Shown here: positions 1 through 64,000 of the stretch, one piece after another
Layout of the letters: every line of letters starts with the position of its first letter
How positions within the stretch are numbered: the first letter of the stretch is position 1
Source: Algoriphagus terrigena DSM 22685
GTDB lineage: Bacteria > Bacteroidota > Bacteroidia > Cytophagales > Cyclobacteriaceae
Reading direction: 5' to 3'
DNA length: 64,000 nt
NCBI RefSeq assembly: GCF_000429445.1
Contig: NZ_AUBW01000005.1
Span: 1 to 64,000 of the forward strand
Program-made: the position numbers and the translations under genes
Notes under the pieces: model-generated
What the model was told of the DNA's origin: nothing
The model's database searches: none
The model's input: only the letters and a program-made list of their open reading frames with translations

Positions 1-219
1 AATGGAATTATCAAAGGAGAATACCTGGATTGCTATGAAGTAAATTCCATACAAGAGGCAAACGAGTTGCTTTCCCACGTTGTCAACCTCTACAACCAAG
101 AACGACCTCATATGAGTATAGGAAACAAAACACCTGAGGAAATCCACCAAACCAATCAAAAAACAGATCGGTTGTGGAAAAACTACTATGCCAAAAATCG
201 TACACTTGTAAACCTATAA
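1..219 (+). CDS. IS3-family transposase OrfB, C-terminal end (cut by window edge)
   Basis: The frame is open from base 1 to the TAA at 217-219 and encodes about 72 residues. It reads 'NGIIKGEYL' near the start, which in IS3/IS150-type DDE transposases carries the last catalytic Glu, then 'LVNLYNQERPHMSI' and 'KTPEEI', the usual C-terminal signature of the rve integrase core. The protein would catalyse strand transfer of the element. Only the tail is visible, so completeness and OrfA cannot be judged. Downstream lies a short AT-rich IS end and then a broken gene, so this is the right side of an inserted copy. Confidence 0.85.
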   Translation, partial: NGIIKGEYLDCYEVNSIQEANELLSHVVNLYNQERPHMSIGNKTPEEIHQTNQKTDRLWKNYYAKNRTLVNL

Positions 220-290
220 AAGGACGAACCAAAAACAGTCAATCAGTATCAGGATTTAAACTATAACCTGTAAACTGTTTTTAGGACGAG
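220..290. mobile_element. Probable right end of the IS3-type element
   Basis: This is the spacer between the transposase stop and the point where the interrupted downstream gene becomes readable. It holds an inverted repeat of nine bases (aaaaacagt at 231-239, actgttttt at 274-282) and a twice-repeated 'aggacga' (221-227 and 283-289). I infer that the IS terminus lies close to 285-290, because an uninterrupted ScyD-like frame is open from 285. The left end is outside the window, so the terminal repeat and any target duplication cannot be confirmed. Confidence 0.5.
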
Positions 291-455
291 TCACAGCCAA
301 ACACCGGTGCGCTCGTGAGGGTTAACTCGGATGGCACTTTCACCATCCTCCTCGACGGCCTTAATCAGCCGAGCTCCATGGAGCTCATAGGAAACACCGC
401 TTATGTGGTCAGTCTGTTCGGCGAGGTCACGACAATTGAAAACATCACGCCCTAA
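285..455 (+). pseudogene. ScyD/ScyE-like beta-propeller protein, 3' fragment cut by IS
   Basis: A frame with no start codon runs from just after the IS end to TAA at 453-455. It encodes 'NTGALVRVNSDGTFTILLDG' followed by 'LNQPSSMELIGNTAYVV' and 'GEV', which matches the last blade of ScyD/ScyE-family secreted proteins (typically 'TGALYRV..DG', 'LNRPTSLEFIGNTAYVVTLTGEV'). About 55 codons remain; the rest of the gene would lie on the other side of the transposon or be lost. No function can be expected from the fragment. Confidence 0.7.
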
Positions 456-946
456 TGGCGAGTCAAATTGATTTTAACAATAATTTAAACTGCTTCAGCA
501 TACTACTTGAAAACAATTCTTGCTTCTAAAAGCATCCCCAACCAGCGCGGAAGTTTACCAGTCAACGCTAAACGCAGTGACGGTACGCTTCCGCGCAATT
601 TCGTAAGAACGCAAAAAAGTCTTGAAAATACATCAGGAAGAATCAACTATTTAGTTGATAAAAATGGCTTGATCTGTTTTGATTGCTACGGCCTGAAAGC
701 GCCGGATTATCTATCCCAAATACTAACCGATCTGAGCTTCGGAAATTTAAATTCAGTTGAATCGTTTCGGATTTCAGTCTCGAACAATTCGTACGGTACG
801 AGGGGAACGACGTGTACGAGTGAATCATCTCCCGTTTTCTTTTTGCTGTTTAAGGAGTTTCCCATGACGCGCTCAACCCAACAATTTCAGTGACTTGAAA
901 TTCTTAAATTGTTTAGGCAATGAAGGATTGTAAACAAATAAGATAG
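456..946. other. Intergenic stretch without a supported gene
   Basis: A 128-codon frame at 507-893 starts with a non-ATG codon, has no recognisable domain and runs through the dispersed repeat at 757-870, so I do not accept it as a gene. Apart from that repeat I see nothing in this stretch. Confidence 0.6.
757..870 (+). repeat. CGTACGGTACGAG palindromic repeat, solo copy 1
   Basis: Contains 'TTGAATCGTTTCGGATTT', then 'TTCGTACGGTACGAGG', 'GTACGAGTGAATCA' and 'TTTTGCTGTTT'. The same ordered blocks recur at about 25005, 30405, 31501, 40075 and 42015, where they border HigBA modules. Here no toxin-antitoxin gene is attached, so it is a solo copy or a scar. Confidence 0.75.
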
Positions 947-979
947 GAAAAACCCCAAGCCCACGGGGCCTGGGCTTTC
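947..979 (-). terminator. Rho-independent terminator of the AraC gene
   Basis: Stem aagccca (957-963) and tgggctt (971-977) with a GC-rich loop. Read on the minus strand the stem is followed by GGGGTTTTT, placing it about 30 bases beyond the stop codon of the regulator that ends at 1010. Confidence 0.7.
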
Positions 980-1009
980 TTGTTAAACAATCTATCTATG
1001 TGAGTTCTT

Positions 1010-1918
1010 TTAAAGCGATGGCCCTTTTCTAAATTGGGTAGGATTGAGATTTAGCTGTTTTTTGAAGAAATTATTGAAATGGGTCACCTCGTTGAAGCCT
1101 AAGGAAAAGGCCACTTCGGAGATGCTCCAGGAGCTATGCTTCAAGAGGACCTTGGACTCTTGGAGAATCCTTTCGGAAATAAGCTGGGTGGTGGTTTTTT
1201 GAGTCACCGCCTTGACCGCACGGTTGAGGTGATTGACATGGACATTCAGCTGATCTGCAAAATCCGATGCAGAACGAAGGCCAATGCTAGTGTGATTTTC
1301 ATCGATGGGAAACTGCCGCTCCAGCAATTCTGAAAACAGCGCAGCAATCCGCTGGGAGGCGTTGACGTGTTGTTTTTCGACCAATCCGGCAGGCTGCATC
1401 TTCAGGCCTAAATGGATCAGTTCAAAAATCAGATTGCGGATCAGGTCCAGCTTGTATTTATAATCGGAATTGAACTCGTTTTCCATTTTTCCGAATATCT
1501 CTCTGACCTCTTTAGCCTGCGGGTCGGTTAATTCAAACAGATGGATTCCTTGGGGTTGGAACACCTCGTACTCTTGAAACTGTCCAAACTGATGAAAAAG
1601 CTGGGGATTGAAGATGCAGTAAACTCCCTCTCTGATCCGGTCCAAATGCTCCCATTTATAGGGAATCATGGGATTGGAAAAGGAAAGAGCCTGGTTTTTG
1701 ACTTCGTAAATCCTGTCAGCGTAGTGCACCTTGCTACCGCCTTTGACCAGCATGATCTTATAAAAATCACGGCGTTTGTAAGGGATCATGGTTGGTTTCC
1801 CTTCAACCAATGGCTCCAGACGAAACAGGTTGAAATGGCCGATTTCGCTGCCAAAACTCCCAGGCACACTTTCAAACTTTCGACAGTAAAACTCCTCCAG
1901 GCTTTCCGGCTTTTCCAT
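1010..1918 (-). CDS. AraC-family transcriptional regulator
   Basis: 302 residues, normal length for an AraC/XylS regulator with an N-terminal cupin-like sensing domain (about 1-160) and a C-terminal double helix-turn-helix (about 205-300). The HTH part reads 'SASDFADQLNVHVNHLNRAV', 'WSISEVAFSLGFNEVTHF' and ends in the typical 'FFKKQLNLNPTQFRKG'. It probably binds DNA in response to a small ligand and controls neighbouring genes; the divergently placed aldo/keto reductase at 2244 is the obvious candidate. A shorter relative of its HTH half lies at 14082-14504 and shares 'LRSASDFA.QLN.HVNHLNRAVKAV'. A terminator follows the stop. Confidence 0.88.
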   Translation of the reverse strand: MEKPESLEEFYCRKFESVPGSFGSEIGHFNLFRLEPLVEGKPTMIPYKRRDFYKIMLVKGGSKVHYADRIYEVKNQALSFSNPMIPYKWEHLDRIREGVYCIFNPQLFHQFGQFQEYEVFQPQGIHLFELTDPQAKEVREIFGKMENEFNSDYKYKLDLIRNLIFELIHLGLKMQPAGLVEKQHVNASQRIAALFSELLERQFPIDENHTSIGLRSASDFADQLNVHVNHLNRAVKAVTQKTTTQLISERILQESKVLLKHSSWSISEVAFSLGFNEVTHFNNFFKKQLNLNPTQFRKGPSL

Positions 1919-3229
<1,311 letters not shown>

Positions 3230-3237
3230 TCACACTA

Positions 3238-3381
3238 CTAATTCACTGACTCCCGATACTCCTTTGGTGAAATTCCCACATGCTGCTTAAAAAGTCCGGG
3301 GAAATATTTAAAATACTTGGATCCCGAGCTATAGGCAATTTGCCGAGTGATTTTTCGGATCGTGGACTCCGAGCAAATGAA
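3238..3381 (-). pseudogene. AraC-type HTH, C-terminal fragment
   Basis: On the minus strand about 47 codons end at TAG (3238-3240) and read 'KITRQIAYSSGSKYFKYF', 'FKQHVGISPKEYRES'. This is the second helix-turn-helix and the end of an AraC-family protein ('...FKKHFGMTPSEYR...'). The fragment directly abuts the stop codon of the complete AraC gene at 3382 and has no start of its own. It looks like the remainder of a second regulator, lost by deletion or recombination between paralogues. Confidence 0.7.
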
Positions 3382-4200
3382 TTACCCTTCCATCCGTTGT
3401 CGGTATTCTGAAGGGCTGACTCCTAAAGTCTTTTTCACATACCTGCTAAAGAATGATTGACTCGAAAAGTGCAATGTATCCGCGATTTCAGTGAAACTAA
3501 GATTGGGGGTTTTTAAAAGGATGATGAGTCTTTGGACGGTATAGTTTTGAATCCATTCAGACGATGTTTTTCCACTGGCTTTTTTGCAGACCTCCGTCAG
3601 GTACTTAGGTGTGATGGCGAGCAAACCGCTGTAAAACTCCACCTCCCGATGTTCCAGACAATGCCTTTGGACCAATTGTAAAAAGCGCTCAAAGAGAGAG
3701 CTTTTTTCTGTGCTGTTGAATCGTTTATCCATCTGATCAGCGAAAAGGTTCCACATCTCCATTACAAAGATTTGAAGCTGAAGGTTGACGATTTCAGTTC
3801 TAAAACGATGTGTCCGGCCTTCAAACTTCTCTTTGATTGAACTGAAATTTTGGCGGCATTTCTCGAAGTCAGGATCATTCAAGGCCATCACTGGATGTTC
3901 CTTGGAAAATAAAAATCCTTTGATAGCCCAGCCTATATCCGGATTGTTTTTACTCATCAAATCGAAGGAAACAAAAAGATACGTTGCCTTGAAGTCAGGT
4001 GAAAACATCACCCCATCGACCAGGCTGGCAGGAAGCCAGATCACCAAGTCATTTTTTTGGATTTGATACATTTTTCCTTCCAACTGGAATTGTCCGACTC
4101 CCTCATCGCAAAGAATATGAGTGAAATAATCATTAGAAAAATCACTCAGCCTAAGGTCTTTACTCAATTCTCCTGCCACCACGATGTCCATGTCTTCCAT
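3382..4200 (-). CDS. AraC-family transcriptional regulator
   Basis: 272 residues with a cupin-like N-terminal half (about 1-130) and an AraC HTH at the C-terminus: 'GLLAITPKYLTEVCKKASGK' followed by 'SFTEIADTLHFSSQSFFSRY' and 'KKTLGVSPSEYRQRM'. It is transcribed away from the Tat-signal aldo/keto reductase at 4408; the 207-base spacer between them probably contains its operator. It likely acts as a ligand-responsive activator of the reductase/SnoaL pair. The inducer is unknown. Confidence 0.87.
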   Translation of the reverse strand: MEDMDIVVAGELSKDLRLSDFSNDYFTHILCDEGVGQFQLEGKMYQIQKNDLVIWLPASLVDGVMFSPDFKATYLFVSFDLMSKNNPDIGWAIKGFLFSKEHPVMALNDPDFEKCRQNFSSIKEKFEGRTHRFRTEIVNLQLQIFVMEMWNLFADQMDKRFNSTEKSSLFERFLQLVQRHCLEHREVEFYSGLLAITPKYLTEVCKKASGKTSSEWIQNYTVQRLIILLKTPNLSFTEIADTLHFSSQSFFSRYVKKTLGVSPSEYRQRMEG

Positions 4201-4407
4201 AATTCATCAATCAATCTTTTGCCAGCTCAACATACACGATATGTGGCAAACTTCCATTCCAAAAATGACACCTATTGGTAGTTCGAATTCATCTTAGTTA
4301 AAATTACCGTCATATGTGAAAGCATTACCGAAATATATGTCAGAGTAGTTGAAAAGGTGGTAGGTAGCTTTGTATCAGTAAGTTGAATATCCAAAAACAT
4401 CCACGTC

Positions 4408-5637
4408 ATGGAATCACAAAAACATCTTTTGGATCGCAGAGATTTTCTATCCAAATCCACGCAGGCTGCCTTCATCGCATTTAGCTCCGGCTCACTGCTT
4501 TCTGCTTCGATTTCTTTGGCTCAGGCAAAATCCCCGGAAAATAATCTCCTTAATACAACTGGTAAAGTGCAGGAATTTTCCTTGGGGAAAAGAAAGCTGG
4601 GATCGCTTGAAGTAAGCGAAATGGGCTTTGGTTGCATGAACATTGCCTGGGCTTATGGCAATCCACCAAGTAAGTCTGATTCGATCAAATTGATCCAAAG
4701 CGCTTATGAAGCGGGGCACCGGTTTTTCGATACCGCAGAGATATATGGCCCCCATACCAGTGAGCGCATTGTTGGTGAAGCTTTAAAGTCCTATCGGAAT
4801 GACGTAGTCATTGCTTCCAAGATCGGTTTCGACATCGACTTCGAAACCGGCCAAATGAAAGGTGGCCTTAACAGCCAGCCCGCCCATATCAAACAGGCAG
4901 TGGACTATATGCTAAAACGACTGCAAACTGACCACATCGATTTATTGTATCAGCATCGAGTTGATCCAACAGTCCGAATTGAAGATGTAGCCGGAACAAT
5001 GGCTGAATTGATCCAGGCTGGCAAAATCCGCCACTATGGACTTTCAGAAGCGGGAGAAGCCACTATACGCAGAGCACATGCTGAGCATCCTGTCACGGCT
5101 GTCCAAAACGAATATTCCTTTTGGACACGGGATCCCGAGGCTGAAGTGATTCCTACCTGTGAAGAATTGGGGATTGGATTCGTTCCCTGGAGTTCTCTCG
5201 GAATGGGATACCTGACTGGAAAAGTCACTCCAACGTACAATTTTGCAGCAGGAGACATTCGCAAATCGCTCAATTTCCCAAGGTTCACCGAAGAGGCATT
5301 GGTTAAAAACCGTAAGATCGTGGATTTGCTCCAACTGGTGGGAGAACGGTATCAGGCCAGTCCAGGGAAGATCGCTTTGGCATGGCAACTTGCCAAAAAA
5401 CCATTCATTGTTCCGATACCGGGTACACGGCTCATTCCCCACATGCAGGAAAACATCGGAGCTGCAAACGTAAAACTTTCAGCTGCTGATTTGAATGAAC
5501 TGGAAAATGGATTTACATCCATTGGAGTCTTTGGAGATCGTGCACCTGCACAGTTAAAAGAAGCACATGATATCGGTACCAGTTTGGGTACTTCTTCGAA
5601 AGGAACCCACGGAAAAACACCTTTACGTCAAAAATAA
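4408..5637 (+). CDS. Tat-signal aldo/keto reductase
   Basis: 409 residues. The N-terminus 'LLDRRDFLSKSTQAAFIAF' is a twin-arginine type signal, so export to the periplasm (or membrane attachment) is expected, which is unusual for an NAD(P)H-dependent AKR. The catalytic tetrad is intact: Asp108 and Tyr113 ('FFDTAEIYGP'), Lys138 ('IASKIGF'), His183 ('LLYQHRVDP'). The cofactor loop 'KPFIVPIPGTRL' is present near residue 340. It would reduce aldehydes or ketones to alcohols or run in reverse. The SnoaL-like gene starts 12 bases downstream, so the two are probably co-transcribed. Related to the enzymes at 2244 and 18464. Confidence 0.9.
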   Translation: MESQKHLLDRRDFLSKSTQAAFIAFSSGSLLSASISLAQAKSPENNLLNTTGKVQEFSLGKRKLGSLEVSEMGFGCMNIAWAYGNPPSKSDSIKLIQSAYEAGHRFFDTAEIYGPHTSERIVGEALKSYRNDVVIASKIGFDIDFETGQMKGGLNSQPAHIKQAVDYMLKRLQTDHIDLLYQHRVDPTVRIEDVAGTMAELIQAGKIRHYGLSEAGEATIRRAHAEHPVTAVQNEYSFWTRDPEAEVIPTCEELGIGFVPWSSLGMGYLTGKVTPTYNFAAGDIRKSLNFPRFTEEALVKNRKIVDLLQLVGERYQASPGKIALAWQLAKKPFIVPIPGTRLIPHMQENIGAANVKLSAADLNELENGFTSIGVFGDRAPAQLKEAHDIGTSLGTSSKGTHGKTPLRQK

Positions 5638-5649
5638 ATTTCGCTAAAT

Positions 5650-6168
5650 ATGAAAAAACTAATCTCATTATTCGCTTTGCTCTTTGCAGTCAACAATTTA
5701 AATGCACAAACCATGGAAAAATCGCTTGAACAACGTCTTGCAGAAATCGAGGACAAAATGGCCATTAAATATGTGGTGGACCGATTTTCAAACTTGGCAG
5801 ACACCAAAGAAATCGAAGAGCAGGTTCTACTCTTCACAGAAGATGGAGTCGTGGAATCTATTTCCAATGGCAATCAATCTTCGAAGTTGGTAGGCCGTCA
5901 GCAATTGAAAGAGGTGTTTTCTGGATTTTTGGCTGAATTCCATACTGTCTATCATCACAACGGTCAACAGACTATCGATTTACAGGGAGACAAGGCATCG
6001 GCAACTTCTTATTGCCATGTTATCCTCGTCGGAGAGCAAGAGGGGAAAACCATGAAAACAACCCTCTACACCATTTACAAGGATGAGTTTGTCAAGCAGA
6101 ACGGTCAATGGCTGATCAAGCACCGAACTTCCAATTTTGTGTGGAGAGAAGTTGAGGAGGTGAACTAA
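5650..6168 (+). CDS. Secreted SnoaL-like (NTF2-fold) protein
   Basis: 172 residues with an N-terminal signal peptide ('MKKLISLFALLFAVNNLNAQ', cleavage after AQ). The mature part has the SnoaL_4/NTF2-like pattern: helix 'RLAEIEDKMAIKYVVDRFSN', 'LFTEDGVVES' and the strand 'TVYHHNGQQTIDLQGDKAS'. Such cone-shaped folds act as small isomerases, hydratases or binding proteins on aromatic or polyketide-like ligands; the actual reaction here is unknown. It follows the Tat aldo/keto reductase by 12 bases, supporting a shared role in the periplasm. Confidence 0.85.
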   Translation: MKKLISLFALLFAVNNLNAQTMEKSLEQRLAEIEDKMAIKYVVDRFSNLADTKEIEEQVLLFTEDGVVESISNGNQSSKLVGRQQLKEVFSGFLAEFHTVYHHNGQQTIDLQGDKASATSYCHVILVGEQEGKTMKTTLYTIYKDEFVKQNGQWLIKHRTSNFVWREVEEVN

Positions 6169-6181
6169 TTCTGATTCTTGG

Positions 6182-6215
6182 GCACCAAGGTCTGTAAGGA
6201 AACAGACCTTGGTGC
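6182..6215. terminator. Perfect 14-bp hairpin between convergent genes
   Basis: gcaccaaggtctgt (6182-6195) and acagaccttggtgc (6202-6215) are perfectly complementary with a six-base loop. It lies 13 bases after the SnoaL gene and before the convergent cupin gene. There is no strong T-run on either side, so it may terminate weakly in both directions or stabilise mRNA ends. Confidence 0.65.
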
Positions 6216-6301
6216 GAAGCGGATTGCAAATCTTACGATTTGTAGTTCAAGTTTCCGTCACCAATTCGCTGAAAATCTTAAGCGGGTTAATTTCTGATAG
6301 G

Positions 6302-6778
6302 TTAACGATTATACTCTTCATCGGTCACTTCTTCCAACCAGACCGTTTCACCCTTTTCCCGTCCTGTGATCGCCACCTGCACAAAGGCGATGTCCACACT
6401 GGCCCCATGCCAATGAGGGACATTTGGCGGGCATTTTACAGTATCTCCTTTGCGAAGTGTCCTCTTGGACTGTCCTTTTTCCTGATAGTAACCAACACCA
6501 TCAGTTACCAACAGTATTTGCCCTGCCGGATGGCTATGCCATTTAGTTCGCGCTCCTGGCTCAAAGGTCACATTGCCCACAGATACAGAATTGAGGCTGT
6601 CCGCGTCAACAAGCATCTGCAAGTAGGCGGTTCCTGTAAAATTGGTGTTGGTGATTTTCTCTCCCTGCGGAAAGACTAGTACGCTATGCTGATTTGATTC
6701 TTCCTTTTTAGGGTCGCTGTTACAAGCCGTGAAAAAGACAAGCGCCAGCGGCAAAATATATGTAAGGGAATACTTCAT
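6302..6778 (-). CDS. Cupin-domain lipoprotein
   Basis: 158 residues. The N-terminus ends in a lipobox (about residues 16-19, 'FTAC'), so it should be a lipid-anchored envelope protein. The rest is a single conserved cupin barrel with the metal-binding motifs 'KWHSHPAGQ' (two His), a Glu nearby in the strand ending 'YYQEKG', and the second motif 'VPHWHGAS'. Family members of this sort (quercetin dioxygenase-like cupins) sit next to carboxymuconolactone decarboxylases and aldo/keto reductases in many Bacteroidota. It starts 12 bases downstream of the hydrolase gene and is probably the last gene of that operon. Confidence 0.87.
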   Translation of the reverse strand: MKYSLTYILPLALVFFTACNSDPKKEESNQHSVLVFPQGEKITNTNFTGTAYLQMLVDADSLNSVSVGNVTFEPGARTKWHSHPAGQILLVTDGVGYYQEKGQSKRTLRKGDTVKCPPNVPHWHGASVDIAFVQVAITGREKGETVWLEEVTDEEYNR

Positions 6779-6789
6779 GGTTCCAAATT

Positions 6790-7884
6790 TTAAAGGTTGG
6801 TTTTATAAAATTCACTCAGTTTTTCTACAGCCTGCGATACATATACCGGATTCCAATAGGTCTGTATATGTGTAGCTCCTTCAATCAGGAACAGTTCCTT
6901 GTCTTTCGCATTGACCGCTTTGGCAAATGCTTCATCGGTCATATATTTTGTGTCTGCTTTGCTTCCCGCCATCATGAGCAAAGGCTGATCGATTAATTCA
7001 ATCTGGTCGGTAGCATCCCAAGTCATTAAATCCATTAGGCTACTCGTGGTGTATAGAAAGGTGGAATTGGGATGGGCGTGGGTTCTGTAATAGTATTCGT
7101 AGCCTTCCCGGTACAAGTCGGTTGGAGTATTCGCGATTTCTTCATCCGTTATGCTTGCCACACCTGAATAAAGGGGCTTACCGCCAGTTTCTATGCGAGC
7201 ATCTTCCTCAACTTTACCTCCTTCAGCTTCCTGAGCCCGGGCATCGGAAGCTTGTTTTAAGCGTTCCTGAATGGTATTCATTTGAGAATTTTGGAAACCA
7301 TTTCTCCTTACCTCACCGGAATTGAACATACTCAGGGTAGCAACCGCTTTAAAGCGTTTGTCCGATTGGGCTGCCTTTAGGGTATAGCCACCGCCACCAC
7401 AAATACCCAATACACCTAAGCGGTTGGCATCAACACCCGGATATTGGGTGATAAAATCTGCCGCTCCGTGTAAATCTTCAGTCCGGTTTTGCGGCTTGTC
7501 CGTATGACGGGGTTCTCCGCCACTTGCTCCCTGATAGGCAGCGTCAAAGGCAATAGTGATATAGCCAGCCTCAGCCAAACGTTGCGCATAAAGTCCCGCT
7601 GTCTGCTCCTTTATACCGCCGTTAGGGTGTGCCACCACTACTGCCGGATACGTTTTTGAAGCATCGTAATTGGCGGGTGTGTACACATTGGCTGCGATTT
7701 CGATCCCGTTGAGTTTATAGGTAACAGGATGGATGTTAACCTTTCCTTTTTCATTCCTGGTAATCGCTCCCTCATAGACCAATGTCCATGGATTGGACTC
7801 ATACTTCTTTTGGTTTGATTGTGCAGTTGCCATAGTTATCACTGTGAATGCTGTCAATACAATTGCTAATGCTAATTTTTTCAT
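6790..7884 (-). CDS. Secreted alpha/beta hydrolase, dienelactone-hydrolase-like
   Basis: 364 residues with a signal peptide ending near 'TMATAQS'. The fold begins with 'YPAVVVAHPNGGIKEQ' (oxyanion region) and has the nucleophile elbow 'GICGGGGYTL', with Cys in the place usually held by Ser, as in dienelactone hydrolases. An Asp ('GSKADTKY') and a late His ('EGATHIQTYW') complete a plausible triad. It would cleave a lactone, ester or similar bond in the periplasm. It is part of the minus-strand run with the decarboxylase-like gene upstream (18 bases) and the cupin downstream (11 bases). Confidence 0.87.
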   Translation of the reverse strand: MKKLALAIVLTAFTVITMATAQSNQKKYESNPWTLVYEGAITRNEKGKVNIHPVTYKLNGIEIAANVYTPANYDASKTYPAVVVAHPNGGIKEQTAGLYAQRLAEAGYITIAFDAAYQGASGGEPRHTDKPQNRTEDLHGAADFITQYPGVDANRLGVLGICGGGGYTLKAAQSDKRFKAVATLSMFNSGEVRRNGFQNSQMNTIQERLKQASDARAQEAEGGKVEEDARIETGGKPLYSGVASITDEEIANTPTDLYREGYEYYYRTHAHPNSTFLYTTSSLMDLMTWDATDQIELIDQPLLMMAGSKADTKYMTDEAFAKAVNAKDKELFLIEGATHIQTYWNPVYVSQAVEKLSEFYKTNL

Positions 7885-7902
7885 CGTTAAATACTTTAAA
7901 TT

Positions 7903-8637
7903 TTACTGTTTGCTTTTTAGCACTTCCTCCAAAACTATTTGCGCAGCTCTCGCTTCATTCTCTCCAATCGATGCTTGAATAAGCTCTATGAACTGCTTTA
8001 GCTGGTTGGGACTCAAGCCTACATTGAGGCAGATGTTTAAATGAGAGCGCAGCATCGGCTCGACTCCTCCGATACTGCTCAGTACCGATACAGTGATCAG
8101 CTCCCTTTCAGCATAGGTTAACACATCACGCTCAAAGATATCTGCGAAGAGATGCTCTTTGAGAAACACCTCAATCTCAGGCGCAAATGCTGCATATCCG
8201 GTCTTGGCGCCTGTTTCGGGTAAGCCTGTCAGTTCCTCCAATACTGCTTTACCCCTGTCATATTTGCTACCCTCCTTATCGATGGGCGATGCTGCTGCAC
8301 CCATTTCGTCAGTGATGCCTTGAGCTTTCCGCTCATCCAATACTGTCATGAAAGTCTGCAATCCCCGAAGGCTCCGTGGAAATCCGGCATAAGCGTAAAG
8401 GTGAATCAGAGTTTCTTTGATCTAGTTTACAGTCACGTCCGCATCCAAGCCTGCATTGAGTTCATCTTGCAATTTTCCCAAATCACCCCTTGCAGTCACT
8501 GCAGCAATCCTAACAATAGCCTGTTGCTTGCTGTCTAATGTTTGCTTTTCGCCTGTTTGGGCATTCACGTTTGCCGTAACCAGCATGGTAAGCATAAACA
8601 GTATCGGTGCTAAGAATTTATCCATCATCAGTTTCAT
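7903..8637 (-). pseudogene. Carboxymuconolactone decarboxylase-family gene with an in-frame amber stop
   Basis: The start at 8637 gives a secretion signal ('FLAPILFMLTMLVTANVNAQ') and an N-terminal part ending 'LDADVTVN' at a TAG (8422-8424). Without any frame change the sequence continues 'IKETLIHLYAYAGFPRSLRG', the most conserved stretch of the family ('TVNEIKE.L..LYAYAGFPRS'), and runs to 7903 with a second CMD domain ('ERELITVSVLSSIGG', 'LRSHLNICLNVGLSPNQLKQ'). A single G-to-T change in a Glu codon explains the stop. The intact product would be about 244 residues, secreted, with two CMD/AhpD-like domains. As written it makes a 71-residue leader piece only, unless read through. Confidence 0.85.
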
Positions 8638-9110
8638 TTTGTTAAATACTAAACCGGTCCCTCTGCATCGATAGTCAGTTAGGGCTTTGTTTCCAAGACC
8701 AATCGGGCAGGGTGCCGAATGTGGTTTTAAAGTGCTTTTTTTTAAATCAACAGCCAAGTCCCAAGGATCATCCTGGACTCCCTTCCGATTGGCCGATACG
8801 ATTTCGTTGCTGTCTCGATTATTGTACAGACCCTGATGGGTCATAGACGCTTAGTCTATTATTCAGGAACTTTCCTGAGCTGTGAATTTGCGGATCCAAA
8901 GTTGTGAACTGTGGCTGTCAAGGATGACTCGATCGCGTTTCCGTCCTGTCGGCACAGACAACTGCTATATCCTCTCCTTCACAAAAGGGTAAAGCGCGCC
9001 GGACAGAACCGCCTTTCCGGTTTTACCGAAATTAACCAAGAAGACTTAGCGCCCTGAGGCGTATCCGAATGAAGCTTTGATATTCATAATCATCTCTTTT
9101 AAGGCAGTTT
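8638..9110. other. Spacer upstream of the decarboxylase pseudogene and after the LytTR gene
   Basis: 473 bases. The decarboxylase frame stays open upstream to 8844, but that part has no signal or domain and is best read as leader. The stretch 8920-9060 is relatively GC-rich and contains no recognisable gene; I see no clear terminator for either neighbour. Confidence 0.45.
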
Positions 9111-9818
9111 CTACAACAACTTTCTGTCGCCCAGTTTCTTAAAAAACTCGTCGCGATAGTTCCTGCTGATCGAGTATAACTCCTTTCCAATCAAAACTTC
9201 GTTGGACTGGACTTCATCGATATGCCGCATATTGATGATAAAGGAGCGGTGAATCCGGACAAACTCGCCTGGCAAGGCATTGGCAATGCTGGTCAGCGAG
9301 ACCAGCGACATCACTTTCCTGGTCGCTGTGATGATCTTGATATATTCCCGCTGTGCTTCGATAGCCTGGATTTCCGAAAACAAAAACTTCACTATCCGGG
9401 TATCGGTCTTGATAAAGAAGTAATCAACCTTTTCGGCAGGTGGATCCGACCCCACTTGGACAGAAAGGTAGTCGATAGCCTTGTCCACGGCTTTCTTGAA
9501 CCGCTCATAGGAAACGGGCTTCATCAGGTAGTCGATCACATCCAGCTCATAGCCCTTCAGCGCATAGTCCTCGTAAGCCGTCACAAAGATGGTCAGTGGC
9601 TTTTCCGGAAGTTCATTCAGCAAATCCACTCCCGTCATCAGTGGCATCCGGATATCAAGAAAGAGGATATCCACGGGAAACTCCTGCAAAAACCGTAAAG
9701 CCTCGGCACCGTTGCTGCATACTCCGGCCAGCTCCAGACTGGGAGTTTTGGAGACGTAGTCTGAGAGCAGCTTTCTGGCTGGCGGCTCGTCATCAACGAT
9801 GAGACAGCGGTAGGTCAT
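9111..9818 (-). CDS. LytTR-type response regulator
   Basis: 235 residues. The receiver domain (about 1-115) has the acidic pair 'DDEPPA' near the start, the phospho-acceptor in 'VDILFLDIRMPLMTG' and the conserved Thr/Lys region 'TIFVTAYEDYALKGYE' and 'YLMKPVSYERF'. The C-terminal LytTR DNA-binding domain (about 135-235) shows 'DYFFIKTDTRIVKFLFSEIQ' and 'PGEFVRIHRSFIINMRHID'. Its start overlaps the end of the kinase gene by four bases (ATGA), so the pair is translationally coupled. It would regulate genes after phosphorylation by the partner kinase. Confidence 0.93.
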   Translation of the reverse strand: MTYRCLIVDDEPPARKLLSDYVSKTPSLELAGVCSNGAEALRFLQEFPVDILFLDIRMPLMTGVDLLNELPEKPLTIFVTAYEDYALKGYELDVIDYLMKPVSYERFKKAVDKAIDYLSVQVGSDPPAEKVDYFFIKTDTRIVKFLFSEIQAIEAQREYIKIITATRKVMSLVSLTSIANALPGEFVRIHRSFIINMRHIDEVQSNEVLIGKELYSISRNYRDEFFKKLGDRKLL

Positions 9819-10813
9819 TGCAGATCGATGGTTAATTTAACTTCAAAAGAGGTTGGGTTTTGCTCTAACGCCAAGGTATGCTTATCGGGATAGATCAAAT
9901 TCAGTCTTTTGCGGACATTGCTCAGTCCCACTCCACTTTCCTCCTCGGCAGTCTTGCGGGCATTGATGATGTCATTCTTGATGTGAAAATAAAGCTGATC
10001 GTCGGCGTCGACAGTGATCGCAACTGTGATCGCCCCATCGATGGTATTGCCGTGTTTGAACGCGTTTTCCAGAAAGACCAGAAAGATCAAATGGGCAACT
10101 CGATGCCGGTCTTTGATTCCCGTATGGGTGAAAACTATCTTCGGCTTTTCATCCAATTTCAGTCTCCAGAGTTCGATGAAGTTTCCCATAAAAGCGATCT
10201 CCCTGGCCAGAGACACAAACTTTCCCTGGTCCTCATAGAGCATGTGGCGCATCATCTCGGACAACTTCATGATCGCCGGAGCAGTATTATTGTCTTTGAA
10301 ATACGCCATCGAATAGATGTTGTTCAGCGTATTAAACAAGAAATGAGGGCTGAGCTGCAGCTTCAGAAACTTGAGTTCGGAAGCCAACTGGCTGTTCCGG
10401 AGTTCGATCTCATTCCGTTGGGCAGAGATCAGGTTCACAATAAACCAGATCACGGTAGAGCTCAGATAAAATCCGATCGCCGGCACTGATCTTATGAAAT
10501 AGGTGTAGGAAACAGACCGATGCGAGATTCCCTGTATGTGCACCCTGAACAATACCACCAAGACGATCAAAGCAATGGACAACAGGATATACTGGCCATA
10601 TTTCCCCTTGCCATAAACCTGGGGCAGCAGCCAATAGTAGGTAAGATAGGCAACTGCCGAAGATGCCAAGACATCAGAAAGTATCGCATTCCACAATTCA
10701 AAATCAGAATCGATCCAATTGCTCAGCGAGGCATACAAGATCGCGCCATAGCCTATCCAAAAAAGGATATGCAGCGCATAAAATGCCGGTCGCGATATGA
10801 ATCGGGTTTTCAT
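9815..10813 (-). CDS. LytS-type membrane histidine kinase (His_kinase family)
   Basis: About 332 residues from the ATG at 10813; a further TTG start at 10834 is less likely. Four hydrophobic segments fill the first 140 residues, followed by a coiled stretch and the His_kinase signature 'LKLQLSPHFLFNTLNNIYSM' with the phospho-acceptor His. The ATPase domain follows ('FLVFLENAFKHGN', 'GVGLSNVRKRLNLIY'). It pairs with the LytTR regulator it overlaps. Upstream of the ATG lies a short repeated element with its own mini-ORF (10814-10904). The sensed signal is unknown. Confidence 0.92.
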   Translation of the reverse strand: MKTRFISRPAFYALHILFWIGYGAILYASLSNWIDSDFELWNAILSDVLASSAVAYLTYYWLLPQVYGKGKYGQYILLSIALIVLVVLFRVHIQGISHRSVSYTYFIRSVPAIGFYLSSTVIWFIVNLISAQRNEIELRNSQLASELKFLKLQLSPHFLFNTLNNIYSMAYFKDNNTAPAIMKLSEMMRHMLYEDQGKFVSLAREIAFMGNFIELWRLKLDEKPKIVFTHTGIKDRHRVAHLIFLVFLENAFKHGNTIDGAITVAITVDADDQLYFHIKNDIINARKTAEEESGVGLSNVRKRLNLIYPDKHTLALEQNPTSFEVKLTIDLQ

Positions 10814-10904
10814 GTATTGATTATTGTTTTTCAATGGCTACATGGAATCTCGCATGGGCAATAATCATCCGTTTGTCTGACACTTGAGTAATGCTCGATT
10901 TCAT
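10814..10904 (-). repeat. ATGAA-bracketed start-codon element, copy A
   Basis: Read on the minus strand it begins ATGAAATCGAGC and ends just before ATGAAAACC, the kinase start. It contains the block GCGAGATTCCATGTAGCCAT. A 27-codon ORF (starting MKSSITQV, ending TAA at 10821-10823) fills it. Three related copies lie at 28058-28145, 29483-29596 and 35034-35122, each in front of an ATG on the same strand. Confidence 0.65.
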
Positions 10905-11203
10905 GCAGGAAATGTAGGACTTTTACTTACACGGGATTTTAACAATCATCGAACAGACCTCTTCAATCTACAGAAGGCAGGTTTTCTCCAATGAGAGGTA
11001 AATATCAGCCTCGGATCAAACTTTTGAAAGCCCCATCTTCCATTCGTAGATAGAATCGGTTGTTCGGGTGAAAGAACCCTGCATTCCATTGATTTCCGCC
11101 AAACGGCAGGATTATTTTTCGTCAATTAGTACTGTGGCAAAGAGTGGCAACCAAGCTGGGGCTGTTAAAATCCTTGTCGCAGAGTTATTTACCTAAACAG
11201 CGT
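10905..11203. promoter_or_regulatory. Divergent spacer upstream of kinase and hydrolase genes
   Basis: About 300 bases between the LytS leader element and the hydrolase start. It should contain both promoters. No operator or RNA structure stood out. Confidence 0.35.
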
Positions 11204-12325
11204 ATGACAATCAGATCTAACCCAACAAAAGTGTTTTCCAAGCTGACAGCCGGTGTTATACTTATAATACTGGCATTTAGCAGCGCATTGCCTGCCTTTG
11301 CACAAAAGCGTCCTATAATCATTGAAGATCAGGGGAGCTTTGCAGTGGGCGGAACGGTGAAAACCAGTCCCGGAGTATTTGACCCCATCAAACACGGAGC
11401 CTTCAATCCCGCCAATCAAAATCAGGAAGGACAGACCCTGCACGGAGATCACGCCTATGTATTCTATCAAATCCCGGAAAAAGCGAAAGGACTTCCTTTG
11501 GTCTTCTGGCATGGCTATGGTCAGTTTTCCAAAACATGGGAAACCACCCCTGATGGGCGCGAGGGATTTCAGAATATTTTCCTGAGAAAGAACTATCCGG
11601 TTTATATGATCGATCAGCCAAGACGCGGAAGAGCCGCACGAAGTACTGTCCCTGGAACGATCTCAGCAGCTACAGATGATCAGTTGTGGTTTGGGATTTT
11701 TCGCTTGGGAGTCGGCACGGAGTTTTATCCGGGCGTTCAGTTTCCCAAAGACGAGGCATCCCTGGATCAGTTTTACCGGCAAATGACCCCCGACACAGGT
11801 CCCATTGACATGAATGTGAATACGACCGCCGTAGCTGCTCTTTTTGAAAAGATCGGCAATGGCATTTTGGTCACCCATTCACACAGCGGCGGGCAAGGTT
11901 GGCTGACCGCACTTAAAACAGACCAGATCAAAGGAATCATCTCCTATGAGCCCGGAAGCAATTTCATATTTCCGGAAGGCAACGTCCCAGAACCCATTCC
12001 CTATGTAGGCGGAACACTGCGGGCAGTGGGCGTGCCGATGAATGAATTCAAAAAACTAACCCAGATCCCGATTATCATCTACTATGGGGACTTCATTCCA
12101 TCCGAGCCTGTGGAAAATCCAGCACAGGAGCAGTGGCGGGCGGCTCTTCAGATGGCGAAAATTTGGACAAAAACAGTGAATGAAAACGGTGGGGATGTGA
12201 CTCTAGTCCACCTGCCGGAAATCGGCATCAAGGGCAATACCCACTTTCCTTTTTCAGATCTAAATAATATCGAGATCGCTGATCTGATGTCGAAATGGCT
12301 GAAAGAAAAAGGCCTGGATAAATAA
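11204..12325 (+). CDS. Secreted alpha/beta hydrolase
   Basis: I chose the ATG at 11204 because it is followed directly by a classical signal peptide ('GVILIILAFSSALPAFAQ'); the frame is open to 11144 without support. About 373 residues. The fold is visible as 'LPLVFWHGYGQFSKTWE' (HG oxyanion motif), 'GILVTHSHSGGQGW' (nucleophile Ser in H-S-G-G), and a late His in 'GNTHFPFSD'. 'YMIDQPRRGRA' is typical of a subfamily of alpha/beta hydrolases found in proteobacteria and Bacteroidota near xenobiotic enzymes. It leads a plus-strand run with two NTF2-like proteins and a flavodoxin. Confidence 0.87.
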   Translation: MTIRSNPTKVFSKLTAGVILIILAFSSALPAFAQKRPIIIEDQGSFAVGGTVKTSPGVFDPIKHGAFNPANQNQEGQTLHGDHAYVFYQIPEKAKGLPLVFWHGYGQFSKTWETTPDGREGFQNIFLRKNYPVYMIDQPRRGRAARSTVPGTISAATDDQLWFGIFRLGVGTEFYPGVQFPKDEASLDQFYRQMTPDTGPIDMNVNTTAVAALFEKIGNGILVTHSHSGGQGWLTALKTDQIKGIISYEPGSNFIFPEGNVPEPIPYVGGTLRAVGVPMNEFKKLTQIPIIIYYGDFIPSEPVENPAQEQWRAALQMAKIWTKTVNENGGDVTLVHLPEIGIKGNTHFPFSDLNNIEIADLMSKWLKEKGLDK

Positions 12326-12353
12326 TCAACAACAGCTACAAACTATAACAATT

Positions 12354-12803
12354 ATGAAAAAGTACCTCCTCGTATTTACCCTGTTTCTGCTTAGCGCATC
12401 TTTCTCTTTTGCTCAGTCCGCCGCCGAGCAGGAAATTAAAAAAATCTCCATGGACAAGTGGCAGTGGATGGCTGACAAGGACATCGCCAAACTCACTCCC
12501 CTTTTCCACCCACAGGCCAAATTCGTGCACATGAGCGGCACCTGGACTACCGCCCGCGAACTGGAAATCATCGAAACGGGCAGCATCTGGTACAAAAAAG
12601 CGGATGTGAAAGATACCGCGATAGAGATCGTCGGCAATACAGCCGTGGTTTGGAATCGAATCACGCTTACTGCCAATGTAAGAGGCAGTGATGTGGTGAC
12701 GGAATTTACGGTGACCGAAGTCTATCAGAAAGAAGGTTCAGACTGGAAGATGCTGGCATTGACCTTCAGCAGTGTGCGCGACACGCATGAGCTTGAGAAG
12801 TAA
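12354..12803 (+). CDS. Secreted NTF2-like protein (DUF4440 type), copy 1
   Basis: 149 residues with a signal peptide ('YLLVFTLFLLSASFSFAQS'). The mature domain reads 'KWQWMADKDIAKLTPLFHPQ', 'AKFVHMSGTW' and 'FTVTEVYQKEGSDWKMLALT', the layout of DUF4440/SnoaL-like folds. It starts 28 bases after the hydrolase. The next gene but one is a clear paralogue ('KWQWMADKEADKLAELF'), so the pair arose by tandem duplication. Role in a ligand-binding or small-molecule-modifying capacity is inferred only from the fold. Confidence 0.87.
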   Translation: MKKYLLVFTLFLLSASFSFAQSAAEQEIKKISMDKWQWMADKDIAKLTPLFHPQAKFVHMSGTWTTARELEIIETGSIWYKKADVKDTAIEIVGNTAVVWNRITLTANVRGSDVVTEFTVTEVYQKEGSDWKMLALTFSSVRDTHELEK

Positions 12804-12812
12804 TCCACAGCC

Positions 12813-12877
12813 CCGGTTAGTGTCTTCACTAACCGGAAATTGAAAAATAAAATCAAGTGAGTGAGGACACTCACTTG
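12813..12877. repeat. Two tandem perfect 10-bp hairpins between paralogous genes
   Basis: Hairpin 1: ccggttagtg (12813-12822) with cactaaccgg (12827-12836), loop tctt. Hairpin 2: caagtgagtg (12854-12863) with cactcacttg (12868-12877), loop agga. The central 12 bases of the two are near reverse complements (agtgtcttcact against agtgaggacact), so they could also pair with each other as alternative structures. No T-run follows. They may be a processing or attenuation site within the operon. Confidence 0.7.
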
Positions 12878-12902
12878 GGCACTCCACATAAACCAAATGA
12901 CC

Positions 12903-13349
12903 ATGAAAAATACCCTCATCACATTGCTTGTTCTGCTACTCGGAATGCAGGCAACACTCGCTCAAAACTCTCCTGAGCAACAGGAAATCATCGAGCTCTC
13001 CAAGACCAAATGGCAATGGATGGCAGACAAAGAGGCGGACAAACTCGCCGAGCTCTTTGACGACAAATCCGTCTTTGTCCACATGGGCGGCGCCTGGGGC
13101 AAGGAGCAGGAAGTCAACATCATCCGCAGCGGAGGAATCTGGTACAAGAAGGCCGACATTCATGAGGTTTCGGTACAGATCATAGACAACACCGCCATCC
13201 TGCTGAACAGAATCACACTGATCGCCGAAGTGGGCGGAAATGAAGTCACCAATCCTTTTGAAGTCACCGAAGTGTACATCAAAAAAGCGGATGGCTGGAA
13301 ACTGGGCTCGCTTTCCTTCACAAAACTGATGACACCCGGCGGGCAGTAA
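12903..13349 (+). CDS. Secreted NTF2-like protein (DUF4440 type), copy 2
   Basis: About 148 residues from the ATG at 12903, which is followed by the signal peptide 'TLITLLVLLLGMQATLAQ'; earlier in-frame starts only add a poor leader. The domain is closely related to the protein at 12354: 'KWQWMADKEADKLAELFDDK', 'VFVHMGGAW', 'RSGGIWYKKADIHEVSVQI' and 'FEVTEVYIKKADGWKLGSLS'. It sits behind a pair of hairpins and 53 bases before the flavodoxin gene. Function unknown beyond the fold. Confidence 0.87.
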   Translation: MKNTLITLLVLLLGMQATLAQNSPEQQEIIELSKTKWQWMADKEADKLAELFDDKSVFVHMGGAWGKEQEVNIIRSGGIWYKKADIHEVSVQIIDNTAILLNRITLIAEVGGNEVTNPFEVTEVYIKKADGWKLGSLSFTKLMTPGGQ

Positions 13350-13402
13350 TCACACTCCTTCATGCTCCTTGGGATTTGTAATCCCATTTGACAAAAAATC
13401 CA

Positions 13403-14014
13403 ATGAAACTCTTCCTCCTCGGCCTTTTTCTTTTGACATCCCTGACCAGCTCCTGTCAAGCACAGACAGCTGATCCGCAGGGAATGGCTCCCATGGATTC
13501 AGAGAAAATCCTCATTGTCTATCTCACCCGCACCAAAAATACCAAAGCCGTCGCCGAAATGATTCATGAGCAGGTCGGCGGAACCATGGTCGAACTGGAA
13601 CTTGTGACCCCCTATCCGGAAAACTATCGGGAGATTGTAGCTCAGGTTGCCCGGGAAAATGAATCCGGCTTCCTTCCTCCTCTGAAAACCAAAATCACGA
13701 ATCTGGATCAGTACGAGGTGGTTTTTGTGGGTTTCCCGACCTGGGGAATGCAGTTGCCACCACCCATGAAAAGCTTTCTAACCGAGAATAATCTGAGCGG
13801 AAAAACAGTCGTCCCCTTCAACACCAACGGAGGTTATGGCATCGGAAGCAGCTTTGACAAGGTCGCGGAGCTTTGTCCCAACAGTGAGATTCTGGAGGGA
13901 TTTTCGGTTCGTGGCGGATCAGAACGGGACGGGGTCCTCTTTGTAATGGACGGAGAAAAAGAAGTGGAAGTCAGGCAGGAAGTGGAGAAATGGCTGGACA
14001 GACTGGCATTCTAG
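13403..14014 (+). CDS. Flavodoxin-family lipoprotein
   Basis: About 203 residues from ATG 13403; the longer TTG-started frame is less likely. The leader 'LFLLGLFLLTSLTSSC' ends in a lipobox Cys, so a membrane-anchored periplasmic flavodoxin is predicted. The FMN phosphate loop is 'TRTKNTKAVAEMI', and later loops are 'VGFPTWGMQLPPPM' and 'NTNGGYGIGSSF', matching Flavodoxin_4-type domains. Exported flavodoxins are common in Bacteroidota reductive clusters. It could pass electrons to or from the exported oxidoreductases nearby, which is inference. Confidence 0.87.
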   Translation: MKLFLLGLFLLTSLTSSCQAQTADPQGMAPMDSEKILIVYLTRTKNTKAVAEMIHEQVGGTMVELELVTPYPENYREIVAQVARENESGFLPPLKTKITNLDQYEVVFVGFPTWGMQLPPPMKSFLTENNLSGKTVVPFNTNGGYGIGSSFDKVAELCPNSEILEGFSVRGGSERDGVLFVMDGEKEVEVRQEVEKWLDRLAF

Positions 14015-14081
14015 AGAGTTTGATTCGAAAATTCAACGAGATCATTAAGATTAAAAAATTGAATCAGGAACTGTTAAACCA

Positions 14082-15451
<1,370 letters not shown>

Positions 15452-15498
15452 ACAATCCCAGATACAACCCAACACCAAAGACCTAACCATAACCTTAC

Positions 15499-17103
15499 AT
15501 GAAGAAGATCCTAATTTTAAGTTTCTCCATCCTTGTCACTCTGGCATCGTACGGCCAAGGGCCTTCCGTCCAGACTCACTCCGGAACGGTCCGCGGAGCG
15601 ACCGAGGGAGATGTCTCCAGTTTCAAGGGGATCCCTTTCGCAGCACCTCCTGTGGGTGAATTCCGCTGGAGACCGCCCCAGCCTGTCAAGGCCTGGGAAG
15701 GCGTCCGGGATGCGACGAAATATTGCGCAGATTGTCCGCAGCGGACTTGGCCGGGTTCAACAGCGGTCACGTCTGAGGATTGCCTTTTCCTAAATGTGTG
15801 GGCTCCGGCTTCAGCAAGCAAGGATTCCAAGTTGCCGGTGATGGTATGGATCCACGGGGGTGGATTTACCGGAGGCAGCGGCGCTGGTCCCGGATCTGCC
15901 GGAGATGCATTTGCCAAGCAGGGCGTCATTCTCGCGACGGTCAATTACAGACTCGGACGTCTGGGGCATTTTGCTTTCCCGGCTTTGAGCCAAGAGCATC
16001 CGGAGGAATTCAAAGGCAGCTACGCTTACATGGATCAGATTGCCGCCCTGAAGTGGATTCAGGATAATATTGCGGCCTTTGGAGGCGATCCAAACAACGT
16101 GACGATCTTCGGATTTTCAGCGGGTGGAGTTTCGGTCCATTCACTTTTGACTATACCGGCGGCAAAAGGACTTTTCCATAAGGCTATCGGAGAATCAAGT
16201 GGTGGCCGTGACGGCGTCTTGACCGGAAGGCCTATAAATAAGGATAATGCCGACGAACTTTATACAATTTCAGCTGAAACGATCGGTGTCAACTTTGCAA
16301 AAAGACATCAAATCGAAGGAACCGATCAGGCTGCTTTGGCCAAGCTTCGCGCTTTGCCTGTGGATCAAATTATAGATGGCGGACAAGAAGCCGACAGCCT
16401 GGGCAACCGAACCTATTCCGGTCCGATCTTCGACGGCAAACTGGTCGTGGAAACTGCAGAAACTGCCTACAAAGCTGGAAGGCAGGCCAAAGTTCCGCTG
16501 ATGATCGGAAATTCCAGCGCCGAAATCGGCGGAGCTTTTGTGAGCAGCAGTACTTCCAAAGAACAACTTTTCTCAACTTTTGGCGATCTGGCAGCAGAGG
16601 CGAAAGCTGCCTTCGATCCTGAGGGAAGTAAAGATTTCGCTGAGGTCATCACCAAGTTTAACACCGACTGGGTCTGGGGTGAACCGGCACGAATGACGGC
16701 AAGAACTTTCGTAGCCGAAAACGAACCCGTTTACATGTTTCAGTTCGGGTATGTACCTGTTGCAAATAGGGAACGGTCTCCGTATGGAGCCGGTCACGGG
16801 TCTGAAGTCTCCTTTGTATTCAACACGCTCAATGCCCGATGGGGACCTCCGGCTGAGCCAACTCCTGCAGAGAAAGAACTGGCGAGGATCATGAACTCGT
16901 ATTGGGCAAACTTCGCCAAGACAGGAGATCCAAATGGAGACAATCTGCCAACATGGCCGCTTTATGATTTGCAAAAAGAAGAGATTCTTGATGTCAGCTT
17001 GGACGGTCAAGTGACCAGCCAGCCCGATCCCCGAAAGGCCAGATTTGACGTAGTCGAAAAGGCATTTAAGAATCGCGCCCGCCTGCAATCAAGGGGTATT
17101 TAA
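15499..17103 (+). CDS. Secreted type-B carboxylesterase
   Basis: 534 residues, normal for the carboxylesterase/lipase type B family. A signal peptide ('ILILSFSILVTLASYGQG') precedes the mature enzyme. Hallmarks: 'GVRDATKYCADCPQ', the conserved 'SEDCLFLNVWAP', oxyanion 'VMVWIHGGGFTGGSG', the nucleophile elbow 'FGFSAGGVSVH', 'SYAYMDQIAALKWIQDNIAA' and a late catalytic His in 'GAGHGSEVSFVF'. It would hydrolyse esters in the periplasm. It is followed within 50 bases by a PQQ-type dehydrogenase lipoprotein, supporting a cascade in which a released alcohol is oxidised; that link is inference. Confidence 0.92.
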   Translation: MKKILILSFSILVTLASYGQGPSVQTHSGTVRGATEGDVSSFKGIPFAAPPVGEFRWRPPQPVKAWEGVRDATKYCADCPQRTWPGSTAVTSEDCLFLNVWAPASASKDSKLPVMVWIHGGGFTGGSGAGPGSAGDAFAKQGVILATVNYRLGRLGHFAFPALSQEHPEEFKGSYAYMDQIAALKWIQDNIAAFGGDPNNVTIFGFSAGGVSVHSLLTIPAAKGLFHKAIGESSGGRDGVLTGRPINKDNADELYTISAETIGVNFAKRHQIEGTDQAALAKLRALPVDQIIDGGQEADSLGNRTYSGPIFDGKLVVETAETAYKAGRQAKVPLMIGNSSAEIGGAFVSSSTSKEQLFSTFGDLAAEAKAAFDPEGSKDFAEVITKFNTDWVWGEPARMTARTFVAENEPVYMFQFGYVPVANRERSPYGAGHGSEVSFVFNTLNARWGPPAEPTPAEKELARIMNSYWANFAKTGDPNGDNLPTWPLYDLQKEEILDVSLDGQVTSQPDPRKARFDVVEKAFKNRARLQSRGI

Positions 17104-17149
17104 CCAGCTTAAAGTCAATTGTTTTAGAATCATCATTAAAAATCTGACC

Positions 17150-18397
17150 ATGAAAACTTCAAAATTCATTTTCCTATTTTCCATCGCCAGCTTAGGACTC
17201 CATGCGAGTTGCTCGGCCGATGAGGCGGTGATGGATGATCAAGACGCTGGTCAAGAGCAAGAAGCAGGCGCTCCTGTCGAAACCAACCGACCAAATGCCA
17301 CCTACCAGCCCGCCTTCGAAGGTCAGATACGGATTGGCGGAGTGAAAACAGCCACTCCTATCAAGGCCGAGGTTATCTCTTCAGGACTAACGGCACCGTG
17401 GGGCATCACCCCTCTTCCGGATGGCAGATTGCTGATAACCCAGAAAGCCGGGCAGATGCGTATCGCTACCACATCGGGTGAATTGAGTGCCCCTATCACA
17501 GGTCTTCCTGCTGTAAACCCAGCTAGACAGGGAGGATTGCTCGGCTTGTGCATTGATCCAGATTTCAGCTCAAACAGAATGGTCTATTGGGTCTTTTCTG
17601 AGCAAACCGCCAGCGGAAATTTGACAGCAGTCGCTAAGGGGAGACTTTCGGATAATGAAACCACTATAGAAAATCCATCGATAATCTATCGGGCCACTCC
17701 GGCGGATAACAGCGATGCACATTATGGAGGACGTATCCTCTTTGATGCCACCGGTAACTTGTTGGTCAGCACCGGTGAGCGCGCCTGGCCAGCCACCCGG
17801 GATTTGGCTCAATCAGTTACAACTGGACTGGGTAAGGTTGTCCGTATTACAACCGATGGACAGCCTGCACCTGGAAACCCAACATTCAGCACCGCGGGTG
17901 CACTGCCAGAATTATACAGTATTGGTCATAGAAATCCCCAAGGCCTGGCCATTCATCCAACAACCGGTGACTTATGGTTAAGTGAATTTGGACCCAGGGG
18001 CGGAGACGAGATCAATCTTGTACAGGCAGGGGCAAACTATGGCTGGCCCGTGATCACCTATGGGATAGATTACAACGGTCAGCCGATGGGTGCGGCAATC
18101 CAGCGTCAGGAAGGTTTGGAGCAACCGGTTTATTATTGGGATCCGGTCATTTCGCCCAGCGGAATTACATTTTACAAAGGAAACCGAATCCCGGAATGGG
18201 AGAATAATCTCTTCGTCGGAGCTCTGAGCGGGACGCACATCGCCCGCCTTGTCATCGACTCCAACAACAAAGTGGTCGGAGAAGAACGATTATTGGTCGG
18301 CGAAAATCAGCGATTCCGGGATATCACCCAAGGCTTGGATAACGCGCTTTATGCGATTACCGATGCTGGTAGGTTGTACAAGATTGACAGAGAGTAG
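17150..18397 (+). CDS. PQQ-dependent sugar dehydrogenase-like lipoprotein
   Basis: 415 residues with a lipoprotein leader ending 'GLHASC'. The body is a glucose/sorbosone dehydrogenase (GSDH) beta-propeller: 'LTAPWGITPLPDGRLLITQK', 'GGLLGLCIDPDF', 'DAHYGGRILFDATGNLLVST', 'YSIGHRNPQGLAIHP', 'SEFGPRGGDEINLVQAGANY' and 'WDPVISPSGITFYKGNRIP'. These match the PQQ and calcium-binding loops of soluble quinoprotein dehydrogenases. It should oxidise a sugar or other alcohol at the cell envelope; the substrate cannot be read from sequence. Positioned between the esterase and a Tat aldo/keto reductase. Confidence 0.92.
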   Translation: MKTSKFIFLFSIASLGLHASCSADEAVMDDQDAGQEQEAGAPVETNRPNATYQPAFEGQIRIGGVKTATPIKAEVISSGLTAPWGITPLPDGRLLITQKAGQMRIATTSGELSAPITGLPAVNPARQGGLLGLCIDPDFSSNRMVYWVFSEQTASGNLTAVAKGRLSDNETTIENPSIIYRATPADNSDAHYGGRILFDATGNLLVSTGERAWPATRDLAQSVTTGLGKVVRITTDGQPAPGNPTFSTAGALPELYSIGHRNPQGLAIHPTTGDLWLSEFGPRGGDEINLVQAGANYGWPVITYGIDYNGQPMGAAIQRQEGLEQPVYYWDPVISPSGITFYKGNRIPEWENNLFVGALSGTHIARLVIDSNNKVVGEERLLVGENQRFRDITQGLDNALYAITDAGRLYKIDRE

Positions 18398-18463
18398 AGT
18401 GAGATTGAGTTAGCGCCTAGCGAGGCCAAATTTCAAAATCAGACAGATTAAAATCGACAGAAC

Positions 18464-19582
<1,119 letters not shown>

Positions 19583-19650
19583 AAAGCAATCCTTAAATCG
19601 AAGAGGCGTTTTTGAACAAATAAACCAAATCAGTACTAAATCATCCAAAC

Positions 19651-21897
19651 ATGACCAATTCCAACGGAAAACTCAACCGAAGATCCTTCCTCAAAGTCTC
19701 TGCTTTGGCGGGCGGGGGTATGATGCTGAGCTTTAACTTGCTGGCAGGTTGCAAACCCAACTCGGAGGAAACTCTTGGTCTACCCAAGGAATGGTTTAGG
19801 CTAAACGGTTTTATCAAAGTCGGTGAAAATGGGTTGGTCACACTCATGTCTCCCAATCCCGAGGGCGGACAAAACATCAAGACTTCCATGCCCCTGATCG
19901 TCGCAGAGGAACTAGATGCCGACTGGACCAAAGTGGTAGTGGAACAAGCACCGCTGGACACGGATAATTTTACCCGTCAATTTATCGGTGGAAGTCAGGC
20001 CATCCGTACGGGTTGGACGGTGCTCCGCACTGCCGGTGCCACTGCACGCCACTTATTGATCCAAGCAGCCGCCCAAACCTGGAAGGTTGAGGCTTCGGAG
20101 ATCACGACCGAACCCGGATTTTTGGTCCATAAATCAAGCGGTAAAAAAGCCCATTTCGGAGAGATGGCATCCTTGGCGGCTACATTGCCCGTCCCTGAAG
20201 AGGTTCCCCTGAAGGAGATCTCCCAATTCAGGCTGATAGGCAAATCCCACAAAAATGTAGAAGCCAAAAACATCGTGACAGGAAAACCACTTTTTGGGAT
20301 TGATTACAAAAAAGCTGGAATGCTCTATGCCATGATCATCCACCCTCCTGCCCACGGCATGAAGTTGAAGTCATTTGATGGTGCGGCAGCCAAAAATCTT
20401 CCGGGTGTCCGGGACATTTTCCAGATCAAATCCCATCAGGATGACTATGAGCGTACCTTTTTCGACACCACCAGTTTCACGGATTTGGTCGCCATCGTGG
20501 GCAATTCCACTTGGGAAGTGATGAATGCCAAAAAGGCCGTAAGGGTGGAATGGGAGCCTTTTTCCACCTACGAAGAAAAACGGGATTGGGGAGGAAGAAA
20601 GGAAAACCGGACCATCCCCGGCCAATTGGAAAGTGAGCCGGAACAAAGGCTAAAAATGGCCGAATCTTCCAAGAAAGCCAGAACGGTCCGGAAAGACGGC
20701 GATCCTGAATCGGCATTTATATCCGCTGCCAAAGTCATAGAACGAACCTATAATGGCCCCTTTTTGGCCCACAACTGCATGGAGCCGATGAATTTCTTTG
20801 CACATGTGCAGGGAGACAAAGTCGATTGTGCAGGTCCACTTCAAAAGCCTGAACTGACCGAACAGGCTCTTTCCTCACGACTGGAAATCCCTGTCGAAAA
20901 CATTAGCATCGAAATGACGCGACTGGGCGGAGGCTACGGCCGTCGCTCCTATGCGCATTGGCTGATCGAGGCGGCTGTAATTTCCCAGAAAGTCAATGCC
21001 CCGGTCAAGTTAATTTATACCCGGGAGGACGACATGACCGGAGGAATCTACCGCCCCATGTATCAGGCTACCTATCGCGCGGCCTTGGACAAAGACAACA
21101 ACCTGATCGGGTTTCATGTGAATGCAGGCGGTTTGGTAGAGCCTCCCTTGTATGCCAACCGATTCCCGGCAGGTGCGGTGGAGCATTATTGGGCGGAGGA
21201 ATGGACCGTCCCTTCCAATATCACGGTGGGTTCTTTTCGGGCTCCAAGATCCAACTTTATTGCTGCGGCCGAGCAGTCTTTCTTGGACGAAGTAGCCGAG
21301 GCGGCAGGAAAAGATCCGATTGATTTCCGTCTGGAGCTTTTACAAAAAGCCAAAGACAAGCCGGTTGGTGAAAACAACGACTACGATGCGGAGCGATTCT
21401 CCAAAGTATTGGAACTGCTAAAGGAAAAGGCAAATTGGGGTCAAGCTCCGACGGGAATTTCGCGCGGAGTTTCCGCTTACTTCTGTCACAACAGCTATGC
21501 AGCTCAGGTCGTAGATCTAAAAGTAAAAAATGGGCAAGTCGAGGTTGAAAAAGTTATTCAGGCCGTCGATTGCGGCTTAGTTGTCAATCCTGATGCTGCA
21601 AAAAACCTATGTGAAGGTGCGGCTATAGACGGAATTGGTACGGCGCTGTTTGGAGAATTGAAGTTCGAGAATGGGGTGCCGGACCGGAGCAATTTTGACC
21701 GGTATCGGATGATCCGGATGACAGAAGCTCCAAAAGCGATTGAGACCTATTTTGTGGAAAATCAGCTTGACCCTACGGGTTTGGGCGAACCTGCCTATCC
21801 ACCGGTATTTGCCGCTTTGGCCAATGCCCTGTATCAGGCGACTGGCAAGCGGCTTTACGATCAGCCTTTTGCAAAGCAATTGGAGGATTTGAGCTAA
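19651..21897 (+). CDS. Molybdopterin-binding large subunit of an isoquinoline-oxidoreductase-like hydroxylase (copy 1)
   Basis: 748 residues. N-terminus 'LNRRSFLKVSALAGGGMM' is a Tat signal and a Cys ('LLAGC') follows, so the protein may be both Tat-exported and lipid-anchored. The body is the xanthine dehydrogenase family with the isoquinoline 1-oxidoreductase beta layout: 'GGSQAIRTGWTVLRTAGATA', 'TRLGGGYGRRSYAHW' (Moco loop), 'FRAPRSNFIAAAEQSFLDEV' and 'GLGEPAYPPVFAALANALY', where the Glu of GLGEP is the catalytic base. It hydroxylates an N-heterocycle or aldehyde with water as oxygen source. It shares a single [2Fe-2S] partner with copy 2. Confidence 0.92.
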   Translation: MTNSNGKLNRRSFLKVSALAGGGMMLSFNLLAGCKPNSEETLGLPKEWFRLNGFIKVGENGLVTLMSPNPEGGQNIKTSMPLIVAEELDADWTKVVVEQAPLDTDNFTRQFIGGSQAIRTGWTVLRTAGATARHLLIQAAAQTWKVEASEITTEPGFLVHKSSGKKAHFGEMASLAATLPVPEEVPLKEISQFRLIGKSHKNVEAKNIVTGKPLFGIDYKKAGMLYAMIIHPPAHGMKLKSFDGAAAKNLPGVRDIFQIKSHQDDYERTFFDTTSFTDLVAIVGNSTWEVMNAKKAVRVEWEPFSTYEEKRDWGGRKENRTIPGQLESEPEQRLKMAESSKKARTVRKDGDPESAFISAAKVIERTYNGPFLAHNCMEPMNFFAHVQGDKVDCAGPLQKPELTEQALSSRLEIPVENISIEMTRLGGGYGRRSYAHWLIEAAVISQKVNAPVKLIYTREDDMTGGIYRPMYQATYRAALDKDNNLIGFHVNAGGLVEPPLYANRFPAGAVEHYWAEEWTVPSNITVGSFRAPRSNFIAAAEQSFLDEVAEAAGKDPIDFRLELLQKAKDKPVGENNDYDAERFSKVLELLKEKANWGQAPTGISRGVSAYFCHNSYAAQVVDLKVKNGQVEVEKVIQAVDCGLVVNPDAAKNLCEGAAIDGIGTALFGELKFENGVPDRSNFDRYRMIRMTEAPKAIETYFVENQLDPTGLGEPAYPPVFAALANALYQATGKRLYDQPFAKQLEDLS

Positions 21898-21904
21898 ATC
21901 AGTT

Positions 21905-21922
21905 GTCTGTGGTAACACAGAC
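21905..21922 (+). terminator. Short hairpin after large-subunit copy 1
   Basis: gtctgtg (21905-21911) and cacagac (21916-21922) form a seven-base stem eight bases after the stop codon. No T-run follows, so termination would be weak or absent; it may mark an mRNA end. Confidence 0.4.
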
Positions 21923-22054
21923 CAAGGTAAAAGCATCTCAATACATCTGAGGTGCATTTCTGCCCAGATCCGCTTGATTTATAAAAACTTATGTTTGATT
22001 TCCGTAAGTCATCCAAAACGGAAAACCTTAAATTAACACCTAAAATTTATAGCT

Positions 22055-22513
22055 ATGGCCATTTTCAATCTCAACATCAACGGTAAATCCCAACAGGTGG
22101 ATGCGGATCCCAACACGCCCATGCTATGGGTATTGAGAGATCACCTGGACTTGGTGGGCACCAAATTCGGCTGCGGCATTGCCCAGTGCGGAGCCTGCAC
22201 CATCCACATGGACGGGAATGCAGTTCGCTCGTGCCAGCTGCCGGTCTCTTCCGCGCAAGATTCTCAGATCACCACCATCGAAGGGCTTTCCGAAGCTGGG
22301 GATCATCCCGTACAAAAAGCCTGGATGGAACACGACGTACCTCAGTGTGGGTATTGCCAAGCCGGTCAGATCATGACTGCGGCAGCCTTGCTTCAGCAAA
22401 ACCCAAATCCCTCTGAGGAAGAAATCGAAAATGCCATGAACGGCAATATCTGCAGATGCGGGACTTATACCCGAATCAAGGCCGCTGTGATCACTGCCTC
22501 CCAAAACCTTTAA
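22055..22513 (+). CDS. [2Fe-2S] small subunit of the molybdenum hydroxylase
   Basis: 152 residues, typical of IorA/CoxS-type small subunits. The N-terminal plant-ferredoxin domain has its Cys set in 'GTKFGCGIAQCGACTIHMDG' plus the later 'RSC'; the C-terminal helical domain binds a second cluster through 'QCGYCQAGQI' and 'GNICRCGTYTRI'. It has no signal peptide of its own, so if exported it would travel with the Tat-signal large subunit. It starts 157 bases after copy 1 of the large subunit and 12 bases before copy 2, so it may serve both. It passes electrons from the molybdenum site to an acceptor. Confidence 0.94.
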   Translation: MAIFNLNINGKSQQVDADPNTPMLWVLRDHLDLVGTKFGCGIAQCGACTIHMDGNAVRSCQLPVSSAQDSQITTIEGLSEAGDHPVQKAWMEHDVPQCGYCQAGQIMTAAALLQQNPNPSEEEIENAMNGNICRCGTYTRIKAAVITASQNL

Positions 22514-22525
22514 TCCGATAACCGT

Positions 22526-24793
22526 ATGGCAACTTTAAATAAAAAATTGGACCGCAGGTCATTTTTGAAAGTGTCAGCGCTGGCTGGCGGAGGCATGGTG
22601 CTCAGCTTTAGCTGGCTGGCAGGGTGTAAACCCACATCAGAAGAGGAGCTTTTGGCTATGCCAAAAGAATGGTTTGAGCTCAACAGCTACATCAAAATCG
22701 GGGAAAACGGCGTGGTGACGCTCTTCTCCCCCAACCCTGAATTTGGCTCCAATGTCAAGACTTCCATGCCCATGATTCTGGCCGAAGAACTGGACACCGA
22801 CTGGAAGAATGTGATGGTCGAGCAGGCGAATTTTTATCCTGAGCGATATGACCGTCAGTTTACTGGAGGAAGCCAGGGAATCCGCCAAGGCTGGACACCC
22901 TTACGAACTGCCGGAGCAGCTGCCCGACACCTTTTGGTAGCAGCTGCTGCACAGACCTGGAGTGTTCCAGCATCTGAAATAACCACCGCTGCAGGCATAA
23001 TTGAGCATAAAGCCAGTGGAAAAAAAGCGCACTACGGAGAGATGGCATCCCTTGCTGCTACTCTGAAAGTGCCTGAAGAAGTGCCTTTGAAAGAGCTGAA
23101 GGACTTCAAAATCGTCGGAAACTCGAAAAAGAATGTTGACGCTCAGAAAATCGTAAGCGGAAAACCTCTCTTCGCCCTAGATCACAAAGTCGAAGGAATG
23201 AAATATGCAGCCATCGTGCATCCTCCTGCATTTGGAATGAAGCTGAAATCCTTTGACAAAAGTTCTGTCAGTGGAATGGCGGGGATTCAGGATGTTTTCT
23301 CTATCCAACTTTTCAAAGACGATTATGGAAGAAACTTTTTCGACACAACTACTTTTCCTGAGATAGTTGCCATTGTGGGCAATTCCACCTGGGAAGTGAT
23401 GCAGGCAAAGAAAAACTTGGCAGTGGATTGGGAACCCGCTCCTGAATCCGGTTTCGAAATGGCAGGATTTGGTGGCCGGGAAAACATAAAAGTCACTGTA
23501 CCATCCGGGCTAGAAAACACCAATCGCCACAAAGAACAAATGAAGGAATTCATCACCAAACCTGGGAATGTGGCCAGGAAAGACGGTGACCCGGAAGGCG
23601 CGTTCAAAAAAGCCGCGAAAGTGATTGAAAAAACCTATTCTGCTCCTTTCCTGGCACACAATACCATGGAGCCGATGAACTGCTTTGCAGACGTCAAAGG
23701 CGACAAAGCAGTCATCTACGGCCCCACTCAGGCTCCGGAGTCTATCATGGGCACCTTGGTTCAGGCTTTGGGATTGCCTAAAGAAAACATCCAGATCAAT
23801 CTGGCAAGAATGGGAGGAGGCTTTGGTAGAAGGGCGTATAGCCATCACATGACCGAGGCGGCCTTGATCTCACAAAAAATCCAAGCTCCGGTAAAGATGG
23901 TTTATACACGTGAAGACGATATGTCGGCGGGTGTATATCGTCCAGCCTATTCTGCAACCTATCGGGCAGCATTGGATGAAAACAATAACCTGCTTGCTCT
24001 CCATGTAAAAGCCGGTGGAATTCCTGAATCTCCACTTCACGCCAATCGCTTCCCTGCTGGAGCTTTGGACAACTATCTGGCAGAAAGCTGGGATATCCCA
24101 TCTAATATTACCATTGGAGCTTTCCGAGCGCCGCGGTCTAACTTTATCGCCGCAGCAGAGCAGAGTTTCTTGGATGAGTTGGCAGAAGAGATGGGCAAAG
24201 ACCCTATTGAATTCCGTCTGGAGCTATTGAAAAGAGCCGAAAACAATCCTGTGGGCGAGCGAAACGACTACGATGCCAAGCGCTATGCGGGTGTTTTGGA
24301 ATTAGTCCGTGACAAGTCCAACTGGAACACTCCTGCTGCTGGGGTTCACCGCGGGGTTTCCGCTTATTTCTGTCACAATTCCTATGTGGCCGAGGTAGTG
24401 GATACTAAGATTGTGGATTCGAAACCTGTAGTTGAGAAAGTGTTTGCAGCCGTCGACTGCGGAGTCGTGGTCAACCCAGACGCTGCTATCAACATGGGTG
24501 AAGGCGCAATCATCGATGGTATTGGAAATGCCTTCTTTGGGGAAATGGCTTTTGAGAACGGTACTCCTTCAAAAACGAATTTCGACAAATACCGCATGAT
24601 CCGTCACAAGGAAGCTCCAAAATCCATCGAAGTACACTTTGTGGACAGCAAAGAAGATCCGACAGGACTGGGCGAACCCTTCTTCCCTCCTGTCTTTGCA
24701 GCTTTGGCCAACTCGCTCTACAAGGCTACCGGAAAAAGGTACTACGAGCAACCATTTGCGCCGCAACTTGAGATGCAGAATCTAAAGATGTAA
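22526..24793 (+). CDS. Molybdopterin-binding large subunit of an isoquinoline-oxidoreductase-like hydroxylase (copy 2)
   Basis: 755 residues, a close paralogue of 19651-21897 along its whole length. It has the same Tat signal ('LDRRSFLKVSALAGGGMV') with 'WLAGC', 'GGSQGIRQGWTPLRTAGAAA', 'ARMGGGFGRRAYSHH', 'FRAPRSNFIAAAEQSFLDEL' and 'GLGEPFFPPVFAALANSLY'. It starts 12 bases after the [2Fe-2S] subunit and ends the run at a strong terminator. Two large subunits with one small subunit may give two enzymes with different substrate range, or a heteromer. Confidence 0.93.
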   Translation: MATLNKKLDRRSFLKVSALAGGGMVLSFSWLAGCKPTSEEELLAMPKEWFELNSYIKIGENGVVTLFSPNPEFGSNVKTSMPMILAEELDTDWKNVMVEQANFYPERYDRQFTGGSQGIRQGWTPLRTAGAAARHLLVAAAAQTWSVPASEITTAAGIIEHKASGKKAHYGEMASLAATLKVPEEVPLKELKDFKIVGNSKKNVDAQKIVSGKPLFALDHKVEGMKYAAIVHPPAFGMKLKSFDKSSVSGMAGIQDVFSIQLFKDDYGRNFFDTTTFPEIVAIVGNSTWEVMQAKKNLAVDWEPAPESGFEMAGFGGRENIKVTVPSGLENTNRHKEQMKEFITKPGNVARKDGDPEGAFKKAAKVIEKTYSAPFLAHNTMEPMNCFADVKGDKAVIYGPTQAPESIMGTLVQALGLPKENIQINLARMGGGFGRRAYSHHMTEAALISQKIQAPVKMVYTREDDMSAGVYRPAYSATYRAALDENNNLLALHVKAGGIPESPLHANRFPAGALDNYLAESWDIPSNITIGAFRAPRSNFIAAAEQSFLDELAEEMGKDPIEFRLELLKRAENNPVGERNDYDAKRYAGVLELVRDKSNWNTPAAGVHRGVSAYFCHNSYVAEVVDTKIVDSKPVVEKVFAAVDCGVVVNPDAAINMGEGAIIDGIGNAFFGEMAFENGTPSKTNFDKYRMIRHKEAPKSIEVHFVDSKEDPTGLGEPFFPPVFAALANSLYKATGKRYYEQPFAPQLEMQNLKM

Positions 24794-24836
24794 TTGACAA
24801 CTCAAGGTCGGTGGATAAACAACTACCAATCTGATA

Positions 24837-24874
24837 AACCAAAGCCTGAGCGAAATCTCAGGCTTTGGTTTTTT
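24837..24874 (+). terminator. Strong rho-independent terminator
   Basis: aaccaaagcctgag (24837-24850) pairs perfectly with ctcaggctttggtt (24857-24870) over a six-base loop and is followed by ttttat. It closes the redox operon that ends at 24793. Confidence 0.9.
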
Positions 24875-25004
24875 ATATAAACACGTCTTTATTCATTTAC
24901 ATCTTCGAGGTCACTGATTTAAATTAAAATCACAGGAGATCTAGTTGAATAACAACGTGGCGACTATGTGCCCGACAAAAGGAGGAACCGATAATTTTAA
25001 TTCA

Positions 25005-25203
25005 TTTGAATCGTTTCGAATTTTCAATCCGTGAACAATTCGTACGGTACTAGGTGTGCGAGGCGTAAGAACTTTACGATTGAGGGCATCCTTCTTTTTC
25101 TTTTCGCTGTTTTGATGAGTTTTCCACGCCACTTTCACCCACCTAATTTTTCGGATCCGATCCTTGGTTGGGGAGATTCTAGCCCAGAATTTTCCGTTCC
25201 TGA
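25005..25203 (+). repeat. CGTACGGTACGAG palindromic repeat, copy 2 with tail
   Basis: Shares with 30405-30620 the blocks TTTGAATCG, 'CGTACGGTAC', 'TTTTCGCTGTTTTGATGAG', 'TTTTTCGGATCCGATCC' and 'GAGATTCTAGCCC', and is directly followed by a HigA reading frame, as at 30620. Here the HigA copy is truncated after about 68 codons. Confidence 0.75.
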
Positions 25204-25410
25204 CTAAACGCGTACTTTTTCCTGTTTTCCATCCAGCTCATAGGGTTGGATAAGCACTTCAACCGGCAGCTTTAATAAAGCTGATAGATTTCTGATCATT
25301 TCAATCGTCAACGCCCGCTTCCTATTTAAAACGAGGCTCACTGTGGTCTTACTTCCAATCGCCGGGATGAGATCTTTTTCCTTGTAGATATGTGCAATAG
25401 CAAAGTTCAT
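25204..25410 (-). pseudogene. HigA-like antitoxin, 3' fragment
   Basis: 68 codons. From residue 12 on ('KDLIPAIGSKTTVSLVLNRK' and 'LPVEVLIQPYELDGKQEK') it is nearly identical to the ends of the antitoxins at 30621 and 41130. The first 11 codons ('MNFAIAHIYKE') do not match, so the left half including the first helix of the HTH has been replaced. The toxin gene that should lie upstream is gone, and the metal ATPase gene begins 12 bases away. It is the scar of a HigBA module cut when other DNA was joined here. Confidence 0.8.
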
Positions 25411-25421
25411 TGACCCTGCCT

Positions 25422-27374
25422 TTATGATCGCTGTATCCTAACCGCATTCAAGATCGCCAGCAATGCCACTCCAACGTCAGCAAATACTGCCTCCCACATG
25501 GTGGCTATTCCTCCGGCTCCCAGTGCCAGTACAATAACCTTCACTCCAAAAGCCAGGCTGATATTTTGCCATACGATCCGTTTTGTCTGTTTGCCCAACT
25601 GAATGGCAGTTGCAATTTTTGAGGGCTGGTCAGTCTGAATCACCACATCAGCTGTCTCAATGGCTGCATCGCTACCTAAACCACCCATTGCAATTCCCAC
25701 ATCGGCCAGAGCAAGGACAGGAGCGTCGTTGATGCCATCACCCACAAAAGCAATGACCCGGCTGGCATCTTTTTTCAGTTCTTCTACTTTTTCCACCTTT
25801 TGCTCAGGCAGCAAATCACCAAAGGCTTTATCTATTCCGAGTGATTTTGCCACCTGTTGGGTCACTGCATCCTTGTCTCCTGACAGCATGATCAATTCCT
25901 GAACTCCTAATTGATGTAGCCCCTTGATGGCCTGAGCAGCATCTTCTTTGAGTTCATCCGCGATCACTATATATCCCGCATATTTTTGGTCTACTGCTAC
26001 ATGGATAACGGTATTGGCCTCCCCGGATGCATCGGTATGAGTAACTATCCCCTCCCTGTCCAGCAGTTTTTGATTGCCGACCAGCACCTGCTTGCCATTT
26101 ACAATTCCTTTCAGTCCGTGCCCGGCAATTTCCTCCTGTTGTTCGGGTTCTGAGACCTTCCCTCCTTGCTTTTTAGCATACTCTGTAATGGCTTTTGCAA
26201 TGGGATGGGTAGATTTACTTTCCATTGCCGCAGCCAAACTCAGCCAATCTGTAGTTATTCCGTCCATGGTCACTGCTTTCTGAACCTCAAACACTCCCTT
26301 GGTAAGTGTGCCTGTTTTGTCCATCACCACGGTATTTACACGGGTCATGAGGTCAAGAAAGTTGGAACCTTTGAACAGGATGCCTTTTCGGGAGGCTGCA
26401 CCAATCCCTCCGAAATAACCAAGTGGGATAGAAACTACCAACGCGCAGGGGCATGAGATCACCAAAAAGATTAAGGCCCGATAAAGCCATGCTTCAAACA
26501 CATAGTCTTCCACAAAGAAATAAGGCAGGAAGGCCAAGCCGAGGGCCAGAAAGGTGACAATGGGCGTATAGACCCGCGCAAACTTGCGGATGAACTGTTC
26601 GGTTTTTGCCTTGCGTGAGGTGGCGTTCTGGACAAGCTCTAGGATGCGTGCAATCGAACTTTCATTAAACCGTCTGATGACTTTCAATTCAATCAGCCTG
26701 TCGAGGTTCACCATCCCAGCCAGTACATTTTCTCCCTTGTTGTAGGTCGCAGGTTTGCTTTCGCCAGTGAGGGCTGAGGTATTGAAGCTGCCTTTTTCAC
26801 TGATCATTTCCCCATCGAGGGGTACTTTTTCTCCGGGTTTCACCTGTATGGTTTCCCCAATCTGTACTTCCTCCGGGTGTACAGACACCGTTTGTCCACC
26901 TCTACAAACCGAAGCCGAATCGGGGCGGATGTCCAACAGGGCTTTGATGTTACGCTTGGCCCGGTTCACGGCCGCATCCTGAAACAACTCACCGATGGCA
27001 TAGAAAAGCATCACTGCCACAGCCTCCGGATATTCACCTATGGCAAACGCCCCCAATGTGGCTATGCCCATGAGGAAAAATTCAGTGAACACATCACCTT
27101 TTAAGATGGACTTCCAGCCTTTGACCAATACCGGCCATCCCACGGGCAAATAGGCCAGCACATACCACCCAATGCGGATCCATCCCTGGAAAAATGCTGG
27201 CTGTCCCCACTGGTCAGCGGCTATTCCAGCAAGCAGCATGACAAAGCTCACCACACCACTACCCCAAGTCTGCAGGAAAGTTGGGGAGTTTTTTTCCTCT
27301 TCTTTTTTTGGTTTGCCTGGATGCTGGTCAATGCTGCAGCAGGCTTTATCGTCTAAGTGATTTGTATCAGTCAT
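25422..27374 (-). CDS. Heavy-metal P1B-type ATPase (Zn/Cd/Pb class)
   Basis: 650 residues. Motifs: A-domain 'SALTGESKPATYNKG', membrane metal site 'VISCPCALVVSIPLGY', phosphorylation 'MDKTGTLTKGVF', 'STHPIAKAI' (HP locus), and hinge 'AFVGDGINDAPVLALADVGIAMG' (shown as 'GDGINDAPV'). CPC together with the TM8-type end suggests Zn/Cd/Pb export. There is no HMA domain; a short Cys/His-rich tail ('DDKACCSIDQHPGK') takes its place at the N-terminus. The upstream membrane protein ends 14 bases before, and a Fur regulator lies just beyond, forming a metal-homeostasis cluster. Confidence 0.93.
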   Translation of the reverse strand: MTDTNHLDDKACCSIDQHPGKPKKEEEKNSPTFLQTWGSGVVSFVMLLAGIAADQWGQPAFFQGWIRIGWYVLAYLPVGWPVLVKGWKSILKGDVFTEFFLMGIATLGAFAIGEYPEAVAVMLFYAIGELFQDAAVNRAKRNIKALLDIRPDSASVCRGGQTVSVHPEEVQIGETIQVKPGEKVPLDGEMISEKGSFNTSALTGESKPATYNKGENVLAGMVNLDRLIELKVIRRFNESSIARILELVQNATSRKAKTEQFIRKFARVYTPIVTFLALGLAFLPYFFVEDYVFEAWLYRALIFLVISCPCALVVSIPLGYFGGIGAASRKGILFKGSNFLDLMTRVNTVVMDKTGTLTKGVFEVQKAVTMDGITTDWLSLAAAMESKSTHPIAKAITEYAKKQGGKVSEPEQQEEIAGHGLKGIVNGKQVLVGNQKLLDREGIVTHTDASGEANTVIHVAVDQKYAGYIVIADELKEDAAQAIKGLHQLGVQELIMLSGDKDAVTQQVAKSLGIDKAFGDLLPEQKVEKVEELKKDASRVIAFVGDGINDAPVLALADVGIAMGGLGSDAAIETADVVIQTDQPSKIATAIQLGKQTKRIVWQNISLAFGVKVIVLALGAGGIATMWEAVFADVGVALLAILNAVRIQRS

Positions 27375-27387
27375 CGTCTAATCTGTT

Positions 27388-28005
27388 TTAATGTGTGAAA
27401 AAGGAGATCATGCCAGTGAGAATAAGTATGCCACCGGAAATCAGTCCTGCATTGTGTTCCAATTTGTGCCAGTTGAATCGGTGCAGTCCTTTTTGGGCCA
27501 GGTAAACCCAAAAAGTAATACCTAACACGGAAACGATGGTGTAGAGCAGGCCCACTGCCAGGATCATCGGAAAGCCGTGAGTTCCTGCCATTAGGAAGTA
27601 GGCTTCAATTTCCAGGCAGGGCGAAAGAAACATGGTGAATACCAGCAAGGTCACAACCTGCGCTGCACCTGCTTTTTCCAGCTTTTGTTTTTCAGCAATG
27701 TGAAAGTGGTGGTGACGGTGGTGTTGAATGACAAAATATAAGCCGATGGCTATAAGCAATCCAGGAATGACCCAACGGGTGTAACTGTGTAGTTTTTCCG
27801 AAAGTGACAAGCTGAACAAACCCAAAAACACTCCTAACAAAAAAGTACTCAACGAGTGAGCCAAAGCTGCCACCGCCGCAATGCGAACCGTCTTGATTCC
27901 CTCCCATCCAAACTTTTCTTTCAGCGCCAGCACCGGCAGCCAATGGCTGGGAATAAGTCCATGAAGGAGACTGAGCATTATTGTGCCGGTGAGTAGAGCG
28001 GTCAT
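27388..28005 (-). CDS. NicO/UreH-like membrane metal transporter
   Basis: 205 residues with six hydrophobic segments. The first has 'LLHGLIPSHWLPVLALK', the second 'ALAHSLSTFLLGVFLG'; these His-bearing motifs resemble H-x4-D/H elements of nickel/cobalt exporters of the RcnA/NicO/UreH group. A cytoplasmic loop is His-rich ('QHHRHHHFHIAEKQ'), consistent with metal binding. 'LSPCLEIEAYFL' forms a conserved Cys/Glu segment in TM4. Location directly upstream of the metal ATPase in the same direction supports metal efflux or sorting; exact metal unknown. Confidence 0.75.
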   Translation of the reverse strand: MTALLTGTIMLSLLHGLIPSHWLPVLALKEKFGWEGIKTVRIAAVAALAHSLSTFLLGVFLGLFSLSLSEKLHSYTRWVIPGLLIAIGLYFVIQHHRHHHFHIAEKQKLEKAGAAQVVTLLVFTMFLSPCLEIEAYFLMAGTHGFPMILAVGLLYTIVSVLGITFWVYLAQKGLHRFNWHKLEHNAGLISGGILILTGMISFFTH

Positions 28006-28057
28006 CTTTTTAATAATTTGGCTTTAACCCTTCCGGCATTGTGGTGCGAAATTTCAT

Positions 28058-28145
28058 GTGTTTGTAATCTATTTTTTAATGGCCACATGGAATGCCCTGA
28101 ACAATCATCCCCCTGCGTGAGAAGCCTTTCTCATGGGCATTTCAT
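28058..28145 (-). repeat. ATGAA-bracketed start-codon element, copy B (degenerate)
   Basis: On the minus strand it begins ATGAAATGCCC and contains GGATGATTGTTC and GCATTCCATGTGGCCATT, matching copy A at 10814-10904 in the same order, and it ends before ATGAAATTTCGC (start at 28057). The ORF inside is broken. The ATG after it opens a 15-codon frame that stops just before the membrane-protein start at 28005. Confidence 0.6.
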
Positions 28146-28254
28146 AGGCGTATCATCATCCCAGGGTGAGATGTTTTACTTGATGATCAATTCCAACTCA
28201 TTGGATATTTGACCCGAAATTACGCGTAGATCCAATGCACAGTAATTGCAATGT

Positions 28255-28671
28255 TCATTCTGCACATTTCCCGCAAATCCCCTTTACTACCAAGTTGGCT
28301 TCTTCTCCTTTGAACATGCTCGGCAGTTCAATTTCCGGGATTTTATACTTGGGCAAACAAAAGGTTTCGCTACACACCCGACAGTGAAAATGCACATGGA
28401 GGTCCCTTTCGATATCGCAATTGCAACCCTCTGCGCAAAGGGCATACTTTGGAGCGCCTGTCCCATCGTCTATGCTGTGTACCAGTCCATTTTCCTGAAA
28501 AGTCTTCAGAGTGCGGAAAAGTGTCACCCGGTCTGACTTTTCAAAGGTCTTTTCCAAATCGGAAAGGCTGATGGCCGCCTTCTGAACTACCAGTGCTTCC
28601 AATACCAACAGCCTCATGGCTGTTGGTCGGATGTCTTTCTGCTTGAGTTTATCTTCGAGTTCTTTAATCAT
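28255..28671 (-). CDS. Fur-family transcriptional regulator
   Basis: 138 residues, standard Fur/Zur/PerR length. N-terminal winged helix ('DIRPTAMRLLVLEALV', 'KSDRVTLFRTLKTFQENGLV') and a C-terminal dimer/metal domain with 'HVHFHCRVCSETFCLP' and a final 'CGKC', giving the two CxxC motifs of the structural zinc site plus extra Cys in 'CAEGCNC'. It most likely represses the neighbouring metal exporter genes when its metal is absent or present; zinc is the best guess because of the P1B ATPase. It is transcribed in the same direction, separated by 250 bases. Confidence 0.92.
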   Translation of the reverse strand: MIKELEDKLKQKDIRPTAMRLLVLEALVVQKAAISLSDLEKTFEKSDRVTLFRTLKTFQENGLVHSIDDGTGAPKYALCAEGCNCDIERDLHVHFHCRVCSETFCLPKYKIPEIELPSMFKGEEANLVVKGICGKCAE

Positions 28672-28683
28672 AAGGGTGATTCA

Positions 28684-28845
28684 TTAAAGTCCATGTCCTC
28701 CTTCTTCTTCCGTATTTTTGGCCTCAGCCAACAAAGCGCAATCACCTTTCGTGACCAGTTGTATGGCACTCAAGTCCCGCGTTGTGTCTGCCAACGAAAT
28801 CCGCGTATAGCCGTCTTCGGTACATCCTTTGACGACTTTTAGCAT
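28684..28845 (-). pseudogene. C-terminal remnant of a CzcB/CusB-like efflux adaptor
   Basis: A 53-codon minus-strand frame (ATG 28845, TAA 28684-28686) reads 'VVKGCTEDGYTRISLADTTR', then 'LVTKGDCALLAEAKN' and ends 'EEEGGHGL'. This is the shape of the last part of RND periplasmic adaptor proteins in Bacteroidota ('G...DG.YT.I..L..GE.VVTKGAYFLLAE..' with a His-rich tail). It is too short to work and probably remains from a lost CzcCBA-type gene set next to the Fur regulator. Confidence 0.5.
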
Positions 28846-29089
28846 TTAAACGAATTCTTCTGGCTTCAACCATTCATCGGGGGAATTTGCCAAGGTAAAT
28901 ATTCGCACTGTCTGAGACGGGCCAGGTTCGCAAAGGGAATCCACGTATTGGAAGTTACGGATAATGGAAGCCCGTCGTTAAGCAGCTATGCGCGACTGAT
29001 ATTATGGTAAATTAACAGCAAGCGATTGGATTCAATTGGAATCAAAAAAGGTATCCAAACACCTACCCAGAATATTTTTCCGTCTCTGG

Positions 29090-29482
29090 CTACACGCCCA
29101 TTTTTTCTTGTTTTCCATCCAGCCCATAGGGTTGAATAAGCACTTCAACCTGCAGCTTTAATAAAGCTGACAAATTTCTGATCATTTCGATCGTCAGCGC
29201 CCGCTTCCTATTTAAAACGAGGCTCACTGTGGTTTTAATTCCAATTGCCGGGATAAGATTTTTGTCCTTGAGATCTTTTCTGTCCATTGTTTCTTTTATG
29301 GCCTCGATGGGATCGGGTAAGGCAATAGGGTAATGTTCCCTTTCGTATTTTTCAATTAAAGTCACCAGCAATTCTGCCTCCATCCCTTCAGCACTTTCAG
29401 GATCCGCTTCGAAGATTTTAGAAAGCCTGGCAAGGGATTCTTCATACTCCTTTTCTGTCGTAATTGTCTTTTCCCATTTCAT
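29090..29482 (-). CDS. HigA-like antitoxin, copy with broken toxin partner
   Basis: 130 residues, nearly identical to the proteins at 30621 and 41130: N-terminal helical part ('KWEKTITTEKEYEESLARLS', 'EAELLVTLIEKYEREHYP') and a C-terminal HTH of XRE type ('IPAIGIKTTVSLVLNRKRAL', 'MIRNLSALLKLQVEVLIQPY'). It would bind and neutralise a HigB mRNA interferase and repress its own promoter. In this copy the toxin gene upstream is truncated and a 114-base element (29483-29596) has been inserted exactly at the start codon. The antitoxin is therefore orphaned but still intact and could act on the other HigB copies. Confidence 0.87.
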   Translation of the reverse strand: MKWEKTITTEKEYEESLARLSKIFEADPESAEGMEAELLVTLIEKYEREHYPIALPDPIEAIKETMDRKDLKDKNLIPAIGIKTTVSLVLNRKRALTIEMIRNLSALLKLQVEVLIQPYGLDGKQEKMGV

Positions 29483-29596
29483 CTGTTTATAATTTTACTC
29501 GATGGCCAGATACCCTGTCCCGATTTTTCTTCGGGAGAATCTCGCAGTGTCGGCATTCATATCAGTATGTGATGTTTTCGCCATGCTCGATTTCAT
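29483..29596 (-). repeat. ATGAA-bracketed start-codon element, copy C, inserted into a HigA start
   Basis: On the minus strand: ATGAAATCGAGC at the left edge, TGCGAGATTC inside, 'AAACAG' then ATGAAATGGG, the HigA start. Compared with the uninterrupted module at 31013 (AAATCATGAAGTGGG), here AAATCATGAA is followed by 114 extra bases and then ATGAA again. This gives a direct 5-base repeat around the insert. A 33-codon ORF (MKSSMAKTSHTD...) fills it. Confidence 0.75.
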
Positions 29597-29620
29597 GATT
29601 TCAGTTGATTTACGATTTTG

Positions 29621-29731
29621 AAATTGTTCAACCGTACTTGCGCCCACCTTGTCATATTCTGAGTGTGTCCCGATGAATTTAGTAAACACCCACTGCCGCA
29701 AATAGCTGATCTGGACGATTGGCCGATATTT
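29621..29731 (-). pseudogene. HigB-like toxin, 3' remnant
   Basis: About 37 codons ('KYRPIVQISYLRQWVF', 'KFIGTHSEYDKV', 'STVEQF') equal the last third of the HigB toxins at 31036 and 41551. Upstream of 29731 the sequence turns into an unrelated repeat block, so the N-terminal two thirds are missing. Downstream the normal stop is mutated (CAA instead of TAA), letting the frame run on into the inserted element. Confidence 0.85.
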
Positions 29732-30404
29732 TATAAAAATTCTGTATTTCAATTTCAGCAAATTCGAATCTATTTGAATGGTTTGGAATTTGTCCTCTAA
29801 CCTCTCAAAATTTACCAAATGCTACCGTTTCACTGAGCATCGCCAATTAGCCGGACACAAAAAGAAAGCTAACGGCTGGACTCCCTCTCTTCCAATCGGG
29901 TAATTCCTGTTTGAATTCTAGTTCAATTAAAATGGATTCAAAAAACTGAAGAATGAATCAAAAACTGGGACAAATTCTGGGACAAAAAATGGGACAAGTT
30001 TGAGCTATTCAAAACCAATTGGAATTAACGCGAATCCACAACCTGCATCAGAAACCCTATAAAACACAAAAAGTTGACCGTAAAACGATCAACTAATTGT
30101 TTAGTAGCGGGAACAGCGCTACAAACTTGTCTTGATTTTCAGTTACTTACGGAAATACTGGGACAAAAACTGGGACAGGTTCATTTTGCTTTTACAATTT
30201 TAAATTTATTTGAATCGTATCATTTTGAACCCTTTAAAATGTGCCTTTAAACGTTGTACAGCCCATTTTGTGTTTTTGGTTTTTGAATGATCTTTTTTCT
30301 TTTTGATGTGAAAATCAGAAAACGAACCTATTTTATGTATGGTCTAAATTAGAAAATGAACCTTTGAATTCCCCGCTTATTTGAATGTTTTCGCGTTTCT
30401 GAGA
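29732..30404 (+). repeat. Long duplicated block, copy 1 (second copy at 39418)
   Basis: About 410 bases (29700-30113) match 39420-39819 almost base for base, including 'CACTGAGCATCGCCAATTAG', the triple 'GGGACAAATTCTGGGACAA' stretch, a hairpin at 'GTTGACCGTAAAACGATC' and 'TAGTAGCGGGAACAG'. After about 50 unlike bases the match resumes (from about 30165) with 'CATTTTGCTTTTACAATTTT'. No long ORF runs through it. The part around 'GTAGCGGGAACAGG' resembles sequence found beyond integrase genes, so it may be recombinase-associated debris; that is a guess. Confidence 0.75.
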
Positions 30405-30620
30405 TTTGAATCCCTTTGAATGTTTTTGACTCTCATTTCCACTTCGTAAAACTCGTACGGTACGAGGGGTACGAGCCGTACGAACCGTACGAGTGAAGCA
30501 CCTCCCTCCTTTTTCTTTTGCTGTTTTGATAAGTTTTCCATGACACTGTCACCTGGCTAATTTTTCGGATCCGATCCTTGGTTGCAGAGATTCTAGCCCG
30601 GAATATTTTTCCGTTCCTGA
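30405..30620 (+). repeat. CGTACGGTACGAG palindromic repeat, copy 3 with tail
   Basis: Best-formed copy. ctcgtacggt (30452-30461) and accgtacgag (30484-30493) are perfect inverted arms around 'acgaggggtacgagccgtacg'-like inner repeats, so the site could fold into a long hairpin with several alternative pairings. Tail blocks continue to 30620, directly at the stop codon of the HigA gene. Confidence 0.8.
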
Positions 30621-31013
30621 CTAGACACGTACTTTTTCCTGCTTTCCATCCAATTCATAGGGTTGGATAAGCACTTCAACCGGAAGTTTTAATAAAGCTG
30701 ATAGATTTCTAATCATCTCGATCGTCAACGTCCTTTTCCTATTTAAAACGAGGCTGACCGTAGTTTTACTTCCAATAGCCGGGATAAGATCTTTGTCCTT
30801 GAGACCTTTTCTGTCCATCGTTTCTTTTATGGCCTCAATGGGATCGGGCAAGGCAATAGGGTAATGTTCCTTTTCATATTTTTCGATTAAAGTCACCAGC
30901 AATTCTGCCTCCATCCCTTCAGCACTGTCGGGATCTGCTACGAAGATTTTAGAAAGCCTGGCAAGGGATTCTTCATACTCCTTTTCTGTCGTGATTGTCT
31001 TTTCCCACTTCAT
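30621..31013 (-). CDS. HigA-like antitoxin (intact module)
   Basis: 130 residues counted from the ATG at 31013; the frame is open further upstream but overlaps the toxin. The N-terminal half is helical ('EKEYEESLARLSKIF', 'LVTLIEKYEKEHYPIALPDP'), the C-terminal half an XRE/HigA HTH ('KDLIPAIGSKTTVSLVLNRK', 'MIRNLSALLKLPVEVLIQPY'). It follows the toxin gene by 22 bases (toxin first, the HigBA order). It should block the toxin and, with it, repress the promoter whose palindrome lies at 31375-31399. Confidence 0.9.
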   Translation of the reverse strand: MKWEKTITTEKEYEESLARLSKIFVADPDSAEGMEAELLVTLIEKYEKEHYPIALPDPIEAIKETMDRKGLKDKDLIPAIGSKTTVSLVLNRKRTLTIEMIRNLSALLKLPVEVLIQPYELDGKQEKVRV

Positions 31014-31035
31014 GATTTCACTTTGATTTACGATT

Positions 31036-31341
31036 TTAAAATTGTTCAACCGTACTTGCGTCCACCTTGTCATATTCTGAGTGCGTCCCGATGAATTTAA
31101 TAAACACCCACTGCCTCAAATAGCTGATTTGAACGATTAACCGATATTTATTCCGTGCAATGTTAAACACCACCCGATTGTTTTTAACAGGATCTGCATC
31201 CGGAAAATCCTGAACCACATCCGAGGGCTTTTGCCATACTGCGTGTTTTATGACAGCAATCCAGGTTTCTATGCTTGATTTTGAATCTGGATGCTTCTGG
31301 TAAAACTCCGTCAGATTTTTGATGGCAATAATGTTTTTCAA
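31036..31341 (-). CDS. HigB-family mRNA interferase toxin (intact module)
   Basis: 101 residues, the usual size for the HigB_toxin family (RelE/ParE-like fold). Visible features: 'NIIAIKNLTEFYQKHPDSKS', 'WQKPSDVVQDFPDADPV', 'NNRVVFNIARNKYRLIVQIS' and 'RQWVFIKFIGTHSEYDKV', which is the family core with the basic/aromatic residues used for ribosome-dependent mRNA cleavage. First gene of the module; antitoxin follows. An almost identical toxin lies at 41551. Confidence 0.92.
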   Translation of the reverse strand: MKNIIAIKNLTEFYQKHPDSKSSIETWIAVIKHAVWQKPSDVVQDFPDADPVKNNRVVFNIARNKYRLIVQISYLRQWVFIKFIGTHSEYDKVDASTVEQF

Positions 31342-31374
31342 AGCAAGCTTTTTAATAAACGGTCGAAGATATTA

Positions 31375-31399
31375 AAAAGTTTTCATTCTGAAAACTTTT
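31375..31399 (-). promoter_or_regulatory. Probable HigBA operator palindrome
   Basis: aaaagttttca (31375-31385) and tgaaaactttt (31389-31399) are perfect 11-base inverted repeats with a three-base spacer, 34 bases upstream of the toxin start. The same palindrome occurs before the module at 41551 with a different spacer base, so it has been kept while flanks drifted. It fits an autoregulatory operator for the antitoxin. Confidence 0.65.
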
Positions 31400-31500
31400 A
31401 GCGTTAATTTCCCATTCTCTAAACCTTATATGTTTCTAAATACGACCTAGCGGACATCCTTTACAGGAAACTTTTCAACGCTCGGCTTTAGAAATTTAAA

Positions 31501-31565
31501 CTCCTTTGAATCGCTTCGAATTTCCATCCTCGAAAATTCGTAAGGTAGGAGAAGTGAGACAGCGA
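31501..31565 (+). repeat. CGTACGGTACGAG palindromic repeat, copy 4 (degenerate)
   Basis: 'CTTTGAATCGCTTCGAATTT', 'CCTCGAAAATTCGTAAGGTA' and 'GATAGGTACGGATGTAAGAT' follow the order seen in other copies but the palindrome is decayed. It borders the upstream side of the HigBA module that copy 3 borders downstream. Confidence 0.6.
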
Positions 31566-31680
31566 TAGGTACGGATGTAAGATGGTCTTGTCCCCCAACT
31601 TTTTTAGACCGATGCAACCCTTCTTGTCATTTTTCAATCATGCTGTGGAAAGTCACTTTTAAAAACTAAACCAACAAACT

Positions 31681-34002
31681 ATGATGACTAAAATCAGACA
31701 GATGGCATTTGTGCTGTTTGCTATTTTTGCTTTGACGAGTTGTGAAGAGGAGGATAAAAACCCTATCAATCCCCTCACAGCCCATGCCGGAGATCCTACA
31801 GAAGGATTCGTCGGGTACTCCACCATTTTGGATGGCAGTAAGTCCACCAACGCAAGTGGCAAACCGATCTCCTACAAATGGGAGGTTAGCGTAAAACCAG
31901 CTGGTGCCACCGCCTCTATCGAAGGACAACAAGAGGTTTTGGCAAAATTCACGGGCAGTCTTCCAGGGGAATACGTCGTTCGCCTCAGCATCTCTTACCA
32001 AAGTTGGAAAGACGAAGACACAGTAATCATTACACTGTCGGATGATGGGGAACCCACCTTACTTGCAGACGCTGGAGAAGACCGAAATCTTGAAATCGGT
32101 CAAGCTGTAACTTTGGATGCAGCTCTTTCTACTTTTGAGGGAACTGGCGTTCAGATCCTTTGGGAGATCGTCTCTAAACCGGAATCCAGCATAGTCGCTA
32201 TTCATAATTCCACCAATTTACAGGCCACATTTAATCCTGATAATGCAGGTGAATATGTGTTTAAATTGACGATGACCAAAGGGTCTTTGAAATCCCAGGA
32301 TGTGGTGAAGATCACAGTATTGGCCAATGGAACAGGTGGTCCAATCATTATCAACGAGGACATCCTTCAGGATCGAACCCTCAGCAATGTGTTTACTTCC
32401 GATCCGGATAAGCTTGATTACCTTGTCACTAAGGATATAACAGTTCGTGGAGCAAAACTAACCATAGAACCGGGGGTGCGAATCGGCTTCGAAGAAGGCA
32501 CGGGATTGGTGATTGGAGAAAATGGATCTTTGAAAGCCTATACCATGCTTTTCGAGACCCTGCCGATCATTTTCCAGGGAAAAGAGGCTCAAAAAGGATA
32601 CTGGGATGGAATTCACATTTTATCACAGAATCCTGCTGAATACATCACAGGCATTACTGTCCGTGACGCCGGAAAATTGGGCTATGGAATCAAAGTCGAA
32701 CCAGGAGCCAACCTATACCTGACCCACGCTAACATTCACCACAATGAAGGCATTGGAATTCAATTCGAAATCGGATCAACTATTTCTGAATTCAAAGCCA
32801 ATAAGATCAACGACAACAGCCAAGCTCCACTCCGTATCCCTGCCAGACTGATGGGCCAGCTCAACTGGTACTCTGAGATCGAGGGGGGAGCAATTCAGAT
32901 CACCGACGGGAAAATCCTAAGTGGGACGGAAAATTACTGGACAAGCTATGCTGAGGGATACGATATTTTAGAAGACTTAGTAATCTACAATAGCTCCACG
33001 CTAGTCCTAGGCCCAGACACTCACCTCTATATGCCAAATGACAAAGCTATTCGAGTCATTTCGGGTTCAGCGCTTCGGATTGTGGGAGAAGAAAACAGTC
33101 CAGTTATCATAGAAGGAAAGACTAAGTCAAAAGGCTCTTGGAGGGGTATCTTTATTGAAAATTCACAAGGCAAAGTAAGTAGCATAGGCTTCGGTCATAT
33201 CAAGCACGCCGGCAGCAATGCAATCGCAGGTCAGGAACCAGCAACCATCAAATTAGGAAATGGAGGAAACCTGAAGATTTTCAACACCACTTTGGACGAA
33301 GGAAATGGGTATGGTTTGGAAGCGGTTGCCAGCAATATGAAGCTTGAAATGACTGACAACACGATCAAAAACCACCTGAAAAACCCAATTTCAGTGACTG
33401 CTCAAATGGTTGAACACCTTGACTATCTCACCAGAATGGAAGAAAATGGCCAAAATGAAGTCTTGGTAGATGGGTCTACTGCTTTGGCCAAGGACGGAGG
33501 TGAGATTGTTTGGAAAGGATTTGCCCAGCGTGCTCCTTACTTGGTAAAAGGGATGGGCAGGGATCTACGAATCCAGTCCGGAATGAGAATCAAAGCAGGT
33601 GTGGTTATCAAAATGCAGGATGGATCCCGAATCGATGTTCAGGATGCCAATGGTCGACTGGCCTATTTGAATGTGGAAGGGTTACCAGGCAATCCAGTCA
33701 TTATCCAAGGAGTTAATGACGTCTCCGGATCTTGGTATGGCATCACCTACTCTACCAATCACGCCCAAAATGTGATTAATCAGGCAATAATTGGCAATGC
33801 TGGCAAAACGATGGGCAACAACTTTTCGGCAGCCATCACAGTGGACAATGTCCCTCAGGGTTCCCTCCTTATTCAGAACACAAAAATTACAAAATCAGGC
33901 CAGCACGGAATCGCTGTGACTAAGCAGTTTTTGGACTTCTTGAGGGTTACTAATCTGACTTTTGAAGGAATTGCCGGTGAGGAAATTTATAACTGGCAAT
34001 AG
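31681..34002 (+). CDS. Surface lipoprotein with PKD-type domains and beta-helix
   Basis: 773 residues. Leader 'VLFAIFALTSCEEE' ends in a lipobox, and acidic residues right after the Cys favour surface exposure in Bacteroidota. Two PKD/Ig-like domains follow (about 30-120 'TILDGSKSTNASGKPISYKW', and 125-215 'AGEDRNLEIGQAVTLDA'). The remainder (about 225-770) is a right-handed parallel beta-helix-like region with repeats such as 'LTIEPGVRIGFEEGTGLVIG' and 'SGSALRIVGEENSPVIIEG'. Likely a cell-surface binding or adhesive protein; substrate unknown. It is a single gene with its own terminator. Confidence 0.85.
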   Translation: MMTKIRQMAFVLFAIFALTSCEEEDKNPINPLTAHAGDPTEGFVGYSTILDGSKSTNASGKPISYKWEVSVKPAGATASIEGQQEVLAKFTGSLPGEYVVRLSISYQSWKDEDTVIITLSDDGEPTLLADAGEDRNLEIGQAVTLDAALSTFEGTGVQILWEIVSKPESSIVAIHNSTNLQATFNPDNAGEYVFKLTMTKGSLKSQDVVKITVLANGTGGPIIINEDILQDRTLSNVFTSDPDKLDYLVTKDITVRGAKLTIEPGVRIGFEEGTGLVIGENGSLKAYTMLFETLPIIFQGKEAQKGYWDGIHILSQNPAEYITGITVRDAGKLGYGIKVEPGANLYLTHANIHHNEGIGIQFEIGSTISEFKANKINDNSQAPLRIPARLMGQLNWYSEIEGGAIQITDGKILSGTENYWTSYAEGYDILEDLVIYNSSTLVLGPDTHLYMPNDKAIRVISGSALRIVGEENSPVIIEGKTKSKGSWRGIFIENSQGKVSSIGFGHIKHAGSNAIAGQEPATIKLGNGGNLKIFNTTLDEGNGYGLEAVASNMKLEMTDNTIKNHLKNPISVTAQMVEHLDYLTRMEENGQNEVLVDGSTALAKDGGEIVWKGFAQRAPYLVKGMGRDLRIQSGMRIKAGVVIKMQDGSRIDVQDANGRLAYLNVEGLPGNPVIIQGVNDVSGSWYGITYSTNHAQNVINQAIIGNAGKTMGNNFSAAITVDNVPQGSLLIQNTKITKSGQHGIAVTKQFLDFLRVTNLTFEGIAGEEIYNWQ

Positions 34003-34025
34003 TATTTTTAAAAAGGTTATTTTTC

Positions 34026-34060
34026 AAAGACCTCTTCCATTTGGTAGAGGTCTTTTTCAT
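34026..34060 (+). terminator. Terminator of the beta-helix lipoprotein gene
   Basis: aaagacctct (34026-34035) pairs with agaggtcttt (34046-34055), followed by ttcat and further T-rich sequence, 23 bases after the stop codon. Confidence 0.85.
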
Positions 34061-34095
34061 TTATTTTTTTTCATAAGATCCTGAACTACCCGATC

Positions 34096-34136
34096 AAAAA
34101 AAGACGAGAACCCACAATCAGCGGTGGGGTTCTCGA
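34096..34136 (-). terminator. Terminator for the minus-strand sigma factor gene
   Basis: On the minus strand GAGAACCCCAC pairs with GTGGGTTCTC and is followed by GTCTTTTTTT. It lies about 75 bases beyond the sigma-factor stop at 34212. Confidence 0.8.
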
Positions 34137-34211
34137 TCAAGTTATCCTGTTGCAAGGATATTGTTTTTTAAACCTGTTTTTTCAGGCTGGGTAAGCAAAT
34201 TCAACTCAGTT

Positions 34212-34793
34212 TCAGTTTTGCCTCGGATCAAATTGAAGCAGTTTCTGAAGCTGTGCTCTTGCGCGACTGAGCTGGGACTTCGAGGTATTTTCGGAAATAC
34301 TGAGTTGCTTTCCAATCTCTAGGTGACTCCAGCCTTCCAGCACGAAAAGTTCGAATACTTTGCGATAACCGGAGGGCAATTGCTGCATGGTATTGATCAG
34401 ATCTTCCCAATGCAACCGGTCATCAGGACCGGAATGGTTTGCCGGGAAATTGATTTTTTCCAATGCAACTTCTTTCCACCAGTGCGATTCCTTTTCCAAA
34501 TGCATCAGGCATTCATTGACAACGATTCTCCTGATCCACCCTTCAAAACTGCCGGTGTTTTTGAATTGAGAAATTCGTTCGAAGACCTTTCGAAATGCAA
34601 CCAAAAGGACATCCTCTGCTGCGGCTGTGTCTTTTACATACCGAAAGCAAATGTTTCGCATTTTGGGATAAAGCCGATCAAACAGCTCGCGCTGAGTCCG
34701 GGAATTTTGAGCCAAACAGCCTAAGTAAAGCTCTTCAATTGGAATAATGGTAAGCGTGGGTATGACTTGCCATGTGGCCAAAGGGTTTTCCAT
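34212..34793 (-). CDS. RNA polymerase sigma-70 factor, ECF type
   Basis: About 193 residues from the ATG at 34793 (an extra eight codons are possible). Region 2 reads 'LFDRLYPKMRNICFRYVKDT', 'AEDVLLVAFRKVFERISQFK', 'FEGWIRRIVVNECLMHL'; region 4 'LPSGYRKVFELFVLEGWSHL' and 'EIGKQLSISENTSKSQLSRA'. This is a Bacteroidota ECF sigma factor. No anti-sigma or FecR-like gene follows; the gene is monocistronic with a terminator, so its control and regulon are not visible here. Confidence 0.92.
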   Translation of the reverse strand: MENPLATWQVIPTLTIIPIEELYLGCLAQNSRTQRELFDRLYPKMRNICFRYVKDTAAAEDVLLVAFRKVFERISQFKNTGSFEGWIRRIVVNECLMHLEKESHWWKEVALEKINFPANHSGPDDRLHWEDLINTMQQLPSGYRKVFELFVLEGWSHLEIGKQLSISENTSKSQLSRARAQLQKLLQFDPRQN

Positions 34794-34862
34794 AACAAAT
34801 AGTTGGATAGTTTTCAAAAGTTGGTTTCATTTTCAAAAAGGGCCTTTGGTTGATAGAATCTT

Positions 34863-35033
34863 TCACGCTTTTCGGGACACCCTGGATGTGGGATTGACCT
34901 CACATAAATGTGTGGTTTTATACGCAAGAGATGCTTTGACAGGGGTTTTGTCGGGAGTGGTTTCCTGACTTTGTCCACCTATACAAACCGTCAAAGCCCA
35001 AACCAGCAAGATGATCTTAAAAAACGTCTTCAT
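34863..35033 (-). CDS. Small secreted peptide, possibly truncated
   Basis: 56 codons from ATG 35033 to TGA 34863-34865. The product starts with a good signal peptide ('FFKIILLVWALTVCIGGQSQ') and continues for about 33 residues without a known domain. Its start overlaps, as ATGA, the stop of the mini-ORF in element copy D, so translation may be coupled. It could be the first part of a gene lost downstream, with the sigma factor promoter taking over the space. Confidence 0.4.
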   Translation of the reverse strand: MKTFFKIILLVWALTVCIGGQSQETTPDKTPVKASLAYKTTHLCEVNPTSRVSRKA

Positions 35034-35122
35034 CTGTTCATATTTTGTTTTTCAGTGTCAGATGGAATCTCGCGTTTTGAATATTTATCCCTGTGGGACG
35101 TACTCATCACGCTCGATTTCAT
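35034..35122 (-). repeat. ATGAA-bracketed start-codon element, copy D
   Basis: Begins ATGAAATCGAGC on the minus strand, contains CGCGAGATTCCATCTGACAC and ends 'AACAG' before ATGAAGACG, the start of the small secreted peptide. The ORF inside is 30 codons (MKSSVMSTSHRD...) and stops at the TGA that overlaps that start. Confidence 0.65.
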
Positions 35123-35260
35123 GTGATTATAATTTGTCCTTGATTTTCAATGAGTACAGGACAAAATTGATCAGAATAACACCTCACCGAAATCACATAA
35201 ATGGGTGGAAAAAAGCGAGTTAAGATGTGCTTCCTTTAGAATATGTGATGCCTAAAAACG

Positions 35261-35284
35261 AAAAAAGCTCCATCGCTGGAGCTC
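35261..35284 (-). terminator. Terminator of the LuxR-type response regulator gene
   Basis: agctcca (35266-35272) and tggagct (35277-35283) form a stem; on the minus strand it is followed by TTTTTTCGTTTTT. It is 25-45 bases beyond the stop codon at 35308. Confidence 0.85.
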
Positions 35285-35307
35285 AAAAAAGTATCGATAA
35301 AAATAGA

Positions 35308-35940
35308 CTAGACGATGTTATCCCGAAAGGCCTTTGCAACGGCCTCACTTTTGGAGTTTACATGGAGTTTTTCATAGATCTTCTTGATATGGGACCGAAC
35401 CGTATCCATGGCGATAAACATCTCCGAAGCGATCATTTTGTAGGAATACCCATTCACCAGCCATTGAAGCACTTCCTTTTCTCTTTCTGTCAGGTTGTAG
35501 TCTTTTTCAGCTACTGTGTTCAGTTGAGAAAACATCTTCAGAACTTGGGCGGCTACTGAAGAAGTCATGGGTGCTCCGCCGGTAGAAGCTTCCTGAATGT
35601 ATTCAAGCAACCTGGCAGGAGGAGTTTTTTTCAAAATGTATCCGTTTGCCCCGCTTTTCAGCGCATCAAAGATGTTTTGGTGGTCATCGAATACCGTTAG
35701 CATTAGCACCTTGACTTGATCTTCTGTCTGTCGGATGATTTTTAATCCTTCCAATCCATTTACCCCCGGCATATCAATATCCATCAGGACTACATCCGGG
35801 CGGAAAATTTTGATTTCATGAGCGACGTTCGAGCAATTTTTAAAAGCGGCCAACACGCTAAACCCCTCACTCCCATCGATCAGCATGGTCAACCCTTCCC
35901 TGAGCTGGGGATTATCTTCGTATATCAGCAGCTTTATCAT
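35308..35940 (-). CDS. NarL/LuxR-type response regulator
   Basis: 210 residues. The receiver (about 1-120) has 'LLIYEDNPQLREGL', the phospho-acceptor in 'DVVLMDIDMPGVNGLEG' and 'YILKKTPPARLLEYI'; the C-terminal LuxR HTH is 'LTEREKEVLQWLVNGYSYKM' and 'VRSHIKKIYEKLHVNSKSEA'. It lies 65 bases downstream of, and in the same direction as, the propeller-type sensor kinase, its evident partner. DNA target unknown. Confidence 0.94.
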   Translation of the reverse strand: MIKLLIYEDNPQLREGLTMLIDGSEGFSVLAAFKNCSNVAHEIKIFRPDVVLMDIDMPGVNGLEGLKIIRQTEDQVKVLMLTVFDDHQNIFDALKSGANGYILKKTPPARLLEYIQEASTGGAPMTSSVAAQVLKMFSQLNTVAEKDYNLTEREKEVLQWLVNGYSYKMIASEMFIAMDTVRSHIKKIYEKLHVNSKSEAVAKAFRDNIV

Positions 35941-36005
35941 GTCTAAACAGAATAGTTAAAATTACGGAGGCTACAGCGCTCCATCAATCACATATTGATG
36001 TGGAA

Positions 36006-39002
36006 TTATAGCGTTATTCTCAAAATCAACTCAGTTCCATCTCCCGGTTTTGAGTTGATTATCAGCGAGCCATTCAAATTTACAGCGCGTTTTTTCATGT
36101 TTTCCAGCCCATTGCCCTCATCGAGATCATTGATATCAAACCCCACCCCATAATCTTTGATCTTTAGGGTGAAGTAGCTTCGTTCCAAAGAAAATGAAAT
36201 AAAAAGCCTTGTGGCTTTGGAATACTTCGCTGCATTGTTGATTCCTTCCTTGAATATCAAAAACAAATCCCGACGGGCATCCATGGTGAGTTTCATGCCG
36301 AAGACTTTTTCATCGATTTCCATGTTGAACAGGATGTCCTTGCTTTCCAGCGCTTGATTTGCAAATTCTCTCATCCGGGCAATGAGTTTTTCCATCGTAT
36401 CATTTTGCGGCTTTATGCTCCACACGATGTCATCCATGGCTTCCATCATCCGCTGACTATTCTCTGAAATCTTGGAAATGTATTCGCTCGATTTGGCTGG
36501 ATCGGTTCCGATTTTGGTTTTGGCCATGGAGCTCAGAATGTTGATCGTACTCAATGTAGAGCCCATGTCGTCGTGGAGATCTCTCGCCAGCCGAGTTCGG
36601 AGATTGACCACAGCTAGGATCCGATTGACATTCATGCGATAGATGAGGTAAACGATCCCTAGAAAAATCAAGCCTAGCAGAGCTTTGAACCACCAGGTCT
36701 GAACCAAACTTGGCTTGATCTGAAAAGGATAGGCAGCAATTTCAGAGACAACCCCAAGTTCATTGGCGGTTTTTACCTCAAACTGATAATCTCCAGGAGG
36801 CAAAAGAGAATAAACTGCCTGAAAACTCCCTTTAGCAACAACCCAATTCGGATCTGCTCCAACCAGCCGGTAGTGGTAAGAAAAGCGGTCCTGAAGCTGG
36901 AAATTGAGCAAATTGAAATCAAAAGTGAGGCTGTTTTCCTGGGAAGAAAATTCACGGCGGGACTTATCTACAGTGCCGTCTCCTACATATTCTCCAAATA
37001 AACTGACCGTCGTGATGGTCGGTTTGGGTGGAGAGAGATTGCGGTCGAACTGCTCCGGATCAAAAATCAGCAATGAATTATTGCTGACAAAAGCCAGTTG
37101 CCCATCTGAAAATTGGGTGCCGGAATAGCCATTTGTAGGAAGGCCTGCAAAGAAATGGTTTCTTCCAAAAGAAAAAAATGTATTGGTCAGCGCATCAAAC
37201 CGCGTCATTCCGTTTTGAGTATAGATCCAAGCTAACCCCGAAGCGTCGGACTCAATATGTGAAATGGCATTGCTGGTCATTCCTTCAGAATAGGAAAACA
37301 CTTGATTTTTATCCGTAACTGCATTGTACTTATTGAGCAGTTCAAAGCCCATGAGGAAAATACTGTCATTGAGCTGATGAATTCTTTCGATTTTATTTGA
37401 GCTGAGAATCCGGTCATCAAGATGCTTGATGACTTTTCCATCCACCGGATTTAACACATAAACTCCCTCGTTTACTGTTGCTGTCCAGATATTTCGATCC
37501 TTGCTTACGAGTAATTGGGGAATGGAGCCGCCCAATTTTTTAACTCTTCGAAAACCATCATTGCGAAAACCTTCCCCCGAAAAACTGACCACTAACCCAT
37601 TTTGAGTACCAAACCACAAGTTTCCCTGATTATCCTGGTCGATCGTCCGGATCGTCGACTCTTCAAAGACCTCAGGATTCAGAAAAATGGATTTTTTAGT
37701 CTCTAAATCAATAATTTGAAGATTTCCTTTCTGCAATCCTACCCAAACTACTCCTCTCCTTTTATCCTGAAAAATATCCCAAACCTGCCGAAACTCTGGG
37801 CCTTGTGGTAAATTCCGCTGTGTCCACTCAGAATCTGTTTGTCCGGATTGAGGTTTATAGATTTTTATGCCTTTTCCCCAGCTTCCGACCCAAACGGTCG
37901 TATCACCTTGATAAATGACCTCTTCTACTGCCTGAAGTTCATTATTGCCTTCTTGTGTATTTAGCTGTAAAAAATAGATATCCGGGGTGTCAAAATGGAT
38001 AAAATATAGCCCATGATCCGTCCCGAGCCACAATCCTCCTGAAGGGTCCCAAATTGCTTTGGATATCCTGTCAAAATTGAGATCACTTTGGACTAACCGA
38101 GAAAACCGGCCGGTTCCTCGATCAAAATCTGCCAAGGTCTGGATTCCATAGCGCCAAATTCGACCGTTTGGCAATTCAATGACCCCGTATGCTTCCTGGT
38201 AATTGTCATTTCCCGGATCGATTTCGGTAATGTGATTTTTATAACTATTTGTCTTTGGGTCGTAGGAAACCAAAAATTCATTTGGCCCCCAATAATTCAC
38301 CCAAAAAAGTCCTTCCTGATCTTCATATACATTGACTACTTGCTTTAAACCAGAATTATTCAACAGCGGCAGGTTTTCAGGATTGTTGGTTGAGGTGTGG
38401 ATCTTCCCCGTGTTAGGATCATAGACAGCAATCCCTTCCATGCAACTCACCCAATAGCGACCTTGTTTATCCTCAAATATTGAACTCGGTCGCCAACCGT
38501 CAGGGATTTTAATCGGTAAATTTTTATCGGTGATGACACCCTTTTCCTGATCAATCCACAGGATTTTGTCACCTTGAAAAATCACAAAGACATTTCCATT
38601 GCTATCTATCCAAAGGGATTCTCCCCTTGCTCGGGTTTGTTCATTTTCAAAGCCAAAAGGAGTGAACTGCTCCAATTCGGGAATATAGGTCCCGTATTCA
38701 TTTCCGACCCTGAGCCACAATTTTCCGGTGGGATCTTCCTGAATTTCATATACCGGAAGGCTGGGCTGGGCCTTCCCTTCTTTTTTTATCTGATAGTTCA
38801 TGAATTTCCGCCCATCAAAACGCTGCAGCCCGTTGATTGTGCCGACCCAAAGAAACCGGTTTCGATCCTGATGAATAGTGAGGACCTGATTCGCTGACAA
38901 TCCCTCCGAAAGTCCAAATCGGTTTACAAAAAATCGCTTGGCTTCTGCAAAAGCCAATGTGGACAGTAACCCAAAAATGCAGATCAGGAATATTTTTTTC
39001 AA
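36006..39002 (-). CDS. Propeller-type sensor histidine kinase
   Basis: 998 residues: signal peptide ('IFLICIFGLLSTLAFAEA'), a long periplasmic part made of two-component-regulator-propeller repeats ('LWVGTINGLQRFDGRKF', 'LWLGTDHGLYFIHFD', 'LWFGTQNGLVVSF'), a Y_Y_Y domain ('FSYHYRLVGADPNWV', 'LPPGDYQFEVKTANELGVVS'), one membrane helix near 770-790 ('ALLGLIFLGIVYLIYRM'), a HisKA_3 dimer domain ('TRLARDLHDDMGSTLSTINI', about 800) and an HATPase domain ('GNGLENMKKRAVNL'). It senses an extracellular or periplasmic ligand and phosphorylates the LuxR-type regulator downstream. It ends without the fused AraC domain of classic hybrid systems. Confidence 0.94.
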   Translation of the reverse strand: MKKIFLICIFGLLSTLAFAEAKRFFVNRFGLSEGLSANQVLTIHQDRNRFLWVGTINGLQRFDGRKFMNYQIKKEGKAQPSLPVYEIQEDPTGKLWLRVGNEYGTYIPELEQFTPFGFENEQTRARGESLWIDSNGNVFVIFQGDKILWIDQEKGVITDKNLPIKIPDGWRPSSIFEDKQGRYWVSCMEGIAVYDPNTGKIHTSTNNPENLPLLNNSGLKQVVNVYEDQEGLFWVNYWGPNEFLVSYDPKTNSYKNHITEIDPGNDNYQEAYGVIELPNGRIWRYGIQTLADFDRGTGRFSRLVQSDLNFDRISKAIWDPSGGLWLGTDHGLYFIHFDTPDIYFLQLNTQEGNNELQAVEEVIYQGDTTVWVGSWGKGIKIYKPQSGQTDSEWTQRNLPQGPEFRQVWDIFQDKRRGVVWVGLQKGNLQIIDLETKKSIFLNPEVFEESTIRTIDQDNQGNLWFGTQNGLVVSFSGEGFRNDGFRRVKKLGGSIPQLLVSKDRNIWTATVNEGVYVLNPVDGKVIKHLDDRILSSNKIERIHQLNDSIFLMGFELLNKYNAVTDKNQVFSYSEGMTSNAISHIESDASGLAWIYTQNGMTRFDALTNTFFSFGRNHFFAGLPTNGYSGTQFSDGQLAFVSNNSLLIFDPEQFDRNLSPPKPTITTVSLFGEYVGDGTVDKSRREFSSQENSLTFDFNLLNFQLQDRFSYHYRLVGADPNWVVAKGSFQAVYSLLPPGDYQFEVKTANELGVVSEIAAYPFQIKPSLVQTWWFKALLGLIFLGIVYLIYRMNVNRILAVVNLRTRLARDLHDDMGSTLSTINILSSMAKTKIGTDPAKSSEYISKISENSQRMMEAMDDIVWSIKPQNDTMEKLIARMREFANQALESKDILFNMEIDEKVFGMKLTMDARRDLFLIFKEGINNAAKYSKATRLFISFSLERSYFTLKIKDYGVGFDINDLDEGNGLENMKKRAVNLNGSLIINSKPGDGTELILRITL

Positions 39003-39299
39003 AAGTTTAGAATTGGCTTTTTTGATCCGACCCGACTGTGGTCATGCAGGTAAAATCGTACCACCTTAAAATTACAGGTTTAGCTAAATTTTAATTCACA
39101 AGGCCTCACAAATCACATTATTATGTGAGGACTATTCCGGCAATTTTCCGGGCTGAGTCAGGAGAATCCAGCATTGAGGAAAATCACCTTAGTGAGGGTT
39201 CAATTTTTCCTAAAACCACACCACCTTTATTCGACACGTTTTTTAAGGATCGATGCACTCAGCATCTTGCACTCAACGTCCAGCATTAATTAACTTGCT
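39003..39299. promoter_or_regulatory. Upstream region of the sensor kinase
   Basis: AT-rich stretch of about 300 bases carrying the kinase promoter. It contains 'CACAAATCACATTATTATGT', partly similar to 'CAATCACATATTGATGTGGA' at 35984-36003 near the kinase stop. No gene seen. Confidence 0.35.
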
Positions 39300-39405
39300 A
39301 TGACCGGTGCGCTTGGAGCGGAGAACCCGTTTCCTCATTTATGCTGTAGCTCAGGTGATATGGATTGTATATATCCTTACCATTCGGTCAAAGAGAAAAC
39401 CTAGA
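39300..39405 (+). pseudogene. Decayed copy of the small membrane protein at 53577
   Basis: From ATG 39300 the frame reads 'MTGALGAENPF'; after one extra T near 39330 the shifted frame continues 'FLIYAVAQVIWIVYILTIRS' and 'KRKPR'. The protein at 53577 has 'MIGALGAENPFLLFAVAWGI' and 'WIIYIISLRSKRKKEP', so this is a degraded paralogue with the N-terminus missing. Its 3' edge meets the HigB remnant at about 39408. Confidence 0.6.
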
Positions 39406-39460
39406 CTTACAATAACGATTAACCGATATTTTCTATAAAAATTCAGCATCTTAATTTCAG
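39406..39460 (-). pseudogene. HigB-like toxin, very short remnant
   Basis: On the minus strand the bases before 39418 encode 'YRLIVI'-like residues of HigB ('AACGATTAACCGATATTT', shared with 31137 and 41641), and then pass into the long repeat block exactly as in the truncated copy near 29731. No antitoxin is left. It is the fifth trace of the HigBA family in the window. Confidence 0.55.
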
Positions 39461-40074
39461 CAAATTCGAATCTATTTGAATGGTTTGGAATTTGTCCTCT
39501 AACCTCTCAAAATTCGCCAAATGCTACCGTTTCACTGAGCATCGCCAATTAGCCGGCCACAAAATAAAAGCTAACGGCTGGACTCCCCTCTCTTCCAATC
39601 GGGTAATTCCTGTTGAATTCAAGTTCAATTGAAATGGATTCAAAAAATGAAGAATGAATCAAAAACTGGGACAAATTCTGGGACAAAAAATGGGACAAGT
39701 TTGAGCTATTCAAAACCAATTGGAATTAACGCGAATCCACAACCTGCATCAGAAACCCTATAAAACACAAAAAGTTGACCGTAAAACGATCAACTAATTG
39801 TTTAGTAGCGGGAACAGGACTATTTTATGGTATTGATTTATAGGAATTTATGAATATATGGGGACAAATCGGGGGACAGGTTCATTTTGCTTTTACAATT
39901 TTAAATTTATTTGAATCGTATCATTTTGAACCTCTTCAAATGTGCCCCTAATCGCCGTATAACCCATTTTGTGTTTTTGGTTTTTGAATGACCTTTTTTC
40001 TTTTTGATGTGAAAAGCAGAAAAAGACTCTATTCTGTGAGGGTCAAATTTTAGAAAATGAACCTTTGAAGTTTC
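39418..40074 (+). repeat. Long duplicated block, copy 2
   Basis: Second copy of 29732-30404; the first 400 bases are nearly identical, including 'TCAAAAACTGGGACAAATTC' and 'TAGTAGCGGGAACAG'. The two copies diverge over about 45 bases after 39819 and match again from about 39880. The high identity points to a recent duplication or gene conversion. Confidence 0.8.
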
Positions 40075-40225
40075 TGCTTATTTGAATGTTTTCGCGTTTT
40101 TAGAATTGAACCCATTGGATGGTCCTTACTCTCATTGCCACTTCGTAAAATTCGTACGGCGCGAGGGGTACGAGCCGTACGAGGCGTACGAGTAAAGCAC
40201 CTCTCCTTTTTCCTTTTGCTGTTTA
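40075..40225 (+). repeat. CGTACGGTACGAG palindromic repeat, copy 5
   Basis: Contains 'TTCGTACGGCGCGAGGGGTA', 'CGAGCCGTACGAGGCGTACG' and 'TTTTGCTGTTT' in the order of copy 3. cgtacggc and gccgtacg can pair as hairpin arms. It precedes the alpha/beta hydrolase and HigBA genes that extend to 41850. Confidence 0.75.
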
Positions 40226-40282
40226 ACAATCATTCATTGGCTCTTTTACATAACAAGGTTTCCCGATTTGATTCCCTTTATG

Positions 40283-41122
40283 CTAACAAGCCGTTGCTTT
40301 TCCCAAAAATCTATCTACCTGATCCACAAACCATCCACCAAATCCCTTATTGTCATAATCCACCTGAAATCCGGTTAGGTGATCACCTTCATATTGGATT
40401 ATCGAGCAATTAGTGCCAAGTTTCTCCTGAAATTTCAACGCTGAATTGTGAGTCGTAACATCATCATTCGATGCTGTTAGAATCAATAGGGGACAGTCGA
40501 TGGATTCAATAGATTTTTTAAACTCACTGCTGTTTTCTGGAAGGAGAATCTCTTTACCTTGTTGTCTATAGTAGCCCACAATTCCATCCGGATCTGTAAC
40601 AAAGCCTTCTCCAATGATAAAATCAATATGATCCTTTATCTGGGGATATGCCCTTGAGGCTATGGTTGTTCCCATCGACATTGCCCAGATTCCTAGTTTC
40701 TTGTTTGGGATCTCTTTTGAAATGGTTTCTACAACAGCTTCAAGATCCAAAGCAAATTCTTTATAGTAAAGGAGTTCCTTCTGAATTTCAAAATCTTGGC
40801 TTTTTCCGAATCCTCGATAATCAAATGTGACTACGGTATAGCCAGAGTTTGCTAAGATCATCGAATGGTAAACGAAATAGGACATATTCCCCGCATCGGG
40901 ATAAGCTAGAATCAATACTGTGTCCTTGTCATTTTCCGGCTTGGCCTGGTAAATCCAAGTATTGATACGAAAACCATCACTGGTTTGGATGTCAAGTTGC
41001 TGGTAATTCCATTTGACTGAATCTGGGGTACGGATGTATTCTCTGTCTGGGTTGATAGCAAAGACGGGATTGACTTGAAATAACGTAATGATTAATATAA
41101 AAGCTGAGGCTATTCTTTTCAT
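40283..41122 (-). CDS. Secreted alpha/beta hydrolase (S9/BAAT-like)
   Basis: 279 residues with a signal peptide ('IASAFILIITLFQVNPVFA'). The core shows 'VLILAYPDAGNMSYF' (oxyanion loop), 'YTVVTFDYRGFGKSQDF', nucleophile elbow 'GIWAMSMGTTIAS' (G-x-S-x-G is A-M-S-M-G here), an acid in 'ILTASNDDVTTHNS' and His in 'YEGDHLTGFQ'. It lies inside the repeat-bounded segment that also carries the HigBA pair at 41130-41850, only eight bases from the antitoxin stop codon and in the same direction, so it may be co-transcribed with the module as a cargo gene. Confidence 0.85.
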   Translation of the reverse strand: MKRIASAFILIITLFQVNPVFAINPDREYIRTPDSVKWNYQQLDIQTSDGFRINTWIYQAKPENDKDTVLILAYPDAGNMSYFVYHSMILANSGYTVVTFDYRGFGKSQDFEIQKELLYYKEFALDLEAVVETISKEIPNKKLGIWAMSMGTTIASRAYPQIKDHIDFIIGEGFVTDPDGIVGYYRQQGKEILLPENSSEFKKSIESIDCPLLILTASNDDVTTHNSALKFQEKLGTNCSIIQYEGDHLTGFQVDYDNKGFGGWFVDQVDRFLGKATAC

Positions 41123-41129
41123 AGTAGGT

Positions 41130-41522
41130 TTATAAGCTTACTTTTTCCTGTTTTCCATCCAGCTCATACGGTTGGATAAGCACTTCAACCGGCAGCTTTA
41201 ATAAAGGCGAGAGATTTCTGATCATTTCGATCGTCAGCGCCCTTTTCCTATTTAAAACGAGGCTGACCGTAGTTTTACTTCCAATTGCAGAGATGAGATG
41301 TTTGTCCTTAAAACCTTTTCTGTCCATTGTTTCTTTTATGGCCTCGATGGGATCAGGCAAGGCAATAGGGTAATGCTCCTTTTCGTACTTTTCAATTAAA
41401 GTCACCAGCAATTCTGCCTCCATCCCTTCGGCGCTGTCGGGATCTGCTTCGAAGATTTTAGAAAGCCGGGCAAGGGTTTCCTTATACTCTTTTTCTGTCG
41501 TAATTGTCTTTTCCCACTTCAT
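41130..41522 (-). CDS. HigA-like antitoxin (second intact module)
   Basis: 130 residues from the ATG at 41522, matching 30621-31013 over its length ('KWEKTITTEKEYKETLARLS', 'KHLISAIGSKTTVSLVLNRK', 'MIRNLSPLLKLPVEVLIQPY'). It follows the toxin by 28 bases. XRE/HigA-type HTH protein that should neutralise HigB and repress the shared palindrome at 41885. Only a few substitutions separate it from the other copies, so cross-neutralisation is plausible. Confidence 0.9.
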   Translation of the reverse strand: MKWEKTITTEKEYKETLARLSKIFEADPDSAEGMEAELLVTLIEKYEKEHYPIALPDPIEAIKETMDRKGFKDKHLISAIGSKTTVSLVLNRKRALTIEMIRNLSPLLKLPVEVLIQPYELDGKQEKVSL

Positions 41523-41550
41523 GATTTCACTTTGATTTACGATTTTAAAA

Positions 41551-41850
41551 TTATCCAACCGTACTTACGTCCACCTTGTCATATTCTGAGTGTGTCCCGA
41601 TGAATTTAATAAAGACCCACTGCCTCAAATAGCTGATTTGAACGATTAACCGATATTTATTCCGTGCAATGTTAAACACCACCCGATTGTTTTTAACAGG
41701 ATCTGCGTCCGGAAAATCCCGAACCACATCCGAAGGTTTTTGCCATACAGATTGTTTTGTGACAGCAATCCAGGTTTCAATGCTCGATTTTGAATCTGGA
41801 TGCTTCTGGTAAAACTCCGTCAAATTTTTGATGGCAATAATGTTTTTCAA
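41551..41850 (-). CDS. HigB-family mRNA interferase toxin (second intact module)
   Basis: 99 residues, nearly identical to 31036-31341 ('WQKPSDVVRDFPDADPVKNN', 'VVFNIARNKYRLIVQIS', 'RQWVFIKFIGTHSEYDKV'). The C-terminus is slightly changed ('DVSTVG' in place of 'DASTVEQF') because of a new stop codon; whether the loss of two residues alters activity cannot be told. Same HigBA order with the operator palindrome 35 bases upstream. Confidence 0.91.
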   Translation of the reverse strand: MKNIIAIKNLTEFYQKHPDSKSSIETWIAVTKQSVWQKPSDVVRDFPDADPVKNNRVVFNIARNKYRLIVQISYLRQWVFIKFIGTHSEYDKVDVSTVG

Positions 41851-41884
41851 AGCAAGCTGTTTAATTAAACGGTCAAAGATGGCT

Positions 41885-41909
41885 AAAAGTTTTCAGTCTG
41901 AAAACTTTT
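41885..41909 (-). promoter_or_regulatory. Probable HigBA operator palindrome (second module)
   Basis: aaaagttttca, spacer gtc, tgaaaactttt: identical arms to 31375-31399, at the same distance before the toxin start. A further conserved block, 'GGACATCCTTTACAGGAAAC', lies about 55 bases upstream in both modules. Confidence 0.65.
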
Positions 41910-42014
41910 AGCGTTAATTTCCCATTCTCTGGATCTCTAATGTCGATAAATCTCACCCAGTGGACATCCTTTACAGGAAACACTGAAACGCAATTCTCAG
42001 CTTTGGAAAATTAG

Positions 42015-42095
42015 ACTCATTTAAATGGTTTCGACTTTGAATCCTCGAAAAATCCGTACGGTACGAGGTGTACGAAGCGTACCGAAAACGTAAGA
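42015..42095 (+). repeat. CGTACGGTACGAG palindromic repeat, copy 6
   Basis: 'CATTTAAATGGTTTCGACTT', 'CCTCGAAAAATCCGTACGGT' and 'ACGAGGTGTACGAAGCGTAC' follow the copy-4 layout and border the upstream side of the second HigBA module. Together with copy 5 it brackets the hydrolase plus HigBA segment. Confidence 0.7.
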
Positions 42096-42303
42096 TCTAC
42101 AAAAAGATAAAAAAAAGGAAACTTGCTGAAACCGAGAAGTAATGGATCTTCATTCTCTCTTTTCATGGATGGGAAGCTAAGGGGGCTTGACTCTCTGTCC
42201 AATCAAATGCAGTAGATCCAATCCCGCCATAAATTCCTAGCGCTGCAGACCTTGCTTGAATTTCGGAACTGATTTTTTTGATTTTTGAAATTTGTTTTTA
42301 GAT

Positions 42304-42321
42304 TAGTGTCATAATACACTA
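42304..42321 (+). promoter_or_regulatory. Probable YtrA-type GntR operator
   Basis: tagtgt (42304-42309), spacer cataat, acacta (42316-42321): a perfect inverted repeat 16 bases before the ABC ATPase start, with a further half-site acacta at 42332-42337. GntR regulators of the YtrA type bind such palindromes at their own operon promoter, and the regulator is the third gene here. Confidence 0.55.
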
Positions 42322-42336
42322 TGACAGCAAAACACT

Positions 42337-43194
42337 ATGTTTATTTCAGTTGATGATCTACACTTTTCTTACTCCAAAAACAACGTGCTTTTCAATGGGT
42401 TGGATTGGAATTGTGCAGCTGGATCCATTGTGGGGCTCTTTGGAAAAAATGGAGCTGGTAAATCCACATTATTGAGGTTACTTATCGGATTGTTGTTTCC
42501 AAAAGGTGGCAGGGTGAAAATTGGCGATCACTATCCCAAAGAAAGAGAGCCGGATTTTTTAGAACAGGTTTATTTGCTTTCTGATGAAATGAAATATCCT
42601 GCTTCGATGAGAGTAAAGTCCTATGTAGAGACAATGGCTTCTTTCTATCCTCTTTTTAGCTTCAGTCAATTTGATAAAATTCTAATTGATTTTGGGATAG
42701 ATAGGTCAAGCAAGCTGGGAGCACTGTCTCTAGGGCAACGGAAAAAAGTATTTCTTTCATTTGCTCTGAGTACCAACTGCAAGCTTTTACTGTTCGATGA
42801 GCCGACTAACGGCTTGGACATTCCTTCAAAAAGCGTGTTCCGGAAGGTAGTTGTTGGCAATCTAACAGAGGATCAAACGATGATTATTTCTACCCATCTC
42901 GTGGCAGATGTGGAAAAACTAATTGATAGAGTTGCAATTCTAAAAGAAGGAAAATTAGCGCTGGATGCCGATCTGATGGAACTCTCTGACAGATTTTATT
43001 TTGGCAATTCATCAGGGATGGAGGAAGGGGCTTTGTATTCTGAAAAGCACCTGACTGGGTACCAGTTCATCCGGGATAGAAAAGATCAAGAGAAACAAAC
43101 TCCTATAAATCTCGAACTGCTTTTCAACGCCGTTCTGAACCGAAGTTTGGGTGAATATTCGATTTTCCAATCTCAAAACAGCTACGCTCAATGA
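42337..43194 (+). CDS. ABC transporter ATP-binding protein
   Basis: 285 residues. Walker A 'GLFGKNGAGKSTLL' (residues 36-44 hold the GKNGAGKST), a signature motif 'LSLGQRKKVFL' (LSLGQ instead of LSGGQ), Walker B 'KLLLFDEPTNGLDIPSKS' and switch 'IISTHLVADVEKL'. It is a single cytoplasmic nucleotide-binding subunit of an exporter of the YtrBC type. Its stop overlaps the permease start by four bases. The regulator that follows suggests induction by cell-wall-active compounds, as for ytr-type operons. Confidence 0.92.
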   Translation: MFISVDDLHFSYSKNNVLFNGLDWNCAAGSIVGLFGKNGAGKSTLLRLLIGLLFPKGGRVKIGDHYPKEREPDFLEQVYLLSDEMKYPASMRVKSYVETMASFYPLFSFSQFDKILIDFGIDRSSKLGALSLGQRKKVFLSFALSTNCKLLLFDEPTNGLDIPSKSVFRKVVVGNLTEDQTMIISTHLVADVEKLIDRVAILKEGKLALDADLMELSDRFYFGNSSGMEEGALYSEKHLTGYQFIRDRKDQEKQTPINLELLFNAVLNRSLGEYSIFQSQNSYAQ

Positions 43195-44015
43195 ATACGA
43201 ATTCAATAAAACTGCACCGTTTGAAAAATCTTGCTCACTATGAATGGGCAATTGACAGGAAATTTTATCAACAAGGCATACTTGGCGTTTTCATATTCAT
43301 AGTGGGTGTCTTTCTGACCATTTGGTTTAATAATATCAAAGGATTCATTTGGAGTTCCACGGATTACAATCAAATCTTTTTTGGGGGATTCATTTTTCTG
43401 TCAGTATTTGGAATTAGTCATAGTTTCATTGATCTCAGAGAGAAAAACACTTCCATTCGCTACCTCACTTTGCCCGCAAGTGCTATTGAAAAATACCTTG
43501 TTCAAGTTTGTTTCCGGTTGGTTCTGCCTCTAATTCTTTACCCCATTCTCTTTTGGCTGGGAGCAAATTTATCCGTAGATGCATATTATTTCATCCAGCA
43601 TTCGCTATTGAATAAGACTTTGCTTCCTGAGATCGAAAAAGCAGAGATTTTGTATTTATACTGGATTCCAAAATCAAATATGGAGTTGGTGTATTGGGCC
43701 ATTTTTGGTTCAATTGCTTTAATTCCCACGCTTATGTTCTTGGGAGGCATACTGTTTGGCAAGTGGAATTTTATTGTGATGCCAGCTGCTGTCTCAATAA
43801 TCCTAGCATTGTTTTTAGGAAGTTATTTTGGCCTGAGTTGGCTTGTGAATGCAAGCGCATTTGGTGCAGAGGGTAATTACGCTATCCGATTTGATTATCC
43901 TGAGATTATGGATGGTGTACCCTTACTAGTATTTATTTTAACGATCTTGGTCTGGCTGGGCTTTTTCCTAACATTTCTATTAACCTATCTGAAACTTAAA
44001 GAACGCGAGGTTTAA
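43191..44015 (+). CDS. ABC transporter membrane protein
   Basis: 274 residues with about six membrane segments ('ILGVFIFIVGVFLTIWF', 'IFFGGFIFLSVFGISHSF', 'LVLPLILYPILFWLGANL', 'IALIPTLMFLGGILFG', 'IMPAAVSIILALFLGSYFGL', 'LVFILTILVWLGFFLTFLL'). 'REKNTSIRYLTLPASAIEKY' in a cytoplasmic loop is typical of the permease partner in Bacteroidota YtrA-type operons. It overlaps the ATPase gene by four bases and ends one base before the GntR gene. Confidence 0.87.
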   Translation: MNTNSIKLHRLKNLAHYEWAIDRKFYQQGILGVFIFIVGVFLTIWFNNIKGFIWSSTDYNQIFFGGFIFLSVFGISHSFIDLREKNTSIRYLTLPASAIEKYLVQVCFRLVLPLILYPILFWLGANLSVDAYYFIQHSLLNKTLLPEIEKAEILYLYWIPKSNMELVYWAIFGSIALIPTLMFLGGILFGKWNFIVMPAAVSIILALFLGSYFGLSWLVNASAFGAEGNYAIRFDYPEIMDGVPLLVFILTILVWLGFFLTFLLTYLKLKEREV

Positions 44016-44016
44016 G

Positions 44017-44397
44017 ATGGAGTTTAGCGAATCAAAAAACATATTTCTCCAGATCCGAGATTGGATAGCCGACCAGATTCTACAAGGAAAAATTGTAGCA
44101 GGCGAGAAGATTCCTTCGGTACGAGAACTGGCGATGGATATGGAAGTAAACCGAAATACGGTGATGCGAAGCTATAGTTTTATGGAAGAGGAAGGGATTA
44201 TCGAAAACAAGCGCGGAATAGGTTTTTTCGTAGCTGTAGATGCGAAACGAAATCTACTCAAAAAGCAAAAACAGACATTTTTAAAGGACGAATTACCTTC
44301 TATTCTACATCGGATAGAAGTGCTAAAACTTAATTCTGAGGATCTAAAAATCCTCATCCAAACCATTCAATCCAACGATCATGAAAACCAGCAATAA
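44017..44397 (+). CDS. GntR-family regulator, YtrA type
   Basis: 126 residues: a winged HTH ('NIFLQIRDWIADQILQGKIV', 'EKIPSVRELAMDMEVNRNTV', 'YSFMEEEGIIENKRGIGFFV') and only a short C-terminal helix tail, which is the YtrA subgroup without a ligand domain. It probably represses the operon it sits in through the palindrome at 42304. The next small gene starts within its last codons. Confidence 0.93.
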   Translation: MEFSESKNIFLQIRDWIADQILQGKIVAGEKIPSVRELAMDMEVNRNTVMRSYSFMEEEGIIENKRGIGFFVAVDAKRNLLKKQKQTFLKDELPSILHRIEVLKLNSEDLKILIQTIQSNDHENQQ

Positions 44398-44488
44398 AAT
44401 TATCGTATCCTTTTTGATTTTCGCTTGGCTTTGTTTTATGACTACTCTATTGATTTCTCATCGATTCGCTTCGTTGCCTATATTTTAA
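44381..44488 (+). CDS. One-helix membrane peptide of the YtrA operon
   Basis: 35 codons from ATG 44381 to TAA 44486-44488, overlapping the end of the GntR gene in another frame. The product 'MKTSNKIIVSFLIFAW' continues with one hydrophobic helix. In other Bacteroidota this position after a YtrA regulator is taken by a longer membrane-anchored protein that begins in the same way, so this may be its truncated first part. Real translation is plausible because of the tight overlap. Confidence 0.45.
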   Translation: MKTSNKIIVSFLIFAWLCFMTTLLISHRFASLPIF

Positions 44489-44499
44489 ACTATTCCATC

Positions 44500-46683
44500 A
44501 TGAAAAATATTTTTGTATTACTAATTCTATCTATATCTCTCAATTGTCATGCTCAAAAAGCGGACAAATTCAATCTTGGATTTGAGAATCAAGAGGAAGG
44601 GGATGCTCTTTCAACTGGCTGGTTCCAGTGGGGAGAATATTATTTGAGCACAGATTCTTCAAATTATACTGGAGAAAAGGCAGGAAAAATAGCTTCTGGG
44701 GATAAAGTCAATTCTTTTGGTGGAATCGCTTATAAAATTCCTGCCTACTATTCGGGTAGATCCATTACACTAGAAGGATTAATTAAGGTCAATCAGGTAC
44801 AAAATGGTTATGCAGGCTTATTGATGCGAATTGACGGGAACGGAAGTGTTTTAGCTTTTGAAAATATGGAAAAGCAAAAGGTGACGGGAACAAAAGATTG
44901 GGAAAAGTATAGGATTACGCTTAATTACCCAGAACAGGCTGAGCAAATATTTGTTGCCGGGATGCTTATTGGAACAGGTGAAGCTTGGTTTGATGATTTT
45001 GTAGTAACTATTGACGGTGAAGATATCCAAGCAATTGAATTGCCTAATGCTATAAGCGATAATGAATTTGATCACGGATCAACTATTGAGCTTGGAGAAT
45101 TGTCTGCAGAATATGTTTCGGATTTAGAGCTTCTTGGAAGAGTTTGGGGATTTTTGAAATATCATCATCCTGAGATCGCTTTGGGCAATTATAATTGGGA
45201 TTATGAATTATTTAGATTCCTGCCAAAGTATATGCAAGCTTTTACTAGGAATGATAGGACGGATCTTTTGGTTGCCTGGATCGGTTCTTTAGGGCAATTG
45301 GAAAAATGTGAGACATGTGAAATTTCGGTTGAGAATGTATATGTTTCAACAGATTTAACATGGATTGAGGAACAGTCAGAAGATCTGAGAAATGCGTTGT
45401 TGACTGTATATGACAGTCGCGCACAAGAAGGTAATTTCTACGTGAGGATAAATCCCAATAACGGTAGCCCAGTTTTTACCAATGAAAATGGTCACACTCA
45501 AATGGCTTATCCAGATGATGGCTTTAGATTGTTGGCCCTTTTCAGGTATTGGAATATGGTCAACTATTTTTTTCCATCTAAATATTTAATGGACTATGAT
45601 TGGGGGCTAGCCTTGAAAAAGTTCATTCCTGTTATCGTTGATGCAAAGAATGAACTAGAATACGAATTGGCTTTTCTTGAAATAGTGGAACATATCCAGG
45701 ACTCCCATGCATATTTGGGCGGAGCTGCCGATCAAATACGTGCATGGAAAGGTTTGAATTTTCCGCCTGTAAAAGTGAATTTTGTAGAAGGCAAACTATT
45801 GGTAACGGAATATCATAGTCCAAGTCTAATGGAAAAAGTAGGGTTAAAGGTTGGAGATATTATTACTGAGATAAATGGTGAAAGTATTGAAGATATTATT
45901 GAAAAGAAATCAAAGTATTTTCCAGCGTCCAACCACCCAACAAAACTTAGGAATATTTCATCAGACATCCTACGTTCAAACTCTAGGGAGCTCTCCATTA
46001 AATATATATCGCAGGACTCAATAGAGCAAACTAAAACTATTGATTTATATCCGATCGACAGTCTTGAAGTTTCACAAAGAAAAGTTGAAAGATCCTACAA
46101 AATGATAAATGATTCTATAGGATATATTACCCTTGAGACGATTAAAGATGAGGATATTGCTCCTATTAAATCGCAATTCAAAAACAATACGGGGATTATT
46201 ATCGACCTTCGAAACTACCCCGCACTCAATGTAGCCTATAAACTCGGGGAATACTTTGTCTCCTCTCCAACTCCCTTTGTGCAGTTTAGTGTAGGAATGG
46301 TGGGGAATCCCGGCACTTTCTATCTTTCAAACAGTATGGAATTAAAAAACAATGGAGAGTTTTACAAAGGGAAGCTAGTCGTGTTGGTTAATGAGGTAAC
46401 CCAAAGTCTTGGTGAGTTCATCGCCATGTCTTTGCGGGCAGGAAACAATACTACAGTGATAGGAAGTACCACAGCCGGAGCAGATGGGGATGTGTCAACT
46501 ATTATTCTTCCAGGCGGACTCCAGACCGGTATGTCAGGGGTTGGAGTTTATTATCCCGATGGAAGCGAAACTCAGAGGGTCGGGATTGTACCTGATATTC
46601 TAGTTACACCGACTATTGAAGGTATCAGAGGAGGCAGAGATGAATTACTAGAGAAGGCAATCAGGGTGATTTTAAATGACTGA
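44500..46683 (+). CDS. Secreted S41-family peptidase
   Basis: About 727 residues from ATG 44500, where a signal peptide begins ('IFVLLILSISLNCHAQ'); the frame is open to 44425 without a leader. An N-terminal jelly-roll-like region (about 25-175) precedes the Tsp-like helical part, a PDZ domain (about 445-520, 'LMEKVGLKVGDIITEINGES') and the protease core with 'IIIDLRNYPALNVAYKLGE' and 'LVVLVNEVTQSLGEFIAMSL', where the Ser of QSLGE is the likely nucleophile. S41 proteases trim C-termini of envelope proteins. It follows the YtrA operon but probably has its own promoter. Confidence 0.88.
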   Translation: MKNIFVLLILSISLNCHAQKADKFNLGFENQEEGDALSTGWFQWGEYYLSTDSSNYTGEKAGKIASGDKVNSFGGIAYKIPAYYSGRSITLEGLIKVNQVQNGYAGLLMRIDGNGSVLAFENMEKQKVTGTKDWEKYRITLNYPEQAEQIFVAGMLIGTGEAWFDDFVVTIDGEDIQAIELPNAISDNEFDHGSTIELGELSAEYVSDLELLGRVWGFLKYHHPEIALGNYNWDYELFRFLPKYMQAFTRNDRTDLLVAWIGSLGQLEKCETCEISVENVYVSTDLTWIEEQSEDLRNALLTVYDSRAQEGNFYVRINPNNGSPVFTNENGHTQMAYPDDGFRLLALFRYWNMVNYFFPSKYLMDYDWGLALKKFIPVIVDAKNELEYELAFLEIVEHIQDSHAYLGGAADQIRAWKGLNFPPVKVNFVEGKLLVTEYHSPSLMEKVGLKVGDIITEINGESIEDIIEKKSKYFPASNHPTKLRNISSDILRSNSRELSIKYISQDSIEQTKTIDLYPIDSLEVSQRKVERSYKMINDSIGYITLETIKDEDIAPIKSQFKNNTGIIIDLRNYPALNVAYKLGEYFVSSPTPFVQFSVGMVGNPGTFYLSNSMELKNNGEFYKGKLVVLVNEVTQSLGEFIAMSLRAGNNTTVIGSTTAGADGDVSTIILPGGLQTGMSGVGVYYPDGSETQRVGIVPDILVTPTIEGIRGGRDELLEKAIRVILND

Positions 46684-46856
46684 TCGTTTTGATATTTCTA
46701 TTTAATGGAGAGAATCGTCCCAAGTAGAAATACTCTTCATCTCGACAGATTGATTCTCGAAAATTGAAGAGTCATAATTGGAAAACGAACCTTTGAAATT
46801 TCTGCATATTAAAAGGTATTTGAGCACAATAACTATTCAAGGATGGAAATTACTCC
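46684..46856. other. Spacer with a fragment of the dispersed repeat
   Basis: 'TTGGAAAACGAACCTTTGAA' at about 46778-46797 followed by 'ATTTCTGCATATT' matches the block at 30345-30380 and 40053-40085 ('AAAATGAACCTTTGAA', 'TTTCTGCTTATT'). It is an isolated piece of that repeat; nothing else stands out. Confidence 0.5.
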
Positions 46857-46994
46857 ATGATTTCGAAACAAGTACAGCTCAACTTAAAAGAGCACGAGCA
46901 GCTTTTGACAGCTTTAAGGAAAAACATTTCAAAAATTGGGAAGACTGAGGAATGGTTTTTTGCGAGGTTTGACGAAAGTCAAAATGAGAAATAA
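46857..46994 (+). CDS. Small hypothetical protein
   Basis: 45 codons (ATG 46857, TAA 46992-46994): 'MISKQVQLNLKEHEQLL', 'ALRKNISKIGKTEEWFFARF'. It looks like a charged helical peptide with normal codon use, but there is no domain, no clear ribosome site and no neighbour in the same direction. It could be chance. Confidence 0.3.
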   Translation: MISKQVQLNLKEHEQLLTALRKNISKIGKTEEWFFARFDESQNEK

Positions 46995-47091
46995 AGCTAG
47001 AATCTACTTACCCTTCCCTTACACACTTTTCGGGACACTACCTTCTGGACAGTTTAATTTCCCCTGGCCTTGGAACGGGTCGGACATTATC

Positions 47092-50000
47092 CTAATTTAA
47101 TTCTTCCCGCTTCACCTTACCAAAAGTCTCTAGTTCTATGAATTTGGAATCAAAGAGATTTGTCGGTATTTTTTTCTGTAACAAATTATGGAAATTATCA
47201 TCGTGTGTTGACAGAATAATTTGTTTCTTATTATTGTAGACCAGGCTTCGGAGCAAATCGATAGTAGATAAAATATTAATACTGTCCATGCTCTGGATCG
47301 GATCGTCGATAAAAATACAGTCCACGTACTTGCCACTCTTATCGGTTACGTTTAGCGCTTTGGCTAAAAATATGCTCAGGCTGAGAATATTCAACTGGGC
47401 GGTACTGAAATAGAGGTTCGGGATGAGCATTTCTTCTCCGGTACCTCCAACTACGCAAACATTGAGCTTGGGCTTATCGTCCTTAAAATCACACAGGAAG
47501 CGGATTTTGCGGTAAGTTGGATGCGGATCGATCTTTTCGTACAGGTCGTTGATCAGGTCCTGGTAGAAGAATGAACTGATCTCTTTGTCCAGGTGTGCTG
47601 CTACTTTATTCTTTTCGGTGTTTAGCCGTTTTCTGACGGTATCTTTCAGAAATCCGAGCTGTTCCCTGAGATCCCGCTCTTCCCGTACGGACATCTGATA
47701 TTTCAAATATGGCAATACTGCTTTGAGCTGCTCTTTTAGCACCTGGAGATCTAGCTGTGTCCTTTGGTCTTTTTCGATATCGCTTTTCAGGCGTCTGTCG
47801 AATTCCAGAAGAAAATCTTTTGCAGTATTTGGTTCATCTGGAAAGTAACTGAATTCCCTAATTAGGAAGGATTCGAAGGAACTGATGGCTTCTTCAGCCT
47901 GGTTTAAAGATTTTCTTGCCTGTCGCACCTGTGCGTCCACGTCTTCCCGGTTCATGCCAATGATGGGTGCAGAGGTTTCTGCTACCATTAGAGCTTTTTC
48001 TGCTCGCTGTTTTTCCAGATCATCTTTTGCATGGTCGAGTTTTGTTGAAAAGGCTTCTAACTCTTCCGGGTCTGGAGTTCCTAGCTCTAGGTTTTTTAGG
48101 GAATATTCCAGTACACGGAGATAGTCCTGCCGCTCGGCCAATTCTTCCTGGCGGCTTACAAAGAGCTCGATCTGTTTTTTTGTGGTTTCGAATTTTTCTC
48201 TGGCCAGGTCTGCCTTGGCTTTAGCCTCAATCGTATTTTCCTTGGCTGTTGTCAGTTCTTTTTCCTGTTGTCCGATTTGGCGATCTAATTCGGACAGGTA
48301 CTCTGCGTATGTGTTATTGTTTAAAAGTCCTTTAAAATCAAGCTTGGTCTGGTTGATCTCCGCAAGAGCTCTATCGATAGTTTCCAAGTCTCTTTTCATC
48401 GAAGACTCTTCGGCAAGCTGTTTTTTCAGTTTATCGTCAAAGCCGTCCAATTCATTCCTGAAATCAGCTTCCATTTCTTGACGCAGCTGATTGATCGTTT
48501 CGAGCGTCTGGTTTTGCTGCTGCTGAAGAATGGTACGCTGTTCCAGCATTATCTGGAGGTCTTTAGCTAGCAGTGTATTTCCGGCAATGTTGCTGGCTAG
48601 ATCAGAATAAGTTTTGAAATCATGGTTGCACAACGGGCATTCGCTGGTCTGGGTTCTGTTAACGATCTGTGATCCCAAGGCTACCAGTCTTTCAATTTCA
48701 CTGTTGAATTCTTCCCTGCTTTGGATCTGCGTGTCCAGGTTGATGAGTTGTGCGCGGATTTGATCGTTTCGTTTCTGCTCTTGTTCGGCTTTTTCAATAC
48801 GTTCTACAAAACTGGCGTATTGTTGATCCGCGGTATTTGGGTATTTTCCGATGGAAAGGCCGGTTAAATTATCCTCGACACGTTTAATGTGTTGCTGCGT
48901 GGTAACGATTTTTTGACCGATCTCCGTTAACTTGTCCTGCTCATCGCTTTTTTGGTTGAACAGCTTAGTTTCCTCTGACTGATCCTGTTTTACTTTTTGC
49001 TCGATAGACTGGGCATCTTTTTTTCGGTTCAGAGTCGCGGAAATCTGGTTCAGTTTATTGTTTTCCGCTTCTGCAGCCTTTAGGATTGCATTATTCGCTT
49101 CAGCAAGCGAAGCCTCAGCCTTATCACGTTGATCCGCTGCATTTCGGGCATTGGTTTTTTCTGCATCAATTTCTTTTTGGGTCTGGACGTATCCAGGAAA
49201 AATGCGCTGGATTTCCTTTACTTCTGCCTGGCTCTTCTGGATTTCTGCGACCTGATCAAGCAGGACGTTCAGCTCGTCATTCAATTTGCTCAAGTCGTCG
49301 AAACTATTCAGTCGGGATTTGTAGGTTTCGTATAGTTTTCGCACTTCGGGCATTCTTGCCTGCTGGGCCTCGTATTGGTTCAGGCCTAATACCTCTTCGT
49401 TACCTTGAAAAGCAAGTTTTATCACATTCAGGACGCCGTTATTTTTGTTGAGCTGGAAGACTAGGGCATGCTGTAATTCGATCAACTGGCTATCATAGTG
49501 CACAAAATCTTTATCGCTAAAGTCAGAATCGATCAGCGTTAGCTCACTATAAATGCTTCTAAGGCCGGTGATTTTATCGTTGACCTTTTTCAGGATTTCA
49601 TGGTCGCCGTTGAACTGGATTTCTTTTTGGACACCTTTAAGATCTGTGGTTAACTGCTTTATCTTCGCATCTGTGGTTTTGATCAGGCTGACTATCGAAG
49701 TATAGTACTTATCGAGTTGCTGGTTGCCAAAATAGCTAATAAAGGTTTTGTAACGTTCTGCTGCATCATCTTCTTTTAAAAATGCATCAATCCATTCCTG
49801 GGAAAGGATAACTTTCTGGAAAAAATCGTTTTCTGTTTCCTTGCTGTCGAACTTATAATCGACCATACCACTCCGGGGTATGGGGATGTTGCGGACGGTT
49901 GGTTTATCAGAATTTGTGGTAAAGAGCTTTACATATCCTTGGGTGGCATCGTCGGCATTGTGGTTGCGCAGAATCTGGTACTTGCTTTTGTGCTCAGGGC

Positions 50001-50256
50001 TACCTTCCTCGCTGTTAATGTTCTTTTGAGACTTGCTGCTTTCTTGGTTGAATTTCTGCTTTCTCAGGAAACGGTGGATATTGCTGGTATATCCCCATTC
50101 TACCGCGTCGTAAAAAGAGGTCTTACCGAATCCGTTTGGAGCATAGATGGAAATGAAGTCCGCATTGCGCTGGTTATTCAGCTGAAAATCAAATGTTCCG
50201 TCTTCGGCTTTATCATAAGCACGGAAGGCCTGTATCTCGACTTTTTTAAATTTCAT
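47092..50256 (-). CDS. Rad50/SMC-like ATPase of an ABC three-component / Lamassu-type system (LmuB-like)
   Basis: 1054 residues. Walker A 'YAPNGFGKTSFYDAVEW' at 38-54, long coiled coils from about 190 to 900, a zinc-hook Cys pair 'CPLCNHDF' near 540, an ABC signature-like 'FSTAQLNILSLSIFLAKAL' and Walker B 'CIFIDDPIQSMD' near 985, then the H-loop 'ILSTHDDNF'. This is the architecture of RecF/Rad50-type sensors in Lamassu and ABC-3C defence systems. It probably detects foreign or broken DNA ends and releases its partner effectors. It is the last gene of a four-gene overlapping operon (11-base overlap with the upstream gene). Confidence 0.9.
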   Translation of the reverse strand: MKFKKVEIQAFRAYDKAEDGTFDFQLNNQRNADFISIYAPNGFGKTSFYDAVEWGYTSNIHRFLRKQKFNQESSKSQKNINSEEGSPEHKSKYQILRNHNADDATQGYVKLFTTNSDKPTVRNIPIPRSGMVDYKFDSKETENDFFQKVILSQEWIDAFLKEDDAAERYKTFISYFGNQQLDKYYTSIVSLIKTTDAKIKQLTTDLKGVQKEIQFNGDHEILKKVNDKITGLRSIYSELTLIDSDFSDKDFVHYDSQLIELQHALVFQLNKNNGVLNVIKLAFQGNEEVLGLNQYEAQQARMPEVRKLYETYKSRLNSFDDLSKLNDELNVLLDQVAEIQKSQAEVKEIQRIFPGYVQTQKEIDAEKTNARNAADQRDKAEASLAEANNAILKAAEAENNKLNQISATLNRKKDAQSIEQKVKQDQSEETKLFNQKSDEQDKLTEIGQKIVTTQQHIKRVEDNLTGLSIGKYPNTADQQYASFVERIEKAEQEQKRNDQIRAQLINLDTQIQSREEFNSEIERLVALGSQIVNRTQTSECPLCNHDFKTYSDLASNIAGNTLLAKDLQIMLEQRTILQQQQNQTLETINQLRQEMEADFRNELDGFDDKLKKQLAEESSMKRDLETIDRALAEINQTKLDFKGLLNNNTYAEYLSELDRQIGQQEKELTTAKENTIEAKAKADLAREKFETTKKQIELFVSRQEELAERQDYLRVLEYSLKNLELGTPDPEELEAFSTKLDHAKDDLEKQRAEKALMVAETSAPIIGMNREDVDAQVRQARKSLNQAEEAISSFESFLIREFSYFPDEPNTAKDFLLEFDRRLKSDIEKDQRTQLDLQVLKEQLKAVLPYLKYQMSVREERDLREQLGFLKDTVRKRLNTEKNKVAAHLDKEISSFFYQDLINDLYEKIDPHPTYRKIRFLCDFKDDKPKLNVCVVGGTGEEMLIPNLYFSTAQLNILSLSIFLAKALNVTDKSGKYVDCIFIDDPIQSMDSINILSTIDLLRSLVYNNKKQIILSTHDDNFHNLLQKKIPTNLFDSKFIELETFGKVKREELN

Positions 50257-50803
50257 CCTTAAAGCTCCTTTCTATTTTTTTTAGCAGGTCATCATAATCA
50301 ATCGCTTTTTTCTTTTTATCATCACCGTCAGCGAGAATCTTGTTAAGCACTGCAGTGATTGCCTGATCCTGTACAAATGGACTCGGCGCCGGCTGCGGGG
50401 TATTGATGGTGAGGCTGGAATTAGTGATATGGTTAGAAATAATTTCCTCCATTTTTCCGCGATCAAGCGCTCCATTAAATTCTTCTATCACGATCTTCCT
50501 GCTGGAGATCGGATCATTTTCTATCCGGTATTTTAATCCTTTCTCCATCTTTTGCTTGCTCAGGTAAAAAAGATAAAGGTTCCAGCGCTCAAAATCAGTT
50601 TCGATTTTGGTCTGGTAATATAATGCGACAGCATTGGAAATTTCTTCCCATAGCAACTGGATCAGTTCGTCCGATTCAAACCGGACGAATACCGTTGTTA
50701 CCCATCCACCATATTCAATCCGGTGGAATTCAACTGTTGCCCCTGGGAAAAGGTCTTTTAATATCTCTATCGCTTTATTTCTAAGGATTAAATACTGCTC
50801 CAT
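50246..50803 (-). CDS. Middle component of the ABC three-component system (LmuC-like)
   Basis: 185 residues of mainly alpha/beta then helical composition: 'NKAIEILKDLFPGATVEFHR', 'TTVFVRFESDELIQLLWEEI', 'WNLYLFYLSKQKMEKGLKYR' and 'NDPISSRKIVIEEF'. Small proteins of this kind ('ABC-3C middle component') link the SMC-like ATPase to the effector. The assignment rests on position between protease and ATPase, overlaps with both (23 and 11 bases), and size; no catalytic motif is present or expected. Confidence 0.75.
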   Translation of the reverse strand: MEQYLILRNKAIEILKDLFPGATVEFHRIEYGGWVTTVFVRFESDELIQLLWEEISNAVALYYQTKIETDFERWNLYLFYLSKQKMEKGLKYRIENDPISSRKIVIEEFNGALDRGKMEEIISNHITNSSLTINTPQPAPSPFVQDQAITAVLNKILADGDDKKKKAIDYDDLLKKIERSFKDEI

Positions 50804-52118
50804 ATTCTAGTTTTAATTTATCTAGGTATTCCTGGTCGGTTTCCAGCGCACTGTACTCGTCATGTTTTCTACTGATGGATTTTCCTTTGAAATAATCCAT
50901 GTGTACGAACTTGTAGTGATCGAAGGGAAAGATCTTTCCATCGTTAATCTTTAGTTTGTGTCTTTCTCTTGTTTTTCTAGCGCTGGCGATCAGGGGAATG
51001 TTACCATCAATAATATACTGATCATCTCTTGCTGGCGGTTTACGGGTAGAAATTACTACCGTTCCCTCATCTGCGAGCCCCAGATAGTCGGAATAGGCGA
51101 TATTGGAGAGTTCGCTGCTCCAGTCTTTATCCGAATCGGAGTGTAACAGGCGGACGGTATTGAACAAGTCTTCCAGATCCTTCTCCGCTATTATCCTGTC
51201 TTGAATGATTTGCATGACTGTTATGAATTCCAGCCAGATTTTCCAGATTTCCTTGCCCTGAAGGATTTCTTCTTTTTGCTCTGCTATCAGCAGCCTTTTT
51301 GCAAATTGTTTTTTGATTATGTGTGGCGCTGCCCCGCTTTGGGTAACTGATCTCGCCTTATCTAGCAGAAAAGCTTTTATGCCCGCGATATTGTCTTGCG
51401 AAAACCCGGCATCCAGATCGAAAGCCTCGTCCATCAGGAAGGAGAAACAGCTTAGGTGTGCTGGTAACAGCTGGCAAAGTGTATCAGGATTTTGATCAAT
51501 GATTTCATCGAAGGATGTTAGGGGGAAAAATTCTGCTCTGCCCATGTTTTCTCCAAATGCCCTGGCCATATTGGTTTCAATGCCTGCAATCATTACGTTA
51601 TTTTGGTGAAGAATAAGTACGGGACCACCGGACTGTCCAGTCACTTCCTCCTGATTGGCGTTCCCTGCTAAGGTAAATTCTCTGGCGTTGTCATTGTGGC
51701 CCATGATCTGCGTAATTGCATCTGAACGGAACCAAAGACTTTTGTTGGCTAAATTCGCTTGTCTTCTGGTGGCGGGGTATCCTAATAAAGCATAACCTGC
51801 GTTCATTTGCTCATTAAGTTCGTCGCTACGGTAAATTGAGCTGACTCCTTGAATGCGAGGTACGGTGATGATGGCGATATCCAGCTGGGGATGAGGAAAA
51901 TAGTTTTGACCGAGCGCCAGAGGCTGGAAAGGTATTTCTCTTGCTGTCCAGCTCGCACCGTTTTGTTCAAACCGGGTGAGCATGTTCAGCTGATCGCCCT
52001 CATCTAACAGATTGTGCTTTGCGGTAAGGATATAGCTATAGCCGATATCCATTGGCTGAAAGATGCACCCACTGCCGTTATTGACGATCACCACATATGG
52101 TCTAAGCTGATCACTCAT
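50781..52118 (-). CDS. Trypsin-like serine protease effector of the ABC three-component system
   Basis: About 445 residues from ATG 52118; an earlier TTG at 52142 is possible. The N-terminal trypsin-like domain has a triad with His35 ('YILTAKHNLLD'), Asp80 ('HPQLDIAIITVPR') and Ser163 ('VTGQSGGPVLIL'). The C-terminal 200 residues are an extra domain that presumably binds the middle component or ATPase ('DEAFDLDAGFSQDNIAGIKA', 'SSELSNIAYSDYLGLADEGT'). No signal peptide, so cytoplasmic. When released it would cleave cellular proteins, giving abortive defence; the target is unknown. Overlaps the upstream MBL gene by eight bases. Confidence 0.85.
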   Translation of the reverse strand: MSDQLRPYVVIVNNGSGCIFQPMDIGYSYILTAKHNLLDEGDQLNMLTRFEQNGASWTAREIPFQPLALGQNYFPHPQLDIAIITVPRIQGVSSIYRSDELNEQMNAGYALLGYPATRRQANLANKSLWFRSDAITQIMGHNDNAREFTLAGNANQEEVTGQSGGPVLILHQNNVMIAGIETNMARAFGENMGRAEFFPLTSFDEIIDQNPDTLCQLLPAHLSCFSFLMDEAFDLDAGFSQDNIAGIKAFLLDKARSVTQSGAAPHIIKKQFAKRLLIAEQKEEILQGKEIWKIWLEFITVMQIIQDRIIAEKDLEDLFNTVRLLHSDSDKDWSSELSNIAYSDYLGLADEGTVVISTRKPPARDDQYIIDGNIPLIASARKTRERHKLKINDGKIFPFDHYKFVHMDYFKGKSISRKHDEYSALETDQEYLDKLKLEYGAVFNP

Positions 52119-53181
52119 ATATATTGATGTCGTTTGCGTCAAAAAACTGGAATTTATTATAATCTATCCTGTCCTGTGGATTAAAAATTAGACCGGTCAG
52201 CTCAGGATAATTGAAATATATCCTGGATTCCGGGTTATTCTCGATGATCCTCGCCAAAAGCACTTTGTCCGGATGACCGTGGCTAAGGCCATGGGCACTG
52301 ATCACGTACCTATCGGTAGCAATTGCTCTGAGGAGTTCTGAACTCGTGTTCGCTTTACTTCCGTGATGTGAGATCTTGACAAATTTTACCGGTAGGGGAT
52401 TACTTTTGTTGTATCCCAGTTCATTCAACTGTTTGAGCACAACTCCTGGATGACTGTCCCCTAAAAAGAGATATTTGTCCTGATTTTTGTACGTCAGAAT
52501 AAATGCGATGGAGCTCCCATTGGCGACACGGTCATCTTCTTCAAAAGTGTCTTTTGCAAGGCATTCTTTTAGAGTTTCTGAGTAGCCTGCATATTTGGCT
52601 GAGGTATTGTAATTGGGATCTTCTTTCTTCCAGAGTGTTAACAATTTGGTCATTTTATCTATGTCAGGTGAGAGAAACTCAAATTTGAGCTCACCTAATT
52701 CTATACTCTTGCCTCCAAAAATTACAATTCCATCGATCAGGTTATTTTCCTCTAGCCATTTGTTGAAGGTTGCTCCCTGGGGAATACTGGTTTTATAATC
52801 CGCTTTGATGTGTAACGAGATCTCAAGCTCTGGATTTTCCGCCATCGCCAAGTGCGCCGCGATGATCTTGCCAGAGTTGAACCAGACCTTACCAATAACT
52901 TCGTGAGCACGGGAATCGTCTTGGATCCAGGAGAGGATTCCATCGATGTGGTCATCATCCACGTGAGTCAATATCAAAAGGTCGATTTTTAAATCATGAC
53001 ATCGCAGCTCCTGAACCAATAAATGAAGTTCACCGTATTCTGGCTTGCCTTTTTTGCCTTTGCGTAGGTAGGTTTGCGATGGCCCCCCGTCAATTAGAAT
53101 GTTTCTACGGACACCGTCCTTATCTCTATAAGAGATTAGAATAGCGTCCCCGTTAAATGCTTTGAGAAATTTTACGTTCAA
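52111..53181 (-). CDS. Metallo-beta-lactamase-fold hydrolase effector (ComEC-like)
   Basis: About 356 residues if translation starts at TTG 53181 ('NVKFLKAFNGDAILISY' is the normal family N-terminus); the frame is open from TTG 53229 and has no earlier ATG. MBL motifs: 'LIDGGPSQTYL', 'LILTHVDDDHIDGILSW' (H-x-D-D-D-H), 'YLFLGDSHPGVVLKQL' and 'VKISHHGSKANTSSELL'. This is the ComEC/Rec2 C-terminal type, likely a nuclease or phosphodiesterase. First gene of the defence operon and probably the second effector beside the protease, as in Lamassu hydrolase-protease types. Confidence 0.87.
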   Translation of the reverse strand: MNVKFLKAFNGDAILISYRDKDGVRRNILIDGGPSQTYLRKGKKGKPEYGELHLLVQELRCHDLKIDLLILTHVDDDHIDGILSWIQDDSRAHEVIGKVWFNSGKIIAAHLAMAENPELEISLHIKADYKTSIPQGATFNKWLEENNLIDGIVIFGGKSIELGELKFEFLSPDIDKMTKLLTLWKKEDPNYNTSAKYAGYSETLKECLAKDTFEEDDRVANGSSIAFILTYKNQDKYLFLGDSHPGVVLKQLNELGYNKSNPLPVKFVKISHHGSKANTSSELLRAIATDRYVISAHGLSHGHPDKVLLARIIENNPESRIYFNYPELTGLIFNPQDRIDYNKFQFFDANDINIYE

Positions 53182-53576
53182 TTTTGTGAAATATTTTTGA
53201 TACAAACTCCAAATTAACAAGGGTTCCAAATGTGGCTAGTCACATTCTAAATCCTAAGTTAACGATATGTTTGAAAAACATTTTAATGTAAAAGTAAATC
53301 AGTTTTTTATCTCACTAAATGAATGATAAAAGGACGAATGTGAATAATGTCTCAATAAAACACTGGTTCAGTCAGCCTTGCTAATTCAATTGAAACTAAA
53401 TCCCACCATTTTAAGACTCCGAAAAGAATCCTGATTATTAAATAATTAGACCTCTGTTTCAATAAAAAAATCAAAACATCTTTGTGCTTTTATATAAATA
53501 TACATTTACATTTTTAAATGCAACAACTTTGAATTAGGATCGTAAATTCTTATAATGAAATCTTGAATGCTTGACT
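53182..53576. promoter_or_regulatory. AT-rich upstream region of the defence operon
   Basis: About 395 bases, strongly AT-rich, between divergent genes. It carries the promoters. No repeat, operator or RNA gene recognised. Confidence 0.4.
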
Positions 53577-53777
53577 ATGTGGAATACAATTAAATTTTTA
53601 GGAACCCTTTTCATCAGCTTCATTGCGATGATCGGGGCGCTGGGAGCGGAAAATCCATTCCTACTTTTTGCTGTCGCCTGGGGGATATGGATCATTTATA
53701 TCATCAGCTTGCGATCAAAAAGAAAAAAAGAACCGGACAAAGAGCGACTGATTCGAGAAATTCTGGATAAACTCTAA
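53577..53777 (+). CDS. Small membrane protein
   Basis: 66 residues from ATG 53577 (a TTG six bases earlier is less likely). Two hydrophobic stretches, 'IKFLGTLFISFIAMIGALGA' and 'FLLFAVAWGIWIIYIISL', then a basic tail 'RSKRKKEPDKERLIREIL'. No known domain. A decayed relative occurs at 39300-39405 beside a HigB remnant, so the gene belongs to a duplicated, mobile-looking set. Its stop codon overlaps the stop of the opposite-strand gene by two bases. Confidence 0.6.
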   Translation: MWNTIKFLGTLFISFIAMIGALGAENPFLLFAVAWGIWIIYIISLRSKRKKEPDKERLIREILDKL

Positions 53778-53959
53778 AAGCCAAAAAGGAATTTCAGTGA
53801 CGCAAAAGATCCCAAAAGGAAAAAGCAGAATGATGCAACACTGACCAACCGAAACCCCATTCTGGAAAGGAATGGCTTTTTCAAGTGTGCGTCTTGGACC
53901 AGTGAAAGAATAAATCCAGTTCCCAGAAATAGGGCAACGATCAGAAGAGAATTCAACAT
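53774..53959 (-). CDS. Small two-helix membrane protein
   Basis: 61 residues: 'LNSLLIVALFLGTGFILSLV' and 'LVSVASFCFFLLGSFASL' form two membrane helices joined by a basic loop ('HLKKPFLSRMGFR'). The hydrophobic pattern and ATG start favour a real gene, but no family is recognised. It converges on the plus-strand small gene with overlapping stop codons. Confidence 0.5.
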   Translation of the reverse strand: MLNSLLIVALFLGTGFILSLVQDAHLKKPFLSRMGFRLVSVASFCFFLLGSFASLKFLFGF

Positions 53960-54030
53960 GTTAACTCAAACGGTTAGAACTAAATATGAGTTAAGAAAAA
54001 AAATACAACAATCCCAGAAGAAATAGGGGA

Positions 54031-54936
54031 TTACTCCTCCCCTTCTTGGTCAATTCCAAGGATGTAATTGGCTGCTTGGTGAGCCTTTTGAGCAGCATAG
54101 ATCAGCATTTTTGGATCTTCCTGCAGTGGCTTAAACCATCCTTTCAGATAGGCCAAGGAGTTTTTGAAATTTGCATCCTTGATTCCGGCAAGAGCATTCA
54201 AAAAACTGGCTCCCATTTCGGCGATCAATTCCTCTTTTGAATATTCCACAGAACCAAAACCAACCAAAGCCGGTCTTTCTGCAAATCTTCCTAATCTGCT
54301 GGAGTGGCCAGTAGAGTGGATCATTTCATGGAATAGGACTGAATAATATTGCTCGTCTCCTTTGAAGGATTCCATATTCGGCATATTGATAAAATCTCTG
54401 GAAGGGCTGTAAAATGCATCGTCACCTTCATGAACAATATTCGGACAGGTGGTGTAACCTGAAATGATGGATTCGCAAGTTTCGATTGGGGAAAAAACCC
54501 TTTCCCCGGCACCTTCAATGGGAAAATCGATACCTTCAATTTGGTCGATATTAAAAACCGTCCAGATAAATGGAGTAAACTTCCTTCCATAGAGATCCTC
54601 GTCTTCTCCAGCTTCGTTTGTGCTTTGCCCTTTGACAAATTTTGAGATCTTCCAGAACACGACTTTTGACCCTTTTTCGCCTTTTTTGACGTTTCCTCTA
54701 AGCTGCTTTGCTTGTTTGAAGGTCAGGAAGTAGGGATGGCTGAATTTCTTGGATATCGTCACCCAAGCAAGCCAGAGTGCATTAAAACCCAAGTACGGGC
54801 GATTTGAGGCATAATTCTTAGGTGCATTTTTAGGATTCCAGACTTGTTCCCAAGTAAGGTTTTCATTTTGGATACCTTCGATGATTTCATTGGTAACAGT
54901 TTCCGCTAATTGGTTGAAATTTTCCCAAGCTTTCAT
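54031..54936 (-). CDS. ArdC-like antirestriction protein with zincin domain
   Basis: 301 residues. The N-terminal ArdC ssDNA-binding domain (about 1-135) reads 'WNPKNAPKNYASNRPYLGFN' and 'FLTFKQAKQLRGNVKKGEKG'; the C-terminal MPTase-like zincin (about 150-290) has 'HEMIHSTGH' at 203-211, the H-E-x-x-H...H zinc site. Such proteins are carried by plasmids, ICEs and phages to protect incoming DNA or cleave host defence proteins. Its presence beside defence genes marks this region as horizontally acquired. The upstream small ORF overlaps its start by four bases. Confidence 0.92.
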   Translation of the reverse strand: MKAWENFNQLAETVTNEIIEGIQNENLTWEQVWNPKNAPKNYASNRPYLGFNALWLAWVTISKKFSHPYFLTFKQAKQLRGNVKKGEKGSKVVFWKISKFVKGQSTNEAGEDEDLYGRKFTPFIWTVFNIDQIEGIDFPIEGAGERVFSPIETCESIISGYTTCPNIVHEGDDAFYSPSRDFINMPNMESFKGDEQYYSVLFHEMIHSTGHSSRLGRFAERPALVGFGSVEYSKEELIAEMGASFLNALAGIKDANFKNSLAYLKGWFKPLQEDPKMLIYAAQKAHQAANYILGIDQEGEE

Positions 54937-55127
54937 AGATGTAGAGTTTTAAAGTGTGACGGAAAAGGATTGATAAAGAGATTATTTAGTTGTCTATCAG
55001 CCACATAAAGCCCAGCTATATCCAAGGATATTAGGAAGATCGACCCGACACTAAATCCAAGATTTTTCCCGAGTACAAGGGGTAATTTTTTGGAAGTGAA
55101 GGGCGATATGTGGGCATGAAGTGACAT
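54933..55127 (-). CDS. Small hypothetical protein coupled to the ArdC-like gene
   Basis: 64 codons from ATG 55127 ('MSLHAHISPFTSKKLPLVL', 'LGFSVGSIFLISLDIAGLYV'), with the stop overlapping the ArdC-like start as ATGA. One weak hydrophobic segment; no known domain. The overlap is the main argument for a real gene. The frame is open further upstream, but that part enters the odd purine-rich region. Confidence 0.4.
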   Translation of the reverse strand: MSLHAHISPFTSKKLPLVLGKNLGFSVGSIFLISLDIAGLYVADRQLNNLFINPFPSHFKTLHL

Positions 55128-55766
55128 TTTTTTTTTATCCACTGGTATTGAGGTTCTGACCGACATGCAACCCATAGGGTGTGGTTCTGCAAAGGGCAAA
55201 AGCCTGGGATAAAAAACTGGGAGGCAGTCCGAAGGAGACCCTGTTTTTTAGCTCAGGGCGAAGCGTACTTTTGACTAATGCAGGTTCACACTCAACCTTT
55301 GCATCGTCGTTTCATACACTTGAGACCGGGGGATTTAGAAGGAAAAAATGGAACGGAGCGCTCACCGACCGAAACGGACAAAAATCTCGATGTGCTCGGA
55401 AGAAAAGTCGGAAAAAGGCTTGCCCCCCAAAAAGGAGGCTCAGGCTACGGCTTCACGAAACGGCCTTCCCGAGTCCCAGGCTTGCCGGGACTCTGGAGAA
55501 GGGTAAGTGGAGTGAAGCGGTAGCCGTGGGGAGTGAAAGCCCTTTCCTGGAGTGGAGAGAAAAGAGCTGTCATTTGAAAAATGGCGCGAATGAATCGGAA
55601 CGAAAGGAGTGGGCGAAACGGGGGAAAAAGGCTTAAGGATAGAAGCGGAAATCCCTTCTTACCCAAAAAAAGAAAGATTGACAGCGGATAGCCTGGCCGA
55701 AGGAAAGCCCAAAAAAACCGATAACCTTCCAAAATTTCACATCTTTACAACTTAGACCTTTTTGCC
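55128..55766. other. Purine-rich, structured non-coding region
   Basis: Long frames on both strands are open here, but their products are low-complexity and rich in Arg/Lys or Pro/Phe without domains. The plus strand is purine-rich and more GC-rich than its surroundings, with hairpins such as gagtccc (55471-55477) with gggactc (55487-55493). Base composition changes sharply at both ends. It could hold a transfer origin, a structured RNA or mobile-element debris. It ends in the first copy of a direct repeat. Confidence 0.45.
55601..55654 (+). repeat. Direct repeat flanking the DUF6933-like gene, left copy
   Basis: Starts 'CGAAAGGAGTGGGCGAAACG' and ends 'GGAAATCC', with 'GCTTAAGGATAGAA' inside; matches 56416-56470 in the same orientation with scattered substitutions. 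Confidence 0.7.
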
Positions 55767-56333
55767 ATGTCAACAGCCATCTATGTCAGCAAAAAGCTGG
55801 AAAAACTGATCAAAAAGTACATCACTAATACTGGTTCGGCTGAAAACATAGGAATCTTGGGAAAATGGAACGCTACGGTCTTTTTTACCAATCGGAGGAA
55901 AAACTGGCTGCTTTACAATCCAAAATCTCACTATTCCTTGATTTTGGAAAACCTCTCCGCGAAAGACTTGCCGAACATTCGGGAAGTTATTGCCGAAGAG
56001 TTCCAACTCCAGCTAACAGTGGATGGTATCGATGCAACTCAAGCGCAAGTCAACTGGCTTTTGGATGAAATCAACTTCCTGCCCACAGATGCTGATCGGA
56101 GCGCAACTGCTCATATCAACCAGCTCTTGTTTATCATAGAGTTTCATCAACATACTGATTACTACAAGAGCCTCGCCGAAATCAACCTAGATCTAAACGA
56201 CAGGATTTTCAGCTTGGACGGCTCATCAAAATACACTCGACTCACAAAACCAAGAGAGGAGATGGAAAAAATTCTAAACCTCTATCTAGCTTCAAAACAG
56301 GACAGGCCCACTGATCCAAGCCAGTTGAATTGA
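55767..56333 (+). CDS. DUF6933-like protein
   Basis: 188 residues: 'IYVSKKLEKLIKKYI', 'LGKWNATVFFTNRRKNWLLY' and 'SHYSLILENLSAKDLPNIRE', a pattern of DUF6933 proteins ('LG.WNATLF...RKK.LLFTN..T.Y'). The molecular function of that family is unknown; members are frequent in mobile and defence regions. The gene stands alone between two direct repeats (55601 and 56416), so it may be cargo of a small inserted unit. Confidence 0.7.
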   Translation: MSTAIYVSKKLEKLIKKYITNTGSAENIGILGKWNATVFFTNRRKNWLLYNPKSHYSLILENLSAKDLPNIREVIAEEFQLQLTVDGIDATQAQVNWLLDEINFLPTDADRSATAHINQLLFIIEFHQHTDYYKSLAEINLDLNDRIFSLDGSSKYTRLTKPREEMEKILNLYLASKQDRPTDPSQLN

Positions 56334-56415
56334 TTATTAAAAAACATTTTTATATAAAAGTATCATTAAATAAATACACTTTTCTTTTGCCGTTTGGACA
56401 AAATTTCATAAACCA

Positions 56416-56470
56416 CGAAAAGGAGTGGGCGAAACGGATGGATGCAGCTTAAGAATGGAATGGGAAATCC
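56416..56470 (+). repeat. Direct repeat flanking the DUF6933-like gene, right copy
   Basis: 'CGAAAAGGAGTGGGCGAAAC', 'GCTTAAGAATGGAA' and 'GGAAATCC' mirror the left copy 815 bases earlier. The rest of the 56334-56646 gap shows nothing else. Confidence 0.7.
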
Positions 56471-56646
56471 ATTTTGAAAACCTAAAGGGAGGATCTAAAA
56501 TAAATATCAAGGGGATTCTAAACCCACTTGGTAAGGTTCGAATCTTGCATTACAATATCTCAAATTCGTTGATTCAAGTAGGTACACTACCCAACAGCAT
56601 CTAATTTCCCAGGTAAAAACAAATATTCTAACCATACTTTGAGATC

Positions 56647-57879
56647 TTATTTCCGGAAAGGTCGGGCCATTTCTTTTTGGACCTCTTTATAAGCATTAGC
56701 GATAGCCTTTACCCATCCAGCCACTTCTTCTGCAAATTCCTTACTCCGAAATTTCTCCCATGATTCAAACGAAAGCTGTGGTTCATTTTTAAGCAGTTTT
56801 ACTTCAGAAATCCAAAACCAATTGTGGTAAGCCTCTCCGACTTGAAGATATTTTCCAACACTTAAATTGCCTACCAACGTTTCATAAAATCTATTTCTAA
56901 CTTCTATAGGCACCACTAAAGGGGATATATTTAAATCCACGTGCATACCTATGGCAACAGTACCGCTGCTTAACCAGTACAATCGAATTCTTTCTGTACG
57001 ACTTCCCTTTATCCAGAATGATATTTCAGCATCCGACTTTGGGATATTTTTTCCACTAAAATCAATATCAAAGTGATCTTCAAAGTCGGAAATACCTTTT
57101 AACGATTTTACAAGTTCTTCTCCAAACTGCTGGTAAAGCTTGTATTCAGTTGATTTTAAAGAATTAAATGCCTTAAAGGACTCTGAATTTCTTGTAATTT
57201 GTTTTATTATTTCGTCACTCATCTGATCGTCTGGGTTTTGGTTAGTAAGTCTTTTGATATTGGCGATGTACTGCGTTAATGTTTCCCGGATAATGGGTTG
57301 ATCGATTGAAGCTAACCGACACGTCTCGATCCATTTATGGATATGTTCCCTGAAGGAAACTTTCTCATACACTTTAAAATCAACATAATACTGACTCTCA
57401 TCTCCCACAAGAGTCAAAAAACACACTTTTGATTCGCTTGATTTAAAGTTGTTTTTCAGGTAGTTGTAATAGCGATGAAGTTGCTTTTGTTGCTCCACAG
57501 CATAAATTTTTAATTCAATAGCAATACCAATATTTTTGTATGGATTTGAGATCAATAAGTCGATTCTTCCCCCTTCAATATTTTCCCAATCTCTTTTGCC
57601 TACATGCTTCTCTATCTCAACAGTGAAGCCATCAGTGTCTTCTTTGATTCCGATGGCTTCAAAGAATAGTTTCAGAAATTTATCTCCTTGAAAATGTCCA
57701 GCTTTAGGATTTATTAGATAACCTATCAATCGAGTGTGAAAACGAGCTTCATCGCTTTCTAAATCCAGTGCATGGATAAAACTGAACCCGTTACCTGAAA
57801 CCCGAAGGTTCTTTTCATAATTCTGAACTACCAAACCAACTCGGTTCAATAAACTTTCTGCAGCTAAAAATTCATTCAT
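56647..57879 (-). CDS. PD-(D/E)XK nuclease-family protein
   Basis: 410 residues. The N-terminal half carries the restriction-endonuclease-like core: Asp107 in 'GGRIDLLISNPYKNI', Glu122 and Lys124 in 'IAIELKIYAVEQQKQLHRYY' followed by Q/Y residues, as in the PDDEXK family of Bacteroidota (PF14281-like). The C-terminal half is a separate domain ('SDAEISFWIKGSRTERIRLY'). A single gene flanked by defence genes; a role in DNA cleavage or abortive defence is likely but not shown. Confidence 0.82.
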   Translation of the reverse strand: MNEFLAAESLLNRVGLVVQNYEKNLRVSGNGFSFIHALDLESDEARFHTRLIGYLINPKAGHFQGDKFLKLFFEAIGIKEDTDGFTVEIEKHVGKRDWENIEGGRIDLLISNPYKNIGIAIELKIYAVEQQKQLHRYYNYLKNNFKSSESKVCFLTLVGDESQYYVDFKVYEKVSFREHIHKWIETCRLASIDQPIIRETLTQYIANIKRLTNQNPDDQMSDEIIKQITRNSESFKAFNSLKSTEYKLYQQFGEELVKSLKGISDFEDHFDIDFSGKNIPKSDAEISFWIKGSRTERIRLYWLSSGTVAIGMHVDLNISPLVVPIEVRNRFYETLVGNLSVGKYLQVGEAYHNWFWISEVKLLKNEPQLSFESWEKFRSKEFAEEVAGWVKAIANAYKEVQKEMARPFRK

Positions 57880-57934
57880 CGTATTAAGATTAGTTGTAAG
57901 ATGCTTTTAATTACTATTAACTCCAAAGAAAACA

Positions 57935-58582
57935 TCAAATCTCATTTAACTCCGAGACTATCCACTCATCTGCCTTTTCATAAGCACTCCTAAGAGCGAG
58001 ATTCCCATATCGATGGCGTATTTCATCCAAGCAGTGGGAAGTGGGTTCACGGCGATTATCAGCCAAAACATAGATAGCTTGATCCGCATTTTTGCGACTG
58101 TATATTCCTTCAAAGTAAAAGGGCATGGTGGCAAGCCATTCCAATCCCTGCGTATGGGTTCGATAATGGAGGCCAAGGGACTGAAAAAGCAAGGTGCCGG
58201 TCGCTCTTCCCAAGCCTGCAAGGAATACCAACTCCCCTTCCAAAGTCCTGAGATGCGTCTCGATGTCTTGGGGAATTGGAAGAATAGGCAAAGGTTCCTT
58301 CTTCAGAAAACGCACATGTTCATAAGGCTCATAGAGGTATTCTGGAGGGATGAACCGGAAAAACTTCGCGTGAACATTCACTTGACTTGGTAATTCACCA
58401 TCTATCAGCGTAAAAGAATCAAAATTTAGCTTCTCCCCGTCTTTTGCCACCGATCGGCATGCAGCCGTTCCCAAGGCAATCAGATGCCGTGAATGGGCGG
58501 GGGATGAAGCTGGGATTGCCGCCATGGCCAAAGGCGTCGCTGCGAAGACCGGAAACGTTTTGAGAAAGGTTCGTCTTTTCAT
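57935..58582 (-). CDS. FtsZ/tubulin-like protein with a Tat-type leader
   Basis: 215 residues from ATG 58582. The leader 'MKRRTFLKTFPVFAATPLAM' has twin Arg and a hydrophobic core. After it the sequence follows FtsZ order: 'HLIALGTAACRSVAK' (35-46) at the place of the GxGGxGxNAV loop, 'LEGELVFLAGLGRATGTLLF' (114-133) at the place of 'DMVFI.AGMGGGTGTG', and 'WLATMPFYFEG' at the place of 'VV..PF.FEG'. The glycine-rich loop is altered (GRATGT), so GTP binding is uncertain, and the C-terminal FtsZ domain is missing. Its start overlaps the upstream gene as ATGA. An exported or membrane-tethered FtsZ-like protein would be unusual. Confidence 0.6.
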   Translation of the reverse strand: MKRRTFLKTFPVFAATPLAMAAIPASSPAHSRHLIALGTAACRSVAKDGEKLNFDSFTLIDGELPSQVNVHAKFFRFIPPEYLYEPYEHVRFLKKEPLPILPIPQDIETHLRTLEGELVFLAGLGRATGTLLFQSLGLHYRTHTQGLEWLATMPFYFEGIYSRKNADQAIYVLADNRREPTSHCLDEIRHRYGNLALRSAYEKADEWIVSELNEI

Positions 58583-59535
58583 TGGATGATTGATTGATGG
58601 GTGATGGCTGTAAACTTCCATCCACCCCGGAAATCGAGCTGGATGAAATTGGGTTGGATGGGTACTTTTTGGGTCGTTCTTGGATGCTGCCTGAATACCG
58701 GAAGAAAGAAATCTATGGCGGCACGTTGGAGTTGTACATTGCTGAGTCTTTTGTAAAAAATATAGGCCAGGAAGTAATCCATCGCATTGAGAGTTAATTT
58801 GACCTGTGTGCCAAGCATTTTAGATCCCATTTCCTCCAGAGCCTGTGTAACCCTTTGGAGTTCGATCGCCAGTAAGATGTGGATAGGCTCATCTTTGGAA
58901 AAGAATACCAGCTCCTCTTTTCGCAGATAGTCTTGCTCCATTAATCCCTGTAGTTCTACTGGCACATAACTCTTCCTGATTCGGTCCAAGTGACTTTCTT
59001 GCTGGCTCCACAGAAACTGGAACATGAGCCGGGTCCTTACGAAATCACAATCTCCAAAACAATCCAGGAAGCTAATTATCAAGCTTCCCCGCGCATCTGA
59101 GGGGCTGATTTCGAGTTGGGAGATATCGAGCTTTTTCCGCTCCCTGAGAAATTTTTGTACCCGTTGCCCTTCCCTGCATAAATTGGATTCCAAGAAGAAG
59201 TCATGGAAAAAATCAGTCAACACGACCTTTGGGAAAACAAGATAGGATTCCTGAAAAGCCTGAACCTGAGCCTTTGAAGAAGGTGCATTGTTATCCCAAT
59301 TTTCCCATAGAATGATGGATTCACTTTGCCAGTCCAGCAGCTCCAGTAGATCAGTCAGGATTTCCCTTGCTTTTTGCCTTTTCCCGTACCCAATCAGGTG
59401 GATAAAGTGCACCTCCTCCCGGGACTGGATACCCAGCCAAAAGGGTTGCAGCAGATCCATCACCTCATCGATGAAAAGCAGCCATGAAGGGTGAAGTTTT
59501 TTCAATGCCTTTCGGGCCATGGAGAATTGAATCAT
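58579..59535 (-). CDS. Unknown protein coupled to the FtsZ-like gene
   Basis: About 318 residues. I chose ATG 59535 because GGAGGT lies nine bases before it; the open frame runs to a TTG at 59574. No family recognised. Visible are a helical N-terminus ('LKKLHPSWLLFIDEVMDLLQ'), 'FIHLIGYGKRQKAREILTDL', a central 'SPSDARGSLIISFLDCFGDC' and a helix-rich end. The stop overlaps the FtsZ-like start, so the two are one operon, transcribed divergently from the WYL regulator. It may be the partner or cofactor of the FtsZ-like protein. Confidence 0.7.
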   Translation of the reverse strand: MIQFSMARKALKKLHPSWLLFIDEVMDLLQPFWLGIQSREEVHFIHLIGYGKRQKAREILTDLLELLDWQSESIILWENWDNNAPSSKAQVQAFQESYLVFPKVVLTDFFHDFFLESNLCREGQRVQKFLRERKKLDISQLEISPSDARGSLIISFLDCFGDCDFVRTRLMFQFLWSQQESHLDRIRKSYVPVELQGLMEQDYLRKEELVFFSKDEPIHILLAIELQRVTQALEEMGSKMLGTQVKLTLNAMDYFLAYIFYKRLSNVQLQRAAIDFFLPVFRQHPRTTQKVPIQPNFIQLDFRGGWKFTAITHQSIIQ

Positions 59536-59666
59536 ATCATTCATACCTCCAAAGAAATTCGGCACCTCTGCCAAAAGCCGCCCGAGCTAAAAGTTTTTTC
59601 TATCTTCCTACCCTCAGCCATCTTTTGGCAAACCCTCGCGCTTTCTTTGAAGAAGAATTTTCTGCT

Positions 59667-60575
59667 ATGAGCAAACTCACTTCCCTATATCGACAACTGG
59701 AAATCATCAAACTCGCCAAAAAAGGCCCGTTTGAATGGGACGAATTGGAACGCCATCTAGAACGGAGATCTGTTGGCAGTGACCTCAATCTCCTTATCTC
59801 CAAACGGACGCTCAACCGAGACTTAAAGGAAATCCAACAGCTGTTTGGCTTGGTGATCGAGTTTGACTTCAAACCCGCCAAATACACGCTGAAGGAAGAA
59901 GAAAGCTCAGAGGACCACATGGAACTTCTGGAGTCCTTTGAAACCATTCAGGCGTTTGGTCGAGCTAATAAACTGAGTGGCAGTGTGTTTTTTGAAAAGC
60001 GCTTGGCCCGAGGCACGGAGTACCTCAGACCTATTCTGGATGCGATTGAAAATCAGGAAGCGATTCAGATCGAGTATGAGAAGTTCTGGCTTTGGGAAAC
60101 GGAAACCCGGCAGCTGCGGCCCATTGCACTCAAAGAATACCTGCATCGTTGGTATGTGATGGCCTGGAATGAAAAGGATGAACTCCGATTCTATGGGCTT
60201 GACCGGATCAAGACTTTGATGCCTATCTCGGGAAAAGTAAAACTTCCCAAATCACCTGACCTCGAATGCCGCTTTCTGGAAACCATTGGCATCATCAACG
60301 ATCCCAACGAACCGGTAGAAACTGTCATCCTCACATTCACTGAATTCAAGGGCCGCTATATCCAATCCATGCCCCTCCATCCAACTCAGGAAATACTTGT
60401 TAATGATGGAAATACCCTAAAAATTAGACTTCGGGTAAAAATCAACTACGAACTGATCTCCGTGATACTTTCCCATGGAGACGAAGTCAAAGTAGAAGAA
60501 CCAGAGCGGTTAAGGGAGATGGTAAGGAAGAAGGCAGAGAATTTTGTCAAACAAAAATTACAATTTTCAAGATGA
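59667..60575 (+). CDS. WYL-domain transcriptional regulator
   Basis: 302 residues from ATG 59667; the open frame upstream overlaps the divergent gene. An N-terminal winged HTH ('LTSLYRQLEIIKLAKKGPFE', 'SKRTLNRDLKEIQQLFGLVI') is followed by a WYL domain (about 120-210, 'EAIQIEYEKFWLWETETRQL', 'IALKEYLHRWYVMAWNEKDE', 'LRFYGLDRIKTL') and a WCX-type C-terminus. WYL proteins of the BrxR/CapW kind control defence loci. The 130-base gap to the divergent unknown/FtsZ-like operon makes that operon a likely target. It overlaps the following nuclease-like gene by four bases. Confidence 0.92.
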   Translation: MSKLTSLYRQLEIIKLAKKGPFEWDELERHLERRSVGSDLNLLISKRTLNRDLKEIQQLFGLVIEFDFKPAKYTLKEEESSEDHMELLESFETIQAFGRANKLSGSVFFEKRLARGTEYLRPILDAIENQEAIQIEYEKFWLWETETRQLRPIALKEYLHRWYVMAWNEKDELRFYGLDRIKTLMPISGKVKLPKSPDLECRFLETIGIINDPNEPVETVILTFTEFKGRYIQSMPLHPTQEILVNDGNTLKIRLRVKINYELISVILSHGDEVKVEEPERLREMVRKKAENFVKQKLQFSR

Positions 60576-61102
60576 ACAAATCAATCAAAATCAATCCGGA
60601 ATTATTGTTCCAAACTATTCAAGGAGTTGCCAGGTCGATAGAAAACGAGCTTGCTTCAATCAATGAAACAGGAATTTTCTTTGTTCCTGAACTTCATTTG
60701 GCATTCGAGGTAGGAAAAAAAATCTACATACACCGAAAAGAAATTTTTGGAACCAATGAACTGAAATGGGTCAGAGAAAAAAACCTTGGCAATGGCGGAC
60801 CATGTGACCTAATCTTTGAAAATGATTCTGAATCGGTTGTTTTTGAGTTTAAAATAGCTGACACCTGGAATTCCTATGAAAAAGACATCAAAAAACTTCA
60901 GTCACTGCCAAACGAGGATTCGCATAGCTATCATAAATTCTTTGTGGCTGTCGTCGATCAATTTAGAGAAAAGCAGGATGGAAGGATTGATTACTTGAAA
61001 AGTTTTGATCAACTCCATTTAAGAATGGAATCCTTTGAAGTAGGATATTCAGGTTACCAAGGAAATATCAACTGTGTGTTGGCGCTCTATCGGGTTAATT
61101 GA
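60572..61102 (+). CDS. PD-(D/E)XK-like small protein
   Basis: 176 residues. 'PCDLIFENDSESVVFEFKIA' holds Asp79, Glu92 and Lys94 at the spacing of the PD-(D/E)XK core, with 'HLAFEVGKKIYIHRKEIF' before it providing the helix with Glu. The gene overlaps the WYL gene by four bases, so it is in the same transcript. It could be a small nuclease or a nuclease-fold binding subunit. Family not named with certainty. Confidence 0.65.
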   Translation: MNKSIKINPELLFQTIQGVARSIENELASINETGIFFVPELHLAFEVGKKIYIHRKEIFGTNELKWVREKNLGNGGPCDLIFENDSESVVFEFKIADTWNSYEKDIKKLQSLPNEDSHSYHKFFVAVVDQFREKQDGRIDYLKSFDQLHLRMESFEVGYSGYQGNINCVLALYRVN

Positions 61103-61387
61103 GACCAAATCCAATCAATTAATCATTTCTGAAGACAACCAATACAAAATTGGTCAAATTTCAGAGCTCTTTTCTACATGATTTCTAATTAAACTTTTCA
61201 GCTATTTCGAAACAAAAGATCAGTTGAAACCTCGACTGAATACGAGATTATTAAAAAGTTCCGGTGTCTTAAGATACAATTTTTCAAGTGATTTTACAAG
61301 AGTTAAACAATTGCCGGTAGAATTTTGAATAAATAATAGGTTGATTATCAACACTGTTTAAAATACAGACCCTAGTAAGTCACGTAA
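61103..61387. other. Spacer between convergent genes
   Basis: 285 AT-rich bases between the nuclease-like gene and the HNH gene. No clear terminator or small gene seen. Confidence 0.4.
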
Positions 61388-62161
61388 TTACCTATAATCC
61401 AAATACTCCACCATAGGCCAATGATATTTATCCTCAGGAAGGTTCATCTTCTTTTCATGCAGTGAACTTGTTAATGCTCGATCCATTTTACTGTAGGGCT
61501 TCATTTCTTCATCAGGATCTAAGTACGATATTTTGTACTCATTATTCACCGAGAGAATTCCTGTATCATAAAGCAAATGATGATTGGCGCAGAGAAGTAT
61601 TCCATTTCTCACATCAATTCTCTCTTTACTACTACATGCAACCCAAGGCTTTATATGTGATGCTTGAAGTAGCCCTGGCCATGATATTTTGCAGAATGCA
61701 CATTTCCCAGCATACGCTTTCATTACAGCCCTCCTGAATACAAGTTGAGCTATTCCGCGAGATTTAACTTTTACATAGACTTCGCTACTATTTTCTGGAT
61801 ATTCCAAGAGTTTCTCAACCAAAGAATGACTTGACTCTCCTCCTCTGGCAAATTCAAACGGGTTCTCATGTAACAACCAATTCCATCCATATACCTTCTT
61901 CTCTCCCTCTTCGATAGAATCCACTCCATAATAGTAAAACCCTGCGCCAACTCCACCTTTGTAATTTCTCACAAGTATTGTCAAAGGAGGCAAATTTTCC
62001 GAATTGCAATATTCTTGAATCAACCCCAACACAGGACCAAGCTTCCTATGATATACTCCAATTAGCCTCCCAAGCTCAGTATATGTATAAATTCGCCTTT
62101 CATTGACGGCAACTAATAGTGCATCCCAAGCGAGGCAGGCCCGCTGTTCTTGATTAACCAT
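61388..62161 (-). CDS. HNH endonuclease
   Basis: 257 residues. The C-terminal HNH domain has zinc Cys in 'GKCAFCKISW' (154 and 157), His169 in 'LLQASHIKPW', 'VRNGILLCANHHLLYD' with Cys191 and His194/195. The N-terminal 100 residues ('AWDALLVAVNERRIYTYTEL', 'GAGFYYYGVDSIEEGEKKVY') form a separate domain, possibly for target recognition. This layout is that of HNH_2-type restriction-like nucleases. It starts eight bases after the end of the helicase gene, so both are one operon. Confidence 0.9.
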   Translation of the reverse strand: MVNQEQRACLAWDALLVAVNERRIYTYTELGRLIGVYHRKLGPVLGLIQEYCNSENLPPLTILVRNYKGGVGAGFYYYGVDSIEEGEKKVYGWNWLLHENPFEFARGGESSHSLVEKLLEYPENSSEVYVKVKSRGIAQLVFRRAVMKAYAGKCAFCKISWPGLLQASHIKPWVACSSKERIDVRNGILLCANHHLLYDTGILSVNNEYKISYLDPDEEMKPYSKMDRALTSSLHEKKMNLPEDKYHWPMVEYLDYR

Positions 62162-62169
62162 GGTCGTAT

Positions 62170-64000
62170 TTATTGAAATTGATGAATATGCTTGGTGAAA
62201 AATGAATCAAATGCCTGGTTTCCAAAATTGACAACAAATAAATTTTTCCGACATCTGGTGATGGCAGTATAAATTAATTCCTCTGAGTTAAAACCTTCAT
62301 CACTTTCTGATGCGGGATCTATTGATTCTTCATTCAAGCCGCTAGATTCTTCGTCGTTTGTGATCAATAAAATTAGTGTATCCACCTCCCATCCTTTAAA
62401 ACTGTGGACTGTAGAAAGTTTCAATAAACCACGATTATCCCAGTAATTAAATTTCTTGCTTCTTCGCACCTTGTAGATGTCATTTTTAACCAATTTGACA
62501 TTTTTCAGAATCTTTTCTTCTTCGTCATTTATAGATTCACCTTCTTTCATTTTCTTTCGAATGGCCTTGTAATCCTTTTTGAATTGTTCATTCGAAAGCT
62601 TTCTGTTTTTTAGAATCTCAAGGTAGGTTTCTTGCGATTCAAACATGGTATTTGTCTTCTGACTCGATGTCGTGGAAATATGTTCATCTATAAGTCTGAG
62701 AGGTTCAACTGATGCCGATTGAATGCAAATATCATTGTCATGTAAACCGTATTTCTTGGCTACTTTTCTATAGATTCTGAATATTTCATCAGCGCTAAAT
62801 GCCTGAAAATTATGATAGCCAATCTCCGACTGATCAAACAAATCACCTTGAGTCAGTATTTCATCAAATTCATACCTCCCATCGAAGAAGTGTTTCTGAA
62901 ATAGTTCTGCAAGCCGTCCAATTTTATTAGAAACTCTATACGATTTTTTCAATAGATTCCATTGACCGCCGATTTTAGTGAAAGGTTTCTTCTCTTGATC
63001 ATCGAATACTCTTTGGTAGATATTCTGCTTTTCATCTCCATAGGCGACATATTCACTACTCTCAGCATTTAAAAAGTATTTGAGAACTAACTCCACCCAA
63101 GGCTTTTGATAATCTTGAATTTCATCTACGAGGATGGTGTCATATTGATCAATTGCATCCTTTACTATTTCAAAGAATGAAGTATTCTCCCATGAGTCGA
63201 AGGATAAAATTGGGCGGCTATGGTTATTGGCCATGTTGGAAAAAAACTGATGGTAATGGATGATGTGAAAATATTTCCAATCAAATCCTTCTCTCACTTC
63301 ACTGATCTTATCTCGAATATAATTCCGAAGGGTGATATTGAAAGTCAGAATTAAAACGTTTCCACCATGCCTTAAATGGGCATTTACTGCCCTTTTAGCA
63401 AGGCATAACGTCTTACCGCTTCCAGCTACACCTTTTACTTTTTGCCATGATCCAGCCCTTGATTCGATGATCTTTTCTTGTTCCTTAGAATAGGTTATTC
63501 TAATTCCCTGTTCCGAAGTATGGGTTGAGGGTGAAAAACATCTTTTGAAACTCTCGTACAATTCCTGATCAAAAAGATAGGACTTCTTCGACACCCATCT
63601 TTTCTCCATTATTGATTGGATGTTACCCTCTGTAAAAGTGTTTATACCCAACAGATCAAAGTATGACAAGTATCCTAAGTACTTATTCCAGTGCTGAGAG
63701 TCTCTTTCATCTTTTTGAAACTTGGTCTTGACAAAATCATTTAATTCCTGAGTAGAAGCATTGTGAAAATAGACTACACAATTTACGATATTGAGCATCT
63801 TGAAATTCTGAATCTGCTTTTCCAACAAGCCTTCTACATGTAGGTTAAACAAATTCTCTTTGTAATTGAGCACTTGTTTGACTGGAGATTTTATCGGGTG
63901 TCGATCTCTACCTCCGACATTCACATGCCAATTTCTTTTTTCATCAATCGTATAATGCCTCAAATCCCAATCTTTGACCTCAACGATAATCACACCTCCT
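62170..64000 (-). CDS. NERD-UvrD-type helicase (5' end outside window)
   Basis: At least 609 residues; the frame is open to the window edge ('GGVIIVEVKDWDLRHY' right at the end), so the apparent GTG start at 63993 is not real. The N-terminal part is a NERD nuclease-related domain with the 'VEVKDW' motif. SF1 helicase motifs follow: 'KGVAGSGKTLCLAKRA' (Walker A), 'TILVDEIQDYQKPW' (Walker B), 'LLKKSYRVSNKIG', 'STVHSFKGWEVDTLILL' and 'YTAITRCRKNLFVVN'. Together with the HNH gene it resembles nuclease-helicase defence pairs; whether further genes belong to it lies beyond the window. Confidence 0.9.
   Translation of the reverse strand, partial: GGVIIVEVKDWDLRHYTIDEKRNWHVNVGGRDRHPIKSPVKQVLNYKENLFNLHVEGLLEKQIQNFKMLNIVNCVVYFHNASTQELNDFVKTKFQKDERDSQHWNKYLGYLSYFDLLGINTFTEGNIQSIMEKRWVSKKSYLFDQELYESFKRCFSPSTHTSEQGIRITYSKEQEKIIESRAGSWQKVKGVAGSGKTLCLAKRAVNAHLRHGGNVLILTFNITLRNYIRDKISEVREGFDWKYFHIIHYHQFFSNMANNHSRPILSFDSWENTSFFEIVKDAIDQYDTILVDEIQDYQKPWVELVLKYFLNAESSEYVAYGDEKQNIYQRVFDDQEKKPFTKIGGQWNLLKKSYRVSNKIGRLAELFQKHFFDGRYEFDEILTQGDLFDQSEIGYHNFQAFSADEIFRIYRKVAKKYGLHDNDICIQSASVEPLRLIDEHISTTSSQKTNTMFESQETYLEILKNRKLSNEQFKKDYKAIRKKMKEGESINDEEEKILKNVKLVKNDIYKVRRSKKFNYWDNRGLLKLSTVHSFKGWEVDTLILLITNDEESSGLNEESIDPASESDEGFNSEELIYTAITRCRKNLFVVNFGNQAFDSFFTKHIHQFQ

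Follow-up and report, generated by a model that had tools for sequence, protein, structure and literature searches.

We found that a 64,000-nucleotide window of the Algoriphagus terrigena DSM 22685 genome (the whole stretch of DNA analysed here) encodes a homologue of the cell division protein FtsZ that consists of the N-terminal domain only, placed after a conserved RRxF leader. The gene of this protein, FtsZl, forms a two-gene operon with that of a partner, P318, and the operon is divergent from the gene of a WYL regulator. Our best reading of these sequences is that the locus may be a candidate antiphage module, in which the FtsZ-derived domain would serve an AAA+ protein as bait or client. 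As an overall explanation we favour, at a probability of about 45%, a WYL-controlled defence cassette that pairs an AAA+ fold protein with FtsZl as its client, bait or competitor.

Results

FtsZl (215 amino acids) is encoded on the minus strand at positions 57935–58582, the leader covering residues ~1–28 and the FtsZ N-terminal domain residues ~30–215. The FtsZl start codon shares an ATGA overlap with the stop codon (TGA) of P318, the gene upstream of it (58579–59544, minus strand), for which an ATG at 59535 gives 318 amino acids and an ATG at 59544 gives 321, the latter agreeing with the start in relatives. Beyond the divergent promoter region (59545–59666), a 302-amino-acid regulator is encoded on the plus strand (59667–60575), with a Pfam scan that used a longer ORF start detecting WYL (46.5 bits; cut-off 21.8) and WCX (44 bits; cut-off 23.9) domains. 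The regulator gene shares an ATGA overlap with an ORF at 60572–61102 (plus strand), whose 176-amino-acid accessory product matched no Pfam family at E≤1 and carries a D...ExK, PD-(D/E)XK-like motif read by eye. A PDDEXK_4 nuclease-like protein (PADLOC PDC-S26; 56647–57879, minus strand) is encoded 55 bp downstream of FtsZl. All the elements named in an initial annotation of this DNA, the gene coupling and the divergent WYL gene among them, were present where it had placed them.

The initial annotation had read FtsZl as keeping the landmarks of FtsZ and, indeed, ALGTAACRSV, GLGRATGT and PFYFEG are all there. Profile-profile comparison with 25 Algoriphagus FtsZ sequences gave a probability of 98% (E = 7e-14, 123 columns), and a profile search of the PDB (177,635 sequences) returned 49 matches at E≤0.1, all of them named FtsZ (best 1.4e-10); bit scores were at most 64 with FtsZ of the same order versus a best of 44.3 with the PDB set (profile), and FtsZl may descend from Bacteroidota FtsZ. 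Comparison of the AlphaFold model of FtsZl with FtsZ gave a VIA Z of 18.6 (2.5 Å over 170 residues), and the 50 Foldseek matches listed for the model comprised 49 FtsZ and one TubZ, in agreement with the tubulin/FtsZ fold proposed earlier. A chance likeness is ruled out by the profile-profile comparison, the PDB profile search and the structure match, and FtsZl is securely a real FtsZ homologue. Scans of Pfam, NCBIfam and PADLOC assigned it to no family, and a normal FtsZ is also encoded in the same genome. Among viral proteins, Foldseek found four matches at E≤0.001 (best 2.8e-5), all of 315–452 amino acids, of which two bear an FtsZ or tubulin-like name.

Besides the N-terminal fold, FtsZl has in common with FtsZ the PFxFEG and YGN..R.A..KAD motifs and the residues at the start of H7. 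In contrast to FtsZ, it stops at the H7 region and has no T7 catalytic loop, no C-terminal domain, as had been noted, and no tail; it thus lacks the parts that FtsZ requires for polymerisation. In the window protein the nucleotide loops T1 and T4 have both degenerated, T4 reading GLGRATGT where FtsZ has GMGGGTGTG. The tubulin signature GGGTG(S/T)G is likewise absent, the nearest approach to it being LGHGSGTG and LGFGSGNG in leaderless relatives.

A piece of FtsZ that has the N-terminal but not the C-terminal domain could terminate an FtsZ chain, and the retained PFxFEG and H7-start residues make FtsZl a possible terminator of this kind. FtsZl might, therefore, be a division poison: upon release by the WYL regulator, cytoplasmic FtsZl would cap host FtsZ filaments through the top face of its N-terminal domain, causing abortive infection or stress arrest, while P318 or the AAA+ protein would otherwise keep it in check. 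WYL control would suit such inducible toxicity, as in the case of CapW and CBASS reported in PMC9122588. The degenerate nucleotide loops, however, argue against this explanation, and the conserved Tat-type leader points to exit from the cytoplasm. FtsZl is also the fastest diverging of the three cassette proteins, which would be odd if it had to fit the conserved host FtsZ. We consider such a poison unlikely.

The Tat-type leader itself was confirmed: 9 of the 12 FtsZl sequences aligned, including that of the window, contain RRxF, while the leader is missing from two relatives and a third has only one arginine. The leader (residues 1–28) is disordered in the model and the genome encodes TatC (205 bits; cut-off 25.1), so that both sequence marks of a Tat substrate, an N-terminal RRxF(L) leader and TatC, are in place; export would be a prediction from these marks. 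Together with the degenerate nucleotide loops, they would also fit an exported accessory role, in which Tat would genuinely export FtsZl to work as a GTP-less binding domain in the periplasm or at the inner membrane, P318 would assist its folding or proofreading in the cytoplasm, and the task is, perhaps, an envelope stress response or a block to DNA entry. The leaderless and single-arginine relatives speak against this role, which we regard as improbable. The earlier suggestion of a membrane-acting module has the leader as its one basis, and action at the membrane would be a prediction from that leader.

The partner, described initially as unknown, can be placed securely by its predicted structure: P318 has a Clp/HSP100-type AAA+ fold lacking Walker A. 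All 50 of the Foldseek matches listed for its model were Clp/HSP100 entries, and structure comparison gave a VIA Z of 12.3 (4fcv_A at 4.2 Å over 192 residues). The Walker A pattern GxxGxGK[ST] is absent in 11 of 11 rows, which have GYGKRQKA (the window protein) and variants instead, and the Walker B Asp is not invariant either. Alignment of P318 with 11 AAA+ relatives by hhalign scored 43.8; 100 column shuffles reached no more than 27.7, and the reversed control scored 19.2. The sequence link to AAA+-M41 proteins had a probability of 57% with 11 relatives and 5.9% with three; a PDB sequence search with P318 gave no match.

The gene pair recurs in other genomes. P318 is directly followed by FtsZl at 10 of 12 P318 loci (at L035 both genes are broken, and at L053 FtsZl is cut short), and a divergent WYL gene adjoins P318 at 10 of the 12. 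The anticipated occurrence across other Bacteroidota was too broad: the P318 profile matched 3 of 395 genomes of the phylum, all of the same genus. The cassette of WYL, P318 and FtsZl is patchy but conserved in Algoriphagus and one more genus, and the order WYL, AAA+ fold, FtsZl is retained in three genera. In the third (L148), the AAA+ protein is intact (PF00004 35.7 bits; GKPGTGKTT), and the coupling is looser since 161 bp separate its gene from FtsZl. Two further Algoriphagus loci (L054 and L097) combine leaderless FtsZl with AAA+-M41 proteases. An AAA+-fold protein, the kind varying, was encoded beside or near FtsZl in 13 of 13 FtsZl loci examined; because the partner changes between loci, the unit is best described as an AAA+ fold plus an FtsZ N-domain. 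We rejected the idea that FtsZl always has an AAA+-M41 partner, as L083–L086 gave a single 18-residue match to leaderless FtsZl (E = 0.003, at L085). The PDC-S26 nuclease-like gene is found at the equal position in L032, L033 and L042. Relatives of the 176-amino-acid protein are coupled to WYL in L052 and L053 and also present in L054 and L097. No match was obtained in genome contigs scanned with the single FtsZl protein, in plasmids searched with P318, in phages searched with FtsZl, or in viral contigs searched with FtsZl, P318 and a PtuA-FtsZ fusion.

It is very unlikely that the FtsZ-like gene is a decaying leftover riding in a defence hotspot: FtsZl has a frameshift in G022, a truncation in G214 and a shortened form in G253 (states also compatible with relaxed selection) and is missing from G023, which retains P318 and WYL (L052), but dN/dS was 0.29–0.40 in all three close pairs, full-length copies occur in the window, L032, L033, L034, L042, L051, L054, L055 and L148, and the gene order is kept across the three genera.

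The defence-island setting held up, with Lamassu LmuA/LmuB/LmuC at 47092–53229 of the window and PDC-S26 next door; in related species, too, the set lies mostly amid defence genes, with BREX or type I R-M, the genes scanned there being those chosen for their defence-like appearance. In the PADLOC scan FtsZl matched 0 families and P318 gave one weak match (PDC-S02, E = 0.0092). Defence neighbours are no proof of a defence role for the cassette. The divergent promoter region contains two conserved boxes (~59613–59629 and ~59565–59576), a candidate WYL operator; they were counted in 11 promoters, 10 of which had served to define them. The genome contains the two-box pattern a single time, at the P318/WYL promoter, and a reversed control likewise a single time.

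Discussion

In the favoured explanation of a WYL-controlled defence cassette, the regulator would repress the operon via the conserved boxes until an infection-linked ligand releases repression; CapW is reported to bind its promoter region and repress (PMC9122588). The AAA+ protein would hold FtsZl as a dedicated client, and FtsZl, with its FtsZ-derived domain, would serve either as bait or adaptor for FtsZ-attacking phage factors or as a competitor of FtsZ. Known phage FtsZ blockers include Kil, Gp0.4, Hdi and Icd (PMC11897509). FtsZl could bait inhibitors of the N-terminal domain only, since it has no C-terminal/synergy-loop surface of the kind predicted for Gp0.4 binding (PMC13423816). The contact may be turned into an effect by the AAA+ protein or by a neighbouring nuclease or protease, and the leader may position FtsZl at or across the inner membrane or keep it there. 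We hold the bait step to be possible but doubtful. A simple decoy is disfavoured both by the Tat leader and by the lack of a C-terminal domain. If exported by Tat, FtsZl would encounter neither cytosolic phage inhibitors nor the cytosolic AAA+ protein, which speaks against the favoured explanation, as do G023, which has P318 and WYL but no FtsZl, the lack of Walker A in P318, the modest probability of its sequence link to AAA+-M41 proteins, the looser coupling at L148, the broken or shortened FtsZl copies and the PADLOC result for FtsZl and P318.

Among known defence systems, Dodola comes near through DolB, to which related AAA+-M41 proteins gave weak PADLOC matches (1.9e-9 at L043; 9.1e-5 at L054). 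Dodola also has a DolA component, and its DolB is labelled ClpB-like. P318 itself, however, had no DolB match, and the gene sets differ. As in the window, the WYL regulators CapW and BrxR adjoin defence genes (PMC9122588, PMC9122589); those systems are CBASS or BREX, whereas the window operon is neither, and its regulation by WYL is something we infer.

Within the FtsZ superfamily, FtsZl1 and FtsZl2, as described in PMC2875224, also exist beside FtsZ and do not replace it. FtsZl1, however, mostly has a coiled coil and a C-terminal domain of helices, and its gene often neighbours vWA genes, and FtsZl2 has a C-terminal region of ~300 amino acids; the window locus has none of these, FtsZl having no long C-terminal part at a total of 215 amino acids, and differs further in its leader, AAA+ fold partner and WYL gene. 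With FtsZl, the superfamily would gain a family that bears a leader and has the N-domain only.

We also observed four Septu PtuA ATPases, from the same order as Algoriphagus, into which a whole FtsZ core is fused in frame. Diverged copies in four intact genomes rule out an assembly chimera, and the idea that a single PtuA site takes up either TPR repeats or FtsZ was dropped, as their positions differ. Like the FtsZl locus, these fusions put sequence derived from FtsZ into a defence locus built around an ATPase; unlike it, they have both FtsZ domains inside PtuA, no leader and an adjoining PtuB HNH gene. A role for host FtsZ as part of an immune trigger was reported in 2026: the complex of T7 Gp0.4 with FtsZ triggers CapRelEbc (PMC13423816). 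There FtsZ serves phage sensing, as it would in the FtsZl cassette, although the sensor complex contains the host's own full FtsZ and the effector is a toxin-antitoxin; the main text of that report makes no mention of PtuA, Septu, 'integrated' or 'guard'.

The PtuA-FtsZ fusions and CapRelEbc (PMC13423816) support FtsZ as a defence part, and the occurrence of FtsZl in Algoriphagus defence clusters suggests that pieces of FtsZ may serve as parts of anti-virus machinery. It is a rather doubtful extension that bacteria repeatedly capture FtsZ domains as immune bait, FtsZl (paired with a Clp-type pseudo-ATPase, an AAA+-M41 protease or an intact AAA+ ATPase) and PtuA-FtsZ being parallel integrated decoys that detect division-attacking phage proteins. 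With FtsZl near AAA+ folds and FtsZ inside a Septu ATPase, the guarding of FtsZ by immunity through a self-copy would become directly testable. If true, integrated FtsZ decoys would be a bacterial counterpart to the decoy domains of plant immune receptors.

Organization and conservation of the cassette

FtsZl (window 57935-58582, minus strand), an FtsZ-like protein of 215 aa, is encoded directly after P318, a protein of 318-321 aa, and in the window the FtsZl start codon overlaps the P318 stop in an ATGA. The WYL gene (window 59667-60575, plus strand) is divergent from P318 and is overlapped, also by ATGA, by a gene for a 176-aa protein. All the genes named in the initial annotation were found at the window locus as described. 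P318 matched no Pfam family at E≤1, and FtsZl nothing in Pfam, NCBIfam or PADLOC.

We compared 12 P318 loci (window, L032, L033, L034, L035, L042, L043 and L051-L055). FtsZl directly follows P318 in 10 of the 12 (both genes are broken in L035, and L053 has a truncated FtsZl). The WYL gene adjoins P318 and is divergent from it in 10 as well; the exceptions to the layout are L052 without FtsZl, L043, which is rearranged, and L055 without WYL. The next gene downstream is of the PDDEXK_4 type in four loci (window, L032, L033 and L042), and in three (window, L052 and L053) WYL is coupled to a gene related to that of the 176-aa protein. Identity to the window proteins is 74-81% for WYL within the genus (52% in L042; 57% in L148, a locus of a third genus), 41-63% for P318 (outlier L043, 24%) and 35-49% for the Tat-type FtsZl (L148, 33%). 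In close pairs dN/dS was 0.29, 0.40 and 0.34 for FtsZl, 0.16 and 0.36 for P318, and 0.13 and 0.13 for WYL. Two conserved boxes spaced by 51-53 bp lie in the WYL-P318 promoter of 10 loci, the same 10 from which the boxes were derived; in L148, outside that set, the spacing is 40 bp and the boxes have 3 and 1 mismatches, and the best fits in promoters of a second WYL type (n=2) have 6 and 4. The two-box pattern occurs once in its own genome, at the window promoter, as often as a reversed control.

P318 was found in 10 of 72 genus genomes, in 5 of 196 of the family sample (one, G121, from another genus) and in 3 of 395 of the phylum sample, all three within the window's genus. FtsZl-level matches likewise occur in 10 of the 72, nine of which have both genes; G023 carries P318 without FtsZl, and G267 lacks P318 but has a leaderless FtsZl. 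In the order sample such matches (E below 1e-29) were seen in 7 of 291 genomes, including G121 and G078, the third genus. The remaining order matches, among those listed, are 2.6e-17 or weaker and begin at residue 91 or later, in frames of 297-667 aa, lengths consistent with FtsZ, with one exception of 790 aa. Neither FtsZl nor P318 was found in viral contigs, P318 was not found in plasmids, and FtsZl was not found in phages.

FtsZl is an N-domain relative of FtsZ

Searching its own genome with FtsZl returned normal FtsZ as the sole other match (33% over residues 117-209, E 1.8e-6). In a profile comparison, ten FtsZl aligned with 25 Algoriphagus FtsZ over 123 columns (98% probability, E 7e-14), and in a profile search of the PDB (177,635 sequences) all 49 matches at E≤0.1 were named FtsZ (best 1.4e-10). 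The AlphaFold2 model (pLDDT 84.9, pTM 0.80; residues 1-28 under 50) gives FtsZl the predicted fold of the FtsZ N-domain: the best 50 Foldseek rows were 49 FtsZ and one TubZ, and VIA gave Z 18.7 (182 residues, 4.3 Å) and, against 1w5f, Z 18.6 (170 residues, 2.5 Å). The chain stops in the H7 region and therefore lacks both the catalytic T7 loop and the C-terminal domain. The proposal of an FtsZ-like protein without that domain is borne out by the profile, PDB and model matches. FtsZl retains PFxFEG and a YGN..R.A..KAD stretch, and its T4 loop reads GLGRATGT versus GMGGGTGTG in FtsZ.

Nine of 12 FtsZl rows have RRxF at residues 3-6; two lack a leader, and the L148 row (NTREFLK) has a single arginine. 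The window genome encodes TatC (205 bits). By its sequence the leader is of Tat type and may direct export. FtsZl is, then, a genuine family for which the searched libraries have no model: a relative of FtsZ that consists of the N-domain only and mostly carries a Tat-type leader.

The AAA+ partner changes

The P318 model (pLDDT 86.9, pTM 0.81) has a predicted Clp/HSP100-type AAA+ fold; all 50 Foldseek rows listed were ClpB, ClpC, ClpA, Skd3 or Hsp104 entries. One VIA match had Z 12.3 over 260 residues at an rmsd of 17.4, indicating two lobes turned against each other; against ClpB 4fcv_A the values were Z 11.8 and 4.2 Å over 192 residues. All 11 rows have lost Walker A (GYGKRQKA or a more eroded form), and the Walker B aspartate is not fully conserved.

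In L148 the order WYL, AAA+, FtsZl is retained, with 161 bp before FtsZl; the middle gene encodes an intact AAA+ ATPase (GKPGTGKTT; PF00004, 35.7 bits), whose PDB matches are AFG2, VCP, proteasome ATPases and BCS1 (best 2.8e-5). Two further clusters (L054:3285-9275 and L097:4079-10938) combine a leaderless FtsZl (T4 loop LGFGSGNG or LGHGSGTG) and an AAA+-M41 protease with Walker A and HExGH present; they also hold the second WYL type, shared small genes and a relative of the 176-aa protein, and L097 has an additional second AAA+ ATPase. Their small genes represent uncharacterized families of about 196, 110 and 144 aa. The partner varies, yet AAA+ recurs: in each of the 13 loci with FtsZl that we examined (window, L032-L035, L042, L043, L051, L053-L055, L097 and L148), the FtsZ N-domain has an AAA+ fold next to it or in its vicinity.

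P318 is possibly a degenerate relative of a soluble AAA+-M41 protease family: hhalign against 11 of these proteins scored 43.8 (57% probability), and none of 100 shuffles exceeded 27.7; against three of them the probability was only 5.9%. Whole or partial AAA+-M41 relatives occur in 8 of 72 genus genomes (E≤1e-20). Other Bacteroidota have the protease with a WYL gene and without FtsZl (L083:8988-12986; L084:1720-4814); there it is a fusion of a Clp-type AAA+ with an FtsH-type peptidase. PADLOC matches were weak in L083 (DolB, 5e-5; PDC-S01, 3.8e-4) and absent in L084.

Defence genes around the cassette

The initial annotation placed the locus in a defence island, and the neighbouring window genes agree: a Lamassu operon for two LmuA proteins, LmuB and LmuC (47092-53229), PDC-S26 (56647-57879; PADLOC) and an HNH endonuclease gene adjacent to one for a NERD+UvrD helicase (61388-63999; PADLOC C3a187, 1.5e-41). 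By eye, the two LmuA proteins are metallo-beta-lactamase-like and trypsin-like. PDC-S26 is also present in L032, L033 and L042; L032 has BREX PglZ and BrxL, L033 two type I methyltransferases, L034 a type I restriction enzyme and PDC-S02, and L055 an NsnB/AriA-type ATPase. When relatives' neighbours preselected for a defence-like look were scanned, 8 of 10 proteins matched at E≤1e-5, the weak one being ZacB in L053 (1.8e-8).

An ArdC-type antirestriction protein (window 54031-54936, L035:7666-8571, L099:3985-4884), with 85-90% identity in other Algoriphagus loci, is near the cassette in G022 too. Three near-identical small window genes (MKWEKTITTEKEY...; 29090-29482, 30621-31073 and 41130-41558), antitoxin-like with a helix-turn-helix by eye, span about 12 kb.

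FtsZ within Septu ATPases

The 790-aa ORF found in the order search, in genome G828 (L149:3133-5505), is a Septu PtuA ATPase (PADLOC 7.7e-139) that holds a whole FtsZ core in frame (Tubulin 98-257, FtsZ_C 306-402), beginning after the first 85 or so PtuA residues; PtuB is the next gene (8.4e-90). PtuA relatives (E≤1e-20) occur in 12 of 204 genomes of G828's family. The fusion is intact in four, G828, G1036 and G1016 of one genus and G941 of another (the L149 ORF, L165:1878-4250, L166:2441-4780 and L167:2836-5223), and broken in G906 (L168). Three relatives have no FtsZ and about 500 residues of TPR repeats (L169:1324-4140, L170:255-3071 and L171:1275-4097), located later in the protein than the FtsZ of the fusions; three are of ordinary length, and the G925 copy is cut by a contig end. 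The next gene after each of the remaining three intact fusions has, by eye, a PtuB-like RRC[GN]YCEDSLADE stretch.

The inserted FtsZ shares 85% identity with the native FtsZ of G828 (266/314; 82.6% in DNA). The T6 loop Asn, the guanine contact, is replaced in three of the four intact fusions, and the catalytic T7 Asp in one (G828); 19-60 changes fall among 198 columns invariant in 19 native FtsZ. The fusion is possibly an integrated decoy. It is an independent case of FtsZ within defence, at a locus unrelated to the cassette in the same order.

A candidate antiphage module

The protein identities, fold, gene order, conservation and setting of the cassette are established, and we infer that it acts in defence; FtsZl with its WYL gene and AAA+ fold is a candidate antiphage module. 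WYL would repress the P318-FtsZl operon, as CapW represses CBASS (PMC9122588), the AAA+ protein would act on FtsZl as client, and FtsZl could be an FtsZ-derived bait or competitor.

According to PMC13423816, T7 Gp0.4 must be bound to FtsZ to trigger CapRelEbc, with the Gp0.4 contact predicted on the synergy-loop side; an older model cited in PMC11897509 puts Gp0.4 on FtsZ helices 1, 5 and 7. A simple bait is disfavoured because FtsZl lacks the synergy-loop side that Gp0.4 is predicted to use, and because a Tat-exported FtsZl would sit on the wrong side of the membrane. The latter objection does not apply to the leaderless relatives or to the PtuA fusion. The candidate module gains interest from a second, unrelated defence locus in this order that took in a whole FtsZ, and CapRelEbc, as described in PMC13423816, provides a precedent for FtsZ in phage sensing.
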